A DNA stretch of 64,000 nucleotides from an uncultured Alphaproteobacteria bacterium (GTDB taxonomy: Bacteria > Pseudomonadota > Alphaproteobacteria > HIMB59 > GCA-002718135). The stretch spans positions 31,675 to 95,674 of the forward strand of contig CACGDO010000008.1 in assembly GCA_902571865.1 (NCBI GenBank). Direction: 5' to 3'. Positions 1 through 64,000 of the stretch are shown in pieces. Both the position numbers and the translations under genes were made by a program. Numbering within the stretch: the stretch's first letter is position 1; the number at the start of each line of letters is the position of its first letter. The notes under the pieces were generated by a model, which did not search any database, was not told the DNA's origin, and worked only from the letters and a program-made list of their open reading frames with translations.

Positions 1-1
1 A

Positions 2-700
2 GGTGGTATTCATATATTTGGAACAGATAAGGCAGGAAAAGATTTATTTAGCAGAACCTTGAGCGCAATTTATATTTCACTAGCTGTAGGGACACTTGGT
101 GTTTTTATATCATTTGTACTATCCCTAATTATAGGTGGAATATCAGGTTACTATGGTGGATGGATTGATAGTGTATTGCAAATGTTTACTGATGCAATTC
201 GAACGGTTCCGCCAATACCTCTGTTTATGTGTCTTGCTGCCTTTGCGCCATTAGAATGGAGTTCTGAATTACGGTTCTTTTTTATTTCCTGTTTACTTGG
301 ATTAATTTCATGGCCAACACTTGCTAGAAGAGTAAGAACGCATCTACTTAGTGAAAGAAGCCAAGAATATATTCTTGCTGCAAAACTTTGTGGAGCATCA
401 TCTACTCACATTATTATAAGACACTTGTTACCAAGTTTCACGAGCTATATTATTGTCGATTTAGTCATTAGTTTCCCATACATGTTATTATCTGAAACAG
501 CTTTAAGTTTTATAGGACTTGGTTTGAGAGAACCAGTAAACTCTCTAGGTGTACTTTTACAAAATGCAACAAAGGCCGACGTACTTTTAAACTATCAATG
601 GTATTTTATCCCTGTATTTTTCTTAGTCGTATTAATTTTAACATTTGTCTATGTGGGGGATGGATTACGTGATGCAGCTGATCCTCATAAGGTAAAATAA
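2..700 (+). CDS. ABC transporter permease, DppC/OppC type (5' truncated by window edge)
   Basis: Open reading frame continues upstream of the listed 59 start: GGIHIFGTDKAGKDLFSRTLSAIYI..., with the conserved 'FGTDxxGxDLFSR' of DppC-type permeases; hydrophobic segments. Confidence 0.9.
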   Translation, partial: GGIHIFGTDKAGKDLFSRTLSAIYISLAVGTLGVFISFVLSLIIGGISGYYGGWIDSVLQMFTDAIRTVPPIPLFMCLAAFAPLEWSSELRFFFISCLLGLISWPTLARRVRTHLLSERSQEYILAAKLCGASSTHIIIRHLLPSFTSYIIVDLVISFPYMLLSETALSFIGLGLREPVNSLGVLLQNATKADVLLNYQWYFIPVFFLVVLILTFVYVGDGLRDAADPHKVK

Positions 701-701
701 T

Positions 702-1691
702 ATGAGTCATTTATTAGAAGTAAAAAATTTAGATGTAAAATTTGATACTGATGAAGGTAGAATTACTGCAGTTGAAAATATCTCTCTTTCTGTAGATCAA
801 GGTGAAGTACTTGGTATAGTTGGTGAATCCGGATCAGGTAAATCTGTGACTGCTAAATCGATTATGAAATTAAATCCAGGTAATACTTCTTATAATGAAG
901 ACGCAGAAATAATTTTAGACAACGAAAATGTTCTTCAATTTACCTCTAAGCAAGACTTAAAAAAAATAAGAGGTGGTAAAGTATCAATGATTTTTCAAGA
1001 GCCTATGGCAAGTTTTGCTCCAGCAATAAAAATTGGCGCACAAATGGTTGAGCAATTACTAATTCATAAAAATATTAATAAAGAGGAAGCAAAATCAATA
1101 TCCATAAACATGCTAAAAAGAGTAGGCATAGCAGATGCAGAAAAACGGTTTAATCAATATGCATTTGAATTATCTGGGGGAATGCGTCAAAGAGCAATGA
1201 TAGCTATGGCACTATCAACAATGCCTAAACTTTTATTAGCAGATGAGCCAACAACTGCTTTAGATGTAACAATTCAAGCTCAAGTAATTAACCTAATTAA
1301 AGATATTATTAAAGAATATCAAATGGGAGTAATATTTATTACTCACGATCTAGGTGTTATTGCACAGGTAGCTGATCATGTAGCGGTTATGTATTTGGGA
1401 AGTGTAGTGGAGAAAGGTCCAGTAAATGAGATCCTTAAAAACCCAAAACATCCTTATACAAAAGGGCTATTACAAGCTTTACCTGACATAAATAACTTAG
1501 ACGCACCGTTATCTCCAATACCTGGAAACATTCCAAGTCCATTAGATAGACCAACAGGGTGTGTATTTAGAACTAGATGCCCCCATCATAATCCAGAAGG
1601 AAAAGATGGTAAAATAGAAATGAAATTAATTGAAGTTGAACCAGGTCACTGGGTTGATCAATGTGGAATTAAGTGTGGTCAAAATGGGTGA
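702..1691 (+). CDS. Opp/Dpp-type ABC transporter ATP-binding protein (DppD-like)
   Basis: Walker A GESGSGKS, LSGGMRQR signature, LLADEPTTALD, oligopeptide C-terminal motif CVFRTRCPHH. Confidence 0.93.
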   Translation: MSHLLEVKNLDVKFDTDEGRITAVENISLSVDQGEVLGIVGESGSGKSVTAKSIMKLNPGNTSYNEDAEIILDNENVLQFTSKQDLKKIRGGKVSMIFQEPMASFAPAIKIGAQMVEQLLIHKNINKEEAKSISINMLKRVGIADAEKRFNQYAFELSGGMRQRAMIAMALSTMPKLLLADEPTTALDVTIQAQVINLIKDIIKEYQMGVIFITHDLGVIAQVADHVAVMYLGSVVEKGPVNEILKNPKHPYTKGLLQALPDINNLDAPLSPIPGNIPSPLDRPTGCVFRTRCPHHNPEGKDGKIEMKLIEVEPGHWVDQCGIKCGQNG

Positions 1692-2670
1692 TAATTTAAT
1701 TTCAGTAAATAATGTTTCAGTAAATTTTGATTATCAAGAAAATTTTATTTCAAAAAAACAAAAAATACATGCTGTAAACAATATCAATATCAAAATTAAA
1801 AAAGGATCTTTTTTTGGTTTAGTTGGTGAATCTGGTTCAGGAAAAACTACTCTTGGTAGAGCAATACTTGGAGCTAATAAAATTAGTTCTGGAAATGTTA
1901 TTTTTCATGACGATGAAAAAGATTATGATTTAACAGATATGAACAAACAAGATTTAAAAGAATATAGAAAAAAAGCTCAATTAATTTTTCAAGATCCTTA
2001 TGCTGCTTTAAGTCCAAGAATGACAGTGAGGGATATTATTGCAGAGCCTTTAGAAGTGATGAAAATAACAAACTCAAGACAAGAAACTGATGAAAGAGTA
2101 AGAGACATTGCTTCAAAATGTAGATTAAATATTGAGCATTTAAGAAGATTTCCTCATGCATTTTCTGGAGGACAAAGACAAAGAATATCAATTGCAAGAG
2201 CCTTAGTAAGTAATCCAAAATTTATAGTAGCAGACGAAAGTGTTGCTGCTTTAGATGTATCAATACAAGCAGATATATTAAATCTTTTAAAACAACTTCA
2301 AACCGAGCTTAACTTAACTTATTTATTCATAAGTCATGATTTAAGTGTAGTAGCTCATGTATGTGATGTTGTTGCAGTTATGTATTTGGGGCACATAGTT
2401 GAAATGGGACCCTCAAGAGAATTATTTAAGAATCCAAAACATTCTTACACAAAGGCACTATTATCTTCTATTCCATCAATTGATCCAGAGAAAAGATCTG
2501 AAGCTATAGAACTAAAGGGAGAAATTCCTAGTGCATTAAATCCACCTCCAGGTTGTGTGTTTAGAACCAGATGTCCTAATCCTGGAGTAGATTGCAAAGG
2601 TGGAGAAATAAAAATGGGCCTTATTGAAGTTGAACCAGGTCACTGGGTCGATCAGTGTTGTGCTCTATAA
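1684..2670 (+). CDS. Opp/Dpp-type ABC transporter ATP-binding protein (DppF-like)
   Basis: Walker A GESGSGKT, FSGGQRQR, C-terminal CVFRTRCP; likely start is ATG 1684 (MGDNLISVNN), not 1630. Confidence 0.92.
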   Translation: MGDNLISVNNVSVNFDYQENFISKKQKIHAVNNINIKIKKGSFFGLVGESGSGKTTLGRAILGANKISSGNVIFHDDEKDYDLTDMNKQDLKEYRKKAQLIFQDPYAALSPRMTVRDIIAEPLEVMKITNSRQETDERVRDIASKCRLNIEHLRRFPHAFSGGQRQRISIARALVSNPKFIVADESVAALDVSIQADILNLLKQLQTELNLTYLFISHDLSVVAHVCDVVAVMYLGHIVEMGPSRELFKNPKHSYTKALLSSIPSIDPEKRSEAIELKGEIPSALNPPPGCVFRTRCPNPGVDCKGGEIKMGLIEVEPGHWVDQCCAL

Positions 2671-2688
2671 GTAGTTTTTATAATTGTA

Positions 2689-3678
2689 ATGAAAAATATA
2701 GCATTTATTGGAACCTCTCATATTCATACACCAAATTTTATTTCTAAGGTAATTTCAAACATTAAAATTAATTGTATTGGTGTTTGGGACAAAGACAAGA
2801 ACAGGTCAAAAAGTGACTCAGAAAAACTGAAATGTAAGAATTATGATAACTATATTGATTTATTGAAAGAACCTAATTTAGATGGTGTTATTGTGTGTTC
2901 AGAAACTAATTTGCACTATGAATTAGTTAAACAGATTACCGAGAATAAAAAAAACTGTTTTATAGAAAAACCTTTGGGGATAGGAAAAAAAGATTCTTTT
3001 GAAATGGCAAATCTTATTGAGTCTTCAAATATTATTTTTCAAACTGGATATTTCATGAGAAGCAATCCTGTTTACATAAAACTTAAAGAATTAATTGCTG
3101 CTAATTATTTTGGCGAAATTTCAAGAATTCGACTCATTAATTGTCACGATGGTCTTATGAGGGATATTTTCAAAAACTATCAATGGATGACAGATCCTAA
3201 GGTTGCAGGCGTTGGAGCTTTTGGTGATTTAGGAACACATGTTTTAGATCTTCTTTTATGGTTTTTTTCTGATGTTGAGTCAGTGAGCGCAACCTTTACA
3301 AAAGTATATAATCAATATCCAGATTGTGAAGAAAGTGGAGAAGCTTTAATAAAATTTAAAAGCGGGTTGATAGCTAGTATTGCTGCGGGATGGATAGATG
3401 TAGCTCAGCCTTATACTATTTTTGTAAGTGGAACGAAAGCTCACGCAAGAACAACGAATGAGCAATTAATTATAAACGAAAATAAGGAAGGTAAAAAAAT
3501 AGAAAGAATAGAAGAAAATTTACCAGAAACATTGCCTCATGCATTTGATTTGTTTCTCAATTCATTAATTGATAACAATACTAAAAATCTAGTTACTCCT
3601 ACAGAAGCAGCATTGAGAAGTAGTATAATGGAATCAATTTACCAATCGGAAAAAGAAAAAAAATGGATAAATACCTAA
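2689..3678 (+). CDS. Gfo/Idh/MocA family oxidoreductase
   Basis: N-terminal Rossmann fold, 'NCFIEKPLG' EKP motif, 'GDLGTHVLDLL'. Confidence 0.85.
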   Translation: MKNIAFIGTSHIHTPNFISKVISNIKINCIGVWDKDKNRSKSDSEKLKCKNYDNYIDLLKEPNLDGVIVCSETNLHYELVKQITENKKNCFIEKPLGIGKKDSFEMANLIESSNIIFQTGYFMRSNPVYIKLKELIAANYFGEISRIRLINCHDGLMRDIFKNYQWMTDPKVAGVGAFGDLGTHVLDLLLWFFSDVESVSATFTKVYNQYPDCEESGEALIKFKSGLIASIAAGWIDVAQPYTIFVSGTKAHARTTNEQLIINENKEGKKIERIEENLPETLPHAFDLFLNSLIDNNTKNLVTPTEAALRSSIMESIYQSEKEKKWINT

Positions 3679-3694
3679 ATTAAAAAATATAAAT

Positions 3695-4753
3695 ATGAGT
3701 AAAATAAAAGTTGGCATTATTGGCGTTGGGGGTATTGCAAAGTTACATGTACCTGGTTGGCGCATGTCAGAACATGCAGAATTAATAGCAGGTTCCGATA
3801 TAAATAATTCTATTCTTGAAGATTGGGGTAATATAAATCAAATAAAAAAATTATATCTTGATCCCTTAGATATGATTAATGATCCAGATATAGATGTAAT
3901 AGATATTTGTGCGCCTAATAACTATCATTGTGATTTAGCAATTAAAGCAATGCAAGCTGGCAAAGATGTTTTATGTGAAAAACCTTTAGCTCCAAATGCC
4001 TCACAAATAAAAAAAATGATTGAAGTAAGAGATCAAACGAAAAAAAAATTAATGTGTGCTCAACACTTTAGATTCAGAAAAGATTCTCAATTAATAAAAG
4101 ATCAATCCAGATCAATTGGTTCGATATATCATGCACGTTCTTGGATGCTTAGAAGAAATTTTTTACCAGTCTCACTTGGTTTTTTAAAAAAAGAAAATTC
4201 AGGGGGAGGGCCTTGTATTGATATAGGGGTGCACGTATTAGATTTAACTCTTTGGTTTATGAACAATCCAGAACCACTTTCTGTGACGGGTGTCTCAAAA
4301 ACTGAATTAGCAAAGCAGCCAAATTCTTTTAGTTACAATGGACAGTACGATAAGGAAGCAATGAACGTTGAAGATTTTGCAGCTGCGTTTGTTAGGTTTA
4401 AAAATGGTGCAACATTAATGCTTGAAGTATCATGGATGCTTCATCATAAACTGCCAGAAGATAAAATAGAAGATATGCAGGTATGGTTATATGGAAGAGA
4501 AGCTGGTTTACATTGGCCTAATTGTGAGATTATAAAAAATGATATCAATTCTCAAACTCACATAACTAAAAAAATTGAAGGAAATTTACAAGACACTATT
4601 GAACCTCATGCCAAAGAATGTATCGAGTTTGCAGAGTTTGTTGCAAACGATCAACCAGTTACTATTCCAGCTGAACATTCTCTACAAGTAATGAAAATTT
4701 TAGCTGGAATTTATAAAAGTCAAGAAGTAGGAAAAGAAATTATTTTAGAATAA
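3695..4753 (+). CDS. Gfo/Idh/MocA family oxidoreductase
   Basis: GIIGVGGIAKLHVPGW, 'KDVLCEKPLA', 'CIDIGVHVLDLTLWFM'. Confidence 0.9.
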   Translation: MSKIKVGIIGVGGIAKLHVPGWRMSEHAELIAGSDINNSILEDWGNINQIKKLYLDPLDMINDPDIDVIDICAPNNYHCDLAIKAMQAGKDVLCEKPLAPNASQIKKMIEVRDQTKKKLMCAQHFRFRKDSQLIKDQSRSIGSIYHARSWMLRRNFLPVSLGFLKKENSGGGPCIDIGVHVLDLTLWFMNNPEPLSVTGVSKTELAKQPNSFSYNGQYDKEAMNVEDFAAAFVRFKNGATLMLEVSWMLHHKLPEDKIEDMQVWLYGREAGLHWPNCEIIKNDINSQTHITKKIEGNLQDTIEPHAKECIEFAEFVANDQPVTIPAEHSLQVMKILAGIYKSQEVGKEIILE

Positions 4754-4766
4754 TAGATTATGAATA

Positions 4767-5666
4767 ATGAAAAATAATTTATTATTAGCTGTTATATTAT
4801 CACTCTCAGGTTTGTTTTTATTGGATTGTATGGGGATTGCGATAAAGTTTTTACGAAACGAATATCCAGCAGCTCAACTTTCTGTTTTTAGAAATTTATT
4901 TGGAATGATCCCATGTGTTATTGCTTTATATTTTTCACATGATTGGCATCAAAATGGTAGAAAAATAAAAATAACGCAATGGAAGTTAGGATTATTCCGC
5001 GGAGTATTTGTAGCATTGGCTCAATTATGTCTCTATACTTCTTATGCTTACTTACCTTTTGCTTTAGTCGCTACCATGGAATACACTGGACCCATGATGG
5101 TCACCCTTCTTGCGATTCCTTTATTAGGTGAAAAATTTGGTTGGTACAAAATGAGTGCAGTAATTTCTGGTTTTGCAGGTATCGTTTTAATTATGCAACC
5201 TTGGTCATCAGACTTTAATTATATGTTACTACTTCCTATACTCGCTGCTTTTGGATATTCATTAGCAAGGGTAACATCCTTAAGTTTTGAGGATCATGTT
5301 CCTTCACCACTTATCAATTTGTATGGTCAAACAGGGACAATCATAGTTGCATGTATGTTAGTAGTGTTTTTTGGTATGTGGGAAAATTTCAAAAGTATAA
5401 ATGATTTCTTAGTAGTTTGTGTAATGGGGATTGCAGGAGGATCTGGAACTTTACTTTTAATATATGGTGCTAGAAAAGCAGAACTTAGTAAAATTATGCC
5501 ATTTGATTATATCGAGATATTTTTTGCACTTATTTTAGGTTGGATATTTTTTGCAGAATGGCCAGTTGATCAACTCTTCCCAGGTGCTTTTTTCATAGTT
5601 TTAGGTGGATTAATCATTTATCTTCAACAAAGAAAAAATAATTTTCAAAGATTAAGGAAAACATAA
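4767..5666 (+). CDS. EamA/DMT-family transporter
   Basis: About 10 hydrophobic segments, EamA-like repeats (FRNLFGMIPC..., LGEKFGWYKMSAVISGFAGIVLI). Confidence 0.85.
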   Translation: MKNNLLLAVILSLSGLFLLDCMGIAIKFLRNEYPAAQLSVFRNLFGMIPCVIALYFSHDWHQNGRKIKITQWKLGLFRGVFVALAQLCLYTSYAYLPFALVATMEYTGPMMVTLLAIPLLGEKFGWYKMSAVISGFAGIVLIMQPWSSDFNYMLLLPILAAFGYSLARVTSLSFEDHVPSPLINLYGQTGTIIVACMLVVFFGMWENFKSINDFLVVCVMGIAGGSGTLLLIYGARKAELSKIMPFDYIEIFFALILGWIFFAEWPVDQLFPGAFFIVLGGLIIYLQQRKNNFQRLRKT

Positions 5667-6718
5667 TGGAATATAAAATTACCAAACTTCAAAATGATAA
5701 AGGTTTAGATATTGACATAGTTAATATTATTAACTCAAACAATTATAGTTTTAGTTTTTATACTTATGGTGGTTATATGAGTGAAATTTGTATTCCAATT
5801 TCTTCGAATGTTTCTGAAACAGAGGATGTTTTATTAGGTTATGGTAATTTAGATGATTGCCTGGAAGCTCATGGATATTTCAATTCAATTATCGGAAGAG
5901 TTTGTAATAGAATAGGGCAAAGTAAATTTACTCTTAATGGGAAAGAATATAATTTATATTCCAATACTGAACCTGATCATCTTCATGGTGGAGAGGTAGG
6001 TTTCAATAAAAAGATTTGGAAAATAGCCGATATTAAAAAAACAAGCCAAAGTATAAAAGTAGAGCTCACTTACCAGTCTAAACATTTAGAAGAAAATTAT
6101 CCAGGCAACCTAAATTGTAAAACTATTTACGAACTTAATAATAATAACGAAATTCTAATTTCCTTTAATGCTACTACAGATCAAGATACTATTGTTAATA
6201 TGACTAATCATAACTATTGGAATTTCCATGGCCATAAAGATAATTATAAAAATATTACTGACCATGTTGTAAGAATATCATCTAATCAAATTTGCGAAAC
6301 TGATGAGGGATCAATTCCTACTGGTAAATTATTCGATGTAGTTAATACAAAATATGATCTTAATAATTCATTTGAAATAAATAAATCTTTTTTAGATGGC
6401 GGTGGTATTGATCACAATTATGTTCTCAAGGATTATTCTATTGATCAATCTATAGCTTCCATCTACAGTAATATTACTGGTATGGGAGTTGAATACTCGA
6501 CTGATCAACCTGGAATACAATTTTATACTGGTAATATGATGAAAGATTCATATCATGGCAAACATAATCGAAATTATGGATTACAATATGGTATGTGTCT
6601 CGAGACGCAAATTTTTCCAGATGCTATTAATCAACCAAATTTTCCATCAACTATATTAAAAGTAGGCGAAACATATAATTCAAATACAAAAATAAAATTA
6701 AGAAATGATTTTAAATAA
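5666..6718 (+). CDS. aldose 1-epimerase (GalM-like)
   Basis: NRIGQSKFTLNGKEYNL, DHLHGG, MTNHNYWNFHG, GIQFYTGN: GalM motifs. Confidence 0.88.
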   Translation: MEYKITKLQNDKGLDIDIVNIINSNNYSFSFYTYGGYMSEICIPISSNVSETEDVLLGYGNLDDCLEAHGYFNSIIGRVCNRIGQSKFTLNGKEYNLYSNTEPDHLHGGEVGFNKKIWKIADIKKTSQSIKVELTYQSKHLEENYPGNLNCKTIYELNNNNEILISFNATTDQDTIVNMTNHNYWNFHGHKDNYKNITDHVVRISSNQICETDEGSIPTGKLFDVVNTKYDLNNSFEINKSFLDGGGIDHNYVLKDYSIDQSIASIYSNITGMGVEYSTDQPGIQFYTGNMMKDSYHGKHNRNYGLQYGMCLETQIFPDAINQPNFPSTILKVGETYNSNTKIKLRNDFK

Positions 6719-6764
6719 ATTAATTTATTGTTTTATAATTTTATATCTATAGACATCCGCATAA

Positions 6765-7265
6765 ATGAAAATCAGTAAAAAAATCATCGATAATTTAAAA
6801 AAAGGTGGAGTAGATTTTTACTTAAGTGTTCCTTGTAAGTTATTAGCCAACATGATTGATATTCTTGAAAATGATAAAGATGTTTATTATTCAGCTGTAC
6901 CAAGAGAGGAAGAAGGTATGGGTATTTGTGCTGGAGCTTATTTAGGAAATAAATTCCCATGTATAATGATGCAGAATACAGGGATTGGAAATTCAGTGAA
7001 TGCAATTGTTTCTCTATTACAATTATATCAAATGCCTGTTGTTTTTTTAATTAGTTACAGGGGTACACCTGGTGAGCCAGTAGGAGCACAAGGTGGAATG
7101 GCTAAAATAACTGAAGATATTTTACAAACTTTAAGAATACCTATGTTGCATTGTTCTTCAGAAAATGATCTTGAGAAAATTTCAACATTTAGCAAACATG
7201 CCAAAGTTGTTGAATCACCAGTAGCTATTTTATGTGATTTCAATTTAATGAAAGATGATAAATGA
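6765..7265 (+). CDS. comD: sulfopyruvate decarboxylase alpha subunit-like (ComD), ThDP-binding
   Basis: 'VPREEEGMGICAGAYLGNKFPCIMMQNTGIGNSVNAI' and 'SYRGTPGEPVGAQGGM' match the ComD / phosphonopyruvate decarboxylase pattern as I know it. Confidence 0.8.
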   Translation: MKISKKIIDNLKKGGVDFYLSVPCKLLANMIDILENDKDVYYSAVPREEEGMGICAGAYLGNKFPCIMMQNTGIGNSVNAIVSLLQLYQMPVVFLISYRGTPGEPVGAQGGMAKITEDILQTLRIPMLHCSSENDLEKISTFSKHAKVVESPVAILCDFNLMKDDK

Positions 7266-7831
7266 ACCGTTTTGACTTATTAAATAAAATACAAAAAATT
7301 CTTAAAGAGAACCTAGTTATTTGTAATATAGGTCTTCCGTCTCAAGAATTATATAAAATTAGTGATCAACCAAATTTTTTTTATATGTTAGGCAGTATGG
7401 GCTTATCATCTTCTATTGGCTTAGGCTTGGCACTATCCCAAAATAAACACGTTATTAGTATAGATGGTGATGGGTCTGTTTTAATGAATATGAATACACT
7501 AGCAACAATTGGAAATAGAGCACCATCAAATTATACTTTATTAATAATTGATAATGGATCATATGGATCAACAGGAGATCAAAGGACTTTTACTGATGAA
7601 AATACTTCTTTAAAAGATGTTGCAATAGGCGCTGGTTGTAACAATGTAGTTGAATGTTCTGGAGATGAAACAGTAAATGAATTATCAAAGGCTATTGAAG
7701 ATCAAAATAATTCTTACGTAATTATCTCTAAAATTAATTCTGGAAATGTCAAAATTGATCCAATTCCTCTCAACCCTATAACGATCAGAGATAGATTTAG
7801 AAAGTTTATAGGTATAGTTAAATACCTCTAA
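7262..7831 (+). CDS. comE: sulfopyruvate decarboxylase beta subunit-like (ComE), ThDP-binding
   Basis: 'FYMLGSMGLSSSIGLGLAL' and the ThDP motif 'IDGDGSVLMNMNTLATIGN...DNGSYGSTGDQ'; ATGA overlap with the preceding gene. Confidence 0.8.
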   Translation: MNRFDLLNKIQKILKENLVICNIGLPSQELYKISDQPNFFYMLGSMGLSSSIGLGLALSQNKHVISIDGDGSVLMNMNTLATIGNRAPSNYTLLIIDNGSYGSTGDQRTFTDENTSLKDVAIGAGCNNVVECSGDETVNELSKAIEDQNNSYVIISKINSGNVKIDPIPLNPITIRDRFRKFIGIVKYL

Positions 7832-7841
7832 ATAAATATTT

Positions 7842-8747
7842 ATGATCATTTGTGCAGGATCAATATTTTTAGATAATATTAGTAGGATAGATCAGTTTCC
7901 AAAAAAACCAATTAAAGTTTTATCTAAAGGTATTGATAAAAGGTTAGGTGGTTCAGCAGCAGTATCAGCATTTACTGCTAAAAAATTAGGTTGTGAAACT
8001 AAATTTATTGGAAAATTTGGAGATGATGATGCTTCTGTTTTCTTAAAAAATGAATTTAAAAAATTTTCAATTAATATCAATAAATCTATTTCAATAAAAA
8101 AATGTAAATCCTCACAAAGTTTTGTAATTGAAGATTTAAATGGTGAAAGATTGCTAGCTGCTTATAATGACCCAAAGTTACTTAATTATAAGAAAATACC
8201 AAATTTAGATTTTAGAAAAAAAGATATTTATGCAGTAGATATGAGGTGGATTAGAATAGCGACTGAAATTGCCAGAAAGACTAACAAAAATAATATTAAA
8301 TGTGTTGCAGATTTAGATAATTTTAAAAAAACATCACGTATATCACAAATTGTTAAAAATGCTTCCCATCCCATATTTTCTGAAGAGGGTTTAAAAACAT
8401 ATAAGCGAAATTCAAATATGAAAACTGCTCTTTTTGAAATATTTAATGAAACACAAAAATTTGTAGCGGTTACATTAGGCTCCCAAGGCGTTCTTTGGGT
8501 AGATAACAATTCATTGTATCACTGTAAAATTCCAAAAGTTAAAACAGTTGAAACAAATTGTGCAGGAGATGTATTTCATGGAGCTTTCGCATCAGCCTTA
8601 TCTCTAAATAAATCAAATATAGAAAGTATTATTTTTGCATCTGCCACTGCAACTTTAAAATGTATGCAAAGTGGGGGTATATATTCAATACCTAAAATTA
8701 GTTTAGTTAATAAATTTTCAAAAAAAATAAAAATTAGTAAAATTTAA
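7842..8747 (+). CDS. PfkB-family sugar kinase, resembling sulfofructose kinase YihV
   Basis: PfkB fold (LGGSAAVSAFTAKKLG, NCAGDVFHGAF); 'KSSQS...NGER', 'DMRW', 'FSEEGL', 'LKC...GG..IP' parallel remembered E. coli YihV motifs. Confidence 0.75.
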   Translation: MIICAGSIFLDNISRIDQFPKKPIKVLSKGIDKRLGGSAAVSAFTAKKLGCETKFIGKFGDDDASVFLKNEFKKFSININKSISIKKCKSSQSFVIEDLNGERLLAAYNDPKLLNYKKIPNLDFRKKDIYAVDMRWIRIATEIARKTNKNNIKCVADLDNFKKTSRISQIVKNASHPIFSEEGLKTYKRNSNMKTALFEIFNETQKFVAVTLGSQGVLWVDNNSLYHCKIPKVKTVETNCAGDVFHGAFASALSLNKSNIESIIFASATATLKCMQSGGIYSIPKISLVNKFSKKIKISKI

Positions 8748-9670
8748 TGATAAATATTTTAATTACAGAATTTATAGATCCAGAAGCATTAAAAATATTA
8801 AGTAAAGATTTTAATGTAATCTATAAAAAAGATATTTGGGAAAATTCTGATTATTTAAAAAAAGAAATTAATAAATTTGATGGAATAATTGTAAGAAATA
8901 AAACAAATTTAAATCAATCTATTTTAGAGAAAGCAGCAAATTTAAAGTACATTGGTAGACTTGGTGTAGGTCTAGATAATATTGACACTGAATACTGTAA
9001 AAAAAATAATATATTTGTTCAACCAGCCACTGGGATGAATGCTGACTCTGTAGCAGAATATGTAATAAGCTCTTCACTTAGCCTATTAAAGAAAACAAAG
9101 CAAATAAATGAAAAAACACAAAGTGGGCAATGGCCTAGAACGTCAATTACTACGAATGAGTTAAGGGGAAAAATTTTAGGTCTAATAGGATTTGGTGATA
9201 TAGCAAAAAAAGTTTTAAAACTTATAAATGCATTTGAAGTTACTACTATTGCATTTGACCCTTTTATAACCTCTCAAGAAATGGAAGAACATAATGTTAA
9301 AAAAGTAACTTTTGAAAATATTCTTTCTTTAGCTGATATAATTTCTATACATGTACCGTTAAATAATGAAACGAAATATTTATTTGATAAAAAAATATTT
9401 CAAAAAATGAATAACAAACCAATTATAATTAATTCATCAAGAGGAGGAATTATAAACGAAATAGATCTACTTGAAGCATATAAGAATAATTATGTTTCAG
9501 GATTTGCATTAGATGTTTATGAACATGAGCCAGTAAACAAAATATTTTTAAAAAATATTACAAACGATATGAATTGTATTTTATCACCTCATATTGCAGG
9601 GGTTACAGAAGAATCCAATACTAGAGTAAGTGAGTTTATTATGAATAAAACAAACGAATTTTTTTCATAA
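8747..9670 (+). CDS. D-isomer-specific 2-hydroxyacid dehydrogenase (PGDH-like; resembles (S)-sulfolactate dehydrogenase SlcC)
   Basis: IGRLGVGLDNID, ILGLIGFGDIAKKV, NSSRGGIINE, ALDVYEHEP, LSPHIAG. Confidence 0.85.
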   Translation: MINILITEFIDPEALKILSKDFNVIYKKDIWENSDYLKKEINKFDGIIVRNKTNLNQSILEKAANLKYIGRLGVGLDNIDTEYCKKNNIFVQPATGMNADSVAEYVISSSLSLLKKTKQINEKTQSGQWPRTSITTNELRGKILGLIGFGDIAKKVLKLINAFEVTTIAFDPFITSQEMEEHNVKKVTFENILSLADIISIHVPLNNETKYLFDKKIFQKMNNKPIIINSSRGGIINEIDLLEAYKNNYVSGFALDVYEHEPVNKIFLKNITNDMNCILSPHIAGVTEESNTRVSEFIMNKTNEFFS

Positions 9671-9673
9671 TTT

Positions 9674-10762
9674 TTAAATTTTAAATTCATCCATTTTAAC
9701 AATTCTATTTTCTTTTATAGAAATTTCAGCAGCTTCACCAATTGCAACTGCTTGTAAACCATCATTTAGACTTACAGCAGCTGGTTTAGAATTTTCAATA
9801 GAATCGAGAAATGAAATATGCTCATAATATGTAGAGCCATGATGATTTCCTACTTTTAAAATCTCTTCATCTACTTCCACAATCTCATCAAGAGTTTTTC
9901 CATTTTTTCGATATCCAATCCTTAATTCAGACGAGTTTTTGCCTGAGCTAGCTGAAGGTACAGCGGTTTCAATTTTACCGATATCTCCAACTGCACATAA
10001 CTCTTCTTGATTTGTTGAGTTTTCAGCAAACATACAGAGATCAAGCAAAGCTCTAACTCCATTTTGAAAATCAACAATTACATAAGCATTATCGAGAATA
10101 TCTGGAGTTTTATTATTATATTTTTCGTTTAAATGATTAACATCTTGGTTGCCACTTGCATAAACTTGTTTTGCTTCACTTTTTACAATTAATCTCATTA
10201 GATCAAAAAAATGACAGCATTTTTCAACTAATGTGCCTCCTGTATTTTCTGCAAATCTATTCCAGTTATTCACCTTAACTAAAAAAGGAAATCGGTGTTC
10301 TCTAATTGATAACATTTTTAAATTACCTATTGTTTTATTATGAATTTCATCAATCATTCTCTTTACTGGCGGCATATATCTATATTCCATTGCTGTCCAA
10401 ATTAAACCTGGATAATTTTTAGTTAAATCTCTGAATTCAATACAATCTTTAATTGTTGTACATAACGGCTTTTCTACTAAGATATGTTTCTTTGTCTTAA
10501 TTACATCTTTTAATACATCTATGTGTGTAAAATTAGGAGTAGAGATTATGTACCCATCAACAAGATCAGCTTGTATCATTTCATTATAGTTTGTAAAACA
10601 TGGAACTTTTTTATTAAGTAACGATAAAGATTGATTAATTGATTCATCATTTGGATCACTTAAAGCAACAATTTCTGCTCTATCAATTATATTGACATTT
10701 CTGACATGTTCGCGTCCCATTGATCCAGCACCTATTATCCCATATTTAAAACTTTTACTCAT
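9674..10762 (-). CDS. Gfo/Idh/MocA family oxidoreductase
   Basis: GIIGAGSMGREHVRN, KKHILVEKPLC, GTLVEKCCHFFDLMR. Confidence 0.88.
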   Translation of the reverse strand: MSKSFKYGIIGAGSMGREHVRNVNIIDRAEIVALSDPNDESINQSLSLLNKKVPCFTNYNEMIQADLVDGYIISTPNFTHIDVLKDVIKTKKHILVEKPLCTTIKDCIEFRDLTKNYPGLIWTAMEYRYMPPVKRMIDEIHNKTIGNLKMLSIREHRFPFLVKVNNWNRFAENTGGTLVEKCCHFFDLMRLIVKSEAKQVYASGNQDVNHLNEKYNNKTPDILDNAYVIVDFQNGVRALLDLCMFAENSTNQEELCAVGDIGKIETAVPSASSGKNSSELRIGYRKNGKTLDEIVEVDEEILKVGNHHGSTYYEHISFLDSIENSKPAAVSLNDGLQAVAIGEAAEISIKENRIVKMDEFKI

Positions 10763-12126
10763 ACTGTGTATGTTGGAATTTTCATCTGATTACCTAGATT
10801 AACAATTTCGTTATAATAGTCACCGTAAGTAAAAGCAACGTGATGTTCAAGCCCACCTTTAAACATTTTTTCTATTTTATTTTTTGTATTTTTGCCAAAA
10901 CTTACTACACCTGAAGTTCCAGCAAATGAATTTTTCCTATTGATCACTTTTCCCTTAAGTACAAAAAATTTTAATTTACTTGCTGATTTTGAAACTCTGA
11001 ATATTGTTATATTTCCTGGTTTAAAAGCAAAATTATGAAGTAGCGGTTTTTTTCTATTAGAATGTATATCCGCTCTTGCATCACCTTTTTTAGACATGCT
11101 TAGAGGGGCTAACCCACAATGCCAAAAAACAACAGAATTATCTTTTTCATCTATATCGACAATATCCACTAATAAAGAAGGTTGATTGTTTAGTTGGTTT
11201 AGTATGTTGCAACTTATTCCTCCTAAAACGTCTGCTTCGCAAGCACTGCTAATTTTCTTTTCATTCATCATAGCCATAGGACCACAAGAAGCACAACCAA
11301 ATTCTGTAAACATTTCTGGCCAGCATCTAACTGCAAATGCTTGAACGTCGTGTTTTGTGTGAAGTGTATTTAATCCATGGTATATTGAAATACTTTTTTT
11401 TAATTCTTGTTGATTTAATTTTTTTGAATTCTTCAAATCTTTCTCAATTTTTATTTGTGTTGAATTTAAAATTGGTTTTTTAATTTTCTTAGCTTCTGAA
11501 AATAATTCATTTAATTTTATTTTTTTAATATCAAAATTTAATTTTTTCCTGATTTCCAATAATGAATAATCACATGTATCAAAACCTTCAGGTCTTTCAC
11601 CAACAAGTCCAATTTTTTGCCTCTTTATATCTATTTTTTTATTACTTTTTTTTCTAATCTGCTTCCATTCAATTATTTTATTAATATAAATTTTTTTATT
11701 AATAAATTTTTTAATTCTTTTTTCTAAGTCTTTTTGATTATTATATAATATGAATTCAGCATTAATATTATTTTTAATTAATGAGTGCATTCCTAAATTT
11801 AATCCACATACTGAATTAAGTCTTAATCTCTTTCCAGTTCGCGGCTCTGGAAAGGCAACGATACATATTGGTTTATTTATCTTTTTGGCAAAATGTAATA
11901 AAAATTTTGCATCTGTAAATGTAGTTTGAAAAATTATAATTTTTTTAAAATTATTATCTTTAAAATATTTAAATGCTTTTTCTGATAATTCATTATTAGT
12001 AACTAAATAATTAATTCCTCTTATTTCAGTAAATATATTTCGAAGAACTTTTTTACCTTCTAAAAATTTAGACATAGCAAAAGGCACATCAAAAGTTTCT
12101 CGTGCTAATCCTAGGTATCCAATCAT
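10759..12126 (-). CDS. L-fucose/L-arabinose isomerase-like protein (COG2407-type)
   Basis: 'AVRCWPEMFTEFGCASCGPMAMMNE...SACEADVLGGIS...DIVDID...FWHCGLAP' is the FucI-related sugar isomerase C-terminal pattern; ATGA overlap with the downstream gene. Confidence 0.72.
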   Translation of the reverse strand: MIGYLGLARETFDVPFAMSKFLEGKKVLRNIFTEIRGINYLVTNNELSEKAFKYFKDNNFKKIIIFQTTFTDAKFLLHFAKKINKPICIVAFPEPRTGKRLRLNSVCGLNLGMHSLIKNNINAEFILYNNQKDLEKRIKKFINKKIYINKIIEWKQIRKKSNKKIDIKRQKIGLVGERPEGFDTCDYSLLEIRKKLNFDIKKIKLNELFSEAKKIKKPILNSTQIKIEKDLKNSKKLNQQELKKSISIYHGLNTLHTKHDVQAFAVRCWPEMFTEFGCASCGPMAMMNEKKISSACEADVLGGISCNILNQLNNQPSLLVDIVDIDEKDNSVVFWHCGLAPLSMSKKGDARADIHSNRKKPLLHNFAFKPGNITIFRVSKSASKLKFFVLKGKVINRKNSFAGTSGVVSFGKNTKNKIEKMFKGGLEHHVAFTYGDYYNEIVNLGNQMKIPTYTV

Positions 12127-12293
12127 TATTATTTCAATTATAGTTAATAATTTTCTCTCAAACCATGAAAATTAAAAAATTCAAAGATTAATTATATAAA
12201 TAAACACTAATTTTCTTATAAATTGTATTAATTTTTTTTTGAATTCGTATGGGTTCATGTTATCAATATTATATTAAATTATATGGAGGAATT

Positions 12294-13544
12294 ATGAAAA
12301 AAATATTTGCTATTTTTCTTCTTCTTACTTCAACATCATTTGCTGTAACTTCAGCAGAATTGAAGTTCATATGTTATCAAGATATTAATGAATGTGATAC
12401 TATTGCAGACATGGCTAAATCATGGGAAGCTTCTTCTGGACATACGTTAAATATTGAAACAGTTGGATATGAAGTAATAAGAGAGCAGTTAGAAAATCAA
12501 TTAGAATCAGGTGCTGCACCAGATTTAGCTAGAGTAACCAATTTAGGTGGATTAAATAAATTTTATTTAGATTTAAAACCTTATATTGATGCTACATATT
12601 GGGAACAGAATTATGGTGCAACTCTTCCTTGGTATAGAAAACCTTCTGGTGATGATGGTATCTATGGATGGCAAACTCAATTAACTGTTACTGGTCCTTA
12701 TGTTAATGTAACAATGTTTGAGGATGCTGGCGTTGACATGCCTGAAGAGGGTGCTACATGGGATGATTGGGCCGATGCTTTAAGAGAAGTTAAATCTGAA
12801 CTTGGATTAACAGCAGGACTTGCACTTGATAGAACTGCACATAGATGGGCTGGACCAGCCTTTTCTTATGGTGCAAAATTTCATGAAAATGGAACTCCAA
12901 TTCTAGTTGATGAAGGTTTTAGAAAATTTTCAGAAGTTTTTGTTGGATGGCATGAAGAAGGATTAATGCCAGCTGAAGGTTGGCCAGCTGGTGCTGGAAC
13001 CTCATACAGAAATGCAGCTCCTTTATTTTTAGATGGAACTGTTGCAATGCATATGTCTGGTTCATGGATGCTTGGAAACTATGATACTAACATTACAGAT
13101 TTTGAGTGGAAAGTTGTACCAATACCATGTGGTCCTGGTGGATGTGGAGCTATGCCTGGAGGTTCAGGAATAGTAGCATTTAATTCTACTGCAAATCCTG
13201 AAGCAGCTGCTTCATTTATTAATTTTATGGCGCAAACTGAAAATGCAGAAAAATTCGCTGCATCAACAAGTAATATCACTGCTCATCAAGGACTTCAAAA
13301 ATCAGGTATAGATTACACTGGTGTAAGTCCTAATGTTGCAGAAGGTCTTGCAATTTTTGCTGCAAATGCAGGAAAAGCTGCTGACACAACTCCTCAAGCA
13401 TATTGGTTCCAAGGTTACAATAAAAACTTTGCAATTTATGGAATTGTACCTGACTACATAACTAAAGCAATAACAGGAGAAATGTCTCTTGAAGAAGCTT
13501 TAGCAGCAATTGATGCTGATGTAGCTGCAAAAATAGCTGAGTAA
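12294..13544 (+). CDS. extracellular sugar-binding protein (CUT1 ABC transporter)
   Basis: Signal peptide MKKIFAIFLLLTSTSFAVTSA; SBP family 1 features; GGAGGA Shine-Dalgarno at 12285-12290; start moved from 12249. Confidence 0.92.
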   Translation: MKKIFAIFLLLTSTSFAVTSAELKFICYQDINECDTIADMAKSWEASSGHTLNIETVGYEVIREQLENQLESGAAPDLARVTNLGGLNKFYLDLKPYIDATYWEQNYGATLPWYRKPSGDDGIYGWQTQLTVTGPYVNVTMFEDAGVDMPEEGATWDDWADALREVKSELGLTAGLALDRTAHRWAGPAFSYGAKFHENGTPILVDEGFRKFSEVFVGWHEEGLMPAEGWPAGAGTSYRNAAPLFLDGTVAMHMSGSWMLGNYDTNITDFEWKVVPIPCGPGGCGAMPGGSGIVAFNSTANPEAAASFINFMAQTENAEKFAASTSNITAHQGLQKSGIDYTGVSPNVAEGLAIFAANAGKAADTTPQAYWFQGYNKNFAIYGIVPDYITKAITGEMSLEEALAAIDADVAAKIAE

Positions 13545-13559
13545 ATAATTATTAATTTA

Positions 13560-13586
13560 TTAAGGCCGATCAAAAATCGGCCTTAA
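13560..13586 (+). promoter_or_regulatory. intercistronic perfect hairpin between SBP and permease genes (no T-tract)
   Basis: TTAAGGCCGAT-CAAAA-ATCGGCCTTAA: 11-bp perfect stem, 5-nt loop, followed by A-run. Confidence 0.8.
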
Positions 13587-13591
13587 AAAAA

Positions 13592-14650
13592 ATGATGCCT
13601 GAAAATTTTTTAAATCTTAATTATTGGTATTTTATTACATTTATTTATTTGTTTGTTGGGTTTCTATTTTCAAGAGGTGTAATAGGTAGTGTAACAAGAT
13701 TAATGTCGATAGTAGGCTGGCCGATTGAATTAGCTCAAAGGTTAAGTGGTACAAAAAGTTTACCTTATTTATTTTTATTTCCAAATATTTTAATTTTTGG
13801 ACTATTTACTTTTTTGCCTTTGTTTATGAATTTTGGTTTTTCTGTTACGGATGGAGAAAGTATAAACTTTTCATCAAGGGATTACTCTGGTTCTGATAAT
13901 CTATCAAGAATTGTTTTAGAAAAACAAATAGATACTGGCGTTGAAAATATGGAGGATGATAAGTTTAAAGCTGCAATAGCGGATACTTTTATCTTTGTAC
14001 TATTTCAAGTTCCTATAATGATCCTCATAGCTTTAATAACTGCAATTGTTCTTAACAGAGAGATTGTTGGAAGAGCTTTTTGGCGAGCAGTTTATTTTTA
14101 TCCTGTTATGCTAAGCCCAGTTGTAGTTGCTTTTCTCTGGACGTTAATACTCAAAAGGCAGGGATTGTTATCACAGACACTAATGAGTTGGAATTGGATT
14201 GATGAACCAATACAATGGTTAACAGATCCGTCATGGACAATGTTTTGGTCAGTTCTAATTTATACTTGGGCCAATTTAGGTTTTTATATGTTGATTTTAT
14301 TAGCTGGTCTACAATCAATACCAAAAGATCTTTATGAAGCTGCAGAAATGGATGGTACATCAGATCAGAGAGTCTTTTGGAGAATCACCTTACCACTCTT
14401 AATGCCAATTCTTCTTGTAGTAACAGTCTTATCTTTGATTAAGGCTTTTCAAGCATTTGAAGAATTATTTGCTCTTCAAGTTGGATGGATATCATTAGTT
14501 TCTTATATTTTTGAAACAGCAGGTCTAAGAGGACAAAAAACAACTTTTGGTTTAGGTATTGCTGCAATGGCATCATTATTAGTTGCATTATTATTAATAC
14601 TTTTATCACTTCTTCAGTTTTATTTAACGAGACGACAAGTCAAGTTATGA
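13592..14650 (+). CDS. sugar ABC transporter permease (CUT1)
   Basis: LFLFPNILIFGLFTFLPL; EAA-loop 'DLYEAAEMDGTSDQRVFWRITLPLLMP'. Confidence 0.92.
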   Translation: MMPENFLNLNYWYFITFIYLFVGFLFSRGVIGSVTRLMSIVGWPIELAQRLSGTKSLPYLFLFPNILIFGLFTFLPLFMNFGFSVTDGESINFSSRDYSGSDNLSRIVLEKQIDTGVENMEDDKFKAAIADTFIFVLFQVPIMILIALITAIVLNREIVGRAFWRAVYFYPVMLSPVVVAFLWTLILKRQGLLSQTLMSWNWIDEPIQWLTDPSWTMFWSVLIYTWANLGFYMLILLAGLQSIPKDLYEAAEMDGTSDQRVFWRITLPLLMPILLVVTVLSLIKAFQAFEELFALQVGWISLVSYIFETAGLRGQKTTFGLGIAAMASLLVALLLILLSLLQFYLTRRQVKL

Positions 14651-16086
14651 GTGCTGTTTTAAAATTTCTTTCACGCACTCAAGGTAAAAATGGACCTGCT
14701 TTGGTTGATTGGATTTCTTATATCTATCTTCTTTTAGGTTTTTTGATAATATTTTTACCAGTCTTATGGCTGTTACTAAACTCTATTAAATCTCAATTTC
14801 TTCTTCAAAAACTAGATACTAATATACTACCACTTGATTATGATAGAGTCGTGCGAGCTACTGTTTTTGGCCCGGAAGGAAAAGAAATTTTTATTATGAA
14901 AGATATGCCAGAATGGGTTATTTATTGGAACGAGCTTCGTGATGAAGATAAAAAAAATGAAAATAATCCAAATGAATTTATTTCTAATTATGAAGGAAAA
15001 GAATATTATGCGTTAAGAACTCATCTAGGGTTGGTCTCTGACCATGCTAAAAAACTAATTAAGCAAAAAAATTTACCTGAATGGCTTATAAAATATCCGA
15101 GTATGTTTCCAGATGCGAAAAAAGAATACGACCCTCAAGAATTTTTAACTAATTTAAATGAAGAAGAAATTCGACTTATGTCTGAATTTCTAGGTATTAA
15201 ACCTTATAAGCCAAATGGATTTACATCACAAATTTTAATATCTGCAATTAATCCTGAAACAAATAAACTTGAAGAATATTCTGTGAGTCGATTAAATAAT
15301 AATAAAGACACAGTAAATGCAAGATTAATTTCTAATCCCCAAGGAGGAATTGTTAAACTTCAAACGCAAGATATAATAGTTAACAAAAAACTTCGTCCTT
15401 CATGGATTAATTATTCTGATCCCTTAACAAACAATGTTAGAGGTATGAGTTTTGATGCCGTCAAATGTCTTAGTAACTCTCTTTTTGTTACTATAGTTGC
15501 AACAATTATAACAGTTTTGATAAATTCAATGGCAGCATTTGCATTATCAAAATACAAATTTAATGGTCAAATAATTTTCTTCATAATTATTTTGGCGACT
15601 CTAATGGTTCCAGCTTCAGTATTAATAGTTGGTATATTTAAAATGGTTTCTATGACAGGATTAAATGGATCTTTGTGGGGAGTTATTATACCTGGTGCTG
15701 CTACACCTACAGGTGTTTTTATGCTTAGACAATATATGCTAACAATTCCAGATGAGCTTTTAGAAGCTGCAAGAATGGATGCAGCAAGTGAATGGAGTAT
15801 TTATTGGAAAATTGTTTTTCCTCTTGCTCTTCCTGCTATTGCTGTTCTAGGTATACTCTCAATTATTTGGAGATGGAACGATTTAATTCTGCCAATGATC
15901 GCAGTATCGACTACAAAAACTGCTTACACTATCCAGCTTTGTTTACTTGATTTTCAAGGTGAATATGTTGCTCAAGAACACTATAGACTAGCTATGACTG
16001 TTGTCAGTTTAATACCTACAACTTTGGTATTTGTATTTTTACAAAGATACATAACCACTGGAATTGCAAACACGGGAATTAAATAA
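14647..16086 (+). CDS. sugar ABC transporter permease (CUT1) with large extra domain after TM1
   Basis: EAA-loop 'ELLEAARMDAASEWSIYWKIVFPLALP'; ~220-aa hydrophilic insert after the first TM helix. Confidence 0.92.
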   Translation: MSAVLKFLSRTQGKNGPALVDWISYIYLLLGFLIIFLPVLWLLLNSIKSQFLLQKLDTNILPLDYDRVVRATVFGPEGKEIFIMKDMPEWVIYWNELRDEDKKNENNPNEFISNYEGKEYYALRTHLGLVSDHAKKLIKQKNLPEWLIKYPSMFPDAKKEYDPQEFLTNLNEEEIRLMSEFLGIKPYKPNGFTSQILISAINPETNKLEEYSVSRLNNNKDTVNARLISNPQGGIVKLQTQDIIVNKKLRPSWINYSDPLTNNVRGMSFDAVKCLSNSLFVTIVATIITVLINSMAAFALSKYKFNGQIIFFIIILATLMVPASVLIVGIFKMVSMTGLNGSLWGVIIPGAATPTGVFMLRQYMLTIPDELLEAARMDAASEWSIYWKIVFPLALPAIAVLGILSIIWRWNDLILPMIAVSTTKTAYTIQLCLLDFQGEYVAQEHYRLAMTVVSLIPTTLVFVFLQRYITTGIANTGIK

Positions 16087-16088
16087 TT

Positions 16089-17111
16089 ATGGCTACACTT
16101 GAAATAAAAAAAGTAAGAAAAAATTACGGAACCTTAGAAGTAATTCACGGTATTGATCTTTTCATTAACAATGGAGAATTTTGTGTTTTAGTTGGCCCAT
16201 CAGGTTGTGGTAAATCAACATTATTAAGAATGATAGCTGGACTTGAACAGATTACAAAAGGAGATATTTTGATTGATAATCAAGTTGTAAATAATATTTC
16301 TGCAGCAAGAAGAGGTTTAGCAATGGTTTTTCAATCATATGCTTTATATCCTCATATGAGTGTTAGACAAAATTTAGCTTTTGGACTGGAAAATTTAAAA
16401 ATGAAAATTGAAGAAATTGATAGACGTATTTTGGAAGCTGCAAGACTTCTTAGAATGGAGGAATACTTACAAAGAAAACCTGGCCAATTATCCGGTGGAC
16501 AAAAACAACGAGTTGCAATTGGGAGAGCAATAGTAAGAGAACCATCAATATACTTATTTGATGAACCACTTTCTAATTTAGATGCTGAACTTAGAGTTGC
16601 AACACGAGTTGAATTAAAGGCATTACATGCAAGGTTAGGTAATACTATGATTTATGTAACTCATGATCAAGTAGAAGCAATGACAATGGCTGATAAAATC
16701 GTAGTAATGAATGATGGTATTATTGAGCAAGTTGGAGCACCTTTAGAATTATACAACAAACCATCTAATAAATTTGTAGCTGGTTTTATTGGGTCACCAA
16801 AAATGAATTTTATACAATTTGACTATCTTCCAAATTCGTTAAAAGAAAAGGCACCGCCTAACTCAATAAGTCTTGGAATAAGACCTGAGCATCTATCAAT
16901 TAAAGATGAAAACTCGTTATTGCTAAATGTAGAAACAGTTGAGCAATTAGGTTCTGATAGTTTTTTGTATGGAACAACCTCAGGAGAACAAAAAATTTCA
17001 ATAAAACTAAATTATCAAACTGATATTCAGGCCAATCAATCAATTAAGGTTGGGTTTAAACTAGATGATGCTCATTGGTTTGATAAAGATGGTATTGCTC
17101 TAACATCTTGA
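16089..17111 (+). CDS. sugar ABC transporter ATP-binding protein (MalK/UgpC type)
   Basis: GPSGCGKST, LSGGQKQRVAIGRAI, YLFDEPLSNLDAELR, GIRPEHL. Confidence 0.95.
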   Translation: MATLEIKKVRKNYGTLEVIHGIDLFINNGEFCVLVGPSGCGKSTLLRMIAGLEQITKGDILIDNQVVNNISAARRGLAMVFQSYALYPHMSVRQNLAFGLENLKMKIEEIDRRILEAARLLRMEEYLQRKPGQLSGGQKQRVAIGRAIVREPSIYLFDEPLSNLDAELRVATRVELKALHARLGNTMIYVTHDQVEAMTMADKIVVMNDGIIEQVGAPLELYNKPSNKFVAGFIGSPKMNFIQFDYLPNSLKEKAPPNSISLGIRPEHLSIKDENSLLLNVETVEQLGSDSFLYGTTSGEQKISIKLNYQTDIQANQSIKVGFKLDDAHWFDKDGIALTS

Positions 17112-19489
17112 AAAAATTTGATAAAATTTTAAGCTGTAAAGTTTTCAAAAAAAAAGTCTTATTTAATTTAGAGTATAATTGGGGATTTTATATTTCAATA
17201 TCAAATGATAATATTCTTAACTTTGAATTATTTGATAAAAAAAATAAAAATGTTTTACCAAAAATAATTAATGAAAAAAATTATATTTACAAAAATATAA
17301 ATGTCTCAAAATATAAAAATTATTATGTAATTAAATTACAACTTACAAAAATAAAGGTTTATAATAATCCTTTTCGAATAACAGTTTACAGAAAAATTAA
17401 AAATAAATGGCAAGAAATCTGCTCTGATAGAGAAACTGGTTCATGGTATTGTAATGAAGAAAAAAATGAGATAACTCATTATCAAAATAGATATTCTTAT
17501 AATAATATTTATGGTCTTGGTGAAAAAACTGGTAATTTAGAAAAATCATACAGAAGATATGTATTATCTCAAAAAGATGCACTGGGTTATAATGGAGAAA
17601 AGAGCGATCCCCTCTATAAATCTTTTCCTTGGTTATACATAATAAATAAAAATAATAGAAATTGTGATTATGGACTTTTATATAATACTTTAGGTTATGG
17701 TGTTGTTGATTTAGGAAGTGAACATTCAAATTATCATCATCCTTATAGATACGCAAATTTCCAAAATAACGGAATTCAACTTTTTATATTTTTAAATAAC
17801 AAACAATCTATTATTTCTTCTCTTAATAATTTTATTGGTCCAAGATATTTTCCACCAAAATGGAGTTTAGGTTTTCAATTTTCTTCTATGGAAATTGCTG
17901 ATGATGAAAATTCACAAAAATTGTACTTAGAATTTTTAAATAAATGTAACGAATTAAAAATTCCATTAAGTAGTTTGCACTTTGGCTCCGGATATACTTT
18001 GCATGGCAAGAAAAGATATATGTTTAAATGGAATAAAAAAAAATTTCCTGAACCAAAATTATTTTTAGATAAAATTAAACAATACGGTATACATCTTACT
18101 GCTAATTTAAAACCAGCAATATTAACTTCACATCCGTTTTATAAAAAAGCAGTAAAAAAGAATATTTTCATATCAGATAATAATAATAAACCTCTTGTAA
18201 TTCAATTTTGGGATGAAACTGCGAGTATAATTGATTTTACTAAAAAAACGGGAGCCACTTGGTGGAAAAAATATGTTACAAAATACATATTATCAAATGG
18301 TTTTGATACAATTTGGAATGACAACAATGAATATGATCTTGAAGACAAAGATGCTTATTCATTATATTTAAATAAAAAAGTTAAAACAAATTCATTGCTA
18401 CCGTTACAAGCTATCTTAATGTCTAAGGCTAGCTCTCAAGCTACAAGAAACTACTATCCAAGAATAAGAAATCATGGAGTTACCAGATCTGGCACATTAG
18501 GAATTCAACGTTATGTAGAAACATGGACAGGTGATAATGATACATCTTGGCATTCATTAAAGTGGAGTGCATCTATAGGGTTAGGCCTCTCCTTGTCTGG
18601 AATTGGATTTTTTGGACATGATATAGGTGGATTTACTGGAAAAAAAACTTCTAGAGATTTAATGATACGTTCTCTTCAATTTATGTTGTTTCACCCTAGG
18701 TTTCATATGAATTCATGGAAACCAAATAACAAAAAAAAATATAAAAATAAGAATATAATTAATCTAAATAATACTAATTTGCCGTGGCTTTATAATGATA
18801 CTACTCCAACGGTTACAAAATTAATTCAATTACGATATCAACTTCTACCAATTCTTTATTCAGCAATATGGCGTTTTTATAAAGAAGGTGAACCAGTAAT
18901 AAGGCCATTATTTTTAGATTTTCCAGAAAATGAACATTTTGAACAAGAAGAAGTTTTTTCTATAAATGAAAGAGTTATTGTAGCACCTGTTTTAGAAAAA
19001 AATAGAAATAGAGTAAAAGTTTTCCTTCCTTTTTGTAGAGAAGGTTGGTTTGATTATTTTAATTTAAAATTAATTTCTAATGGTGGATGGGTAAGTATAA
19101 GTGCACCAATTAATAAACTGCCAATAATTATCAGAGGTGGTACAGTTATACCTAAATTAAAAATAAATTTTTATGAGCCTCATTTAGCTCCAATAAAAGA
19201 AATAGTAGTTTTTCCTTCTTTAACTGATATTTCTTTTAAGCAAGAAAATTCACCATTAATATTCGATGATGGACATACTATGGATTATGAAATTAAAAAA
19301 AATTTGATCTTAACACCATTAATTAAATTTAAAAAAAATAAACTTTCACTATCATTTTCTTTAGAAGGAAAAGGAAAAATGCAAAAAGAAAAAATTATAT
19401 TAAAGTATCCTAGTTACTGTGATTTAATTCTAAAAAATTGCCTGAATTACTTTATAAAAAAATCTTATATCTATAAAATCTATAAATAA
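17108..19489 (+). CDS. glycoside hydrolase family 31 protein (alpha-glycosidase), no signal peptide
   Basis: GH31 nucleophile region 'GFDTIWNDNNEYDLED', 'RYVETWTGDNDTSWHSLKWS', 'GHDIGGFTG'; TTG start overlapping the ATPase stop. Confidence 0.85.
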   Translation: MKKFDKILSCKVFKKKVLFNLEYNWGFYISISNDNILNFELFDKKNKNVLPKIINEKNYIYKNINVSKYKNYYVIKLQLTKIKVYNNPFRITVYRKIKNKWQEICSDRETGSWYCNEEKNEITHYQNRYSYNNIYGLGEKTGNLEKSYRRYVLSQKDALGYNGEKSDPLYKSFPWLYIINKNNRNCDYGLLYNTLGYGVVDLGSEHSNYHHPYRYANFQNNGIQLFIFLNNKQSIISSLNNFIGPRYFPPKWSLGFQFSSMEIADDENSQKLYLEFLNKCNELKIPLSSLHFGSGYTLHGKKRYMFKWNKKKFPEPKLFLDKIKQYGIHLTANLKPAILTSHPFYKKAVKKNIFISDNNNKPLVIQFWDETASIIDFTKKTGATWWKKYVTKYILSNGFDTIWNDNNEYDLEDKDAYSLYLNKKVKTNSLLPLQAILMSKASSQATRNYYPRIRNHGVTRSGTLGIQRYVETWTGDNDTSWHSLKWSASIGLGLSLSGIGFFGHDIGGFTGKKTSRDLMIRSLQFMLFHPRFHMNSWKPNNKKKYKNKNIINLNNTNLPWLYNDTTPTVTKLIQLRYQLLPILYSAIWRFYKEGEPVIRPLFLDFPENEHFEQEEVFSINERVIVAPVLEKNRNRVKVFLPFCREGWFDYFNLKLISNGGWVSISAPINKLPIIIRGGTVIPKLKINFYEPHLAPIKEIVVFPSLTDISFKQENSPLIFDDGHTMDYEIKKNLILTPLIKFKKNKLSLSFSLEGKGKMQKEKIILKYPSYCDLILKNCLNYFIKKSYIYKIYK

Positions 19490-19494
19490 TTTAT

Positions 19495-20697
19495 ATGAAA
19501 AATTTAAAACAAACTATTACAGAAATTATTAATGGAACTGAAATATTTGATATCCATACTCATCTATTCCCTGCTGCATTTAAAAAATATCATCTTTCAG
19601 GTATAAGTGAAGTTTTAAACTATCATTATTTAATTGCAGAATTACTTACAACAACAAATATAAATGTAAAAAATTTTTACAAACTAACAAAGATAGAAAA
19701 AGCAAACATAATTTGGGAAGAATTATTTAAAAAAAGAACTCCTATTTCCGAAGCTTGTAAGGGTGTGCTAACAATTTTATCAGAATTATCAATTGATTAT
19801 ATGTTTAAGTCATTTGATGAAATTAACACTGAATATTCCAAATTAAATTTATCTGATTTACAAATATTTAAAATCATTAAAATTTCTAAAATTGTAATGA
19901 CTAACAACCCATTTGATAAATCTGAATGGCAATTATTTAAAAATAAAAATTGGGATACTAATAAATATCTAGCTTCACTTCGATTAGATGACATACTTAT
20001 AAATTTAGATAAATGTTTAGATATTTGTAAAGAAAATATTAACAATTTTGATAATGATAACGATTTAATAATTAAGTATTTAGATAAAGTATATGAAGAA
20101 TCTAAACCGGTATACGCTGCATTATCCTTAAATGGTTTACAATTAAATTCTTTTTTAAAAAATAAGTTTATTCCAGATATTTTGAAATGGCTTGAAAGAA
20201 AAAATATTCCATTATCCTTATTAATAGGTGTGAGAAGAAATGTTAATAAAGATTTTTTACTTGCCGGAGATGGTATAGACAGAATTGATTTACGTCATTT
20301 AAGTGAAATATGTAATCAATATTCAAATAATAAAATACTTTGCTCATGCTTATCTTTTAATGATCAACATGAATTGACGGTATTAGCAAGAAAACATCAG
20401 AACCTTAAAATATTTGGCTTTTGGTGGTTTATGAATCAACCTAGTTTAATAAAACTAATTTTAAATTTAAGAATTGAATTATTGGGATTAAATTTTATTC
20501 CACAGCACTCCGACGCAAGAGTGACAGATCAATTACTTTATAAATGGCCTCATTTTAAAGCATTATTAAGCAAAGTTTTATACAATCATTATAACGATAT
20601 TAAGCTAAAAAATTTTAAAATTTCTGAAAATCAAATTAGTGATGATGTATCAAAACTCTTTTATATAAATAGTAAAAATTTTCTAAATTTAAGTTAA
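19495..20697 (+). CDS. uxaC: glucuronate isomerase (UxaC)-like
   Basis: 'EIFDIHTHLFP', 'LKIFGFWWFMNQPSLI', 'LLGLNFIPQHSDARVTDQLLYKWPHFK': uronate isomerase pattern, somewhat short (400 aa); next to uxuB/uxuA. Confidence 0.75.
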   Translation: MKNLKQTITEIINGTEIFDIHTHLFPAAFKKYHLSGISEVLNYHYLIAELLTTTNINVKNFYKLTKIEKANIIWEELFKKRTPISEACKGVLTILSELSIDYMFKSFDEINTEYSKLNLSDLQIFKIIKISKIVMTNNPFDKSEWQLFKNKNWDTNKYLASLRLDDILINLDKCLDICKENINNFDNDNDLIIKYLDKVYEESKPVYAALSLNGLQLNSFLKNKFIPDILKWLERKNIPLSLLIGVRRNVNKDFLLAGDGIDRIDLRHLSEICNQYSNNKILCSCLSFNDQHELTVLARKHQNLKIFGFWWFMNQPSLIKLILNLRIELLGLNFIPQHSDARVTDQLLYKWPHFKALLSKVLYNHYNDIKLKNFKISENQISDDVSKLFYINSKNFLNLS

Positions 20698-21446
20698 CTC
20701 AAAATTGGGTCTTTAACAGGAATAATTGGTACTCCACCTGGGGATTGTTCTGTTCCAGAAATTTCAATAGTACTTATATTACTTCTCCATCTTACACTTA
20801 AAGCAAACATTATAGCATCAGCAATATCTCTCGGCTCTAGAAGAGTAAAACCAGACATAAATTTTTTGGCTTTATTTTTATCTGTAAAAGCAGCTTTACC
20901 AAAATTTGTTTTAGTTCTTCCAGGGCATATTTCAGAAACTTTAACCCTTGATCCACTAAGTTCAATTCTTAAGCTTTGTGCAATTCTATGGATAGCACCT
21001 TTTTGACCACCATAAACAGTACTCATTTGTGGATATAGACCCGCAAGTGATCCCATTAATACTACATGTCCCTTTCTTCTTTTTATCATTCCTGGAACTA
21101 TAGCTTTTAAGGTATGAAGATAAGACTCGACATTTAATCTTGTAGATAATTCAATATCTTGCCTTGATGCTTTTAATATTCCCTCAGCCCCTCTTCCAAT
21201 GCCTGCATTACAAACTACAATATCAACTTTTACTTTGGTGAGTTTTTTATAAATTTGATCAGTGTCAAAGAGATCAATTTGAATGATTTCAAATTTGTGT
21301 TTTTTTTTCAATTTCTCTAATTTTGAAACGTCTTTATCAAGAGCATAAACTTTTACATTTTCTTTTAAAAATCTTTTAAGTGTTTCTAAGCCAATACCAC
21401 TTGATGCGCCGGTTATAAGCACACTTTTATATATTTTATTGATCAT
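20694..21446 (-). CDS. short-chain dehydrogenase/reductase (SDR)
   Basis: TGASSGIGLETLKRF, VCNAGIGR, YGGQKGAIH (YxxxK), PGRTKTNF. Confidence 0.88.
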   Translation of the reverse strand: MINKIYKSVLITGASSGIGLETLKRFLKENVKVYALDKDVSKLEKLKKKHKFEIIQIDLFDTDQIYKKLTKVKVDIVVCNAGIGRGAEGILKASRQDIELSTRLNVESYLHTLKAIVPGMIKRRKGHVVLMGSLAGLYPQMSTVYGGQKGAIHRIAQSLRIELSGSRVKVSEICPGRTKTNFGKAAFTDKNKAKKFMSGFTLLEPRDIADAIMFALSVRWRSNISTIEISGTEQSPGGVPIIPVKDPILS

Positions 21447-21476
21447 CTTCTGTTTAAGTATATTTTAATTATTAAT

Positions 21477-22907
21477 ATGCAATTAAATAAAAACATAAAC
21501 AGAAATCTTTTAAAAGAACAATCATTTCCAAGTTATAATATTAATAATAATGAAGATTGCATACTTCATTTCGGTATTGGTAATTTTCATAGAGCTCACC
21601 AAGCACTATATATTCATGAAATATTAGAAAATAATAAAAACATTTCCATAATTGGGGTCAATTTAAGGTCTGAAGAAACAAATAATAAAATGCAATTACA
21701 AGACTACTTATATTCTTTGGTAAGGATATCAAATAATTACAAAAAAGTTGATATTTTAAATCCAATTAAAAAAGTTTTATTTGGTTTAAAACACAAGAAT
21801 GAAATTAGAAATTTAATTGTATCTGAAAAAATTAAATTAATTACAATTACTGTTACAGAAAAGGGATATCATTTTGATAAAAATAAAAAATTAAATTTTT
21901 CGAATCAAATTGTTAATGATCTAGAGGATAAAAATTTATCAACTTTGATAGGTCATCTAAGTTTTGGAATAATAGAAAGATATAAAAAAAACAAAAAAAA
22001 ATTAATCGTTTTAAGTTGTGATAATTTATCTGAAAATGGAACAATTTTAAAAAATTTAGTTAAGCAATTTATAGAAAAAAAATATCCAAAGTGTTTAGAT
22101 TGGTTTGAAAATAATATTGAATTCCCATTATCTATGGTCGATGGAATTGTTCCAAATAATAATAAACAATCTGAATATTTTAACTTGCCATATAATGATA
22201 ATTCAATTGTGGTTACCGAACCTTATAGAGATTGGTATATTCAATCAAATAATGATGAGCTAAAAAATATTTTATCAAATAATAAAATAAAATTTGTTGA
22301 AGATGTAAAATTTTATGAAAATAATAAACTTAAAATACTGAATGCTTCACACTCAGCTTTAGCATACATTGGTCATTTGTGTGGATACACATATGTTCAT
22401 GAAGCAATAGAGGATAAAAATATTTACAAATTTATTTTGAATTTTTTAGACCAAGAAGTGTTACCCACTTTAGAAATTAAAGATGACTTTAATATTAATG
22501 AGTATAAAATGAAAATTTTAGAAAGATTTAAAAATACTTACATAGAAGATAAATTGTTAAGAATTGCTATGGATGGTTCTTTAAAAATACCTATAAGAAT
22601 ACTTGATACCTACAATAATAATAAAGGAGCAGCTAAATATATTCAATTTATCATAGCTTCTTGGTTATTTTTCTTATTTCAAATTATTGAAGAAGATCAA
22701 AATAGACTAGATGATGGAAATAAAGAATACTTTTACAGTGTTTACAAAAATAATAAGGATAATTTTTTTGAAGAAATAATTAATAATAAAAATATTTTTA
22801 ATCTTTTGGAAAGTAAAAAAGAAGAAATGTTAACAGCAGTCAAAAAAAATCTAAATTTAATGAAAGAAAATCCTTTAAAATCATTATTAAAAGAAATAAT
22901 TTCATAA
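21477..22907 (+). CDS. uxuB: mannitol dehydrogenase/fructuronate reductase family protein (UxuB-like)
   Basis: 'ILHFGIGNFHRAHQALYIHEIL', 'VTVTEKGYHFD', 'LKILNASHSALAYIG', 'DGSLKIPIRILD'. Confidence 0.82.
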   Translation: MQLNKNINRNLLKEQSFPSYNINNNEDCILHFGIGNFHRAHQALYIHEILENNKNISIIGVNLRSEETNNKMQLQDYLYSLVRISNNYKKVDILNPIKKVLFGLKHKNEIRNLIVSEKIKLITITVTEKGYHFDKNKKLNFSNQIVNDLEDKNLSTLIGHLSFGIIERYKKNKKKLIVLSCDNLSENGTILKNLVKQFIEKKYPKCLDWFENNIEFPLSMVDGIVPNNNKQSEYFNLPYNDNSIVVTEPYRDWYIQSNNDELKNILSNNKIKFVEDVKFYENNKLKILNASHSALAYIGHLCGYTYVHEAIEDKNIYKFILNFLDQEVLPTLEIKDDFNINEYKMKILERFKNTYIEDKLLRIAMDGSLKIPIRILDTYNNNKGAAKYIQFIIASWLFFLFQIIEEDQNRLDDGNKEYFYSVYKNNKDNFFEEIINNKNIFNLLESKKEEMLTAVKKNLNLMKENPLKSLLKEIIS

Positions 22908-22908
22908 G

Positions 22909-23958
22909 ATGAAAATTTTACCCAACAAAATAAATAAATTTTTTGATAGCATTTTATCAAAACTATCTGTTCCAAAAAAAGATAGAAATTTACTTATTAA
23001 ATCACTTTTAGATTCTTCTATTAGAGGCGTGGACAGTCATGGTATTAGATTATTTTCTCATTATGTAAAATGTATTGAAAACGGAAGAATAAAAGCAAAA
23101 TCTAAAATGAAGCTTATAAAAAAAAATAGAGGTGTAGCTGTCTATGATGCTGATGATGGCTTAGGGCATGTAGCAGCTTTAAAGGCATCAGCAATAGTAT
23201 CATCTATGGCAAAGAAGAGTGGCATTGCCGCAATTGGCATAATAAACTCCTCACACTATGGTGCTGCAGGTGTATATTCTATGGATATTGCACAAAACGA
23301 CTGTGTTGGTTTTTCATTTACACACTCAGATGCTTTTGCAATACCATATAATGGTAAGAAACCTTTTCACGGGACTAATCCTTATTCTTTTACAGCACCA
23401 ATAGATAATAAAGACTTTTTACATGCAGATTTTTCTTCAACTTCGATAGCATGGAATAAAGTTATGAGAGCCAGAGGAAATTCTACTAAATTAAATTCTG
23501 AAATTGCACTTGATAAATCCGGCAACTACACGACTAACCCTTATAACGCTGTTTCTTTGGCCCCACTTGGAGGTAAAGAATATGGGTATAAAGGTTTTGG
23601 ATTATCTTCTTCTGTAGAAATAATGTGTGGACCTCTTATTGGTATGGCTCATGGATACCGTTTATTATCAATGATTGGACCAGATTTTAGTACACCAAGA
23701 AAGTTAGGACATTTCTTAATCGCCATTTCATTAAATGCTTTCACTACAAAAAAACAATATTTTAAAGGTATGAAAAACTATATGAGTGATCTAAAAAAAC
23801 AAAAATCAAAAAAAAATAATAATCCAATTTTATACCCAGGCGAAAAAGAAAAAATTACTTCTAAAAAAAGATTAAAAACAGGTATTCCAATAGATAAGGA
23901 ATTAAAAACTGATTTTTTGTTTTTAGCAAATAAATATAAGGTAAAAATTAATTTATAG
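22909..23958 (+). CDS. Ldh-family (malate/L-lactate dehydrogenase type) oxidoreductase
   Basis: 'GVDSHGIRLFSHYV', 'DGLGHVAALKA', 'SSHYGAAGVYSMDIA', 'HGTNPYSFTAP'. Confidence 0.88.
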   Translation: MKILPNKINKFFDSILSKLSVPKKDRNLLIKSLLDSSIRGVDSHGIRLFSHYVKCIENGRIKAKSKMKLIKKNRGVAVYDADDGLGHVAALKASAIVSSMAKKSGIAAIGIINSSHYGAAGVYSMDIAQNDCVGFSFTHSDAFAIPYNGKKPFHGTNPYSFTAPIDNKDFLHADFSSTSIAWNKVMRARGNSTKLNSEIALDKSGNYTTNPYNAVSLAPLGGKEYGYKGFGLSSSVEIMCGPLIGMAHGYRLLSMIGPDFSTPRKLGHFLIAISLNAFTTKKQYFKGMKNYMSDLKKQKSKKNNNPILYPGEKEKITSKKRLKTGIPIDKELKTDFLFLANKYKVKINL

Positions 23959-25135
23959 CTTTTATTACACCTTTAAGCTGATCTAGCCCTTTCATTCTGC
24001 CTAATAATGAATATCCAGGTATTACTGAATTAAATTGGTCATGAAGTATTGTATGCCCATGATCAGGCCTCATAGGAATTTGTTTAATAGGATGATTACT
24101 TTTTTTCCTTTTATTTTCTTCTTTTAATATTGCTTTGATAATAGACACCATGTCCAGGCTTCCATTAAGGTGGTCATCTTCATAAAAATCGAGAGATTTT
24201 GGAATGTGTCTTATATTTCTTAAATGAATAAAATTTATATAAGAACCATATTTTTTAATTATATTAACTAAGTTATTTTTTTTATTAACACCAAGGGATC
24301 CTGTACAAAAAGTTAAACCTACATTTGTATCTTTTTTTATATTCACAATAAAATTAATATCTTTCTCATTAGAAACAATTCTTGGCAATCCATAAACATT
24401 ATATGGAGGATCATCTGGATGAATATTGTAATGAATATTATATTTTTTTATGATTGGATAAATTTCTTCTATAAAATCTTTTAAATTATTTTGTAAATCA
24501 CTATGATTTAATTCTGCAAATTGATCAATCTCATAATTTAAATCTTTAATTGTATACTTTCTATCGTTTGCAGCTAACCCTCCAAGTAAAGACATCTTAA
24601 GTTTTTTTAAATCACTAGAATTCATTTTTTGTAATATTTTTTTTGAAGTATGGATGTCTTTAGATGAATACCTTTTTTTTGCTGTTTTTGATTTCAAAAT
24701 AAAATTTTCAAATGCACAGACATGAAGATGATTATATTTTAGAGCAAATGCTCCATTTGGTAGTTGATGATTTAAATCTGTTCTCACCCAATCAATCAAT
24801 GGCATAAAATTGTAACAAATATTTTTAATCTTATTCTTTCCTAAATTTATCAATGACTCTTTGTATTGATTTATGTAATATTTATATCTCCCTGACCTCT
24901 TTTTTATGTCATTATGGACAGGAAGACTTTCAACAACACTCCAGGTTAAATTTTTATTGTTATTAATTTTGAAACTTTCAATAAATTTCTTTCTTTTCTT
25001 GATTTCGAATTCAGACCATTTTTCACCATATTTTACTTGTGCTAGTGATGATACGATTCCTTCAACGCCTATCTGTCGAATTTGATCTAATTTTGAAGGA
25101 TCATTATGACCAAACCATCTAAATGAGTACAGCAT
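23948..25135 (-). CDS. uxuA: mannonate dehydratase
   Basis: 'FRWFGHNDPSKLDQIRQIGVEGIVSSL', 'HIHPDDPPYNVYGLPRIVS'-like 'YNIHPDDPPYNVYGLPRIVS', 'MRPDHGHTILHDQ'. Confidence 0.93.
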   Translation of the reverse strand: MLYSFRWFGHNDPSKLDQIRQIGVEGIVSSLAQVKYGEKWSEFEIKKRKKFIESFKINNNKNLTWSVVESLPVHNDIKKRSGRYKYYINQYKESLINLGKNKIKNICYNFMPLIDWVRTDLNHQLPNGAFALKYNHLHVCAFENFILKSKTAKKRYSSKDIHTSKKILQKMNSSDLKKLKMSLLGGLAANDRKYTIKDLNYEIDQFAELNHSDLQNNLKDFIEEIYPIIKKYNIHYNIHPDDPPYNVYGLPRIVSNEKDINFIVNIKKDTNVGLTFCTGSLGVNKKNNLVNIIKKYGSYINFIHLRNIRHIPKSLDFYEDDHLNGSLDMVSIIKAILKEENKRKKSNHPIKQIPMRPDHGHTILHDQFNSVIPGYSLLGRMKGLDQLKGVIKAIN

Positions 25136-25239
25136 GCGACAATAGTATAATCAATATAATTATAAATAAATACTTTATTTTATTTTTGTTGATTTAAGTT
25201 CTAAATCTGCATAAATTAAAAAAAATTTAAGGAGGAATA

Positions 25240-26268
25240 ATGAAAAAATTTATAATATTTTTAACTTCTTTTTTTGCTTTACTAGTATCACCTGTTTTTG
25301 CAGGTGGCCATGGTGTTACTAAAGTAGCTCTAGTCCCTGGTGGCCCACACCCTTATTTTGCTGCGTGGGAACAAGCAGGTTTAGATGCTGTAGAAGACTT
25401 TGGTTTAGGAAAAGCAGATTACAGAGTTCCTGCAGAGTGGGATCTAAGTCAACAAAACGAGTTAATTGAAAGCTTAGTTGGTCAAGGTTACAATGCAGTA
25501 CTTGTATTTCCTGGTGATGCAGTTGGTACAAATAAAATTTTAGGTGAACTAGATGATGCTGGTATACCAACAGCTGCTTTAGCAGGATGTGTTGAACAAC
25601 CAACTCAAGCAAAATTTTGTTTTGGAACTGACACTGGTCACTCAGCTTATCTTGGTACAAAAGAATTAATTAAAGCTTTAGGTGGCAAAGGAAAAATTGC
25701 CCACTTTACTGGTTTCTTAGTTGATCCAAATACAACTCTAAGAATCAATGCTGTTGAACAAGCTGTTTCAGAAGCTGGTGGTGGAGTAGAAATTATTCAA
25801 GTTATTGCTGATATTGATGCTTATGAACCAGCTGATGAAAAAATTAATGCTTTCATGGCGGCTCAAGGAAGTGAAGTAGATGGTATTGTTACTACTGCTT
25901 GGGTTCCTGCTGTTGTAGCAGCACAAGCTTTAACTAATATGGGTGATAAAAGAATTAAAATGGTTGGTATTGATCATGACGAAGTAGTTTTAAAAGCTAT
26001 TAAAGATGGTTATGTTCATGGAACTATGCTTCAAAACCCATATGGTCAAGGTTACATTGGTTCATATGTAATGGACAAAGTTAGACAAGGTTGTGAGTTC
26101 AAAGCTGATGCACCTTGGAAATCAACTGCACAAACTGATCAATTTATTGATTCAGGCACTGTATTTGTTGATATTAGCGATGTTGATACATACGTTATGG
26201 CTATGAGAGGAATTTCTCTAGAAATTTTAGAAACTTTTGATAGCACATATCTAAACTGTCCAAGTTAA
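25240..26268 (+). CDS. periplasmic sugar-binding protein (CUT2/ribose type)
   Basis: Signal peptide MKKFIIFLTSFFALLVSPVFA; periplasmic-binding-protein fold features; AAGGAGGAATAATG translation start. Confidence 0.9.
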   Translation: MKKFIIFLTSFFALLVSPVFAGGHGVTKVALVPGGPHPYFAAWEQAGLDAVEDFGLGKADYRVPAEWDLSQQNELIESLVGQGYNAVLVFPGDAVGTNKILGELDDAGIPTAALAGCVEQPTQAKFCFGTDTGHSAYLGTKELIKALGGKGKIAHFTGFLVDPNTTLRINAVEQAVSEAGGGVEIIQVIADIDAYEPADEKINAFMAAQGSEVDGIVTTAWVPAVVAAQALTNMGDKRIKMVGIDHDEVVLKAIKDGYVHGTMLQNPYGQGYIGSYVMDKVRQGCEFKADAPWKSTAQTDQFIDSGTVFVDISDVDTYVMAMRGISLEILETFDSTYLNCPS

Positions 26269-26276
26269 AATAATAT

Positions 26277-26300
26277 GGGGGCATTAAGCCCCCTTTTTTT
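26277..26300 (+). terminator. Rho-independent terminator-like hairpin at SBP/permease junction
   Basis: GGGGGC-ATTAA-GCCCCC followed by T7, directly abutting the permease ATG at 26301. Confidence 0.85.
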
Positions 26301-27287
26301 ATGAATAATAAAATTCCTAATTTTGTAAAAACTAATCAGTTTGGTTTACTTATATTGGTAATTGTATTTATTTGTATTTTTTCCTTTTCAACTGATGGAT
26401 TTACTTCAAGATTCAATATTTATGCTCTCTCAAGAGTAGTTGCTCTAGATATAATGATTGGTTTAGCAATGATGGTAGTTATACTTACTGGAGGTTTAAA
26501 TCTATCTCTAGGTGCTTTAGGTGTTTCTGCAGCAATGTTTGGTGGTTGGTGTATGGAAAGTATGGGAATTCCTATTTCTATTACAATTATTTTAGTTTTA
26601 GCTTTTGGTTCATTTCTAGGTTGGATTAATGGATTTGTAACTGTTAGAACAGGTGTTCATAGTTTCATTGTTACACTGGCAACGATGAGTATTTATTTTG
26701 GCTTCATGACCCTGCTTACTGAAGCAGAAGCTTTTAGAAAATTACCAGAGGCTTTTACTGATTTTGGAAGTTTAAAACTTTTCAATAAATATATTTCACC
26801 ATTACTAATTATTAGTGTGCTAACTTGTTTTGTGCTTTACTACATTTTTAAATACACTGATATTGGACGAAAGCTCATTGCAGCTGGAGCTAATCCTGAT
26901 GCTGCAGAATTATCAGGTATTTCTGTAGATAGAATGTTTATTTATTGTCATATGCTGTCAGGCTTCTTAGCAGCACTAGCTGGCATAATGTTAACAGCAA
27001 GAATTGGTGCTGCAATTCCGTCTATGGCTGGTCATCTTGGATTTGATTGGTTATTACCTGCTTTTTTAGCTCCAGTATTGGGTGGAACACTTCTTTCTGG
27101 AGGTAAGGTTACAGTTTTTGGAACAATGCTAGGAGCAATTCTTGTTACATTAATAAATAATGGATTATACTTAATCGATGTAGGTGAATTCTGGGTAAGA
27201 TTTTTTCTTGGTATCATATTATTAGGAGCTGTTCTTCTAGATAGAGCCAGGGAATATTTTACTGTTAAAAATTCAATTGTTTCATGA
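26301..27287 (+). CDS. sugar ABC transporter permease (CUT2, RbsC-like)
   Basis: 'VVILTGGLNLSLGALG', 'GWINGFVTVRTGVHSFIVTLATMSIYFG', 'ISVDRMFIYCHMLSGFLAALAG'. Confidence 0.93.
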   Translation: MNNKIPNFVKTNQFGLLILVIVFICIFSFSTDGFTSRFNIYALSRVVALDIMIGLAMMVVILTGGLNLSLGALGVSAAMFGGWCMESMGIPISITIILVLAFGSFLGWINGFVTVRTGVHSFIVTLATMSIYFGFMTLLTEAEAFRKLPEAFTDFGSLKLFNKYISPLLIISVLTCFVLYYIFKYTDIGRKLIAAGANPDAAELSGISVDRMFIYCHMLSGFLAALAGIMLTARIGAAIPSMAGHLGFDWLLPAFLAPVLGGTLLSGGKVTVFGTMLGAILVTLINNGLYLIDVGEFWVRFFLGIILLGAVLLDRAREYFTVKNSIVS

Positions 27288-28252
27288 GTGCGCTTTTAAA
27301 AAAAGATTGGTTTGGACTAGGCTTAGTTTTAATTTTTGGTTCAATCTTAATTTCATTGTTTAAGCCTGCATTTATTTCCCCATTCAATTTATATGTTTTA
27401 ATGCTGAGTGTTAGTTTGATGCTCGTTGTAGCAATGTCACAAATGATTATCATTGCAATTGGTCAAATGAACTTATCTGTTGGAGCAATTGGTGGCTTAG
27501 TTGCGATTTCATTTACTGGCTTAATGGAAGTTTATAGCATGTCTATTTTACCTGCTGTTCTCATTGGATTATTAATTGGTCTTGCTTGTGGTTTTATAAA
27601 TGGATACATCACTGTTAAAACTGGCATATCAGCTTTTATTATTACCCTTGCTACACTTTACATTTTTAAAGGAATGAATTTAGGCATAACAGAGGCTCAA
27701 CCTTTTTATGAAATTCCTGAGGCTGTAAAATTTTTTGGAAATGCAAAAATCTTTGGCCCTATACCTTACTTAGTTATTATACCAATTATTATAACTGTGC
27801 TGATGTGGATTTTAATGAATAGAACATCACTTGGAAGGTATATGCTGGCATACGGGAATAATGTACAATCATCAGAACTAATAGGAATATCTTCAACAAA
27901 AATAGTTATTTATGCTCATGTTATATCAGGCCTTTTAGCTGCTATTGGTGGAATGTTAGTGGTTTGTAGATTACAACTTGGGACACCCAATATAGGTGAT
28001 TCTTGGTTATTACCTTCATTTGCTGCTCCTGTAATTGGAGGCGCTATACTTGCTGGTGGAAAAGTAGATGTTATTGCTACTGCTTTTGGTGTGATATTAG
28101 TTTCTATAATTTCTCAAGCTTTAGTAATTTTTAAAATTGATCCTTTTTTTGTTCAAATATTTTTAGGATTTATGATTTTATTAGCAGTATTTATAAATAG
28201 ATACAGAGAATATAGAGAAGAGAGAAGAACAAAGGTTTTTTCAGATGAGTGA
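27284..28252 (+). CDS. sugar ABC transporter permease (CUT2, RbsC-like)
   Basis: 'IIAIGQMNLSVGAIGG', 'GFINGYITVKTGISAFIITLATL', 'GGAILAGGKV'. Confidence 0.93.
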   Translation: MSALLKKDWFGLGLVLIFGSILISLFKPAFISPFNLYVLMLSVSLMLVVAMSQMIIIAIGQMNLSVGAIGGLVAISFTGLMEVYSMSILPAVLIGLLIGLACGFINGYITVKTGISAFIITLATLYIFKGMNLGITEAQPFYEIPEAVKFFGNAKIFGPIPYLVIIPIIITVLMWILMNRTSLGRYMLAYGNNVQSSELIGISSTKIVIYAHVISGLLAAIGGMLVVCRLQLGTPNIGDSWLLPSFAAPVIGGAILAGGKVDVIATAFGVILVSIISQALVIFKIDPFFVQIFLGFMILLAVFINRYREYREERRTKVFSDE

Positions 28253-29753
28253 TTATATTTTAGAACTCAATAACATTACAAAAAATTTTCCTGGTGTTAA
28301 AGCTCTTGATAATGCAAACTTTAGACTCAAAAAAAAATCAATCCATGCACTTCTTGGTGAAAATGGAGCTGGAAAATCTACATTAATTAAAATTATTACA
28401 GGAGTATATAATCAAAATGAAGGAAAGCTATTTTTAAATAATCAAGAGAAGTCTTTTTCTTCACCTAATGAAGCAATGAATGCTGGAATTTCAGTTGTCC
28501 ACCAAGAAAGAAATTTAATTAGAAGGTTTTCAGTTGGTGAAAATTTAATGTTAACCAACCTTCCTAAAAATAATTTAGGATTAATTGATTATAATACTGT
28601 TGCCAAAGAATCAAAAAAATGGCTCGATATTATGGAGTTGGATATAGATCCAAATACAATAGTATCAGATTTAACAGTTGCAAAAATGCAACTTTGTGAA
28701 ATAGCTAAAGCCTTATCCTTAGAATCAAAAATACTATTATTAGATGAGCCAACTTCATCATTATCCCCACAAGATACAAAAAATTTATTTGCATTACTTA
28801 AACGATTAGTTGCTGAACAAGATGTAAGTATAGTTTTTGTTAGTCACAAATTAGAGGAAGTATTTGAAATTTGTGATGAAGTTACTGTTTTGAGAGATGG
28901 TAAAAATGCTTGTGAGTCTGAACAAATTACTAATCTTAATAGACAGAAACTTGTTAAATTAATGATTGGCAGAGATGAACAAATAATTAAATCTAAGAAA
29001 AATATTGATTTTACAGATGAAAGTTTACTAGATCTACAATCAATAAACACTGACCTTGGTCATAAAAATATTAATTTAAATTTAAAAAAAGGTGAAATAC
29101 TTGGATTATACGGTTTAGTTGGTGCAGGAAGAACAGAATTAATAAAATGTGTACTTGGGCTTGATAAAATTAATTCTGGACAGATTTTACTCAACAATAA
29201 AGAAATTAAAATTAAGTCTCCAAAAGATGCGCTCGAAAAATATAAAATTGGGTACATAAGTGAAGACAGAAAAAAAGAAGGACTAATTCTAATGCATGAT
29301 GTTTTATCCAATGCTGGAATAACAGTCTGGTCAAATTTGAAAAAAATATTATCCTTCTTAAATGACAGTATTGTTTACAATAAAGTAGATCCTTACGTGA
29401 AACAACTTGAAGTAAAAACACCTTCATACCAACAAATCGTTTCTAACTTATCCGGAGGTAATCAGCAAAAAATTAGTGTAGCTAAATGGCTAGCTTCTGG
29501 AACTGATATATTATTTATTGATGAACCCACAGTTGGTATAGATATAAAAACAAAATCTTATCTTCATGAATTAATTATTGAACTATCATTAAAAGGCACA
29601 TCAATAATTTTAATTACCAGTGATATGCCTGAAATGATTAGCTTAGCAGATAGAATTATAACAATGAAAGATTTTAAGGTAGTTGGTGAAACTATCAATA
29701 ATCATAACTATGAAGAAATGAGTTCATCAATTATGGGAAATATTCATGAATAA
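28245..29753 (+). CDS. sugar ABC transporter ATP-binding protein (CUT2, RbsA/MglA-like, two ATPase domains)
   Basis: GENGAGKSTLIKI, LLLDEPTSSLS, second domain GLVGAGRTEL, YISEDRKKEGL, LSGGNQQKISVAKWL. Confidence 0.95.
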   Translation: MSDYILELNNITKNFPGVKALDNANFRLKKKSIHALLGENGAGKSTLIKIITGVYNQNEGKLFLNNQEKSFSSPNEAMNAGISVVHQERNLIRRFSVGENLMLTNLPKNNLGLIDYNTVAKESKKWLDIMELDIDPNTIVSDLTVAKMQLCEIAKALSLESKILLLDEPTSSLSPQDTKNLFALLKRLVAEQDVSIVFVSHKLEEVFEICDEVTVLRDGKNACESEQITNLNRQKLVKLMIGRDEQIIKSKKNIDFTDESLLDLQSINTDLGHKNINLNLKKGEILGLYGLVGAGRTELIKCVLGLDKINSGQILLNNKEIKIKSPKDALEKYKIGYISEDRKKEGLILMHDVLSNAGITVWSNLKKILSFLNDSIVYNKVDPYVKQLEVKTPSYQQIVSNLSGGNQQKISVAKWLASGTDILFIDEPTVGIDIKTKSYLHELIIELSLKGTSIILITSDMPEMISLADRIITMKDFKVVGETINNHNYEEMSSSIMGNIHE

Positions 29754-30747
29754 AAGACAACTTGGAAAAACTGATATAAACTTAACAGCTATTGGTTTTG
29801 GTGGAGCGCCCTTAGGCAATTTATTTGAAAATCTTGATGAACGAAATTGCTATGACATACTTGAAAAAAGCTATCAAAAAGGAATCAATATTTATGATAC
29901 ATCACCTTTATATGGTTATGGATTAAGTGAACATAGATTAGGAAATTTTTTAAAAACTGTAGATGAGGATAGTTATTTTTTATCAACCAAAGTTGGAAGA
30001 TATCTTACACCAGCAAATAAAGATAATATAGATAGAGGGAGATTTGCAGGAAGTTTAAATTTTTCTCCTAATCTCGATTACTCTTATGACGGTGTGATGA
30101 GAGCATTTGAGCAATCATTACTAAGATTAGCTGTTTCAAAAGTAGATATTTGTTTAATTCATGATGTAGATCGATTTAATTTTGGTGACGAGGTTGATCA
30201 TTATTTTAAATTAGCAATGGATGGCGCGTATAAAGCTGTTCAAAAACTAAAAGAAGAAAAAGTTATCAAGGCTATTGGAGTTGGAGTAAATGACTCTGAT
30301 ATATGTGCAAGATTTGCAAATGCAGGTGATTTTGATTGTATGGTTCTTGCAGGCAGATATTCATTATTGGATCAAAACGCTCTTAATGATTTTTTCCCTA
30401 TTGCTGAAAAAAATAATATAGGAATTATTCTTGCAGGAATTTTTAATTCAGGAATTTTAGCTAAAGGTGTAGGTGAAAATATTACTTATTTTTATGATAA
30501 AATTCCAGAAGAAGTTAAACAACGATACTTAAAAATTGCAAATATTTGTAAAAAATATGATGTGCCTGTTCCGGCAGCAGCAATACAATTTTGCTATAAT
30601 AATAAACTTGTCACCTCCATGATTTTAGGCATGGATAGGCTTGATCAAGTGGAGCAAAACTTAGATTTTTTAAATTTTCCTATCCCTGAAGATTTGTGGA
30701 AAGATTTACTTAATGAAAAACTAATTGATGCAAGATGTCCAATATGA
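29746..30747 (+). CDS. aldo/keto reductase, L-fucose (D-threo-aldose 1-) dehydrogenase-like
   Basis: 'LGKTDINLTAIGFGGAPLGNL', 'YDTSPLYGYGLSEHRLG', 'VDICLIHDVDRF'; in fucose operon context. Confidence 0.85.
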   Translation: MNKRQLGKTDINLTAIGFGGAPLGNLFENLDERNCYDILEKSYQKGINIYDTSPLYGYGLSEHRLGNFLKTVDEDSYFLSTKVGRYLTPANKDNIDRGRFAGSLNFSPNLDYSYDGVMRAFEQSLLRLAVSKVDICLIHDVDRFNFGDEVDHYFKLAMDGAYKAVQKLKEEKVIKAIGVGVNDSDICARFANAGDFDCMVLAGRYSLLDQNALNDFFPIAEKNNIGIILAGIFNSGILAKGVGENITYFYDKIPEEVKQRYLKIANICKKYDVPVPAAAIQFCYNNKLVTSMILGMDRLDQVEQNLDFLNFPIPEDLWKDLLNEKLIDARCPI

Positions 30748-32030
30748 AAATAATTGATATTACAACTCAGGATATTCGTTTTCCAACATCAAAAGATAAT
30801 TTGGGAACTGATGCTGTTCATGTTGATTGTGACTACTCTGCAACTTATGTTACAATATTTACTGATCAAAAAGATTTAACTGGTATTGGATTAACCTTTA
30901 CTATTGGAAAAGGTAATGATCTTTGTTGTACCGTCATAGAATATTTTAAAGAATTTATAATTGGAAAAAATGTTGAAGAAATAGAAAAGGATATTGCATC
31001 CATATGGGAAAAAATTACAAACCACAGTCAATTAAGATGGGTAGGACCACAAAAAGGTGTAACACATCTTGCAGCTGCAGCTTTTTTTAATGCAATATGG
31101 GATTTAATTTCTAAATTTCATAAAAAACCTCTTTGGAGATACATAATAGAATTAGAAACAAGAGATTTATTAGATAAACTCTCTTTTTCTTATATTGACG
31201 ATGTAATTACTAAAGATGAAGCAGCTAAAATAATCGATCAGAAAAAAACAAATTTACCTTCAAATTTAGACGATTTAAATTCCACTATTTTTCCAGCATA
31301 TACAACAGCGGCTGGTTGGTTAGGATATTCAGATGAAAAAATGAAAAGACTAGTTGAAGAAAATTTAAGTAAGGGCTGGACTCATTTTAAAATGAAAGTT
31401 GGTCAAGATATAGAAAGGGATATCCATCGCTGCAAGTTAGTAAGAGAATTAATAGGTAATAAAAATAAATTAATGGTAGATTCCAATCAAATCTGGAGTG
31501 TAAATGAGACTATAGAAAATATTGGAAAACTAAAACAATTTGATATTTTATTCTATGAAGAACCAACCAACCCTGATGATGTATTAGGTTTTAAAAAAAT
31601 TAAAGATGCACATCCAGATGTTAACCTAGCAACTGGAGAAATGATACAAAATAAAGTTATGTTTAAACAATTTATAGAAAATAAATCTTTAGATTACTGC
31701 CAAATTGATAGTTGTAGAATAGCAAGTATAAATGAAATTTTACCAGTTCTTTTAATAGCTAGTAAGTTTAATACTCCCGTTATTCCTCATGCAGGTGGCG
31801 TTGGTTTATGTGAATATGTTCAGCATTTAAATCTAATCAACAAGTTTATAATTTCAAATCATGAATTATTATTAAGTGAATATGCAGAAAGCTGTTCAGA
31901 ACATTTTGAAAATCCAGCAATAATTAAAGATGGCGGATATGTAACGCCTACAAATCCAGGTTATTCTGTAAAAATTAAAGATAGTTCTCTTAATGAATTT
32001 GATTATAATAATGGTACTTATTGGAAATAA
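30735..32030 (+). CDS. fucD: L-fuconate dehydratase (enolase superfamily)
   Basis: 'DIRFPTSKDNLGTDAVHVDCDYSATYVTI', 'HFKMKVGQD', 'MVDSNQIWSV', 'FYEEPTNPDD', 'PVIPHAGGVGLCEYVQHL'. Confidence 0.93.
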   Translation: MSNMKIIDITTQDIRFPTSKDNLGTDAVHVDCDYSATYVTIFTDQKDLTGIGLTFTIGKGNDLCCTVIEYFKEFIIGKNVEEIEKDIASIWEKITNHSQLRWVGPQKGVTHLAAAAFFNAIWDLISKFHKKPLWRYIIELETRDLLDKLSFSYIDDVITKDEAAKIIDQKKTNLPSNLDDLNSTIFPAYTTAAGWLGYSDEKMKRLVEENLSKGWTHFKMKVGQDIERDIHRCKLVRELIGNKNKLMVDSNQIWSVNETIENIGKLKQFDILFYEEPTNPDDVLGFKKIKDAHPDVNLATGEMIQNKVMFKQFIENKSLDYCQIDSCRIASINEILPVLLIASKFNTPVIPHAGGVGLCEYVQHLNLINKFIISNHELLLSEYAESCSEHFENPAIIKDGGYVTPTNPGYSVKIKDSSLNEFDYNNGTYWK

Positions 32031-32855
32031 ATGTACGTAGATAGTCATCAACATTTTTGGAAACTTTCAAGAGGAGATTACTCATGGATGACTCCAGATA
32101 TGAAAGTCTTATATAAAGATTTTTTTCCAGAAGATCTTGTGCCACTTATAAAACAAAAAAATATTACTAAAACAGTAATTGTCCAAGCTGCTGACACTGT
32201 TGCTGAAACAGAATTTACATTAAGTTTAGCATCTAAATATGAATTTATTGCAGGTGTGGTGGGTTGGGTTGATTTAGATAGTAACAATGCTAAAGATGAC
32301 ATTGATAAACTGTGTGAGAATAAATTTTTAAAAGGTTTTAGACCTATGATACATGATATTCAAGATGATGCTTGGATGTTAAATGATCACCTAAAAGAAA
32401 ATATAAATTATTTAAATACAAAAAATTTAACTTTTGATGCTTTAGTTCGACCAAATCATCTTCAACATCTTATACAATTTGTTAAAAAATATGATTTCCT
32501 TCCTATAGTTATTGATCATATTGCTAAGCCCGTGATTACTAAGTCTGAAATTGACCAATGGAAAAAAGATATGATTGAACTATCAAACGCAAGTAATGTT
32601 TATTGTAAATTCTCTGGAATTCTTACTGAAGTTGGTCCAGATTATACAAAAGAACAGCTTGATCCTTATATTGATTTTATTCTTAATACTTTTGGATCTG
32701 ATAAATTAATGTGGGGAAGTGATTGGCCTGTTTTAACAATGGCAGATAACTATTCAAATTGGTTTGATTTAGCAATGAATTATTGCAATTCTTTTTCTGA
32801 AGACGAAAAAAATAAAATATTTTCTCAAAATGCAACTCAATTTTATAGTCTTTAA
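32031..32855 (+). CDS. amidohydrolase family, probable L-fucono-lactonase
   Basis: 'YVDSHQHFWKLSRGDYSWM', 'GVVGWVDL', 'VIDHIAKP', 'MWGSDWPVL'. Confidence 0.87.
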   Translation: MYVDSHQHFWKLSRGDYSWMTPDMKVLYKDFFPEDLVPLIKQKNITKTVIVQAADTVAETEFTLSLASKYEFIAGVVGWVDLDSNNAKDDIDKLCENKFLKGFRPMIHDIQDDAWMLNDHLKENINYLNTKNLTFDALVRPNHLQHLIQFVKKYDFLPIVIDHIAKPVITKSEIDQWKKDMIELSNASNVYCKFSGILTEVGPDYTKEQLDPYIDFILNTFGSDKLMWGSDWPVLTMADNYSNWFDLAMNYCNSFSEDEKNKIFSQNATQFYSL

Positions 32856-32883
32856 AAGATTATATAAATTTAAATTTAATTAA

Positions 32884-34347
32884 GTGATGAAACAAAACTA
32901 TTTTGAGTCAACTTGGTCATCAATAAAACAACATCAAACACCAAATTGGTTTAAAAAAGCAAAGTTTGGTATTTATGCTCATTGGGGAATCTATTCCGTT
33001 CCAGCTGCTGGACCCAATGTAACGTGGTATCCTTATTGGATGTATAGACCACCTAGTCCTCAGTTTGATTATCATTGTAAACATTATGGTCATCCATCTA
33101 AATTTGGATATAAAGATTTTATACCAATGTTTACTGCTGAAAAATTTAATGCAGATGAGTGGGCAGATTTGTATTATCGATCTGGAGCAAAATTTGCTGG
33201 ACCAGTAGCAGAGCATCATGATGGTTTTCCAATGTGGAATTGTTCTGATACTGAATGGTGTGCATCCAAGATGGGGCCAAAAAGAGATATTGTTGGAGAA
33301 CTTGAAAAAGCAATTAGAAATAAAGGAATGAAATATATGGTAGCAATGCATCATGCTGAAAACTGGTTTTTTTTCCCGCATTGGAATAACGATTTTGATA
33401 CATCTAAAAAGGAATATGAAAGTTTATATGGTGAACTTCACAATTTAGATTTGATAGGAAATCAGGCTGTATATCCGGATCATTGGGGTAGAAAAAATGA
33501 ACATCAAGACAAGCCTAGTAAAGCTTTTCATGACAGATGGTTAAATAGATTAAAAGAAGTAGTAGATAATTATAAACCAGACTATGTATGGTTTGATTTT
33601 GGAATTAGATTTATTCATGAAAAGTATAAAAAAGATTTTCTTTCATATTATTATAATAAAGAAACTGAGTGGGGTAATGAAGTAGTCGTATCTTATAAAT
33701 GGCACGATCTTCCACCCGGTTCTGGATTATTAGATCTTGAACTAGGAAGAGAGTCAGAATTAACCCACTATGATTGGATTACTGATACTACAGTTCACGA
33801 TGGAAGTGCTTGGGCTTATATGAAGAATTCAAAATATAAAACTACGACAGATTTAGTTCACTACCTAATAGATAATGTTAGTAAAAATGGATACATGCTT
33901 TTAAATATTGGGCCAAAACCTGATGGAACAATTCCAGAAGAAGATAAAAATCTTTTAGAGGGCATTGGAAATTGGCTTGATGTAAATGAAGAAGCAATAT
34001 TTGAAACAGAAACATGGGATCAATATGGAGAAGGTCCAACTAAAATGAATGAAGCAGGACCTTTTTCAGATAATCGAGCAAAAGTAATTTATACTGCTAA
34101 AGATTTTCGGTTCACTACAAAAGATAATTTTTTATATGCAACTGCATTAGGATGGCCTAGCAAAGATTTTACGATAGAAAGTATGTATAAACTTTTTGAT
34201 AATGAAATTGAAAGGGTAGAATTATTAGGAAGTACTGATAAAGTAGAATGGAAACATACTAGAGATGGACTCCATATAACGAGACCAGATAATAAACCAT
34301 GCGAGCATGCATACAGTTTTAAAATAACAAGAAAGGAATATTTATAA
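32884..34347 (+). CDS. GH29 alpha-L-fucosidase, no signal peptide
   Basis: 'PNWFKKAKFGIYAHWGIYSVPA', 'EHHDGFPMW', 'DYVWFDFGI', 'NGYMLLNIGPKPDGTIPEED'. Confidence 0.93.
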   Translation: MMKQNYFESTWSSIKQHQTPNWFKKAKFGIYAHWGIYSVPAAGPNVTWYPYWMYRPPSPQFDYHCKHYGHPSKFGYKDFIPMFTAEKFNADEWADLYYRSGAKFAGPVAEHHDGFPMWNCSDTEWCASKMGPKRDIVGELEKAIRNKGMKYMVAMHHAENWFFFPHWNNDFDTSKKEYESLYGELHNLDLIGNQAVYPDHWGRKNEHQDKPSKAFHDRWLNRLKEVVDNYKPDYVWFDFGIRFIHEKYKKDFLSYYYNKETEWGNEVVVSYKWHDLPPGSGLLDLELGRESELTHYDWITDTTVHDGSAWAYMKNSKYKTTTDLVHYLIDNVSKNGYMLLNIGPKPDGTIPEEDKNLLEGIGNWLDVNEEAIFETETWDQYGEGPTKMNEAGPFSDNRAKVIYTAKDFRFTTKDNFLYATALGWPSKDFTIESMYKLFDNEIERVELLGSTDKVEWKHTRDGLHITRPDNKPCEHAYSFKITRKEYL

Positions 34348-34671
34348 ATGATTAGATTAGGTATGACTCTTGGAATTAAAGAGGAAAAAATAGAAGAATA
34401 TAAAAAACTTCATGCAAATGTTTGGCCTGAAGTCTTAGAAAATTTAACAGAACTTAATTTTAAGAATTATTCTATATATTTGCATAAAAATACTCTTTTT
34501 GGATATGTTGAATATCATGGAGATAATCTTGATAGAGATAACAAGCTAATGGCTTCAAACCCTAAAGTTCAAGAATGGTGGAGTGTTTGTGGACCATGTC
34601 AAATTCCAGACCCAAATAGAAAAAAAGGAGAATGGTGGTCCAGTATGGAAGAAGTTTTTCATCACGACTAA
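34348..34671 (+). CDS. L-rhamnose/L-fucose mutarotase family protein
   Basis: 'RLGMTLGIKEEKIEEYKKLHANVWPEVLENLTELNFKNYSIYL...LFGYVEY'. Confidence 0.88.
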   Translation: MIRLGMTLGIKEEKIEEYKKLHANVWPEVLENLTELNFKNYSIYLHKNTLFGYVEYHGDNLDRDNKLMASNPKVQEWWSVCGPCQIPDPNRKKGEWWSSMEEVFHHD

Positions 34672-34679
34672 AGTTAATT

Positions 34680-35576
34680 ATGAAAACAAAAATTTGTTCA
34701 GTTGGTGAATGTATGATTGAAATTGCCAATACTAAGAATAATATTTTTCAACAATCATTTGCAGGTGATACGCTAAATTTTTGTAACTATATTGATAAAA
34801 AATATTTTGATGTCTCTTTTCTTACAGCCATTGGTAAAACTAGTGTAAACAGATCAGTTTTGGAATTCATAAATTCTAAAAAAATTTCAACAAAATTAAT
34901 CAAGCAAGTTAATAGTCATGAAATTGGTTTATATTTAATTAAGAATAGAAATAACGGAGAAAAACAATTTTTTTATTGGAGAGATAATAGTGCAGCAAAA
35001 AATTACTTTAATAATATAGATTTTGTTTCATTATTTAAAAATTTGAGGAATTTTGATTATATCTATTTTTCTGGAATTACACTTTCAATTATTGATCCAA
35101 CTAAAATAAGTAATTTTGTTAATTTGTTAAAATTATTAAAAAATAAAAAAGTAAAAATTATCTTTGATTTTAATATTAGAATTAATCGATGGACTAAAAA
35201 AAATTTAAACAATTTTTTGCATTCTATTTTAAGTTTCGTTGATATTTGTTTTGTGTCAGGTGAAGATCTAAAATTTTGGAAAAATGATAATAGTTTAAGT
35301 AATTTTGAAAAATTAATAAATAAATACAAAATAGATCATGGTATTTTTAGAAAAAATGCTAAATTAACTTACTCAATTCAAAATAAAAAAAAATATACAA
35401 TAAGAAATAAATTTATTAGAAAAGTAATTGATACTTCAGGAGCTGGAGATGGATTTAATGCTGCCTACGTATCAAATTTTATTATTCATAACGATCCAGC
35501 TTTAGCTCTGAAAGAAGCCAGTCTTCTGGGCTCGAAGATAATCATGCAAAAAGGAGCAATAGTTGATGTTAAATAG
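34680..35576 (+). CDS. kdgK: PfkB-family kinase, probable 2-dehydro-3-deoxygluconokinase
   Basis: 'ICSVGECMIEIAN...FAGDTLNFCNY', 'VIDTSGAGDGFNAAYV'; start is ATG 34680 rather than 34632. Confidence 0.85.
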   Translation: MKTKICSVGECMIEIANTKNNIFQQSFAGDTLNFCNYIDKKYFDVSFLTAIGKTSVNRSVLEFINSKKISTKLIKQVNSHEIGLYLIKNRNNGEKQFFYWRDNSAAKNYFNNIDFVSLFKNLRNFDYIYFSGITLSIIDPTKISNFVNLLKLLKNKKVKIIFDFNIRINRWTKKNLNNFLHSILSFVDICFVSGEDLKFWKNDNSLSNFEKLINKYKIDHGIFRKNAKLTYSIQNKKKYTIRNKFIRKVIDTSGAGDGFNAAYVSNFIIHNDPALALKEASLLGSKIIMQKGAIVDVK

Positions 35577-36126
35577 CGAATTACAATTAAAACTAAAAGA
35601 ACAAAAAATTTTACCAATTCTTAATACCACAAGTTTAAGCAATGATATTGATCGTTTAAGCAAATATTTAGAGAAAAATAGATCTATTCAATATATTGAA
35701 GTAACACTGAGAGAAAATCAATCTTTTGATATAGCATTAGAATTACAAAAACATTTTACTAAACATAAATTTGGGTTGGGCTCAATTTTAACAAAAGAAG
35801 ATTTTATTAAAGGTCAAGATCATAATTTTCACTTTTTTGTTTCTCCTGGAATTGTTAATGAGATTTTAGAAATTAATAATTTATCATACATTCCTGGAGC
35901 TGAAACAGTTAGTGAGTTTATACATCTTAATGAAAAAGGTTATAAAATAATTAAATTTTTTCCAGCAAATTTAAATGGAGAGCAAAAAAAATTACAATCA
36001 ATTGAAAACATTCTAAAGGATATAAAATTTATCCCAACAGGTGGGGTCAATAAAGATAATATCAATAAATATCTAGATTTAAAAAATGTTTTATGTGTTG
36101 GAACTTCAAAATTTGAAGAGTTTTAA
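35566..36126 (+). CDS. eda: KDPG/KHG-type aldolase
   Basis: 'ILPILNT', 'IEVTLRE', 'FVSPG', 'IPGAETVSE', 'KFFPA', 'FIPTGGVN'; ATG 35566 preferred over TTG 35563. Confidence 0.88.
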   Translation: MLNSELQLKLKEQKILPILNTTSLSNDIDRLSKYLEKNRSIQYIEVTLRENQSFDIALELQKHFTKHKFGLGSILTKEDFIKGQDHNFHFFVSPGIVNEILEINNLSYIPGAETVSEFIHLNEKGYKIIKFFPANLNGEQKKLQSIENILKDIKFIPTGGVNKDNINKYLDLKNVLCVGTSKFEEF

Positions 36127-37061
36127 TTTACCTTTGTCATAGTACAAAGCATTTCAAAGGCAATCGTTGCTCCTACTAATGAAGTCATATTATTTACATC
36201 AAATGGTGGTGATACTTCTACAACATCACCGCCTACAAAATTGATTTTGTTTAGTGCTCTTATAATAGTTTGTGCCTCTCTCACATTAAAGCCTCCAACT
36301 TCTGGAGTTCCAGTACCTGGTGCAAAAGTTGGGTCTATTCCATCAATATCAAATGTAAAATAAGTATCCGTATTAGCTAGAACTTCATAAATTTTTTCAA
36401 TACATTTCTTAAATCCCATTTCATAATAATCATCTATAGTAATAATAGTTACACCTTGTTCTTTAGCCCAGCTCAAATCCTCAGGATCATATAAAGCCCC
36501 ACGAAGACCAAGGATTACATATTTTTTTGGATCTATTAGATTTTCTTCTATAGCTCTTCTAAATGGTGTGCCATGAGTATATTTAAATCCTCCAAAATAA
36601 GTGTCCCAAGTATCAGAATGAGAATCAAACTGAAATAAACCTACTGGTTTTTCTTTAGCTATACCTCTAAGAATTGGTAGGCTAATTAAATGATCACCTC
36701 CAATTGATAATGGTATTGTTTTGGAATTATAAATATTTGAGTAAAATTTTTCTATTTTATTTAAACTATCATTTAAGTCCGCTGGATTTACCGGACAATC
36801 ACCAATATCTGCAATATTAAATTTATCATAAGGACTCTTAAGTGAAACAGGGTGATAAAGCCTTACAAGTGACGATGCATTTCTAATTTCTCTTGGCCCA
36901 TGTCTAGCTCCAGGTCTATTAGTAGTTCCTCCATCCCATGGTACACCTGCAACACAGTAGTCTAATTTTTGTAAATCTTTAACTATAGGTAACCGAAAAA
37001 AAGTAGCAATATCAGCAAAGCGAGGAGTTTCCATACTAGATAGAGGTTTCATTTGAGTCAT
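36123..37061 (-). CDS. agmatinase/arginase (ureohydrolase) family
   Basis: 'SIGGDHLISLPIL', 'QFDSHSDTWD', 'FDIDGIDPTFAPGTGTPEVGG'. Confidence 0.92.
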   Translation of the reverse strand: MTQMKPLSSMETPRFADIATFFRLPIVKDLQKLDYCVAGVPWDGGTTNRPGARHGPREIRNASSLVRLYHPVSLKSPYDKFNIADIGDCPVNPADLNDSLNKIEKFYSNIYNSKTIPLSIGGDHLISLPILRGIAKEKPVGLFQFDSHSDTWDTYFGGFKYTHGTPFRRAIEENLIDPKKYVILGLRGALYDPEDLSWAKEQGVTIITIDDYYEMGFKKCIEKIYEVLANTDTYFTFDIDGIDPTFAPGTGTPEVGGFNVREAQTIIRALNKINFVGGDVVEVSPPFDVNNMTSLVGATIAFEMLCTMTKVN

Positions 37062-37109
37062 AAAAGTATCTTATGGTATATAGAGTTGGATTATACAAGA
37101 CAAATTAGT

Positions 37110-37652
37110 ATGGATTATAGCAAATTTCCTAAACCGCAAGATGATGGAAAAGCTGATCATCTTTTAAATAAGTTTTTGCCGGATATTTCTCTTAAAAATC
37201 AACAAGGAAATCTATTAAAAATAAAAAGATCTGACACTTTTCGTTTAATTTTATATTTTTACCCTATGACAGGTAATCCAAATGAAAGTTTACCTAAAAA
37301 TTGGAATCAAACTCCAGGAGCCATTGGCTGTACTGTGGAGACCTGTAGTTTTAGAGATAATTATGAAGAATTAATCAAACTAAATGCGCTGCCTATAGGA
37401 ATATCAACTCAAACAATAGATTATATTAAGGAAATGACAGATAGATTATTAATTCCCTATGATGTCTTAAGTGATTCAGAAAATATTTTGCTCAATTCAT
37501 TAAAAATGCCACATTTTGAAATTGAAAACAAAATTTATTTTAAAAGATCAACTCTTATTGTGGAAAAAAATATTGTTAAAAAAGTATTCTACCCTATTTT
37601 TCCTCCTAACAAACATATAAATGAAGTTATACAATGGCTAAAAGAAAACTAA
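37110..37652 (+). CDS. peroxiredoxin (AhpC/TSA, BCP-like)
   Basis: 'LILYFYPMTGNP...GAIGCTVETCSFRDNYEELIKLNALPIGIS'; start ATG 37110 preferred. Confidence 0.8.
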   Translation: MDYSKFPKPQDDGKADHLLNKFLPDISLKNQQGNLLKIKRSDTFRLILYFYPMTGNPNESLPKNWNQTPGAIGCTVETCSFRDNYEELIKLNALPIGISTQTIDYIKEMTDRLLIPYDVLSDSENILLNSLKMPHFEIENKIYFKRSTLIVEKNIVKKVFYPIFPPNKHINEVIQWLKEN

Positions 37653-37969
37653 CTATTTTTTTATTTTTTGTATTTCTATTTTTTTCTAACCTTTTAATAG
37701 CTAATCCAAATATAGATCAATGGTTAGAGTCAGAGAAATCTTATAAAGATCTTATTAATGAAGGATTTGAAGTAAAAAGCTACGCTATAAGTGACATAGA
37801 GGTTGTAAATGATTTAACAATAATCTTATTTGTTACAGTTCTCCAAAAAGACAACGAAGTATATGAGTGTCAGGAATATCAAACTATAGATAAAAATGTT
37901 GAAACTTTGGATATGAACTTAATATGTAAAGAATTAGTTCAACCTTATGAAAGAGGTATAGGAACTTAA
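37634..37969 (+). CDS. hypothetical secreted protein
   Basis: Signal peptide-like MAKRKLTIFLFFVFLFFSNLLIANP; no family recognised. Confidence 0.7.
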   Translation: MAKRKLTIFLFFVFLFFSNLLIANPNIDQWLESEKSYKDLINEGFEVKSYAISDIEVVNDLTIILFVTVLQKDNEVYECQEYQTIDKNVETLDMNLICKELVQPYERGIGT

Positions 37970-38547
37970 GACCGTTCAATATTTAAAAAAAACCATTGTA
38001 ATGCTATTAGTGTAAGTCCATTTAAAATTTCTTTTTTATCCATCTTTGCTTTTACCTGATCAAAACTATAACTTTTAACTAATATATCCTCATTTTCATT
38101 CTCTAGACCTCTTATATTTTCTTTATCTGGAGCAATTACCTCTCCTAAAAAAAGATTATAAAAAGATTCGGATGATCCTGGGGCAGGAAAGTAACCTTGT
38201 ATAGATGTAAGATTGCTTACTTCACATCCAGTTTCTTCCAAGCATTCTCTCTTTGCGGTATCTTCTGGAGTTTCGCCAGGGTCAATTATTCCAGCAACTA
38301 CTTCATCTAGATAATTTTGATTATCTTTAGAAATTGTCCCTGGTCTGAACTGTTGAATTAAAACGATTTTTTTATTTATAGGGTCATATGGTAAGACCGC
38401 AGATACTTGTGCACCACCAAATAACTCCCTTTTTATTTCGTTACTCCAATTCCCATCATATTTTTTGTATTTAAGAGTAACTTCATTCATTTTAAAGAAA
38501 CCGTCGTGAATATTCTTTTTATCTAAAATTTTAAATTTTGAGCTCAT
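37966..38547 (-). CDS. NUDIX hydrolase (ADP-ribose pyrophosphatase-like)
   Basis: Nudix box 'GIIDPGETPEDTAKRECLEETGCEV'. Confidence 0.92.
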   Translation of the reverse strand: MSSKFKILDKKNIHDGFFKMNEVTLKYKKYDGNWSNEIKRELFGGAQVSAVLPYDPINKKIVLIQQFRPGTISKDNQNYLDEVVAGIIDPGETPEDTAKRECLEETGCEVSNLTSIQGYFPAPGSSESFYNLFLGEVIAPDKENIRGLENENEDILVKSYSFDQVKAKMDKKEILNGLTLIALQWFFLNIERS

Positions 38548-38587
38548 AAAAATTGATATATTTTATATTACATATATATTTATAAAT

Positions 38588-39049
38588 ATGGAAAAAGCAT
38601 TATTTGGTGCAGGTTGTTTCTGGGGTGTGGAAGAAACTTTTTGTAAAACTCCTGGTGTAATAAATACCTTAGTTGGTTATTCTGGAGGCGATACTATTAA
38701 CCCTTCTTATGAAAGTGTTTGCCAAGGAAATACAAATCATACTGAGGTTGTTTTAGTTGAATTTGATAATTCTAAAATATCTTATGAAGATCTTTTGATG
38801 GTTTTCTGGAAGTGTCATGATCCTACTACTATAAATAGACAAGGTCCCGATATTGGAACACAATATAGGTCAGCGATATACTATTATAACGAAGATCAAA
38901 AAAATAAATCTATTCATTCTAAAAATGAATATGCTAAAATTGCAGGATTAAATATTGTTACTGAAATATCGGAAGCTAAGGAATTCTATAAAGCTGAAGA
39001 ATATCATCAAAAATATATCCAAAAAACAGGCTTACACTGCGCTATATAG
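38588..39049 (+). CDS. msrA: peptide-methionine (S)-S-oxide reductase
   Basis: 'FGAGCFWGVEETFCKTPGV', 'VGYSGGDTINPSYESVC', 'GPDIGTQYRSAIYY', 'AEEYHQKY'. Confidence 0.95.
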   Translation: MEKALFGAGCFWGVEETFCKTPGVINTLVGYSGGDTINPSYESVCQGNTNHTEVVLVEFDNSKISYEDLLMVFWKCHDPTTINRQGPDIGTQYRSAIYYYNEDQKNKSIHSKNEYAKIAGLNIVTEISEAKEFYKAEEYHQKYIQKTGLHCAI

Positions 39050-39069
39050 ATTAATTCTTTAGGGAACTA

Positions 39070-39252
39070 ATGTCTGTCGATTTTTATTACGCATTTTTAA
39101 CAGGTTGGGTAATACTTTTATTATTTTGGAGTACTATTGTTTTCTTTATATATTTGAGAAAACCTCCTAAATCCAAATTAACTAAAAGTTTTGTCATCAA
39201 ATCCTATCTGTTTTTTTTGGCACTATTGTTTATAATTTTATTTTTTCGATAA
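39070..39252 (+). CDS. small membrane protein, unknown
   Basis: 60 aa, two hydrophobic segments; sits between msrA and the GcrA-like gene with no overlap. Confidence 0.5.
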   Translation: MSVDFYYAFLTGWVILLLFWSTIVFFIYLRKPPKSKLTKSFVIKSYLFFLALLFIILFFR

Positions 39253-39406
39253 ACCGATTCGTTTTTTTTATAAATTATGTATCAACATATAGTAGGTCAA
39301 AAAGATTAAGGTACTAACATATTGATAATTAACAACTTTTTTATATTTAATGTTGAATACTGGTTTTTTCATAAATATAAACTACCTCGAAATTAATAAA
39401 ATTATT

Positions 39407-39631
39407 ATGTCTATATTAAAAAACTATTTTAAACAAAACAGTGTGATGCATAGTTTCTCAAGTTGCCAATGGCCAATTGGAGATCCACAAGAGAAAGATT
39501 TTCATTTTTGTGAAGCTGATACCGTTGCTGGGAAGCCTTATTGTCAGAATCACTGTGACGTTGCGTATATTGATGAAAAAGAGCTTAAAAAAGAAAAAGA
39601 AGCTCAAAAAAATCGTCGCATTGCTGCCTAA
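39407..39631 (+). CDS. GcrA-like protein, C-terminal (SID-type) domain only
   Basis: 'CQWPIGDPQEKDFHFCEADTVAGKPYCQNHCDVAY' matches the GcrA C-terminal Cys-rich motif; N-terminal DNA-binding region missing; start ATG 39407 preferred. Confidence 0.8.
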   Translation: MSILKNYFKQNSVMHSFSSCQWPIGDPQEKDFHFCEADTVAGKPYCQNHCDVAYIDEKELKKEKEAQKNRRIAA

Positions 39632-39717
39632 GTTAATCTCTACAAATTATTTTCTCATTAAATGTTAATAATTTAGAGTTATTGACATAAGAGATGTTAT
39701 TCTTAAAATAAAAAAAC

Positions 39718-40902
39718 ATGTTATTCAGTGTACTGAAAAAACTTAACTTTGACGGAACATTAGAAATCATAGATTCTAATGACAAGACCCATAAATTTGG
39801 AAATTCTAATCCCCACGTTTGTATAAGACTGAAAAACAAATCTATTGAAAGAAAACTATTCTTAAACCCTAATCTTCATATAGGTGAAGCATATATGAAT
39901 GAAGAGTTAGTTGTAGAAAAAGGCACTATAGAAGACTTTCTTAATTTAATAACTAATTGTTACGATGACTTTATTTCTAACAATAAGTTTTATAAATTTT
40001 ATGAATATTTATCTTCTATTTTCATGCCATTTCAGCAGATTAATCAGCTTGTAAATTCAAAAAAAAATATAGCACACCACTACGATATAAATGAGGATTT
40101 ATATAAATTATTTCTTGATCAGGATATGCAATATTCTTGCGCATATTTTCACAATCCCAATATGAGTTTGGCTCAAGCGCAGAAAGATAAAAAACAACAT
40201 ATAATTAAAAAACTTCAAATTACAGAAAATATGGATGTTCTTGATATTGGGTGTGGTTGGGGAGGAATGGCAATTGAAATAGCTAAATCTACTGGCGCCA
40301 AAGTTAAAGGAATTACACTTTCAGAAAATCAATTTAAAACTGCATCTGAAAGAGCACAAAAAGAAGGTTTGAGTGGTAAAGTTTCATTTGCATTACAAGA
40401 TTATAGAAATGAAACCGAAAAATATGATCGCATAGTATCAGTTGGTATGTTTGAGCATGTTGGTGTTAAATATTTTAAAACTTATTTAAGTAAAGCTAAT
40501 GATATTCTGAAAGAAAATGGTGTTTTTCTTTTGCATACAATTGGTCAAAGGGGCAAACCGACTGCTACAAGTCCTTGGATAAGAAAATACATTTTTCCTG
40601 GCGGCTATATTCCATCATTATCTGAAGTAATGAATGCAACACAAAAGCTTAATCTAAATGTAACAGATGTTGAAGTATTAAGACTACATTATGCTCACAC
40701 ACTTTCCAAATGGTATCAAAATATTATCGAAAATAAAGATAAAATTATTAAGATGTTTGATCAGCGTTTTTTTAGAATGTGGGAGTTTTATCTATTGGCA
40801 AGTAAGTATTCCTTTGTAAATATGGGTAATGTTGTTTTTCAAATACAAATTGCAAAAAATATTAACAATTTGCCTCTCACAAGAAATTATATCTACAACT
40901 AA
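39718..40902 (+). CDS. cfa: cyclopropane-fatty-acyl-phospholipid synthase family
   Basis: 'NIAHHYDINEDLYKLFLDQDMQYSCAYF', 'VLDIGCGWGGMAIEIA', 'VSVGMFEHVG'. Confidence 0.93.
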   Translation: MLFSVLKKLNFDGTLEIIDSNDKTHKFGNSNPHVCIRLKNKSIERKLFLNPNLHIGEAYMNEELVVEKGTIEDFLNLITNCYDDFISNNKFYKFYEYLSSIFMPFQQINQLVNSKKNIAHHYDINEDLYKLFLDQDMQYSCAYFHNPNMSLAQAQKDKKQHIIKKLQITENMDVLDIGCGWGGMAIEIAKSTGAKVKGITLSENQFKTASERAQKEGLSGKVSFALQDYRNETEKYDRIVSVGMFEHVGVKYFKTYLSKANDILKENGVFLLHTIGQRGKPTATSPWIRKYIFPGGYIPSLSEVMNATQKLNLNVTDVEVLRLHYAHTLSKWYQNIIENKDKIIKMFDQRFFRMWEFYLLASKYSFVNMGNVVFQIQIAKNINNLPLTRNYIYN

Positions 40903-40952
40903 ACAGTTTATATTTATTGAATTTCCAAGACAGGTAATATAATCTTTCGTTT

Positions 40953-41978
40953 ATGGCGCTATCTCTTAATAATTATATAATTAGAGCATCAATTTTCTTA
41001 GTCGCTGTCTTTGTTATTGTTGTTTTATTATACCCAGTTTTACAAAATGCTTTTTTATCAAATATTTTTATTAACATTATAATTTTATTAGCCCTCTTAA
41101 CTGGAATTGTATTTAATTTTTTTCATCTCATTAACTTAAATTACAAATATATATCTTTCTCGAACTTTAATATTACAAATTCAATAGAAGCATTCTCTAC
41201 TTTAAGGGGACAAGACAAAAATATTTCTCTTGAATTAAAAAATCTTGACGGAAAATTTGTTTTTAAAAGTTCATCAATAAATAGATTGATAGAGAATTCT
41301 GATATGACTTTGATAAGTATAAGAGAAACTTCACGTTATCTAGTGGGGTTGCTAGTCTTTTTAGGACTCCTTGGAACTTTCTGGGGACTTCTTAAAACTA
41401 TTGGATCTGTCGGCAATGTTATCAGCGGACTAGGTATAGATGATACAAATGTTGCAGGTTTTTTTAATTCTCTCAAAGATGGATTAAATGCTCCACTTGA
41501 AGGAATGAGTATTGCATTTAGCAGTTCTTTATTAGGTTTAGCTGGTTCTTTAATATTAGGATTACTTGATTTAAATCTTGGACAAGCTCAAAATAAATTT
41601 AGTCAATATTTTGAAAAAATACTTAATAGCAATTCTTCTCCAGATTTTTCTAAAGTAGAAGATAAGCCTACAGGTGAAGCAATGCAAAAAATCTATGACA
41701 ACTTAGAAAACCTATTAAATGCTTTTAAAAAATCATCCGAAAATCAAACTAAAATTTCAAACAATTTAGAGAAGTTTAATGAAATACTTAACAAAATCAA
41801 TTCTAACTCTTCAAATCTTGATAAACAATTATCAAATTTCTTATCTTCACAATTAAATACACAATCCGCACTAATGAACTTAACAGAAGCTTTAAGCAAA
41901 AATGGAATATTAGAAGCAAAAAAAGTAAAAGAGTATTTTCAGAAAATTGAAAAAGAACTAAAGAAAATTAAAAAATAA
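40953..41978 (+). CDS. MotA/TolQ/ExbB-like proton channel (stator A) protein
   Basis: 'LVGLLVFLGLLGTFWGLLKTIGSV', 'GLNAPLEGMSIAFSSSLLGLAGSLILG'. Confidence 0.82.
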   Translation: MALSLNNYIIRASIFLVAVFVIVVLLYPVLQNAFLSNIFINIIILLALLTGIVFNFFHLINLNYKYISFSNFNITNSIEAFSTLRGQDKNISLELKNLDGKFVFKSSSINRLIENSDMTLISIRETSRYLVGLLVFLGLLGTFWGLLKTIGSVGNVISGLGIDDTNVAGFFNSLKDGLNAPLEGMSIAFSSSLLGLAGSLILGLLDLNLGQAQNKFSQYFEKILNSNSSPDFSKVEDKPTGEAMQKIYDNLENLLNAFKKSSENQTKISNNLEKFNEILNKINSNSSNLDKQLSNFLSSQLNTQSALMNLTEALSKNGILEAKKVKEYFQKIEKELKKIKK

Positions 41979-41980
41979 TA

Positions 41981-43747
41981 ATGTCTACTAGGTCTTTAAG
42001 AAATAGACTTGCTGATACAACAAATATTTGGCCTGGTTTTGTCGATGTTCTAGCTACTCTTTTAATTGTAATCATATTTGTGCTAATGGTTTTTACCGTT
42101 TCACAAATATATCTGAGTGATGCTATATCTGGACGAGATAAGGCGCTTCAAGATTTAAGAGCCCAAATAAATGAATTATCTAAAATACTTATTATTGAAA
42201 CTAAAGATAAAGAAGAAGCTCTTTCAACTCTTTCTGAAACTGAGAAAAAACTTGAAGATACAGAAATAAATTTACAAAGTGAGCAATTATTAAGTGAGCA
42301 ATTACAAACTGATGTTGCAAAAAAACGATCAGAAATATTTGTTCAGGAACAAAATATAATAGCTCTATCTGAGCAAATTAGTAGTCTTTTAAAAGAATTG
42401 AGAATAGTTGCAAATGCATTAGAAACATACGAAGGACAAGAAATTACTTTACTTGAAACTGAGGGGCTTGGAGAACGAATTAATAAAGCACTAGCAACAA
42501 GAATTGATCAACTAAAAATACTTAATCAAGAATTAGATAATGCTAATTTTAAACTACTTGAAAGTGAAAAATCTCTCAAATCTACAATTGCAGAATTAAA
42601 TGAGAAGAATGAGAATTTAATCGCAATTAATGAAAGTCTTGGTTTAGAGGAAGGCGGTATTGAAGAACAGTTATTGGCAATTAAAAATAAAAATGAGAAA
42701 CTTCTAAGCTTAAATGATGAATTAGAAAAGACAAACATTGAACTATCATTGAGAGATGAAGAATTACAAAGTCAAATATCCCAATATCAAGAACTAATGA
42801 ATGATCTTTTAGAAATTAATGATAGTCTGGGCTTAAAAGATGCATCACTTAATGAACAACTTGATGCAATTAGGTTTAAAAATGCAGAATTAGCAAGATT
42901 AAATAAAGATTTAATTCAGAAAGATAGCACTATTTTTAATTTGCGAGGTAAAATATCGGAATTGAATAATGTACTTTCTTTGTCTGAAGAAAAACAAAAA
43001 CAGCAACTTGAAAAACTTGAACTCCTCCAAAACCAAATTGTTTCATTAGAAGAAGAGAATCAAGCACAAAAGGAAACTTCACTTGAAGAAATTGAAAAAA
43101 TGGAAACACAGGCTTCAAAAACATTAGAACAGATAGAAATTCTCTCTAATCAAATTGATACTTTACAAAAAGAAATAGCTTTACTTAATAGTGCCTTAGA
43201 AGTGAGTGAAAGTCAGGCTTTAATTAAGGATTTAGAAATTGAAGTACTTGGTGAAAAATTAAACAAAGCCCTTACATCTAAAGTATTTGAGCTCCAAAAA
43301 TATAGATCTGAGTTTTTTGGAAAATTACAATCTATTTTAGGTGATAGAAAAGACATTAAAATTGTAGGAGATAGATTTATTTTTGAATCAGAGCTATTAT
43401 TTGATTCTGCTTCAGCAGATTTACAATTATCTGGTAAAGAAAAGTTAAGTGAAATTGGCCTTACTTTAAAAGAGACTACTAATGATATTCCTTCAGATAT
43501 TGACTGGATTATAATGGTAGAAGGACACACTGACAAAAAACCTATACAAACAATTAGATATCCCTCTAACTGGGAATTATCTTCAGCTAGAGCTAATACA
43601 GTTTTAAAACTACTTCTTGATCTTGGTTTTCCACCAAATAGATTAGCATCTGCAGGATATGGAGAGTTTTATCCTATCAGTAATGGAGAAACTGAGAGTG
43701 ATCTACAACAGAATAGAAGGATTGAATTAAAACTCACTTCACGCTAA
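41981..43747 (+). CDS. MotB/OmpA-like stator B protein with long coiled-coil
   Basis: Single N-terminal TM 'WPGFVDVLATLLIVIIFVLMVF', long coiled-coil, C-terminal OmpA domain 'VEGHTDKKPI...NWELSSARANTVLKLL...RLASAGYGE...NRRIELKL'. Confidence 0.87.
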   Translation: MSTRSLRNRLADTTNIWPGFVDVLATLLIVIIFVLMVFTVSQIYLSDAISGRDKALQDLRAQINELSKILIIETKDKEEALSTLSETEKKLEDTEINLQSEQLLSEQLQTDVAKKRSEIFVQEQNIIALSEQISSLLKELRIVANALETYEGQEITLLETEGLGERINKALATRIDQLKILNQELDNANFKLLESEKSLKSTIAELNEKNENLIAINESLGLEEGGIEEQLLAIKNKNEKLLSLNDELEKTNIELSLRDEELQSQISQYQELMNDLLEINDSLGLKDASLNEQLDAIRFKNAELARLNKDLIQKDSTIFNLRGKISELNNVLSLSEEKQKQQLEKLELLQNQIVSLEEENQAQKETSLEEIEKMETQASKTLEQIEILSNQIDTLQKEIALLNSALEVSESQALIKDLEIEVLGEKLNKALTSKVFELQKYRSEFFGKLQSILGDRKDIKIVGDRFIFESELLFDSASADLQLSGKEKLSEIGLTLKETTNDIPSDIDWIIMVEGHTDKKPIQTIRYPSNWELSSARANTVLKLLLDLGFPPNRLASAGYGEFYPISNGETESDLQQNRRIELKLTSR

Positions 43748-43788
43748 TTTGCCTTAAATTTAACATAAACTGATCATAAAAATTCAAT

Positions 43789-44292
43789 ATGAGATTTTTA
43801 ATTTTATTTGTCTTAAGTTTCTTTAGCACATATTCTGTATTTGCTGCATGCAGTGATCAACCTGCAAATGAGGTTGATTGGACTAATTGTAATTTTGTAG
43901 AAAATCTTGATCTTTCTGGTACTGGTTTGGCAAATTCTCAAATGTCAGGAGTTAATTTATCTTTATCTAATTTTGAAAAATCTCAACTTAATAATTCAAA
44001 TTTATCAATTGGTAATTTTATCTTCTCGAATTTCAGTAATTCAAATTTATATGCTTCAAATTTACAGGGAGCTAATTGTAACAATGCCAACTTTGATAAT
44101 GCAAACCTTGCAAAAGTAAACTTTGAAGGATCTAATCTCTTTGGAGCGACTTTTAAAGGTGCAAATCTATATGAAGCAAATCTACTTGGTGCTAATATTT
44201 CAGGTGCAATGTTTGATGAAGCAAATTTGTCAAATGCTATATGGATAGATGGTAAAAAATGTGCTCTTGGTTCTATAGGCAGTTGCCAATAA
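43789..44292 (+). CDS. secreted pentapeptide repeat protein
   Basis: Signal peptide plus tandem A(N/D)LXX-like repeats (SNLYASNLQGANCNNANFDNANLAKVNFEGSNLFGATFKGANLYEANLLGANISG). Confidence 0.9.
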   Translation: MRFLILFVLSFFSTYSVFAACSDQPANEVDWTNCNFVENLDLSGTGLANSQMSGVNLSLSNFEKSQLNNSNLSIGNFIFSNFSNSNLYASNLQGANCNNANFDNANLAKVNFEGSNLFGATFKGANLYEANLLGANISGAMFDEANLSNAIWIDGKKCALGSIGSCQ

Positions 44293-44420
44293 TTATTTTA
44301 TTTCTTTTTATTACCAGTTGCAAAATGTCAGACGTATCTGAAATACAAAAAAATGATGATAATAAAGTTAAATTTAAGATCTCAGGAAGTAAAGAGACTG
44401 GTATTCAAATAAATAACTAA
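44283..44420 (+). CDS. putative 45-aa lipoprotein-like small ORF (TTG start)
   Basis: Manual translation: MPIIILFLFITSCKMSDVSEIQKNDDNKVKFKISGSKETGIQINN*; lipobox-like ITSC; absent from the ORF track. Confidence 0.45.
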   Translation: MPIIILFLFITSCKMSDVSEIQKNDDNKVKFKISGSKETGIQINN

Positions 44421-44466
44421 AATATTAATTTACTTTTATCAAATTTAATGATTTGACCTTTTAACA

Positions 44467-45369
44467 ATGAGTCAAAATTCTTATCTATATGCTTTCAGTG
44501 TTGTTTTTCTTGCTGGAATTTTTTGGAGTTTTGGAGCGTTGACTGTTAGATATATGGTGGATGGTCATGAATATGTTTTTCAATATTTATTTTATAGAGG
44601 TTTAACTATTTCAATTATACTTGTTATATATTTATTTTTTCGGGAAGGATTTGCTTTTTATAAAAATTTTCTCAAAATAGGAATACCATCTATACTTGGA
44701 GGTTTATTTCTAGCAACAGCTTTTACTGGATTCATTTTTTCTATTACTATGACTACGGCTGCCGTAACATTATTTATGTTAGCAGCGATGCCTTTTATTG
44801 CAGCCATTGTTGGGTATTTTGTTCTTGGCGAAATACTAAAAAGATCAACATTAATTGCAATGGTTGTAGCATTTATAGGTGTGTGCGTAATGATTATAAA
44901 TGACAGTATTTCTGGAACTGCTTTAGGCGCAATAATAGGATTTATTTCTGCAACTGGTTTTGCATTATACACGGTAACAATTAGATGGAAACCTGAAACG
45001 CCAAAATTTACAACAGTTGTTTTAGCGGGAATATTTTGTACAATATTTGCATTCTTTATTTTAGGCTTCTCTTTTGAACCTTTTATTCTGATGCCTGAAA
45101 TTAATAGTTATTTGAGTATACTTCATGGAATAATTGTTGCAGCCGGGTTAATACTTTACAGTCTTGGAGCAAAATACTTACCCTCAGCTGAGCTAGCACT
45201 TTTATCGTTAATGGAAGTTGTTGGAGGAGTTTTATGGGTTTGGCTTCCTATTTTTGGAATAAATGAAGTACCAAGTACAACTGTGATAATTGGAGGTTTC
45301 ATAATAACTTTAGCTGTAGTTTATTATGGTTTTGCTGCAAGGCAGATTGATATCAATATTAAAACTTAA
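44467..45369 (+). CDS. EamA/DMT-family transporter
   Basis: 10 TM pattern, '[40 protein letters not shown]'. Confidence 0.88.
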
Positions 45370-46601
45370 ATATTTGCTGTAACTTTATTAATATTTTTTC
45401 TTGGTAAATTATTTTTAGACCAAACTGTATCAAGAGCCTTAATCATTTTTTCGATATGCTCTTTTCTATGTTTTGGGGTAACAGTTATTCTTAGTCTTTC
45501 TAAACCTTTTGGTACAGTCGGGTAAAAAATTGGTTGTGCATAAATACCATGATCATCAATTAAATCTTTAGACACTTTTTTGCATAAAAAAGGATCATTA
45601 ATTAATACTGCTACAATATGAGAATTTGTATCCAAATAAGGGATTGCTAAGGAATCTAAATATTCTCTTATTAAAGCTGCATTTTCTTTTATTCTTATTC
45701 TTAGCTGTTCTGCCAGAGAAACAATATCTATTGCTTTAGCTGCTCCTGCAGCAATTGATGGGCAGATTGAAGTTGTAAAAATAAAACCTGGAGCAAAACT
45801 TCTAATGTAATCAATTATTTCTGAACTAGCTGCAATATAACCTCCCATTTGACCATATGCTTTTGCTAAAGTTCCATTAATAATATCTATTTTATCTTCA
45901 ACTCCCATTTCTACTGCAATACCTTTACCTTCTTCACCGTAAAGTCCAACTGAATGAACTTCATCAAGATATGTCATACAGTTATATTTTTTTGCTAACT
46001 CTACAATTTTAACTATAGGCGATCTTATACCTTCCATAGAGTATAAACTTTCAAAAACGATTAACTTAGGATTATCTACATTTGACCCTTTTAGTAACTG
46101 TTCTAAATGATCAATGTCATTGTGTTTAAATATATGACACTTAGCTCCACTATTCTTAATACCTTGTATTAAAGATGCGTGATTTAATTCATCAGAAAAT
46201 ATCTCAATATCTTTAATTTTTTTTCCTAAAGTCCATAAAGTAGATTGGTTTGCTGTATAAGCAGAAGCAAAGACTAATGCCGCCTCTTTATTATGAACGT
46301 TTGCAAGTTTTTTTTCAAGTTCAGTATGATAGGTTGATGTACCAGAAATATTTCTTGTTCCACCTGAACCAGATCCATATTCAAGTAGTGTTTTTACAAT
46401 TTCATTTACGACTTCTGGGTGTTGACTCATATTAAGATAGTCATTAGAACACCATACCTCTACTTCTCTTTCTTTATTTTTGAAACTTTCATCAGCATTT
46501 GGAAAACTTTTTATAGGTCTGTCTATGTTCTTGAATTCCCTATAAAGACCTTGTTCTTTAAGATTTTTTAACTCAGATTTAAAGAAATTTTTATATTGCA
46601 T
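45366..46601 (-). CDS. hemA: 5-aminolevulinate synthase
   Basis: '[16 protein letters not shown]', '[21 protein letters not shown]', '[19 protein letters not shown]', '[15 protein letters not shown]'. Confidence 0.96.
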
Positions 46602-46656
46602 TTTTATTAGATATCTTAGACAATGTTTAATTGTAAGTGTTTAATTGAATGAATTG

Positions 46657-47226
46657 TCACACCTTATTTCTACTAAAAGACATTCTCCTCCAGACACCAT
46701 ATTTATCTTTAATCATGAATCGATGATACAACGCTGCTGCAATATGAAGTGAAAAAAGAGCTGTTAGTAAAAGTGCTGAGTAGTAGTGTATAGCTAGAGC
46801 TTGAGGGTATAGAAAAAAGTTCTCTTCGATTAAAGGTGGTATTTTGATTAATCCCAAGAGATGAACATCCTCTCCTCCAAGCCATGTCATAAAGGTACCT
46901 TGAATAGGAATAAGAATAACTAAACCATAAAGTACAAAATGGACTAAATTTGAAACCAATTTATGAAATAAAGGAATATTTTCATATTTAGGATGAGTAT
47001 TAAATATGTATTTCCACATTAATCTAAGCACAACTAAACTAAAGACTAAGGTGCCAAAAAATTTATGAGTAATAATAAAACCCATTTTAAGAGGAGAAAA
47101 TTCCATATTATGAAGGCTAATCCCTGTTGTAACTTGCCAAAAAAGAAGAAGTGCCAATGACCAATGAAAAAGTTTACCAACCAAGCCCCATGAAGATTTT
47201 GTACCTTTAAATTCAACCATTACCAA
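46657..47226 (-). CDS. cytochrome b561 family protein
   Basis: 'KLFHWSLALLLFWQVTTGI', 'HKFFGTLVFSLVVLRLMWK', 'LFSLHIAAALYHRFMIKD'. Confidence 0.9.
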   Translation of the reverse strand: MVMVEFKGTKSSWGLVGKLFHWSLALLLFWQVTTGISLHNMEFSPLKMGFIITHKFFGTLVFSLVVLRLMWKYIFNTHPKYENIPLFHKLVSNLVHFVLYGLVILIPIQGTFMTWLGGEDVHLLGLIKIPPLIEENFFLYPQALAIHYYSALLLTALFSLHIAAALYHRFMIKDKYGVWRRMSFSRNKV

Positions 47227-47262
47227 TTTTACAATATAGTGTTATTTATAGAAATATAAGTA

Positions 47263-48771
47263 ATGAAAATAAGAATTTTATCGAGAAAAAGTGACTTGGC
47301 AATAATTCAAGCACATGAATTTTCTGATTATTTGCAATCAAAACATCCTTCTGTAGAAATAGAATTTTTAACAAGAAGTACTTCAGGAGATAAAGATCTA
47401 AAAACACCTCTTTCTGAAATGCCAATAGAAGGTGTTTTTACTAATGATTTAAGAGATGAATTAATAAATAACAAATGTGATTTAATTGTCCACTCTTGGA
47501 AGGATCTTCCAATTGAAGTTGGTGAGAAAACTAAAATTGCTGCTACATTAAAACGTGCTGATAAACGAGATATATTATTCTTAAAAAAAAATATAACATT
47601 AGATAGTAAGAAAATTACTATTCTTTGCTCATCACCTCGAAGACAATATAATTTAGAAAATTTTATTGAAAATTATCTTCCACAAAAGTTTGATGAAGTT
47701 TGCTTTGAAAATATAAGAGGTAACATACCCACTAGATTTAAAAAATTTTTGGAAGATCCTAATAGTGATGGTTTCATTGTTGCTAAGGCAGCAATTGATA
47801 GATTGCTTTTAAATAATTATTCTGAATTTAATGAATTAAAAACAACTCTAAAAGAATATATTAACGAATGTCTTTGGTCTGTTTTACCATTGTCTATAAA
47901 CCCTTGTTCTCCTGGACAAGGAGCTCTAGCTATTGAAACAAGAATTCAAGATAATAAACTTAATGAAATTTTAAATGATATTAATTTTTCCAAAGATTAT
48001 TCGAATGTTATTCAAGAAAGAAATATTTTAAAAAATTATGGAGGAGGATGTCACCAAAAAATAGGAGTATCTTACATCTCACATAAATTAGGATTAGTTG
48101 TATCTAAAAGAGGTGAAGATGAAAATGGCAATCATTTTGAGAGCTGGGATTTTATTGATCCAAAAGATATAAGTTTTTCTAGTAATACAACAGATGAAAT
48201 TTATCCTGAAAATTTAAAAAATTATAAAATATTTTCTAGAAGACAATTAAATGAAAATGTCGATGATATAAATAATTTACAAAATAAATGTATTTATGTT
48301 TCACGAATTAGCTCAATCCCAGATAGGTCAAAAATCCAATCAAATAATGTTATATGGACTAGTGGTTTAAGAACATGGAAGAATTTATCTGAAAGAGGTA
48401 TTTGGGTTAATGGAACTTCAGATGGTTTGGGTGAGGATTTTGATAAAGATATTAATTCACTTACAAATAATCCTTGGGTTAAGTTAACTCATTCTCAATC
48501 TCCCGAAAGTTCGATAAAAAATAAAATTGAAACGTATCAATTGGAGTCTATCGATTTTGAAATAGATATAGAAAAGAAAAAGTACTTTTATTGGATGAGC
48601 AGTTCAGCTTTTAAGGCGAGTATTGATAAATATCCTAAGATTATAGAAAAATATCATTTTTGTGGCCCAGGAAATACTTACAATGAGATTAGTAAAATAT
48701 TAGGTAATGATAAAAATCTTTTTGTTGAGCTATCTTATGATAGTTGGAAGAAAAAATTACTAAAAGCCTAA
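47263..48771 (+). CDS. hemC: porphobilinogen deaminase (HemC) with C-terminal extension, possible HemC-HemD fusion
   Basis: HemC: 'RILSRKSDLAIIQAHEF', 'GVFTNDLRDELINNKCDLIVHSWKDLP', 'ENIRGNIPTRFKKF', 'CSPGQGALAIE', 'GGGCHQKIGVS'; ~200-aa C-terminal region resembles a divergent uroporphyrinogen-III synthase. Confidence 0.88.
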   Translation: MKIRILSRKSDLAIIQAHEFSDYLQSKHPSVEIEFLTRSTSGDKDLKTPLSEMPIEGVFTNDLRDELINNKCDLIVHSWKDLPIEVGEKTKIAATLKRADKRDILFLKKNITLDSKKITILCSSPRRQYNLENFIENYLPQKFDEVCFENIRGNIPTRFKKFLEDPNSDGFIVAKAAIDRLLLNNYSEFNELKTTLKEYINECLWSVLPLSINPCSPGQGALAIETRIQDNKLNEILNDINFSKDYSNVIQERNILKNYGGGCHQKIGVSYISHKLGLVVSKRGEDENGNHFESWDFIDPKDISFSSNTTDEIYPENLKNYKIFSRRQLNENVDDINNLQNKCIYVSRISSIPDRSKIQSNNVIWTSGLRTWKNLSERGIWVNGTSDGLGEDFDKDINSLTNNPWVKLTHSQSPESSIKNKIETYQLESIDFEIDIEKKKYFYWMSSSAFKASIDKYPKIIEKYHFCGPGNTYNEISKILGNDKNLFVELSYDSWKKKLLKA

Positions 48772-48773
48772 AA

Positions 48774-49772
48774 ATGACAAATATTTTATTCGAAAATGCT
48801 CTCAAAAGAAATATTCAAAAAACACCACCCATTTGGTTCATGAGACAGGCTGGAAGGTACCATTCGCATTATCGCAAGCTCAAAGAAAAATATACTTTTG
48901 AAGAACTTTGTAAAACTCCGGATCTAGCTGCAGAAGTCGCTTTTGGTCCAATACAAGAGTTTGATTACGATATTGCAATTTTATTCAGTGATATTTTATT
49001 TATCTTGGAGGGACTTGGTTTAGAATTAAAGTTTGACCCAGGACCAAAATTTAATTCTTATATAAATTCAGAAAACATTAATGATTATAATAATATTGAT
49101 CGTGGCATTGAGCATATGCAATTTCAATTTGAAGCTATAAAAATAACAAAAGAGAAATTGCCAAATAATAAAAGTTTAATTGGATTTGTTGGTGGACCTT
49201 GGACATTATCAAAATATGCATTTGGAAATAATAACTCTGATTTAATCGACACTAAAATGAATTTAGAATTTATTTCAAAAATTCTTTTACCCCTTCTAAA
49301 GAAAAATATTCAATTACAATTAGATGCAGGTGTTGAACTTGTCATGATTTTTGATAGCTCCTTGTATGATTTAGATAAAATAAATTTTCATGAAATTTAT
49401 TCAAAATTTTTGGAAGAGATTGCAATTTCTTTTCCAAATAAACTTGGCTATTATTCAAGAGGTAAGAGTTTAACAGATCTAAATTCTATCATCAGTTTTC
49501 CCTTTGCTGGTTTTGGCTATGATCACACAATAGATCTTAAATTTATGTTTGAAAATCAAAAACATGGATTTATTCAAGGAAATTTCAATGAACAATTAAT
49601 GTTGAGTGGAACAGATACATTTCTTAATGATTTAAAAGAATTTATTGAAAAAATGAAATCAATTGAAAATCTTAATGGCTGGATTTGTGGCCTTGGACAT
49701 GGAATTAACAAAAATACTCCAGAAAAAAATGTTCATTTATTTATAGAAAATATCAGAAAAGAATTTAGCTAA
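48774..49772 (+). CDS. hemE: uroporphyrinogen decarboxylase
   Basis: 'PPIWFMRQAGRYHSHYRKLKEKYTFEELCKTPDLAAEVA', 'GFVGGPWTLSKY'; start ATG 48774. Confidence 0.95.
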   Translation: MTNILFENALKRNIQKTPPIWFMRQAGRYHSHYRKLKEKYTFEELCKTPDLAAEVAFGPIQEFDYDIAILFSDILFILEGLGLELKFDPGPKFNSYINSENINDYNNIDRGIEHMQFQFEAIKITKEKLPNNKSLIGFVGGPWTLSKYAFGNNNSDLIDTKMNLEFISKILLPLLKKNIQLQLDAGVELVMIFDSSLYDLDKINFHEIYSKFLEEIAISFPNKLGYYSRGKSLTDLNSIISFPFAGFGYDHTIDLKFMFENQKHGFIQGNFNEQLMLSGTDTFLNDLKEFIEKMKSIENLNGWICGLGHGINKNTPEKNVHLFIENIRKEFS

Positions 49773-49777
49773 TAGAT

Positions 49778-50803
49778 ATGGTTAAATATATAGGTGAAAA
49801 AGATTATGAGCACGGGAGTAAACAAAAAATTGGTGTTTTAATTACTAACCTTGGCACTCCAGATGCTCCAAATAAAAAAGAACTAAAAGTTTATCTTAAT
49901 CAATTTTTGTCAGACCCTAGAGTAATCGAATTACCTAAAATCTTATGGCAAATTATATTGAAGCTAGTAATTTTACAAATAAGACCATCAAAGTCAGCAG
50001 AAGCATATAAACAAATTTGGACTGATAAGGGTTCTCCACTTTTAGATATCGCAAACAGACAACTAAATAAAATCCAATCATCTTTTTCTTCAAAAAATGA
50101 AAATATAGTTTTTGAAGTTGGGATGCGTTATGGCAATCCATCTATTCCAGATGCTTTGTTAAAACTTCAGAAAAAACAAGTAAGAAGATTATTAGTTCTA
50201 CCTATGTATCCGCAATATTGTGCTGCAACAACAGGTAGTACATTTGATGAAGTAACAAATGTATTGCAAAAATGGCGTTGGATACCTGAAATGCGTTTTA
50301 TCAATCAGTACTTTGAAGAAAAAAATTATATTGAAGCATTGTCAAATTCAATAAAGTCATTTTGGAAAAAAACTTCAAAACCACAAAAAATTATTTTTAG
50401 TTATCATGGTATACCAAAACGGTATTTGACTAATGGTGATCCGTATCATTGCTTTTGTCTTAAAACCACAAGACTTGTTAAAGAACATATGGGATTATCC
50501 GATGATGAGATAATGACTACTTTCCAAAGTAGATTTGGAAGAGAGGAATGGTTAAAGCCATATACAAGTGAAACATTAAAAGAATTACCAAAACAAGGGA
50601 TTAAAAATATACATATAATATCTCCTGGTTTCAGTAGTGATTGTCTTGAAACGCTTGAAGAACTTGAAGAAGAAAATAAAGAATATTTTATGGAGTCAGG
50701 TGGAGAAAATTATCATTATATACCTTGCTTGAATGATCACGATGATCACATAGACGTTTTTGTAAATCTGATAAAAAAACATACTCAAGGTTGGCCATTA
50801 TGA
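49778..50803 (+). CDS. hemH: ferrochelatase
   Basis: 'GVLITNLGTPDAPNKKELKVYLNQFLSDPRVIELP', 'FSYHGIPKRYL', 'FQSRFGREEWLKPYTSETL'. Confidence 0.96.
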   Translation: MVKYIGEKDYEHGSKQKIGVLITNLGTPDAPNKKELKVYLNQFLSDPRVIELPKILWQIILKLVILQIRPSKSAEAYKQIWTDKGSPLLDIANRQLNKIQSSFSSKNENIVFEVGMRYGNPSIPDALLKLQKKQVRRLLVLPMYPQYCAATTGSTFDEVTNVLQKWRWIPEMRFINQYFEEKNYIEALSNSIKSFWKKTSKPQKIIFSYHGIPKRYLTNGDPYHCFCLKTTRLVKEHMGLSDDEIMTTFQSRFGREEWLKPYTSETLKELPKQGIKNIHIISPGFSSDCLETLEELEEENKEYFMESGGENYHYIPCLNDHDDHIDVFVNLIKKHTQGWPL

Positions 50804-51609
50804 TTGCTGATCCCAAATTTAATACTGCAAAAGAATGGTTTGAAAAATTACGAGATAACTTAGTTGAAACTATTCAAAACATTGATGAAAATCAATTTGA
50901 AATAAGTAACTGGGATCACAAAGGTGATGGTGGTGGTAAAATGAGTAAAATTAAGGGTAATATTATTGAAAAAGGTGGAGTAAATATTTCTACCGTCTCT
51001 GGGACATTTAATGAAAATATGAGAGATGCTATTCCGGGTGCTAAAGAAGATCCAAATTATAATGCAACCGGCATCAGTGTTGTATTACATCCTGTTTCAC
51101 CTAAAATTCCTTCTATGCATTTTAATACAAGATTTATTAAAACCACTCAGGAATGGTTTGGCGGAGGTATAGATATTACACCTTGTTTAATATTTGAGGA
51201 TGAGAAAAAATATCATCGTGGCTTAGAAGTTTTGTGTAATAAATATGATAAATCATATTATCCTAAATTTAAAAAATGGTGTGATGACTATTTTTTTCTT
51301 AAACATAGAAACGAACCAAGAGGTGTTGGAGGAATATTTTTTGATTACTTTCAAACTGGCGATTGGGGAAAAGATTTTGAATTTGTCCAAGGCGTAGGTA
51401 CTTATTTTCATCAGTTTATCAAAAATACTTTAATTTCACTAAAGGATGAGGATTGGAATGAAGAAGAAAAAAAGATACAATTAGTTAAGCGTAGTCGCTA
51501 TGCTGAATTTAATTTACTTTATGATAGAGGTACAAAATTTGGTCTAGAGACTGGTGGGAATGTTGATGCTATATTAATGTCAATGCCTCCTCTCGCAGTA
51601 TGGGAATAA
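50800..51609 (+). CDS. hemF: oxygen-dependent coproporphyrinogen III oxidase
   Basis: 'DHKGDGGGKMSKIKGNIIEKGGVNISTVSG', 'WFGGGIDITP', 'HRNEPRGVGGIFFDYF', 'YAEFNLLYDRGTKFGLETGGN'. Confidence 0.96.
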   Translation: MIADPKFNTAKEWFEKLRDNLVETIQNIDENQFEISNWDHKGDGGGKMSKIKGNIIEKGGVNISTVSGTFNENMRDAIPGAKEDPNYNATGISVVLHPVSPKIPSMHFNTRFIKTTQEWFGGGIDITPCLIFEDEKKYHRGLEVLCNKYDKSYYPKFKKWCDDYFFLKHRNEPRGVGGIFFDYFQTGDWGKDFEFVQGVGTYFHQFIKNTLISLKDEDWNEEEKKIQLVKRSRYAEFNLLYDRGTKFGLETGGNVDAILMSMPPLAVWE

Positions 51610-51612
51610 ATC

Positions 51613-52032
51613 ATGTTATTTAATACTTTAAAAGTTGTTCATATTTTTAGCATCATAGCTTGGATGGCTGGGCTTTTGTATCTACCACGTTTGTTTGTAA
51701 ATCATGCTAATCCAGAAATTACTGAAGAAACCTCAGAAACATTCAAACTAATGGAAAGAAAATTGTACAGAATAATAATGTTTCCAGCTTTTATAGTGAC
51801 TTGGATATCGGGTTTCACACTTATACATTATGTTGGTATTGATACTTGGTTGCTTTTAAAAATTTTATTCGTAGTTTTATTATCTGGCTATCATTTTTTT
51901 TGTTTAAAATGTCTTAATGATTTTAAAAACGATAAAAATAAATATTCCACAAAATTTTTTAGAATAACAAATGAGATACCGGCAGTAATATTAATTTTTA
52001 TACTTATACTTGTTGTATTTCAGCCTTTTTAA
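51613..52032 (+). CDS. hemJ: protoporphyrinogen oxidase HemJ-like membrane protein
   Basis: 'LKVVHIFSIIAWMAGLLYLPRLFVNH', 'ERKLYRIIMFPAFIVTWISGFTL', 'RITNEIPAVILIFILILVV'. Confidence 0.92.
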   Translation: MLFNTLKVVHIFSIIAWMAGLLYLPRLFVNHANPEITEETSETFKLMERKLYRIIMFPAFIVTWISGFTLIHYVGIDTWLLLKILFVVLLSGYHFFCLKCLNDFKNDKNKYSTKFFRITNEIPAVILIFILILVVFQPF

Positions 52033-52035
52033 TCA

Positions 52036-52686
52036 CTACTTTTTTGTTTTAATAGGTTTTTTTCTCTTTGGATTACAAACTCTACATATTTCACACTCTA
52101 ACCCATAACAACTTCTTGCCTGACAAAATTCTCTTCCATAAAATATTATTTGTAAATGAAGTTTATTCCAAGATTTTTTTGGAAAAAGATATTTTAAATC
52201 CTTTTCCGTTTGGACAACATTTTTACCATTTGTTAAGCCCCAACGTTGAGCTAAGCGATGAATGTGTGTATCAACTGGAAATGCCGGATGACCAAATCCT
52301 TGAGACATAACAACACTTGCAGTTTTGTGACCAACACCTGGTAATTTTTCTAATTCCTCAAAACTTTCTGGAACTTTTCCCTTAAACTTTTTTACAAGTA
52401 TTCTTGATAGTTCAAATATAGCTTTTGATTTTTGAGGTGCTAAACCACATGGGCGAATAATATTATAAATTGTTTTTTGTGGAACTTTTGTCATTTTTAT
52501 AGCCGTGTTTGCTTTTTTAAATAAGGTTGGTGTGACTTGATTAACTCTTTCATCTGTACATTGGGCACTTAGAAGCACAGCTACAACTAATTCAAACTTA
52601 TTTTTGTGGTTCAGAGGAATAGGTACTTTTCTATATATGCTATTTAGTATTTTAGAGATCTCCTGCGCCTTTTCTATTTTTTTCAC
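52036..52686 (-). CDS. nth: endonuclease III
   Basis: 'LLSAQCTDERVNQVTPTLF', 'LPGVGHKTASVVMSQGFGHPAFPVDTHIHRLAQRWGL', FeS cluster cysteines C-x6-C-x2-C-x5-type. Confidence 0.95.
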   Translation of the reverse strand: MKKIEKAQEISKILNSIYRKVPIPLNHKNKFELVVAVLLSAQCTDERVNQVTPTLFKKANTAIKMTKVPQKTIYNIIRPCGLAPQKSKAIFELSRILVKKFKGKVPESFEELEKLPGVGHKTASVVMSQGFGHPAFPVDTHIHRLAQRWGLTNGKNVVQTEKDLKYLFPKKSWNKLHLQIIFYGREFCQARSCYGLECEICRVCNPKRKKPIKTKK

Positions 52687-52828
52687 TGTATCAAGTCTCC
52701 TCCAAAGGGTGTGTATAAATTAATACAAATAATTATGACAAAATATAGCACTTATTAATACTAATAATATTGAATATTTCCATTGAAGTAGTATGGGTCT
52801 ACCATCAAATTTCTATGGAGGAAATAAT

Positions 52829-54403
52829 ATGAAAAAGACTTTAAGCATTGTTTTGTCTTTGCTTTTCATGGGTATTTTTTCACCAGCATTTGCAAATAGT
52901 ATTAAATGGTCAATGCCAGGTGATTCATTAACTCTTGATCCGCATGCACAAAACGAAGGACCAACGCACATGGTTTCACGTCAAGTATATGAAGGCTTAG
53001 TAACTCCAGGTATTAATATGGAAATACTTCCTCAGCTTGCTGAGTCATGGGAAACAACCGCTGCTGATACTTGGGTATTTAACATTCGTAAGGGTGTAAA
53101 GTTCCATGATGGATCAGATTTAACTGCTAGTGATATTGCTTTTAGTATCAATAGAGCAAAAACTGCTCCATCTGATATGGTAGATTTAATTAAAAGTATT
53201 AAATCAGCATCAGCTTTAGATGATCATACAGTTCAAGTTGTAACTGATGGACCAAACCCTATTCTTTTAAATCAACTAACTCAGATATTCGTAATGTCTG
53301 AAGATTGGGCTAAAGCAAATGGTTGTGAAGTTTCATACAACTGGGATGCAGGTGAAACATCTTATTGTGCTTCTAATGCAAATGGAACTGGGCCTTTCAA
53401 AATTACTTTTAGAGAACAGGACGTAAGAACTGTTTTTGAAAAAAATAATGATTGGTGGGGTGATGATAGTACTTTCAATGTAGATACTATTGAGCTTCTT
53501 CCAATTGCAAATGATGCAACAAGAGTTGCAGCACTTCTATCTGGAGAAATTGACTACACAAACGTTGTTCCAGTTCAAGATATTGAAAGAATCAAATCTT
53601 CTGCTGGACATGGTGTAAAAATGACTCCTCAAAATAGAACAATATTTTTTGGTATGGATCAAGGTTCTGCTGAATTAAATTCATCTAATATTAAAGGTAA
53701 AAATCCTTTTGCAGATAAAAGAGTTCGTCTAGCTATGTACCATGCTTTAGATATGGAAGCTATTAAGGATAAAGTAATGAGAGGACAAAGTGTTCCTGCA
53801 GGAATTATCACTGCTCCTGGTGTAAATGGTCATACAGCTGCACGTGATGAAAGATTGCCTTATGATCCAGAGCTATCAAAAAAACTATTGGCAGAAGCCG
53901 GTTATCCAGATGGATTTGAAGTAACACTAGATTGTCCAAATGATCGTTACATAAACGATGAGGCAATCTGTGTAGCTGCAATTGGTATGTTTGCTAAAAT
54001 TGGAGTTGAAGTAACTCTTGATGCAAAAACTAAAAGTCAACACTTCTCAGAAGTTAAAGAAGGTGACGCAAATGGTATGACAAGCGACATGTACATGCTA
54101 GGTTGGGGTGTTCCAACTTTTGACAGTCATTACGTATACTCGTACTTATTTGATAGTGCTGGTAGCTGGAATAAAGTTAATTTCAGTAACGCTAGAGTTG
54201 ATGAGTTAGTAGCAGCAATGGGTGTTGAAACTGATTTAGATAAAAGAAATGCTATGATTGCTGAAGCTTGGGATATTACTCAAGATGATGTAACATATCT
54301 TCCTTTACATCACCAAGTTGTTAACCAAGCATCAAAAAGTAATGTCGATGTTCCAATTAGAATGAACAACGAACCATTATTTAGATTTGCAAACGTAAAC
54401 TAA
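52829..54403 (+). CDS. peptide/oligosaccharide-type ABC transporter substrate-binding protein (SBP family 5)
   Basis: Signal peptide MKKTLSIVLSLLFMGIFSPAFA; 'QVYEGLVTPG', 'WVFNIRKGVKFHDGSDLTASDIAFSINRA'; TATGGAGGAA SD; start moved to 52829. Confidence 0.93.
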   Translation: MKKTLSIVLSLLFMGIFSPAFANSIKWSMPGDSLTLDPHAQNEGPTHMVSRQVYEGLVTPGINMEILPQLAESWETTAADTWVFNIRKGVKFHDGSDLTASDIAFSINRAKTAPSDMVDLIKSIKSASALDDHTVQVVTDGPNPILLNQLTQIFVMSEDWAKANGCEVSYNWDAGETSYCASNANGTGPFKITFREQDVRTVFEKNNDWWGDDSTFNVDTIELLPIANDATRVAALLSGEIDYTNVVPVQDIERIKSSAGHGVKMTPQNRTIFFGMDQGSAELNSSNIKGKNPFADKRVRLAMYHALDMEAIKDKVMRGQSVPAGIITAPGVNGHTAARDERLPYDPELSKKLLAEAGYPDGFEVTLDCPNDRYINDEAICVAAIGMFAKIGVEVTLDAKTKSQHFSEVKEGDANGMTSDMYMLGWGVPTFDSHYVYSYLFDSAGSWNKVNFSNARVDELVAAMGVETDLDKRNAMIAEAWDITQDDVTYLPLHHQVVNQASKSNVDVPIRMNNEPLFRFANVN

Positions 54404-54415
54404 TAAATTTTATAT

Positions 54416-54441
54416 TTTCTGGCCAGTAAACTGGCCAGAAA
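54416..54441 (+). promoter_or_regulatory. intercistronic perfect hairpin between SBP and permease genes (no T-tract)
   Basis: TTTCTGGCCAG-TAAA-CTGGCCAGAAA: 11-bp perfect stem, 4-nt loop. Confidence 0.8.
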
Positions 54442-54448
54442 TTAACCA

Positions 54449-55426
54449 ATGTTTAGCTATTTCTTTAAAAGACTCTTTCAATCTATTCTTGTAATGATTG
54501 TTGTTGCTTTTGTTTCATTTTCCTTATTTAATTTTGTTGGTGATCCAGTAAATAGTATGACAGGAGAAGATGCTTCAGATGAAAGACGCGCTGAAGTTAG
54601 AGAAGTATTGGGTTTAAATGATCCCGTCTATGTTCAATTTTCTCGATTTTTAGGTAATGTAATTCAGGGTGATTTTGGAATATCATACCAATTAAAAAGA
54701 GAAGTTTCAGACTTAATTGCAGAAAGAATGCCTGCAACTTTAGAATTAGTTTTTGTCTCTGCTTTAATTGCAATCATCAGCGGTGTCATCTTGGGTGTAT
54801 ATACTGGTATTCACAGAGACAGTTTTATTTCTAATATTATTCTTGTGATTTCTCTAGCCGGGGTATCACTGCCAACATTTATAATAGGAATAATGTTAAT
54901 TTATTTGTTTTCAGTAATTTTAGGAGTTCTTCCATCTTTTGGAAGAGGTGAAGTCACACAATTAGGTTTTTGGACTACAGGATTTTTAACTACTTCCGGA
55001 TTAAAAGCACTGATACTCCCATCTGTTACACTAAGTTTATTTCAAATGACTTATGTTATTAGATTAGTTCGCGCTGAAATGATGGAAATTTTACAAACAG
55101 ATTATATTAAATTTGCAAAAGCAAGAGGTATAAAAAGGAGTGCTATTAACTATAAGCATGCGCTCAAAAATGGATTAATTCCAGTTATTACTATTACAGG
55201 TATCAACATTGGAACATTAATTGCTTTTTCAATTATTACAGAAACAGTTTTTCAATGGCCAGGCATGGGGTCATTATTTATCAAAGCAGTATACTTTGTC
55301 GATATTCCTATAATGTCAGCATATATGATCATGGTAGCCTTTATATTTGTAATGATAAATTTTATTGTAGACATCACATACTATTTTATTGATCCTAGAA
55401 TTAGGCTGAAGGAAGAGGGTAGTTAA
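54449..55426 (+). CDS. DppB-type ABC transporter permease
   Basis: 'FFKRLFQSILVMIVVAFVSF', 'VRLVRAEMMEILQTDYIKFAKARGIKRSAINYKHALKNGLIPVIT', 'VFQWPGMGSLF'. Confidence 0.94.
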   Translation: MFSYFFKRLFQSILVMIVVAFVSFSLFNFVGDPVNSMTGEDASDERRAEVREVLGLNDPVYVQFSRFLGNVIQGDFGISYQLKREVSDLIAERMPATLELVFVSALIAIISGVILGVYTGIHRDSFISNIILVISLAGVSLPTFIIGIMLIYLFSVILGVLPSFGRGEVTQLGFWTTGFLTTSGLKALILPSVTLSLFQMTYVIRLVRAEMMEILQTDYIKFAKARGIKRSAINYKHALKNGLIPVITITGINIGTLIAFSIITETVFQWPGMGSLFIKAVYFVDIPIMSAYMIMVAFIFVMINFIVDITYYFIDPRIRLKEEGS

Positions 55427-55427
55427 A

Positions 55428-56351
55428 ATGCTACTTAAAACGTACAATAAAATATATGATACTGATATTGGATACAGTTTCTTTAATTCTAAATTAGCAA
55501 TAATTTCTTCAACAATATTTTTTATTATACTTTTTTGTTCTGTATTTGCTGGGATAGTTGCACCTTATAATCCTTTTGATCCAGCATCAGTTTCTTTAAT
55601 GGATGCCTTTACCCCACCAGTATGGTCGGAGGGAGGAAGTTTTAGCTTCATATTAGGAACTGATCAGCAGGGAAGAGATATGTTTTCAACAATGATTTAT
55701 GGTTCAAGAATTTCACTGATCGTTGGTTTTGCTTCTATAATTTTTGCAATGATACTTGGAGTTTTTCTTGGAATAACAGCTGGATATATTGGTGGTAGGT
55801 ATGAGATTATTGTAATGCGTCTTACAGATGTGCAGTTAACTATTCCAAGTATTTTAATGGCTTTACTTGTTGATGGAATTGCAAGGGCAATTATCTCACA
55901 ATCAATGCATGACGAGATGGCAATTTATGTTTTGATTTTCGCCATTGGTATTTCAGAATGGCCTCAGTTTGCAAGAGTATCGAGAGCATCAACCTTAGTT
56001 GAAAAAAATAAAGAATATGTCTCAGCTTCAAGAATTATTGGATTATCAAATATATTAATTATGTTTAAGCATATTTTACCAAATATACTTCGGCCTATCT
56101 TAGTAATTGCTACAATTGGATTAGCACTTGCAATTATTACTGAGTCTACCTTAAGTTTTTTAGGTGTTGGTGTTCCACCAACAACACCTTCTCTTGGGAC
56201 TCTAATAAGGTTTGGAAATAATTTTTTATTTTCAGGTGAGTGGTGGATTACTTTTTTTCCAGCAATTTTCTTAATTGTTTTAGCATTATCAATTAATTTA
56301 TTAGGGGATTGGATGAGAGATGCATTAAATCCAAGATTAAAAAAGAGATGA
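55428..56351 (+). CDS. DppC-type ABC transporter permease
   Basis: 'FILGTDQQGRDMFSTMIYGSRISLIVG', 'GDWMRDALNPRLKK'. Confidence 0.94.
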   Translation: MLLKTYNKIYDTDIGYSFFNSKLAIISSTIFFIILFCSVFAGIVAPYNPFDPASVSLMDAFTPPVWSEGGSFSFILGTDQQGRDMFSTMIYGSRISLIVGFASIIFAMILGVFLGITAGYIGGRYEIIVMRLTDVQLTIPSILMALLVDGIARAIISQSMHDEMAIYVLIFAIGISEWPQFARVSRASTLVEKNKEYVSASRIIGLSNILIMFKHILPNILRPILVIATIGLALAIITESTLSFLGVGVPPTTPSLGTLIRFGNNFLFSGEWWITFFPAIFLIVLALSINLLGDWMRDALNPRLKKR

Positions 56352-58066
56352 GTTTTTTAGAAGTTAAAAATTTAAACATAAGTTATCCAACACGAAAGGA
56401 AACTATTGTTGCAAGCAAAAATGTAGAATTTTCTTTAGAAAGAGGTGAAATATTAGGAATTGTCGGTGAGTCTGGATCTGGAAAATCTACAATTGCAAAT
56501 GCGATAATTAATTTGATTGATCCTCCAGGTGAAATCACAGATGGCTCAATAAAAATAGACAATATTGAATTAAGAAGTAATGAAGAAATAATTCAAAATA
56601 TTAGAGGAAAAAAAATAGGATTTGTCTTTCAAGACCCTCAAACTTCATTAAACCCTCTATTTAAAATAAAAGATCAATTAATTGAAACTATTCAGGCTCA
56701 TTTAAATTTAAGTTATCAAGATTCACTTAACAAATCAATTCAACTACTTAAAGAGGTTGGAATAGAGAACGCTGAAAAAAGAATAGAGGACTATCCACAC
56801 CAATTTAGTGGCGGTATGCGTCAAAGAGTTGTGATAGCTTTAGCGATAAGTTGTGAACCTGACCTAATAATTGCAGATGAACCAACAACAGCTTTAGATG
56901 TAAGTATTCAATATCAAATATTAGAACTTCTTAAAGATCTTACAAAGAAAAGAAATCTTGGTGTTATAATTATAACCCATGATATGGGAGTCATAGCAGA
57001 GACGACTGATAAAGTTATTGTCATGAGATACGGACATATTGTTGAACAAGGTGAGACTAAGGAATTATTAACAAATCCAAAATCAACAGAAGCAAGAAGC
57101 TTAGTAATTTCAGTGCCACCAACAAATAAGAAAATTGATAGATTTAAATTGATTAGCCCCGATGGTAAGGAAATAACATCTAGTTCCAAGGATTTGACTA
57201 AAAATATTATTAAAACATGGGGCATAAGGGAAAATAAAAATCAAAAATTATTAAAACTTGAGGAAGTGACAAAAGTTTTTGATGATAATTCTTTAGGCAG
57301 TGGTTTTTCATTTATTTCTAATAAAAGTTTGAATGATAAAATAGTTAAAGCTGTCGACAATGTATCTTTTGAATTATTCGAAGGTGAGACACTTGGATTG
57401 GTTGGAGAGTCTGGTTCAGGTAAATCAACTATTGCAAAAATTATTACTGGATTAATTAGTCCTAATAAAGGTAATTTAATTTATAATAATGAACCTCTAT
57501 ACAATTCAAATAAAAAATATCAAATTCATAATAGTAGAGGTCAAATTCAAATGATTTTTCAAGATCCTTACTCATCTCTAAATCCTCGTTTCAAAGTTAA
57601 GGATATTATTGCAGAACCAATTAAATTTTTTCAAAAAAATATTAGCAATAATGATCTTTTACAACATGTTTATGACCTAATAGATATTGTGGGAATGACC
57701 AGACAATCTCTAGATCGATACCCGCACGAATTCTCAGGAGGGCAAAGGCAGAGAATATCTATTGCTCGTGCCTTGGCAACAAGACCACGATTATTAATAT
57801 GTGATGAACCAACTTCTGCATTAGACGTAAGTATACAAGCTCAAATATTGAATTTATTAAAAGATATACAAGATGAACTTCATCTCACTATGCTATTTAT
57901 TAGCCATGATCTTCCCGTAATTCGCCAAATGTGTAACCGAATAATTGTACTAAAAAATGGTGCTGTTTGTGAAACAAAAGATACAGAGGAATTGTTTAAT
58001 AATCCTGAGCATGAATATACTAAGGAATTAATTAGACTTATGCCTAAAATTGAATCAATTATTTAA
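56348..58066 (+). CDS. fused DppD-DppF type ABC transporter ATP-binding protein
   Basis: Two complete ATPase domains (GESGSGKST twice; FSGGMRQRV and FSGGQRQRIS); ATGA overlap, start 56348. Confidence 0.94.
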   Translation: MSFLEVKNLNISYPTRKETIVASKNVEFSLERGEILGIVGESGSGKSTIANAIINLIDPPGEITDGSIKIDNIELRSNEEIIQNIRGKKIGFVFQDPQTSLNPLFKIKDQLIETIQAHLNLSYQDSLNKSIQLLKEVGIENAEKRIEDYPHQFSGGMRQRVVIALAISCEPDLIIADEPTTALDVSIQYQILELLKDLTKKRNLGVIIITHDMGVIAETTDKVIVMRYGHIVEQGETKELLTNPKSTEARSLVISVPPTNKKIDRFKLISPDGKEITSSSKDLTKNIIKTWGIRENKNQKLLKLEEVTKVFDDNSLGSGFSFISNKSLNDKIVKAVDNVSFELFEGETLGLVGESGSGKSTIAKIITGLISPNKGNLIYNNEPLYNSNKKYQIHNSRGQIQMIFQDPYSSLNPRFKVKDIIAEPIKFFQKNISNNDLLQHVYDLIDIVGMTRQSLDRYPHEFSGGQRQRISIARALATRPRLLICDEPTSALDVSIQAQILNLLKDIQDELHLTMLFISHDLPVIRQMCNRIIVLKNGAVCETKDTEELFNNPEHEYTKELIRLMPKIESII

Positions 58067-59209
58067 CTAATTAATAATAGGTAAATTTTCAGGAGTTCTA
58101 GTACTTAAAAGTTTATAGGAATCTTTAGTTATCAATAAATTTTCTTCTTGTACTAATATTTTATTTTCGTCCATTTCAATTGATGGTTCAAGAGTTATAA
58201 TCATATTTTCCTCAAGTAATGTTTTGTCATTTTTCATAATACTTGGCGGCTCAGTCAGTTGTAGGCCTAACCCATGACCCATCCTTCCAACTGATATGTT
58301 GTTAGTTGTTAAACTATAAGATAATTTAGAATATATTTCTGAACAACTAGTTCCAGGTTTTATAATTTCTAAAGTTCTCTCAGTTGCTTCCCATAATTTA
58401 TTATATGCATCTAGAACTTTTTTGTTAATTCTTCCAAAGCCAAAATTTCTATCAAAATCTGAAAAATAACCATTTAAAGTTGCACCAGTATCAATAATTA
58501 GAATATCACCATCTTTAGTTACCCTTTCTGTTGGGTTACAGATAATCTGATTATAACCATTAAGTCCCGAAGCACACGCCATATATTGAATATAATCTGC
58601 ACCACCCTCAATTAATTCTTTTTTAAATATTGATGTAATTTGTTTTTCACTCATTCCTAAATTAATTTTTTCAGGAAAATTATCAAACACCTTACTTGTA
58701 ATAGAACAAATTTCTTTAATATTACTGATCTCTATTTCAGATTTTATTTTTCTTATACTCCAAAGTATTTTACTAGCATTAACAAAATTATATTCTGATA
58801 AATTTTTTTGAATATCCTGATAATCGTTAATGCTCATTCGCAAAAAAGTTTCATTTCCTAATTCAAAACCAATATTTGAATTTTTAGGAAAACTTTTGAT
58901 ATTTTTTTTCAATAAAGATATTCCTTCATCTTTCGGATTTGGAGACTCCCAAGTTTCGATATCATTGACTAATGTGTTTTGCATAGCCGTAATACCAATA
59001 GATGGTATTATTGCTTTAATTGGATTTTTTTTTGAAATAATTAAATACCAGGGTCTTGTAGGACTTTCCCAAAAATTACTATCAAGTCCAGTGAAATATC
59101 TAAAATTTGACGGTGAAGTTATAATAACAGCATCAATATTTTTTTTTTCAATATGTATTTGTATTTTTTCAATTCTGGAAATAAATTCTTCTTTTGGAAA
59201 ATCGTTCAT
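58067..59209 (-). CDS. M24 family Xaa-Pro aminopeptidase-like protein
   Basis: 'IIDTGATLNGYFSDFDRNFGFG', 'VGRMGHGLGLQLTEPPSI', 'ITLEPSIE'; start likely MNDFPKEEF. Confidence 0.88.
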   Translation of the reverse strand: MNDFPKEEFISRIEKIQIHIEKKNIDAVIITSPSNFRYFTGLDSNFWESPTRPWYLIISKKNPIKAIIPSIGITAMQNTLVNDIETWESPNPKDEGISLLKKNIKSFPKNSNIGFELGNETFLRMSINDYQDIQKNLSEYNFVNASKILWSIRKIKSEIEISNIKEICSITSKVFDNFPEKINLGMSEKQITSIFKKELIEGGADYIQYMACASGLNGYNQIICNPTERVTKDGDILIIDTGATLNGYFSDFDRNFGFGRINKKVLDAYNKLWEATERTLEIIKPGTSCSEIYSKLSYSLTTNNISVGRMGHGLGLQLTEPPSIMKNDKTLLEENMIITLEPSIEMDENKILVQEENLLITKDSYKLLSTRTPENLPIIN

Positions 59210-59258
59210 AAATTGATAAGTAACATAACAATAACATAAATTAACAATAAGCAATACT

Positions 59259-59675
59259 TTGATCTATTCATCATTATTTATTTTTTGTTTGTCTTTAGGT
59301 ACTTTTTTTCCTTTTGCTTCAGAGACATATTTATCAGCACTATTATTATCTAATAAGTATAATCCATTTTTATTATTATTTTTTGCTTCAGCAGGTAATA
59401 TTTTAGGATCTCTAATCAGTTGGATATGTGGTTACTTTGTAAATTTTCTTATTAAGAAACCTTGGTTTCCAGTAAATCAATACTTATTACAGAAAGCTAC
59501 AGATATTTTCAAAAAGTATGGAAAATGGTCATTATTATTTTCATGGGTACCTATTATTGGAGATCCAATCGCATTTGCAGCAGGTACAGTAAAATATAAT
59601 ATTACTTTTTTTTTAATATTTGTATCTATTGGGAAAATTGCTAGATATTTGATAATATATTTATATCTTATCTAA
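59259..59675 (+). CDS. YqaA/DedA-like membrane protein
   Basis: 'FPFASETYLSALLL', 'ASAGNILGSLISWICGYF', 'FSWVPIIGDPIAFAAG'. Confidence 0.82.
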   Translation: MIYSSLFIFCLSLGTFFPFASETYLSALLLSNKYNPFLLLFFASAGNILGSLISWICGYFVNFLIKKPWFPVNQYLLQKATDIFKKYGKWSLLFSWVPIIGDPIAFAAGTVKYNITFFLIFVSIGKIARYLIIYLYLI

Positions 59676-59681
59676 ATAGTG

Positions 59682-60641
59682 ATGTTTGAAAATCTTATAT
59701 TTGTTTTCATTATTGGTTTTTTATCTGGGGTTGGTTTTTTAGCAATTTTATTTTTTCTTCACAAACCAAAAAGTTCTGAAATAAAAGATGATACTGATCT
59801 TACTTCCTTAAAAAATCATATGCAATCAATTCAGCAATCTTTACAAAATTTTAATTTAGCTCAAGATAGAATTGAAAATACATTAATTAGAGGTGGTGCG
59901 CTTCAACAAGGTCCTTGGGGAGAATTTGTACTTAAAAATATTTTAGATAGTGTTGGTTTAAGAGAAGGAGAAGAGTACTCAACTCAAAAAACTTTTAGAG
60001 ATGAAGATGGCAATTTACAAAAACCCGATGTAATTGTTCATATGCCAGGTAATAGACACATAATTATAGATTCAAAAGTGTCCTTAGATTCTTGGCATGA
60101 TTATTCTAATACAAATGACAATCAACAAAAGAAGATATTTTTGAAAAAATTTTTGGATTCAACAAAAACTTCGATTAGAAGTTTGAGTAAAGATAATTAT
60201 TCAAAAATATATGGAGTCAATACAATTGATAATGTTTTAATGTTTGTTCCAATAGAACCAGCACTACTTACTTTATATAATGAGGCAAATAAACTTATAG
60301 AAGATTCATGGAACAATAAAATAATTATTGTTGGGCCATCAACTTTACCTTTTTTACTTAAAGCTGTAGAAAATATGTGGCGGGTTGATAAACAATCTAA
60401 AACAATAAAAGATATAGCATCTGCTGCATCAGATATTTATGATAAAACAGTCAGTGTATATGAGTCGTTTGTAAAAGCTAATCAGTCAATAGATTTAGCT
60501 AAATCAAAAATGGATGAAGCTAAACAAAGATTGCAAGATGGTTCAGGAAGTTTGACTAAAAAAGTAGAAAAGATGAAAAAATTAGGAAGATTAAGCACTA
60601 AAAAACAGTTGCCAGATATAAATGACGATGTAATAAACTAA
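59682..60641 (+). CDS. rmuC: RmuC-family DNA recombination protein
   Basis: 'RGGALQQGPWGEFVLKNILDSVGLREGEEYSTQKTF', 'KPDVIVHMPGNRHIIIDSKVSLDSW', 'FVPIEPAL'. Confidence 0.9.
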   Translation: MFENLIFVFIIGFLSGVGFLAILFFLHKPKSSEIKDDTDLTSLKNHMQSIQQSLQNFNLAQDRIENTLIRGGALQQGPWGEFVLKNILDSVGLREGEEYSTQKTFRDEDGNLQKPDVIVHMPGNRHIIIDSKVSLDSWHDYSNTNDNQQKKIFLKKFLDSTKTSIRSLSKDNYSKIYGVNTIDNVLMFVPIEPALLTLYNEANKLIEDSWNNKIIIVGPSTLPFLLKAVENMWRVDKQSKTIKDIASAASDIYDKTVSVYESFVKANQSIDLAKSKMDEAKQRLQDGSGSLTKKVEKMKKLGRLSTKKQLPDINDDVIN

Positions 60642-60645
60642 ATAA

Positions 60646-61131
60646 ATGCCTAGTTTTGATATTGTAAACAGATTAGATCATCAAGAAATTGATAACGCAT
60701 TAGGAAATGCTACAAGAGAAATTACTACTAGGTACGATTTTAAAGGATCAGATACTTCAATTGAAAAAAAAGAAAATACTATAGTTGTTACTACTGATGA
60801 TGAAATGAAAGCTAGTCAAGTAAATGACATGCTGGTTACTCATTTTGTTAGACGAAAAGTTGATCCTTTATGTTTAAAAAAAAATGATATGGAAAAAGCT
60901 GGGGGGAATAAAATTCGTCAGACGTATGAATTAGTAGAAGGTATTGAGCAATCACTGTGTAAAAAAATTACTTCTGATATCAAAAGTTCTAAATTAAAAG
61001 TTCAAGTAAAGATCAATGGGAATGAACTTCGTGTTGAAGGAAAGAAAAAAGATGATTTACAAAGTGTAATGAAGCTTATTGAGGATGCTAAGATAGGTAT
61101 ACCAGTCCAATTTGTAAATTTTAGAGATTAA
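60646..61131 (+). CDS. yajQ: YajQ family nucleotide-binding protein
   Basis: 'MPSFDIVNRLDHQEIDNALGNATREITTRYDFKGSD', 'VKINGNELRVEGKKKDDLQSVM', 'PVQFVNFRD'. Confidence 0.95.
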   Translation: MPSFDIVNRLDHQEIDNALGNATREITTRYDFKGSDTSIEKKENTIVVTTDDEMKASQVNDMLVTHFVRRKVDPLCLKKNDMEKAGGNKIRQTYELVEGIEQSLCKKITSDIKSSKLKVQVKINGNELRVEGKKKDDLQSVMKLIEDAKIGIPVQFVNFRD

Positions 61132-61133
61132 AA

Positions 61134-61742
61134 ATGATTACATGGGAATTAATAGCTGCTTTAGCAGTGTATAATTTTATTATGTACGTAACTCCAGGTC
61201 CAAATAATAGTATTTTAACTGCATCAGGTATAAAATTTGGATTTATAAGATCTATACCTAATATTTTTGGCATTCCTTCTGGTCATGGTTTGCAATTAGC
61301 ACTTGTATGTCTGGGTCTTGGATCTTTGTTTATTACCTATCCTATACTCTATGATATTTTAAGATATGTTGGCGCAGGCTACATTCTTTATTTAGCATAT
61401 AAAATGTTTGGGTCTTTAAATATTTCAAAGACTGAAGATAGATCAAGACCATTAAAATATCATGAAGCAATTTTGTTTCAATTTGTAAATCCAAAAGCTT
61501 GGGTAATCTGTTCAACTGCAGTAACATTATATTATCCAAAAGATGAAAATATAATAATTGGAACACTATTTATGGTCATTATGTCTACAGTAGTAAATAT
61601 TCCTTCTATAAGTATATGGGCATATGGAGGAAGTGTTATCAGACAATATCTTAATAATGAAAGATTAAAAATAATTGTTGAATGGTTTTTAGCAATCCTT
61701 TTAATTATAACCGCAGGCTCAGTTTTATTTTACAACGCTTAA
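61134..61742 (+). CDS. LysE family translocator
   Basis: 'TPGPNNSILTASGIKFGF', 'GAGYILYLAYKMF', 'FQFVNPKAW'. Confidence 0.92.
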   Translation: MITWELIAALAVYNFIMYVTPGPNNSILTASGIKFGFIRSIPNIFGIPSGHGLQLALVCLGLGSLFITYPILYDILRYVGAGYILYLAYKMFGSLNISKTEDRSRPLKYHEAILFQFVNPKAWVICSTAVTLYYPKDENIIIGTLFMVIMSTVVNIPSISIWAYGGSVIRQYLNNERLKIIVEWFLAILLIITAGSVLFYNA

Positions 61743-62362
61743 GGCTTAGGAATTTCATAAAATTCACCTAGAGAATTATATCCTTTAATAACAGCAGGTC
61801 TTATTGATATTTGTTTATACCATCTCAACACATTTGGATAATCATACAAATTTATTTGATGTCTTTCATAACGAGCGGTCCAAGGCCAAATTGAAATATC
61901 AGCTATTGAATAGGTATCCGAAAAATATTCTTGTTTAGAAAGTCTTTTGTCTAAAATTGAATATATATGCTGTGCATAGCCTTTTGTTTTATCCTCTGCA
62001 AATTTGCTTTTACCAGGATGATAAAATAAATATTGATGAGCCTGGCCTAGCATTGGCCCAACGTAAGCCATTTGAAAAAAAACCCATTGTATTATTTCCC
62101 AATACTTATCTTTATTAAGAAATTTATCATATTTTTTTGCTAGATAAAGAAGGATAGCCCCGGATTCGAATACTGTTTGGTTTTTATCATTATCTACAAT
62201 TACAGGAATTTTATTTGCAGGAGATATTTTTGAAAACTCTTCACTAAACTGCTCTTTTTTATCTAAATTTATTAAAATAGGATTAAAATCCACACCTAAT
62301 TCTTCAAGCATAATGCTAATTTTTCGACCATTAGGCGTGGGTGATGAATACAAATCAATCAT
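61739..62362 (-). CDS. glutathione S-transferase family protein
   Basis: 'SSPTPNGRKISIMLEELGVDFNPILINL', 'NKIPVIVD', 'VFESGAILLYLAKKY'. Confidence 0.93.
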   Translation of the reverse strand: MIDLYSSPTPNGRKISIMLEELGVDFNPILINLDKKEQFSEEFSKISPANKIPVIVDNDKNQTVFESGAILLYLAKKYDKFLNKDKYWEIIQWVFFQMAYVGPMLGQAHQYLFYHPGKSKFAEDKTKGYAQHIYSILDKRLSKQEYFSDTYSIADISIWPWTARYERHQINLYDYPNVLRWYKQISIRPAVIKGYNSLGEFYEIPKP

Positions 62363-62403
62363 TTTTTTTTAGAATTTAATTAATAGAGAACTATATTCAT
62401 AAT

Positions 62404-62637
62404 ATGCAGGAGAATATAGATAATATTATTAAATTAGCCTGGTGTGATAAAACCTCCTTTGAAAAAATAAAAAGAATTCACGGTGTAACCGAATCAGAGG
62501 TTATAAAAATAATGAGAACAAATCTGAAACCAAGATCATTTAAGTTATGGAGAACTAGAGTAACAGGGAGAACGAGAAAGCATGAAAAGAAAAGAAATCT
62601 ATCCGAAAAATCATTTAAATATGAGAGTTATCTTTAA
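62404..62637 (+). CDS. small conserved protein (TIGR03643-like)
   Basis: 'IIKLAWCDKTSFEKIKRIHGVTESEVIKIMRTNLKPRSFKLWRTRVTGRTRKHEKK'. Confidence 0.8.
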   Translation: MQENIDNIIKLAWCDKTSFEKIKRIHGVTESEVIKIMRTNLKPRSFKLWRTRVTGRTRKHEKKRNLSEKSFKYESYL

Positions 62638-63175
62638 AATATTTATTGTCAGTATAAGTCTTCTGTTTGCTAGTAAGATAGCATTAGCAGATCAAAATGA
62701 TCCAAGGCTAAATAATTTGTTTAAAAAATTAAATGAGACTGAAAATCAGGATGAGATAAGAGATTTGATATCTGACATTTGGAATATATGGTATGAAGTT
62801 GATGATCCAAAAGTAATTGAATATTTTGAGAAGGGTATCCAAGCTATGAATTTAAGAAATTATCCACTAGCAATTAGATTTTTTAATAATTTAATTGAAG
62901 AAGATCCTAATTTTGCTGAAGGTTGGAATAAAAGAGCTACAGTTCACTTTATGATGGGTAATTTTGATCAATCTATGCAAGACATCATTAAAACTCTTGA
63001 ATTAGAACCAAGACATTTTGGTGCCCTAGATGGAATGGGTTTAATTTTTATTCATCAGGGTCAGTTTCAACAGGCAATTGATGTATATGACAAGATGTTA
63101 GAAATTTTTCCTTTTAGTGTAAAAACTATGGATAAAAAAGAGAGAATACAATCGTTTATTTCTCAATCTACGTGA
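62621..63175 (+). CDS. secreted TPR-repeat protein
   Basis: Signal peptide-like MRVIFKIFIVSISLLFASKIALA; TPR units 'NPLAIRFFNNLIEEDPNFAEGWNKRATVHFMMGNFDQSMQDIIKTLELEPRHFGALDGMGLIFIHQGQFQQAIDVYDKML'; start 62621 preferred. Confidence 0.83.
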   Translation: MRVIFKIFIVSISLLFASKIALADQNDPRLNNLFKKLNETENQDEIRDLISDIWNIWYEVDDPKVIEYFEKGIQAMNLRNYPLAIRFFNNLIEEDPNFAEGWNKRATVHFMMGNFDQSMQDIIKTLELEPRHFGALDGMGLIFIHQGQFQQAIDVYDKMLEIFPFSVKTMDKKERIQSFISQST

Positions 63176-64000
63176 TATCAAAAAATAATAATAATAAAGA
63201 CAGTGTAAAAAAACTAACAAACGTACTTAATACTACATTTGAAGAAACTACTGCTTTTAGTGAGTTATATCTGTATGCAAAATAATATGATTGAGACCCA
63301 CTTGGTAAAGCTGCGGCCATAGTAACAATAATTACCAAGAGATTATCAAGCTCTAGTATAAAATTCGCTAAACAAAATGCAATTATAGGGTGAATAAAAT
63401 TTTTTAAGGTAGTTAATAGTATTGCGCCATAAATATTTTCTCTAATTTTAAAATTTCCTAATGCAAGACCTAAAGAAATGAGAACCATTGGAAGAGCAAG
63501 GTTTACAAAAATATCTAAGGGTTCTTTCATAATAGATGGAACAATAAGATTAGAGTAATTAAGAATGATACCAATTATCATTCCAAAAAGTACAATATTT
63601 TTAATTATACCTAATAATATTTGATAAAAAATTTCGACAATGCTTTTTTGTCTATTTCTATAAACTTCTATTATAATAACAGTATAACTAAAATGAACAA
63701 TACCATGAAAAAAAACTAATATCATATAAGGAATTGTATTTATTGGACCCAAAACTGCATACATAAGAGGTATTCCCATTGCTACTGTGTTACCAAAACA
63801 AGCAGCTAATCCAAAAAGTGCAGAGTCATCTGTTTTAAAATTTAAAAATTGTTTACTAATTAAAAATCCAGTCATGGATATAAAAATTCCTGAAGCAAAA
63901 AATGAGATGATCAGGCCAATAGAATTAATTTGAGGAAATGAGACTTGCCAAAAATATATAATTAAAGCTAAAGGTAAAAGAATATTGAAACCTGTAAAAT
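63168..64000 (-). CDS. AEC (auxin efflux carrier) family transporter, 5' truncated by window edge
   Basis: 'FGNTVAMGIPLMYAVLGP', 'PSGSQSYYFAYRY'; manual reverse translation shows the frame open to the window end (FTGFNILLPLALIIYFWQVSFPQINSIGLIISFFASGIFISMTGF...). Confidence 0.88.
   Translation of the reverse strand, partial: FTGFNILLPLALIIYFWQVSFPQINSIGLIISFFASGIFISMTGFLISKQFLNFKTDDSALFGLAACFGNTVAMGIPLMYAVLGPINTIPYMILVFFHGIVHFSYTVIIIEVYRNRQKSIVEIFYQILLGIIKNIVLFGMIIGIILNYSNLIVPSIMKEPLDIFVNLALPMVLISLGLALGNFKIRENIYGAILLTTLKNFIHPIIAFCLANFILELDNLLVIIVTMAAALPSGSQSYYFAYRYNSLKAVVSSNVVLSTFVSFFTLSLLLLFFDIT

Follow-up and report, generated by a model that had tools for sequence, protein, structure and literature searches.

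Does the PfkB-family kinase encoded in this window (the whole stretch of 64,000 nucleotides that was analysed) act on a sulfonated sugar and, if so, what becomes of the product? Its reading frame is open and specifies 301 amino acids, and all of the motifs quoted in a preliminary description of the DNA (KSSQSFVIEDLNGER, DMRW, HPIFSEEGL, CAGDVFHGAF and LKCMQSGGIYSIP) lie within that translation; the strings that the same description had remembered from the E. coli kinase YihV agreed with the YihV chain on alignment (yihV taken from MG1655). In a search of all solved structures, the top match was YihV (7ag6, E 4e-42, 34% identity), followed by 2rbc, a 'sugar kinase' with no stated substrate and presumably from Agrobacterium (1.5e-25), and, below these, by ribokinases (3e-18) and then ketohexokinases (2e-11). 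A best match to a ketohexokinase or KDG kinase had been named as a finding that would speak against a sulfofructose-kinase-like enzyme; the search returned YihV instead.

Lys27, Asn109 and Arg138 of YihV are the residues which we take to be its sulfonate contacts. The lysine, the arginine and the catalytic Asp244 correspond to K25, R135 and D243 of the window kinase and are invariant in 21 orthologues, so that the retention of Lys and Arg proposed earlier is borne out; the second PfkB kinase of the window, described as lacking sulfofructose-kinase-like motifs, indeed has neither residue. The GDVFHGA and LKC motifs are likewise shared with YihV, as is the presence of adjoining sulfosugar genes, although the isomerase beside YihV is of the YihS type and the one by the window kinase is of the SftI type. 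The two kinases differ further in that Asn109 is replaced by alanine (A107 in the window kinase, Ala in 21/21 orthologues), that Arg34-Leu35 stands in place of the Val-Gly of YihV in all orthologues, and that the window kinase and its orthologues form a long separate branch. Asn109 is retained in the kinases of E. coli, Citrobacter, Photobacterium and Zymomonas. Because the Lys and Arg pair also occurs in 2rbc and in the kinases of Rhizobium, Cereibacter, Shinella and Neorhizobium (those of the first three being YihV-type kinases with no known sulfosugar link), and because Asn109 is replaced, the motifs by themselves are not diagnostic; what they mark is a YihV-type subfamily, not a substrate. 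With the asparagine gone and its status as a defining residue uncertain, we call the gene sulfofructose-kinase-like. AlphaFold models were poor (mean pLDDT 44 for the kinase and 35 for the isomerase) and were set aside.

Support for the sulfofructose-kinase-like reading comes mainly from the gene neighbourhood, which the preliminary description had left unused (Table 1). Four closely packed genes form the order ComD-ComE-kinase-hydroxyacid dehydrogenase, the kinase thus coming third in the run; ComD and ComE overlap, the kinase starts 10 bases past ComE, and the start of the dehydrogenase overlaps the kinase stop by one base. The mutarotase gene precedes ComD, and the GH188 gene faces the run from the opposite strand. 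Promoter and terminator scans gave a signal no better than shuffle level.

Table 1. Positions in the window of the kinase gene, its neighbours and the flanking transport genes
Feature	Position	Strand	Basis
Oligopeptide-type ABC transporter, end of an operon starting upstream of the window; common neighbour	59..2670	+	
DMT-family permease, common neighbour; putative sulfite/sulfonate exporter	4767..5666	+	family from sequence
Aldose 1-epimerase, putative sulfoquinovose mutarotase	5666..6718	+	Pfam Aldose_epim; 33% to Zymomonas cluster mutarotase
ComD-like, sulfopyruvate decarboxylase alpha subunit	6765..7265	+	TIGR03845 161.1 bits, cut-off 147.95
ComE-like, sulfopyruvate decarboxylase beta subunit	7262..7831	+	TIGR03846 222.6 bits, cut-off 221.5
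PfkB kinase, YihV-type; putative 6-deoxy-6-sulfofructose kinase	7842..8747	+	best PDB match YihV; K25/R135/D243 kept
2-Hydroxyacid dehydrogenase, phosphoglycerate-dehydrogenase (PGDH) type; putative (S)-sulfolactate dehydrogenase (SlcC role)	8747..9670	+	Pfam 2-Hacid_dh; PGDH-like in PDB
GH188 NAD+-dependent sulfoquinovosidase (SqgA-like)	9674..10762	-	PDB 8qc3/8qc2, E 2e-109
SftI-type sulfoquinovose isomerase relative	10759..12126	-	NF048012 294 bits, E 2e-87; curated cut-off 700
Sugar ABC importer (binding protein, two permeases, ATPase); possible sulfoquinovoside uptake	12249..17111	+	generic sugar-binding-protein matches

The sulfonate-binding and catalytic positions of GH188 enzymes have been published (PMC10755693, PMC11465081). 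Among these, R166, L170, K172, K107, Y136, E189, H193 and H321 are all kept in 20 sequences, so that membership of GH188 is carried by the family match together with the sulfonate triad R166/L170/K172 and most of the catalytic residues, Glu163 not being placeable at its published number (PMC10755693). The isomerase is a fucose-isomerase-family protein whose sole NCBIfam match is SftI; since its score does not reach the curated cut-off (the Zymomonas homologue scores 288 bits), we name it only a relative of SftI.

Other candidates for the release of the sugar were rejected. The GH31 glycosidase at 17108-19489 was tried as a classical sulfoquinovosidase; Arg301, Trp304 and Tyr508 of YihQ, presumably functional residues of that sulfoquinovosidase, were not aligned with like residues, and its best match was another GH31 enzyme. 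The Gfo/Idh genes at 2689 and 3695, considered as GH188 members, do not carry its sulfonate motif, and fewer than half of the related loci contain them. The GH31 gene opens a stretch (17108-25135) that continues with UxaC-, UxuB- and UxuA-like genes and suggests hexuronate use. Beyond it lies an apparent L-fucose cluster (25240-36126) with an ABC importer, an aldo/keto reductase, an L-fuconate dehydratase-like gene, an amidohydrolase, a GH29 fucosidase, a KDG-kinase-like PfkB and KDPG-aldolase-like genes.

Neither an SFP aldolase nor an SLA reductase or dehydrogenase was found beside the kinase in the cluster of the window genome; this genome is 92% complete, and its assembly could lack such a gene, linked or unlinked. 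The hits obtained there for the DeoC/LacD family and for class II aldolases look like deoC, the housekeeping class II fructose-bisphosphate aldolase FbaA and a class II enzyme of an inositol operon, and a search of the genome for the adducin-type class II aldolase family showed it to be absent. Fructose 1,6-bisphosphate has its 6-sulfonate analogue in sulfofructose 1-phosphate, and the housekeeping aldolase could therefore act on the latter in this genome. The genome also has an unlinked GabD-like gene, which shares 46% identity with the Zymomonas SSADH. In the clusters of seven relatives, an aldolase of the LacD/YihT family adjoins the isomerase, scoring 323 against the cut-off of 184 for a tagatose-bisphosphate aldolase subfamily in NCBIfam and matching YihT in the PDB at E 4e-17. 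An eighth genome holds a 62% identical copy within a different sugar cluster, and the aldolase is therefore not exclusive to the sulfosugar pathway. Some relatives (L121:6133-12608, L125:3745-10221) carry a second, distant LacD-type aldolase; subunits of dihydroxyacetone kinase, an enolase-superfamily enzyme and a YihU-like reductase accompany it, and together these look like another sugar pathway.

The best score of this linked aldolase, which is with tagatose-bisphosphate aldolases, raises the question of whether the kinase might act on another sulfoketose, for example 6-sulfo-tagatose derived from sulfofucose, with the LacD-type aldolase of the relatives splitting the matching 1-phosphate. 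The substitutions of Asn109 by Ala and of Val-Gly by Arg34-Leu35 in all orthologues could be accommodated in the same way, and a published sulfofucose cluster contains a PfkB and LacD-family pair, both of whose proteins were uninduced there (PMC12421959). However, YihT and the LacD-type enzymes form one family, the window isomerase matches SftI, and the GH188 enzyme tested in the literature showed specificity for sulfoquinovosides over the other glycosides offered, its site being intact in the window; we consider another sulfoketose unlikely. Our preferred reading gives the window kinase sulfofructose as its substrate, within the breakdown of sulfoquinovose; it is probably correct, and it rests mainly on the neighbourhood: GH188, the SftI-like isomerase, ComDE, and a block kept in every locus compared.

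The kinase is present in 66 of 101 genomes of the same genus (mostly 55-90% complete), and none was found in other genera of the order. Named records among its relatives are single-cell genomes, including AG-337-I02 (79%); genus AG-337-I02 is assigned in the literature to order HIMB59, AEGEAN-169, and the same placement is probable for the window genome. The block mutarotase-ComD-ComE-kinase-dehydrogenase, facing GH188, is kept in 20/20 related loci compared, and the isomerase follows GH188 in these loci except where the contig ends; the DMT-family permease is found in most related loci. When the block is compared with one group of relatives (L048-L053; window positions 6900-12100), the transporter genes and ComD show a nucleotide identity of about 95%, whereas that of GH188 and the isomerase is about 65-75%, the drop beginning inside ComE and the kinase. 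This change along the block suggests that the sulfosugar front end was exchanged by recombination. Groups of relatives differ, too, in the ABC importer that follows the isomerase; the one in the window is divergently oriented from the isomerase, and relatives carry other ABC systems at that spot. In divergent relatives (L055:15133-19001, L056:68-2042), the isomerase and aldolase are followed by a sugar ABC system, a sulfatase and a sulfatase-modifying-factor-like gene, the sulfatase genes hinting that the substrate there is sulfated as well as sulfonated.

An independent set of similar genes was found in a plasmid collection. Plasmid pZZM402 of Zymomonas mobilis encodes an SftI-like isomerase, GH188, a YihV-type kinase and a mutarotase, all with counterparts in the window (identities of 33%, 49% and 32% for isomerase, GH188 and kinase, respectively), and, unlike the window, a linked class II aldolase and NAD-dependent SSADH together with MFS and TonB transport genes; ComDE is absent from the plasmid annotation. 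The set reads as a complete sulfo-EMP pathway that would end in sulfolactate, and it supports a sulfosugar role for the window kinase. A Photobacterium plasmid carries YihS, YihU, a class II aldolase and a YihV-type kinase, a hybrid arrangement known from Vibrio. The sulfo-EMP cluster of Arthrobacter shares GH188 SqgA and a sulfofructose kinase with the window and likewise has no GH31 sulfoquinovosidase, but it contains YihS, YihT and an SLA dehydrogenase, and its sulfolactate is excreted (PMC8873060, PMC10755693), whereas the window has an SftI-type isomerase and operon genes predicted to act on sulfolactate. Two actinobacterial clusters with Y160/Y158-type GH188 also hold a fucose-isomerase-family isomerase, an SF kinase and a D-3-phosphoglycerate dehydrogenase, and one of them, like the window, is without an SFP aldolase; they differ in having a sulfolactate sulfo-lyase and an SLA dehydrogenase (PMC11465081). 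In the window ComDE replaces the lyase, and GH188 is of the Leu170 type.

These comparisons bear on whether the enzyme is an ordinary YihV-type kinase for a non-sulfonated sugar, as 2rbc and many rhizobial homologues perhaps are, its sulfonate-gene neighbourhood being incidental. Such an enzyme could share the Lys/Arg pair with the 2rbc, Rhizobium and Cereibacter kinases and be just 34% identical to YihV, as is the case here; yet the tight operon with ComDE, the constant linkage in 20 loci to GH188 and, contig permitting, SftI, and the same partners in the independent Zymomonas cluster make this very improbable.

With a sulfofructose kinase remaining the preferred reading, the other genes of the run would deal with the C3 product. 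Both ComDE subunits exceed their curated cut-offs, the beta subunit narrowly. That the decarboxylase serves another acid such as phosphonopyruvate, the sulfosugar route stopping at exported sulfolactate or DHPS, might be thought from the closest PDB entry to ComE, a 'putative phosphonopyruvate decarboxylase beta subunit', and from beta scores which straddle the TIGR03846 cut-off across the genus, but we give this little credence, as the alpha subunit lies above its sulfopyruvate cut-off in all tested, ComD and ComE score far under the phosphonopyruvate decarboxylase cut-off, and a search of the genome for PEP mutase found none. The hydroxyacid dehydrogenase is one of six PGDH homologues in the genome and not the strongest, which makes it unlikely to be the sole SerA; its proposed role is that of SlcC on (S)-sulfolactate. 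Another PGDH homologue, L108 (G000:C1:121757-122677), contains one in-frame stop and is possibly a pseudogene or an assembly error. In published systems, the (S)-sulfolactaldehyde that sulfo-EMP produces is turned into (S)-sulfolactate, on which SlcC acts; SlcC and ComC are two dehydrogenases that jointly work as a racemase, with sulfopyruvate as the intermediate (PMC12421959, PMC11131964). Another paper names both ComDE and Xsc among the enzymes of sulfolactate breakdown (PMC12330013).

An xsc gene (952 bits, cut-off 676) lies on the same contig about 37 kb from the kinase, upstream of the window, along with a phosphate acetyltransferase-family gene, a class III aminotransferase and an alanine dehydrogenase, neighbours in keeping with a metabolism of acetyl phosphate and taurine. 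Also near xsc (L004:8202-15168, contig C8 upstream of the window), a MetE-like gene is grouped with genes for several SnoaL/NTF2-like proteins. Xsc is not enriched with the kinase (54/66 kinase-positive versus 27/35 kinase-negative genomes, Fisher p 0.61) and is a core gene common to the whole genus, for which reason its role in the sulfosugar pathway is no more than plausible, and Xsc may instead be there for taurine. The hydroxyacid dehydrogenase and ComDE, with Xsc on the same contig, recall the sulfolactate degradation of Chromohalobacter and roseobacters (SlcC/ComC, ComDE, Xsc); unlike there, the putative sulfolactate genes of the window share an operon with a sulfoquinovose front end.

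We thus envisage a sulfo-EMP-like pathway in which the kinase would phosphorylate 6-deoxy-6-sulfofructose and from which the C3 product would be processed onward in the same cell. A sulfoquinovosyl glycoside would be imported, probably through the sugar ABC system at 12249-17111, and sulfoquinovose freed from it by the GH188 enzyme; the mutarotase and the SftI-type isomerase would then yield sulfofructose, and the kinase would convert this with ATP to sulfofructose 1-phosphate. Cleavage to DHAP and (S)-sulfolactaldehyde would fall, in the seven relatives, probably to the linked LacD/YihT-type aldolase and, in the window genome, to an enzyme encoded away from the cluster, for which the class II fructose-bisphosphate aldolase is the likeliest candidate. 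The unlinked GabD-type dehydrogenase would produce (S)-sulfolactate and the operon dehydrogenase sulfopyruvate, from which ComDE would make sulfoacetaldehyde, and Xsc would release acetyl phosphate and sulfite. The family identities of the genes and their conserved linkage are observed; the catalysis and substrate of each step are predicted from them.

AEGEAN-169 bacteria are small, free-living and widespread in surface oceans. Their genome papers stress ordinary sugars (PMC10308909, PMC10734472), and in the AEGEAN-169 genome paper taurine goes unmentioned and the two words that start with 'sulf' are unrelated to sulfosugars. In the part of the literature covered, we found no published account of this clade with sulfoquinovose, or of ComDE with sulfoglycolysis, in such an arrangement; the combination that we read as most likely in HIMB59/AEGEAN-169, in which the front end of sulfo-EMP leads into a sulfolactate-sulfopyruvate-sulfoacetaldehyde-sulfite tail, is apparently undescribed. 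Whether plankton of this group possess a complete single-cell route from sulfoquinovoside to sulfite, with a GH188/SftI/YihV-type front, an SlcC/ComDE/Xsc tail and, in the window clade, a housekeeping aldolase, is a proposition to which we give an even chance.

Sulfoquinovose is the sulfur sugar of photosynthetic membranes, and the natural exchange of Asn109 for Ala makes the kinase a test case for sulfonate binding by sulfofructose kinases. Production of the sugar amounts to some 10 billion tons a year (PMC10755693). An SFP aldolase and an SLA enzyme are among the sulfo-EMP references that a 2026 aquatic survey applied at an identity of at least 30% (PMC13372026), and the cluster of the window may therefore have gone uncounted. 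If the proposed route holds, a streamlined planktonic group would be a consumer of sulfoquinovose, and AEGEAN-169 may itself release sulfite rather than excrete DHPS or sulfolactate.
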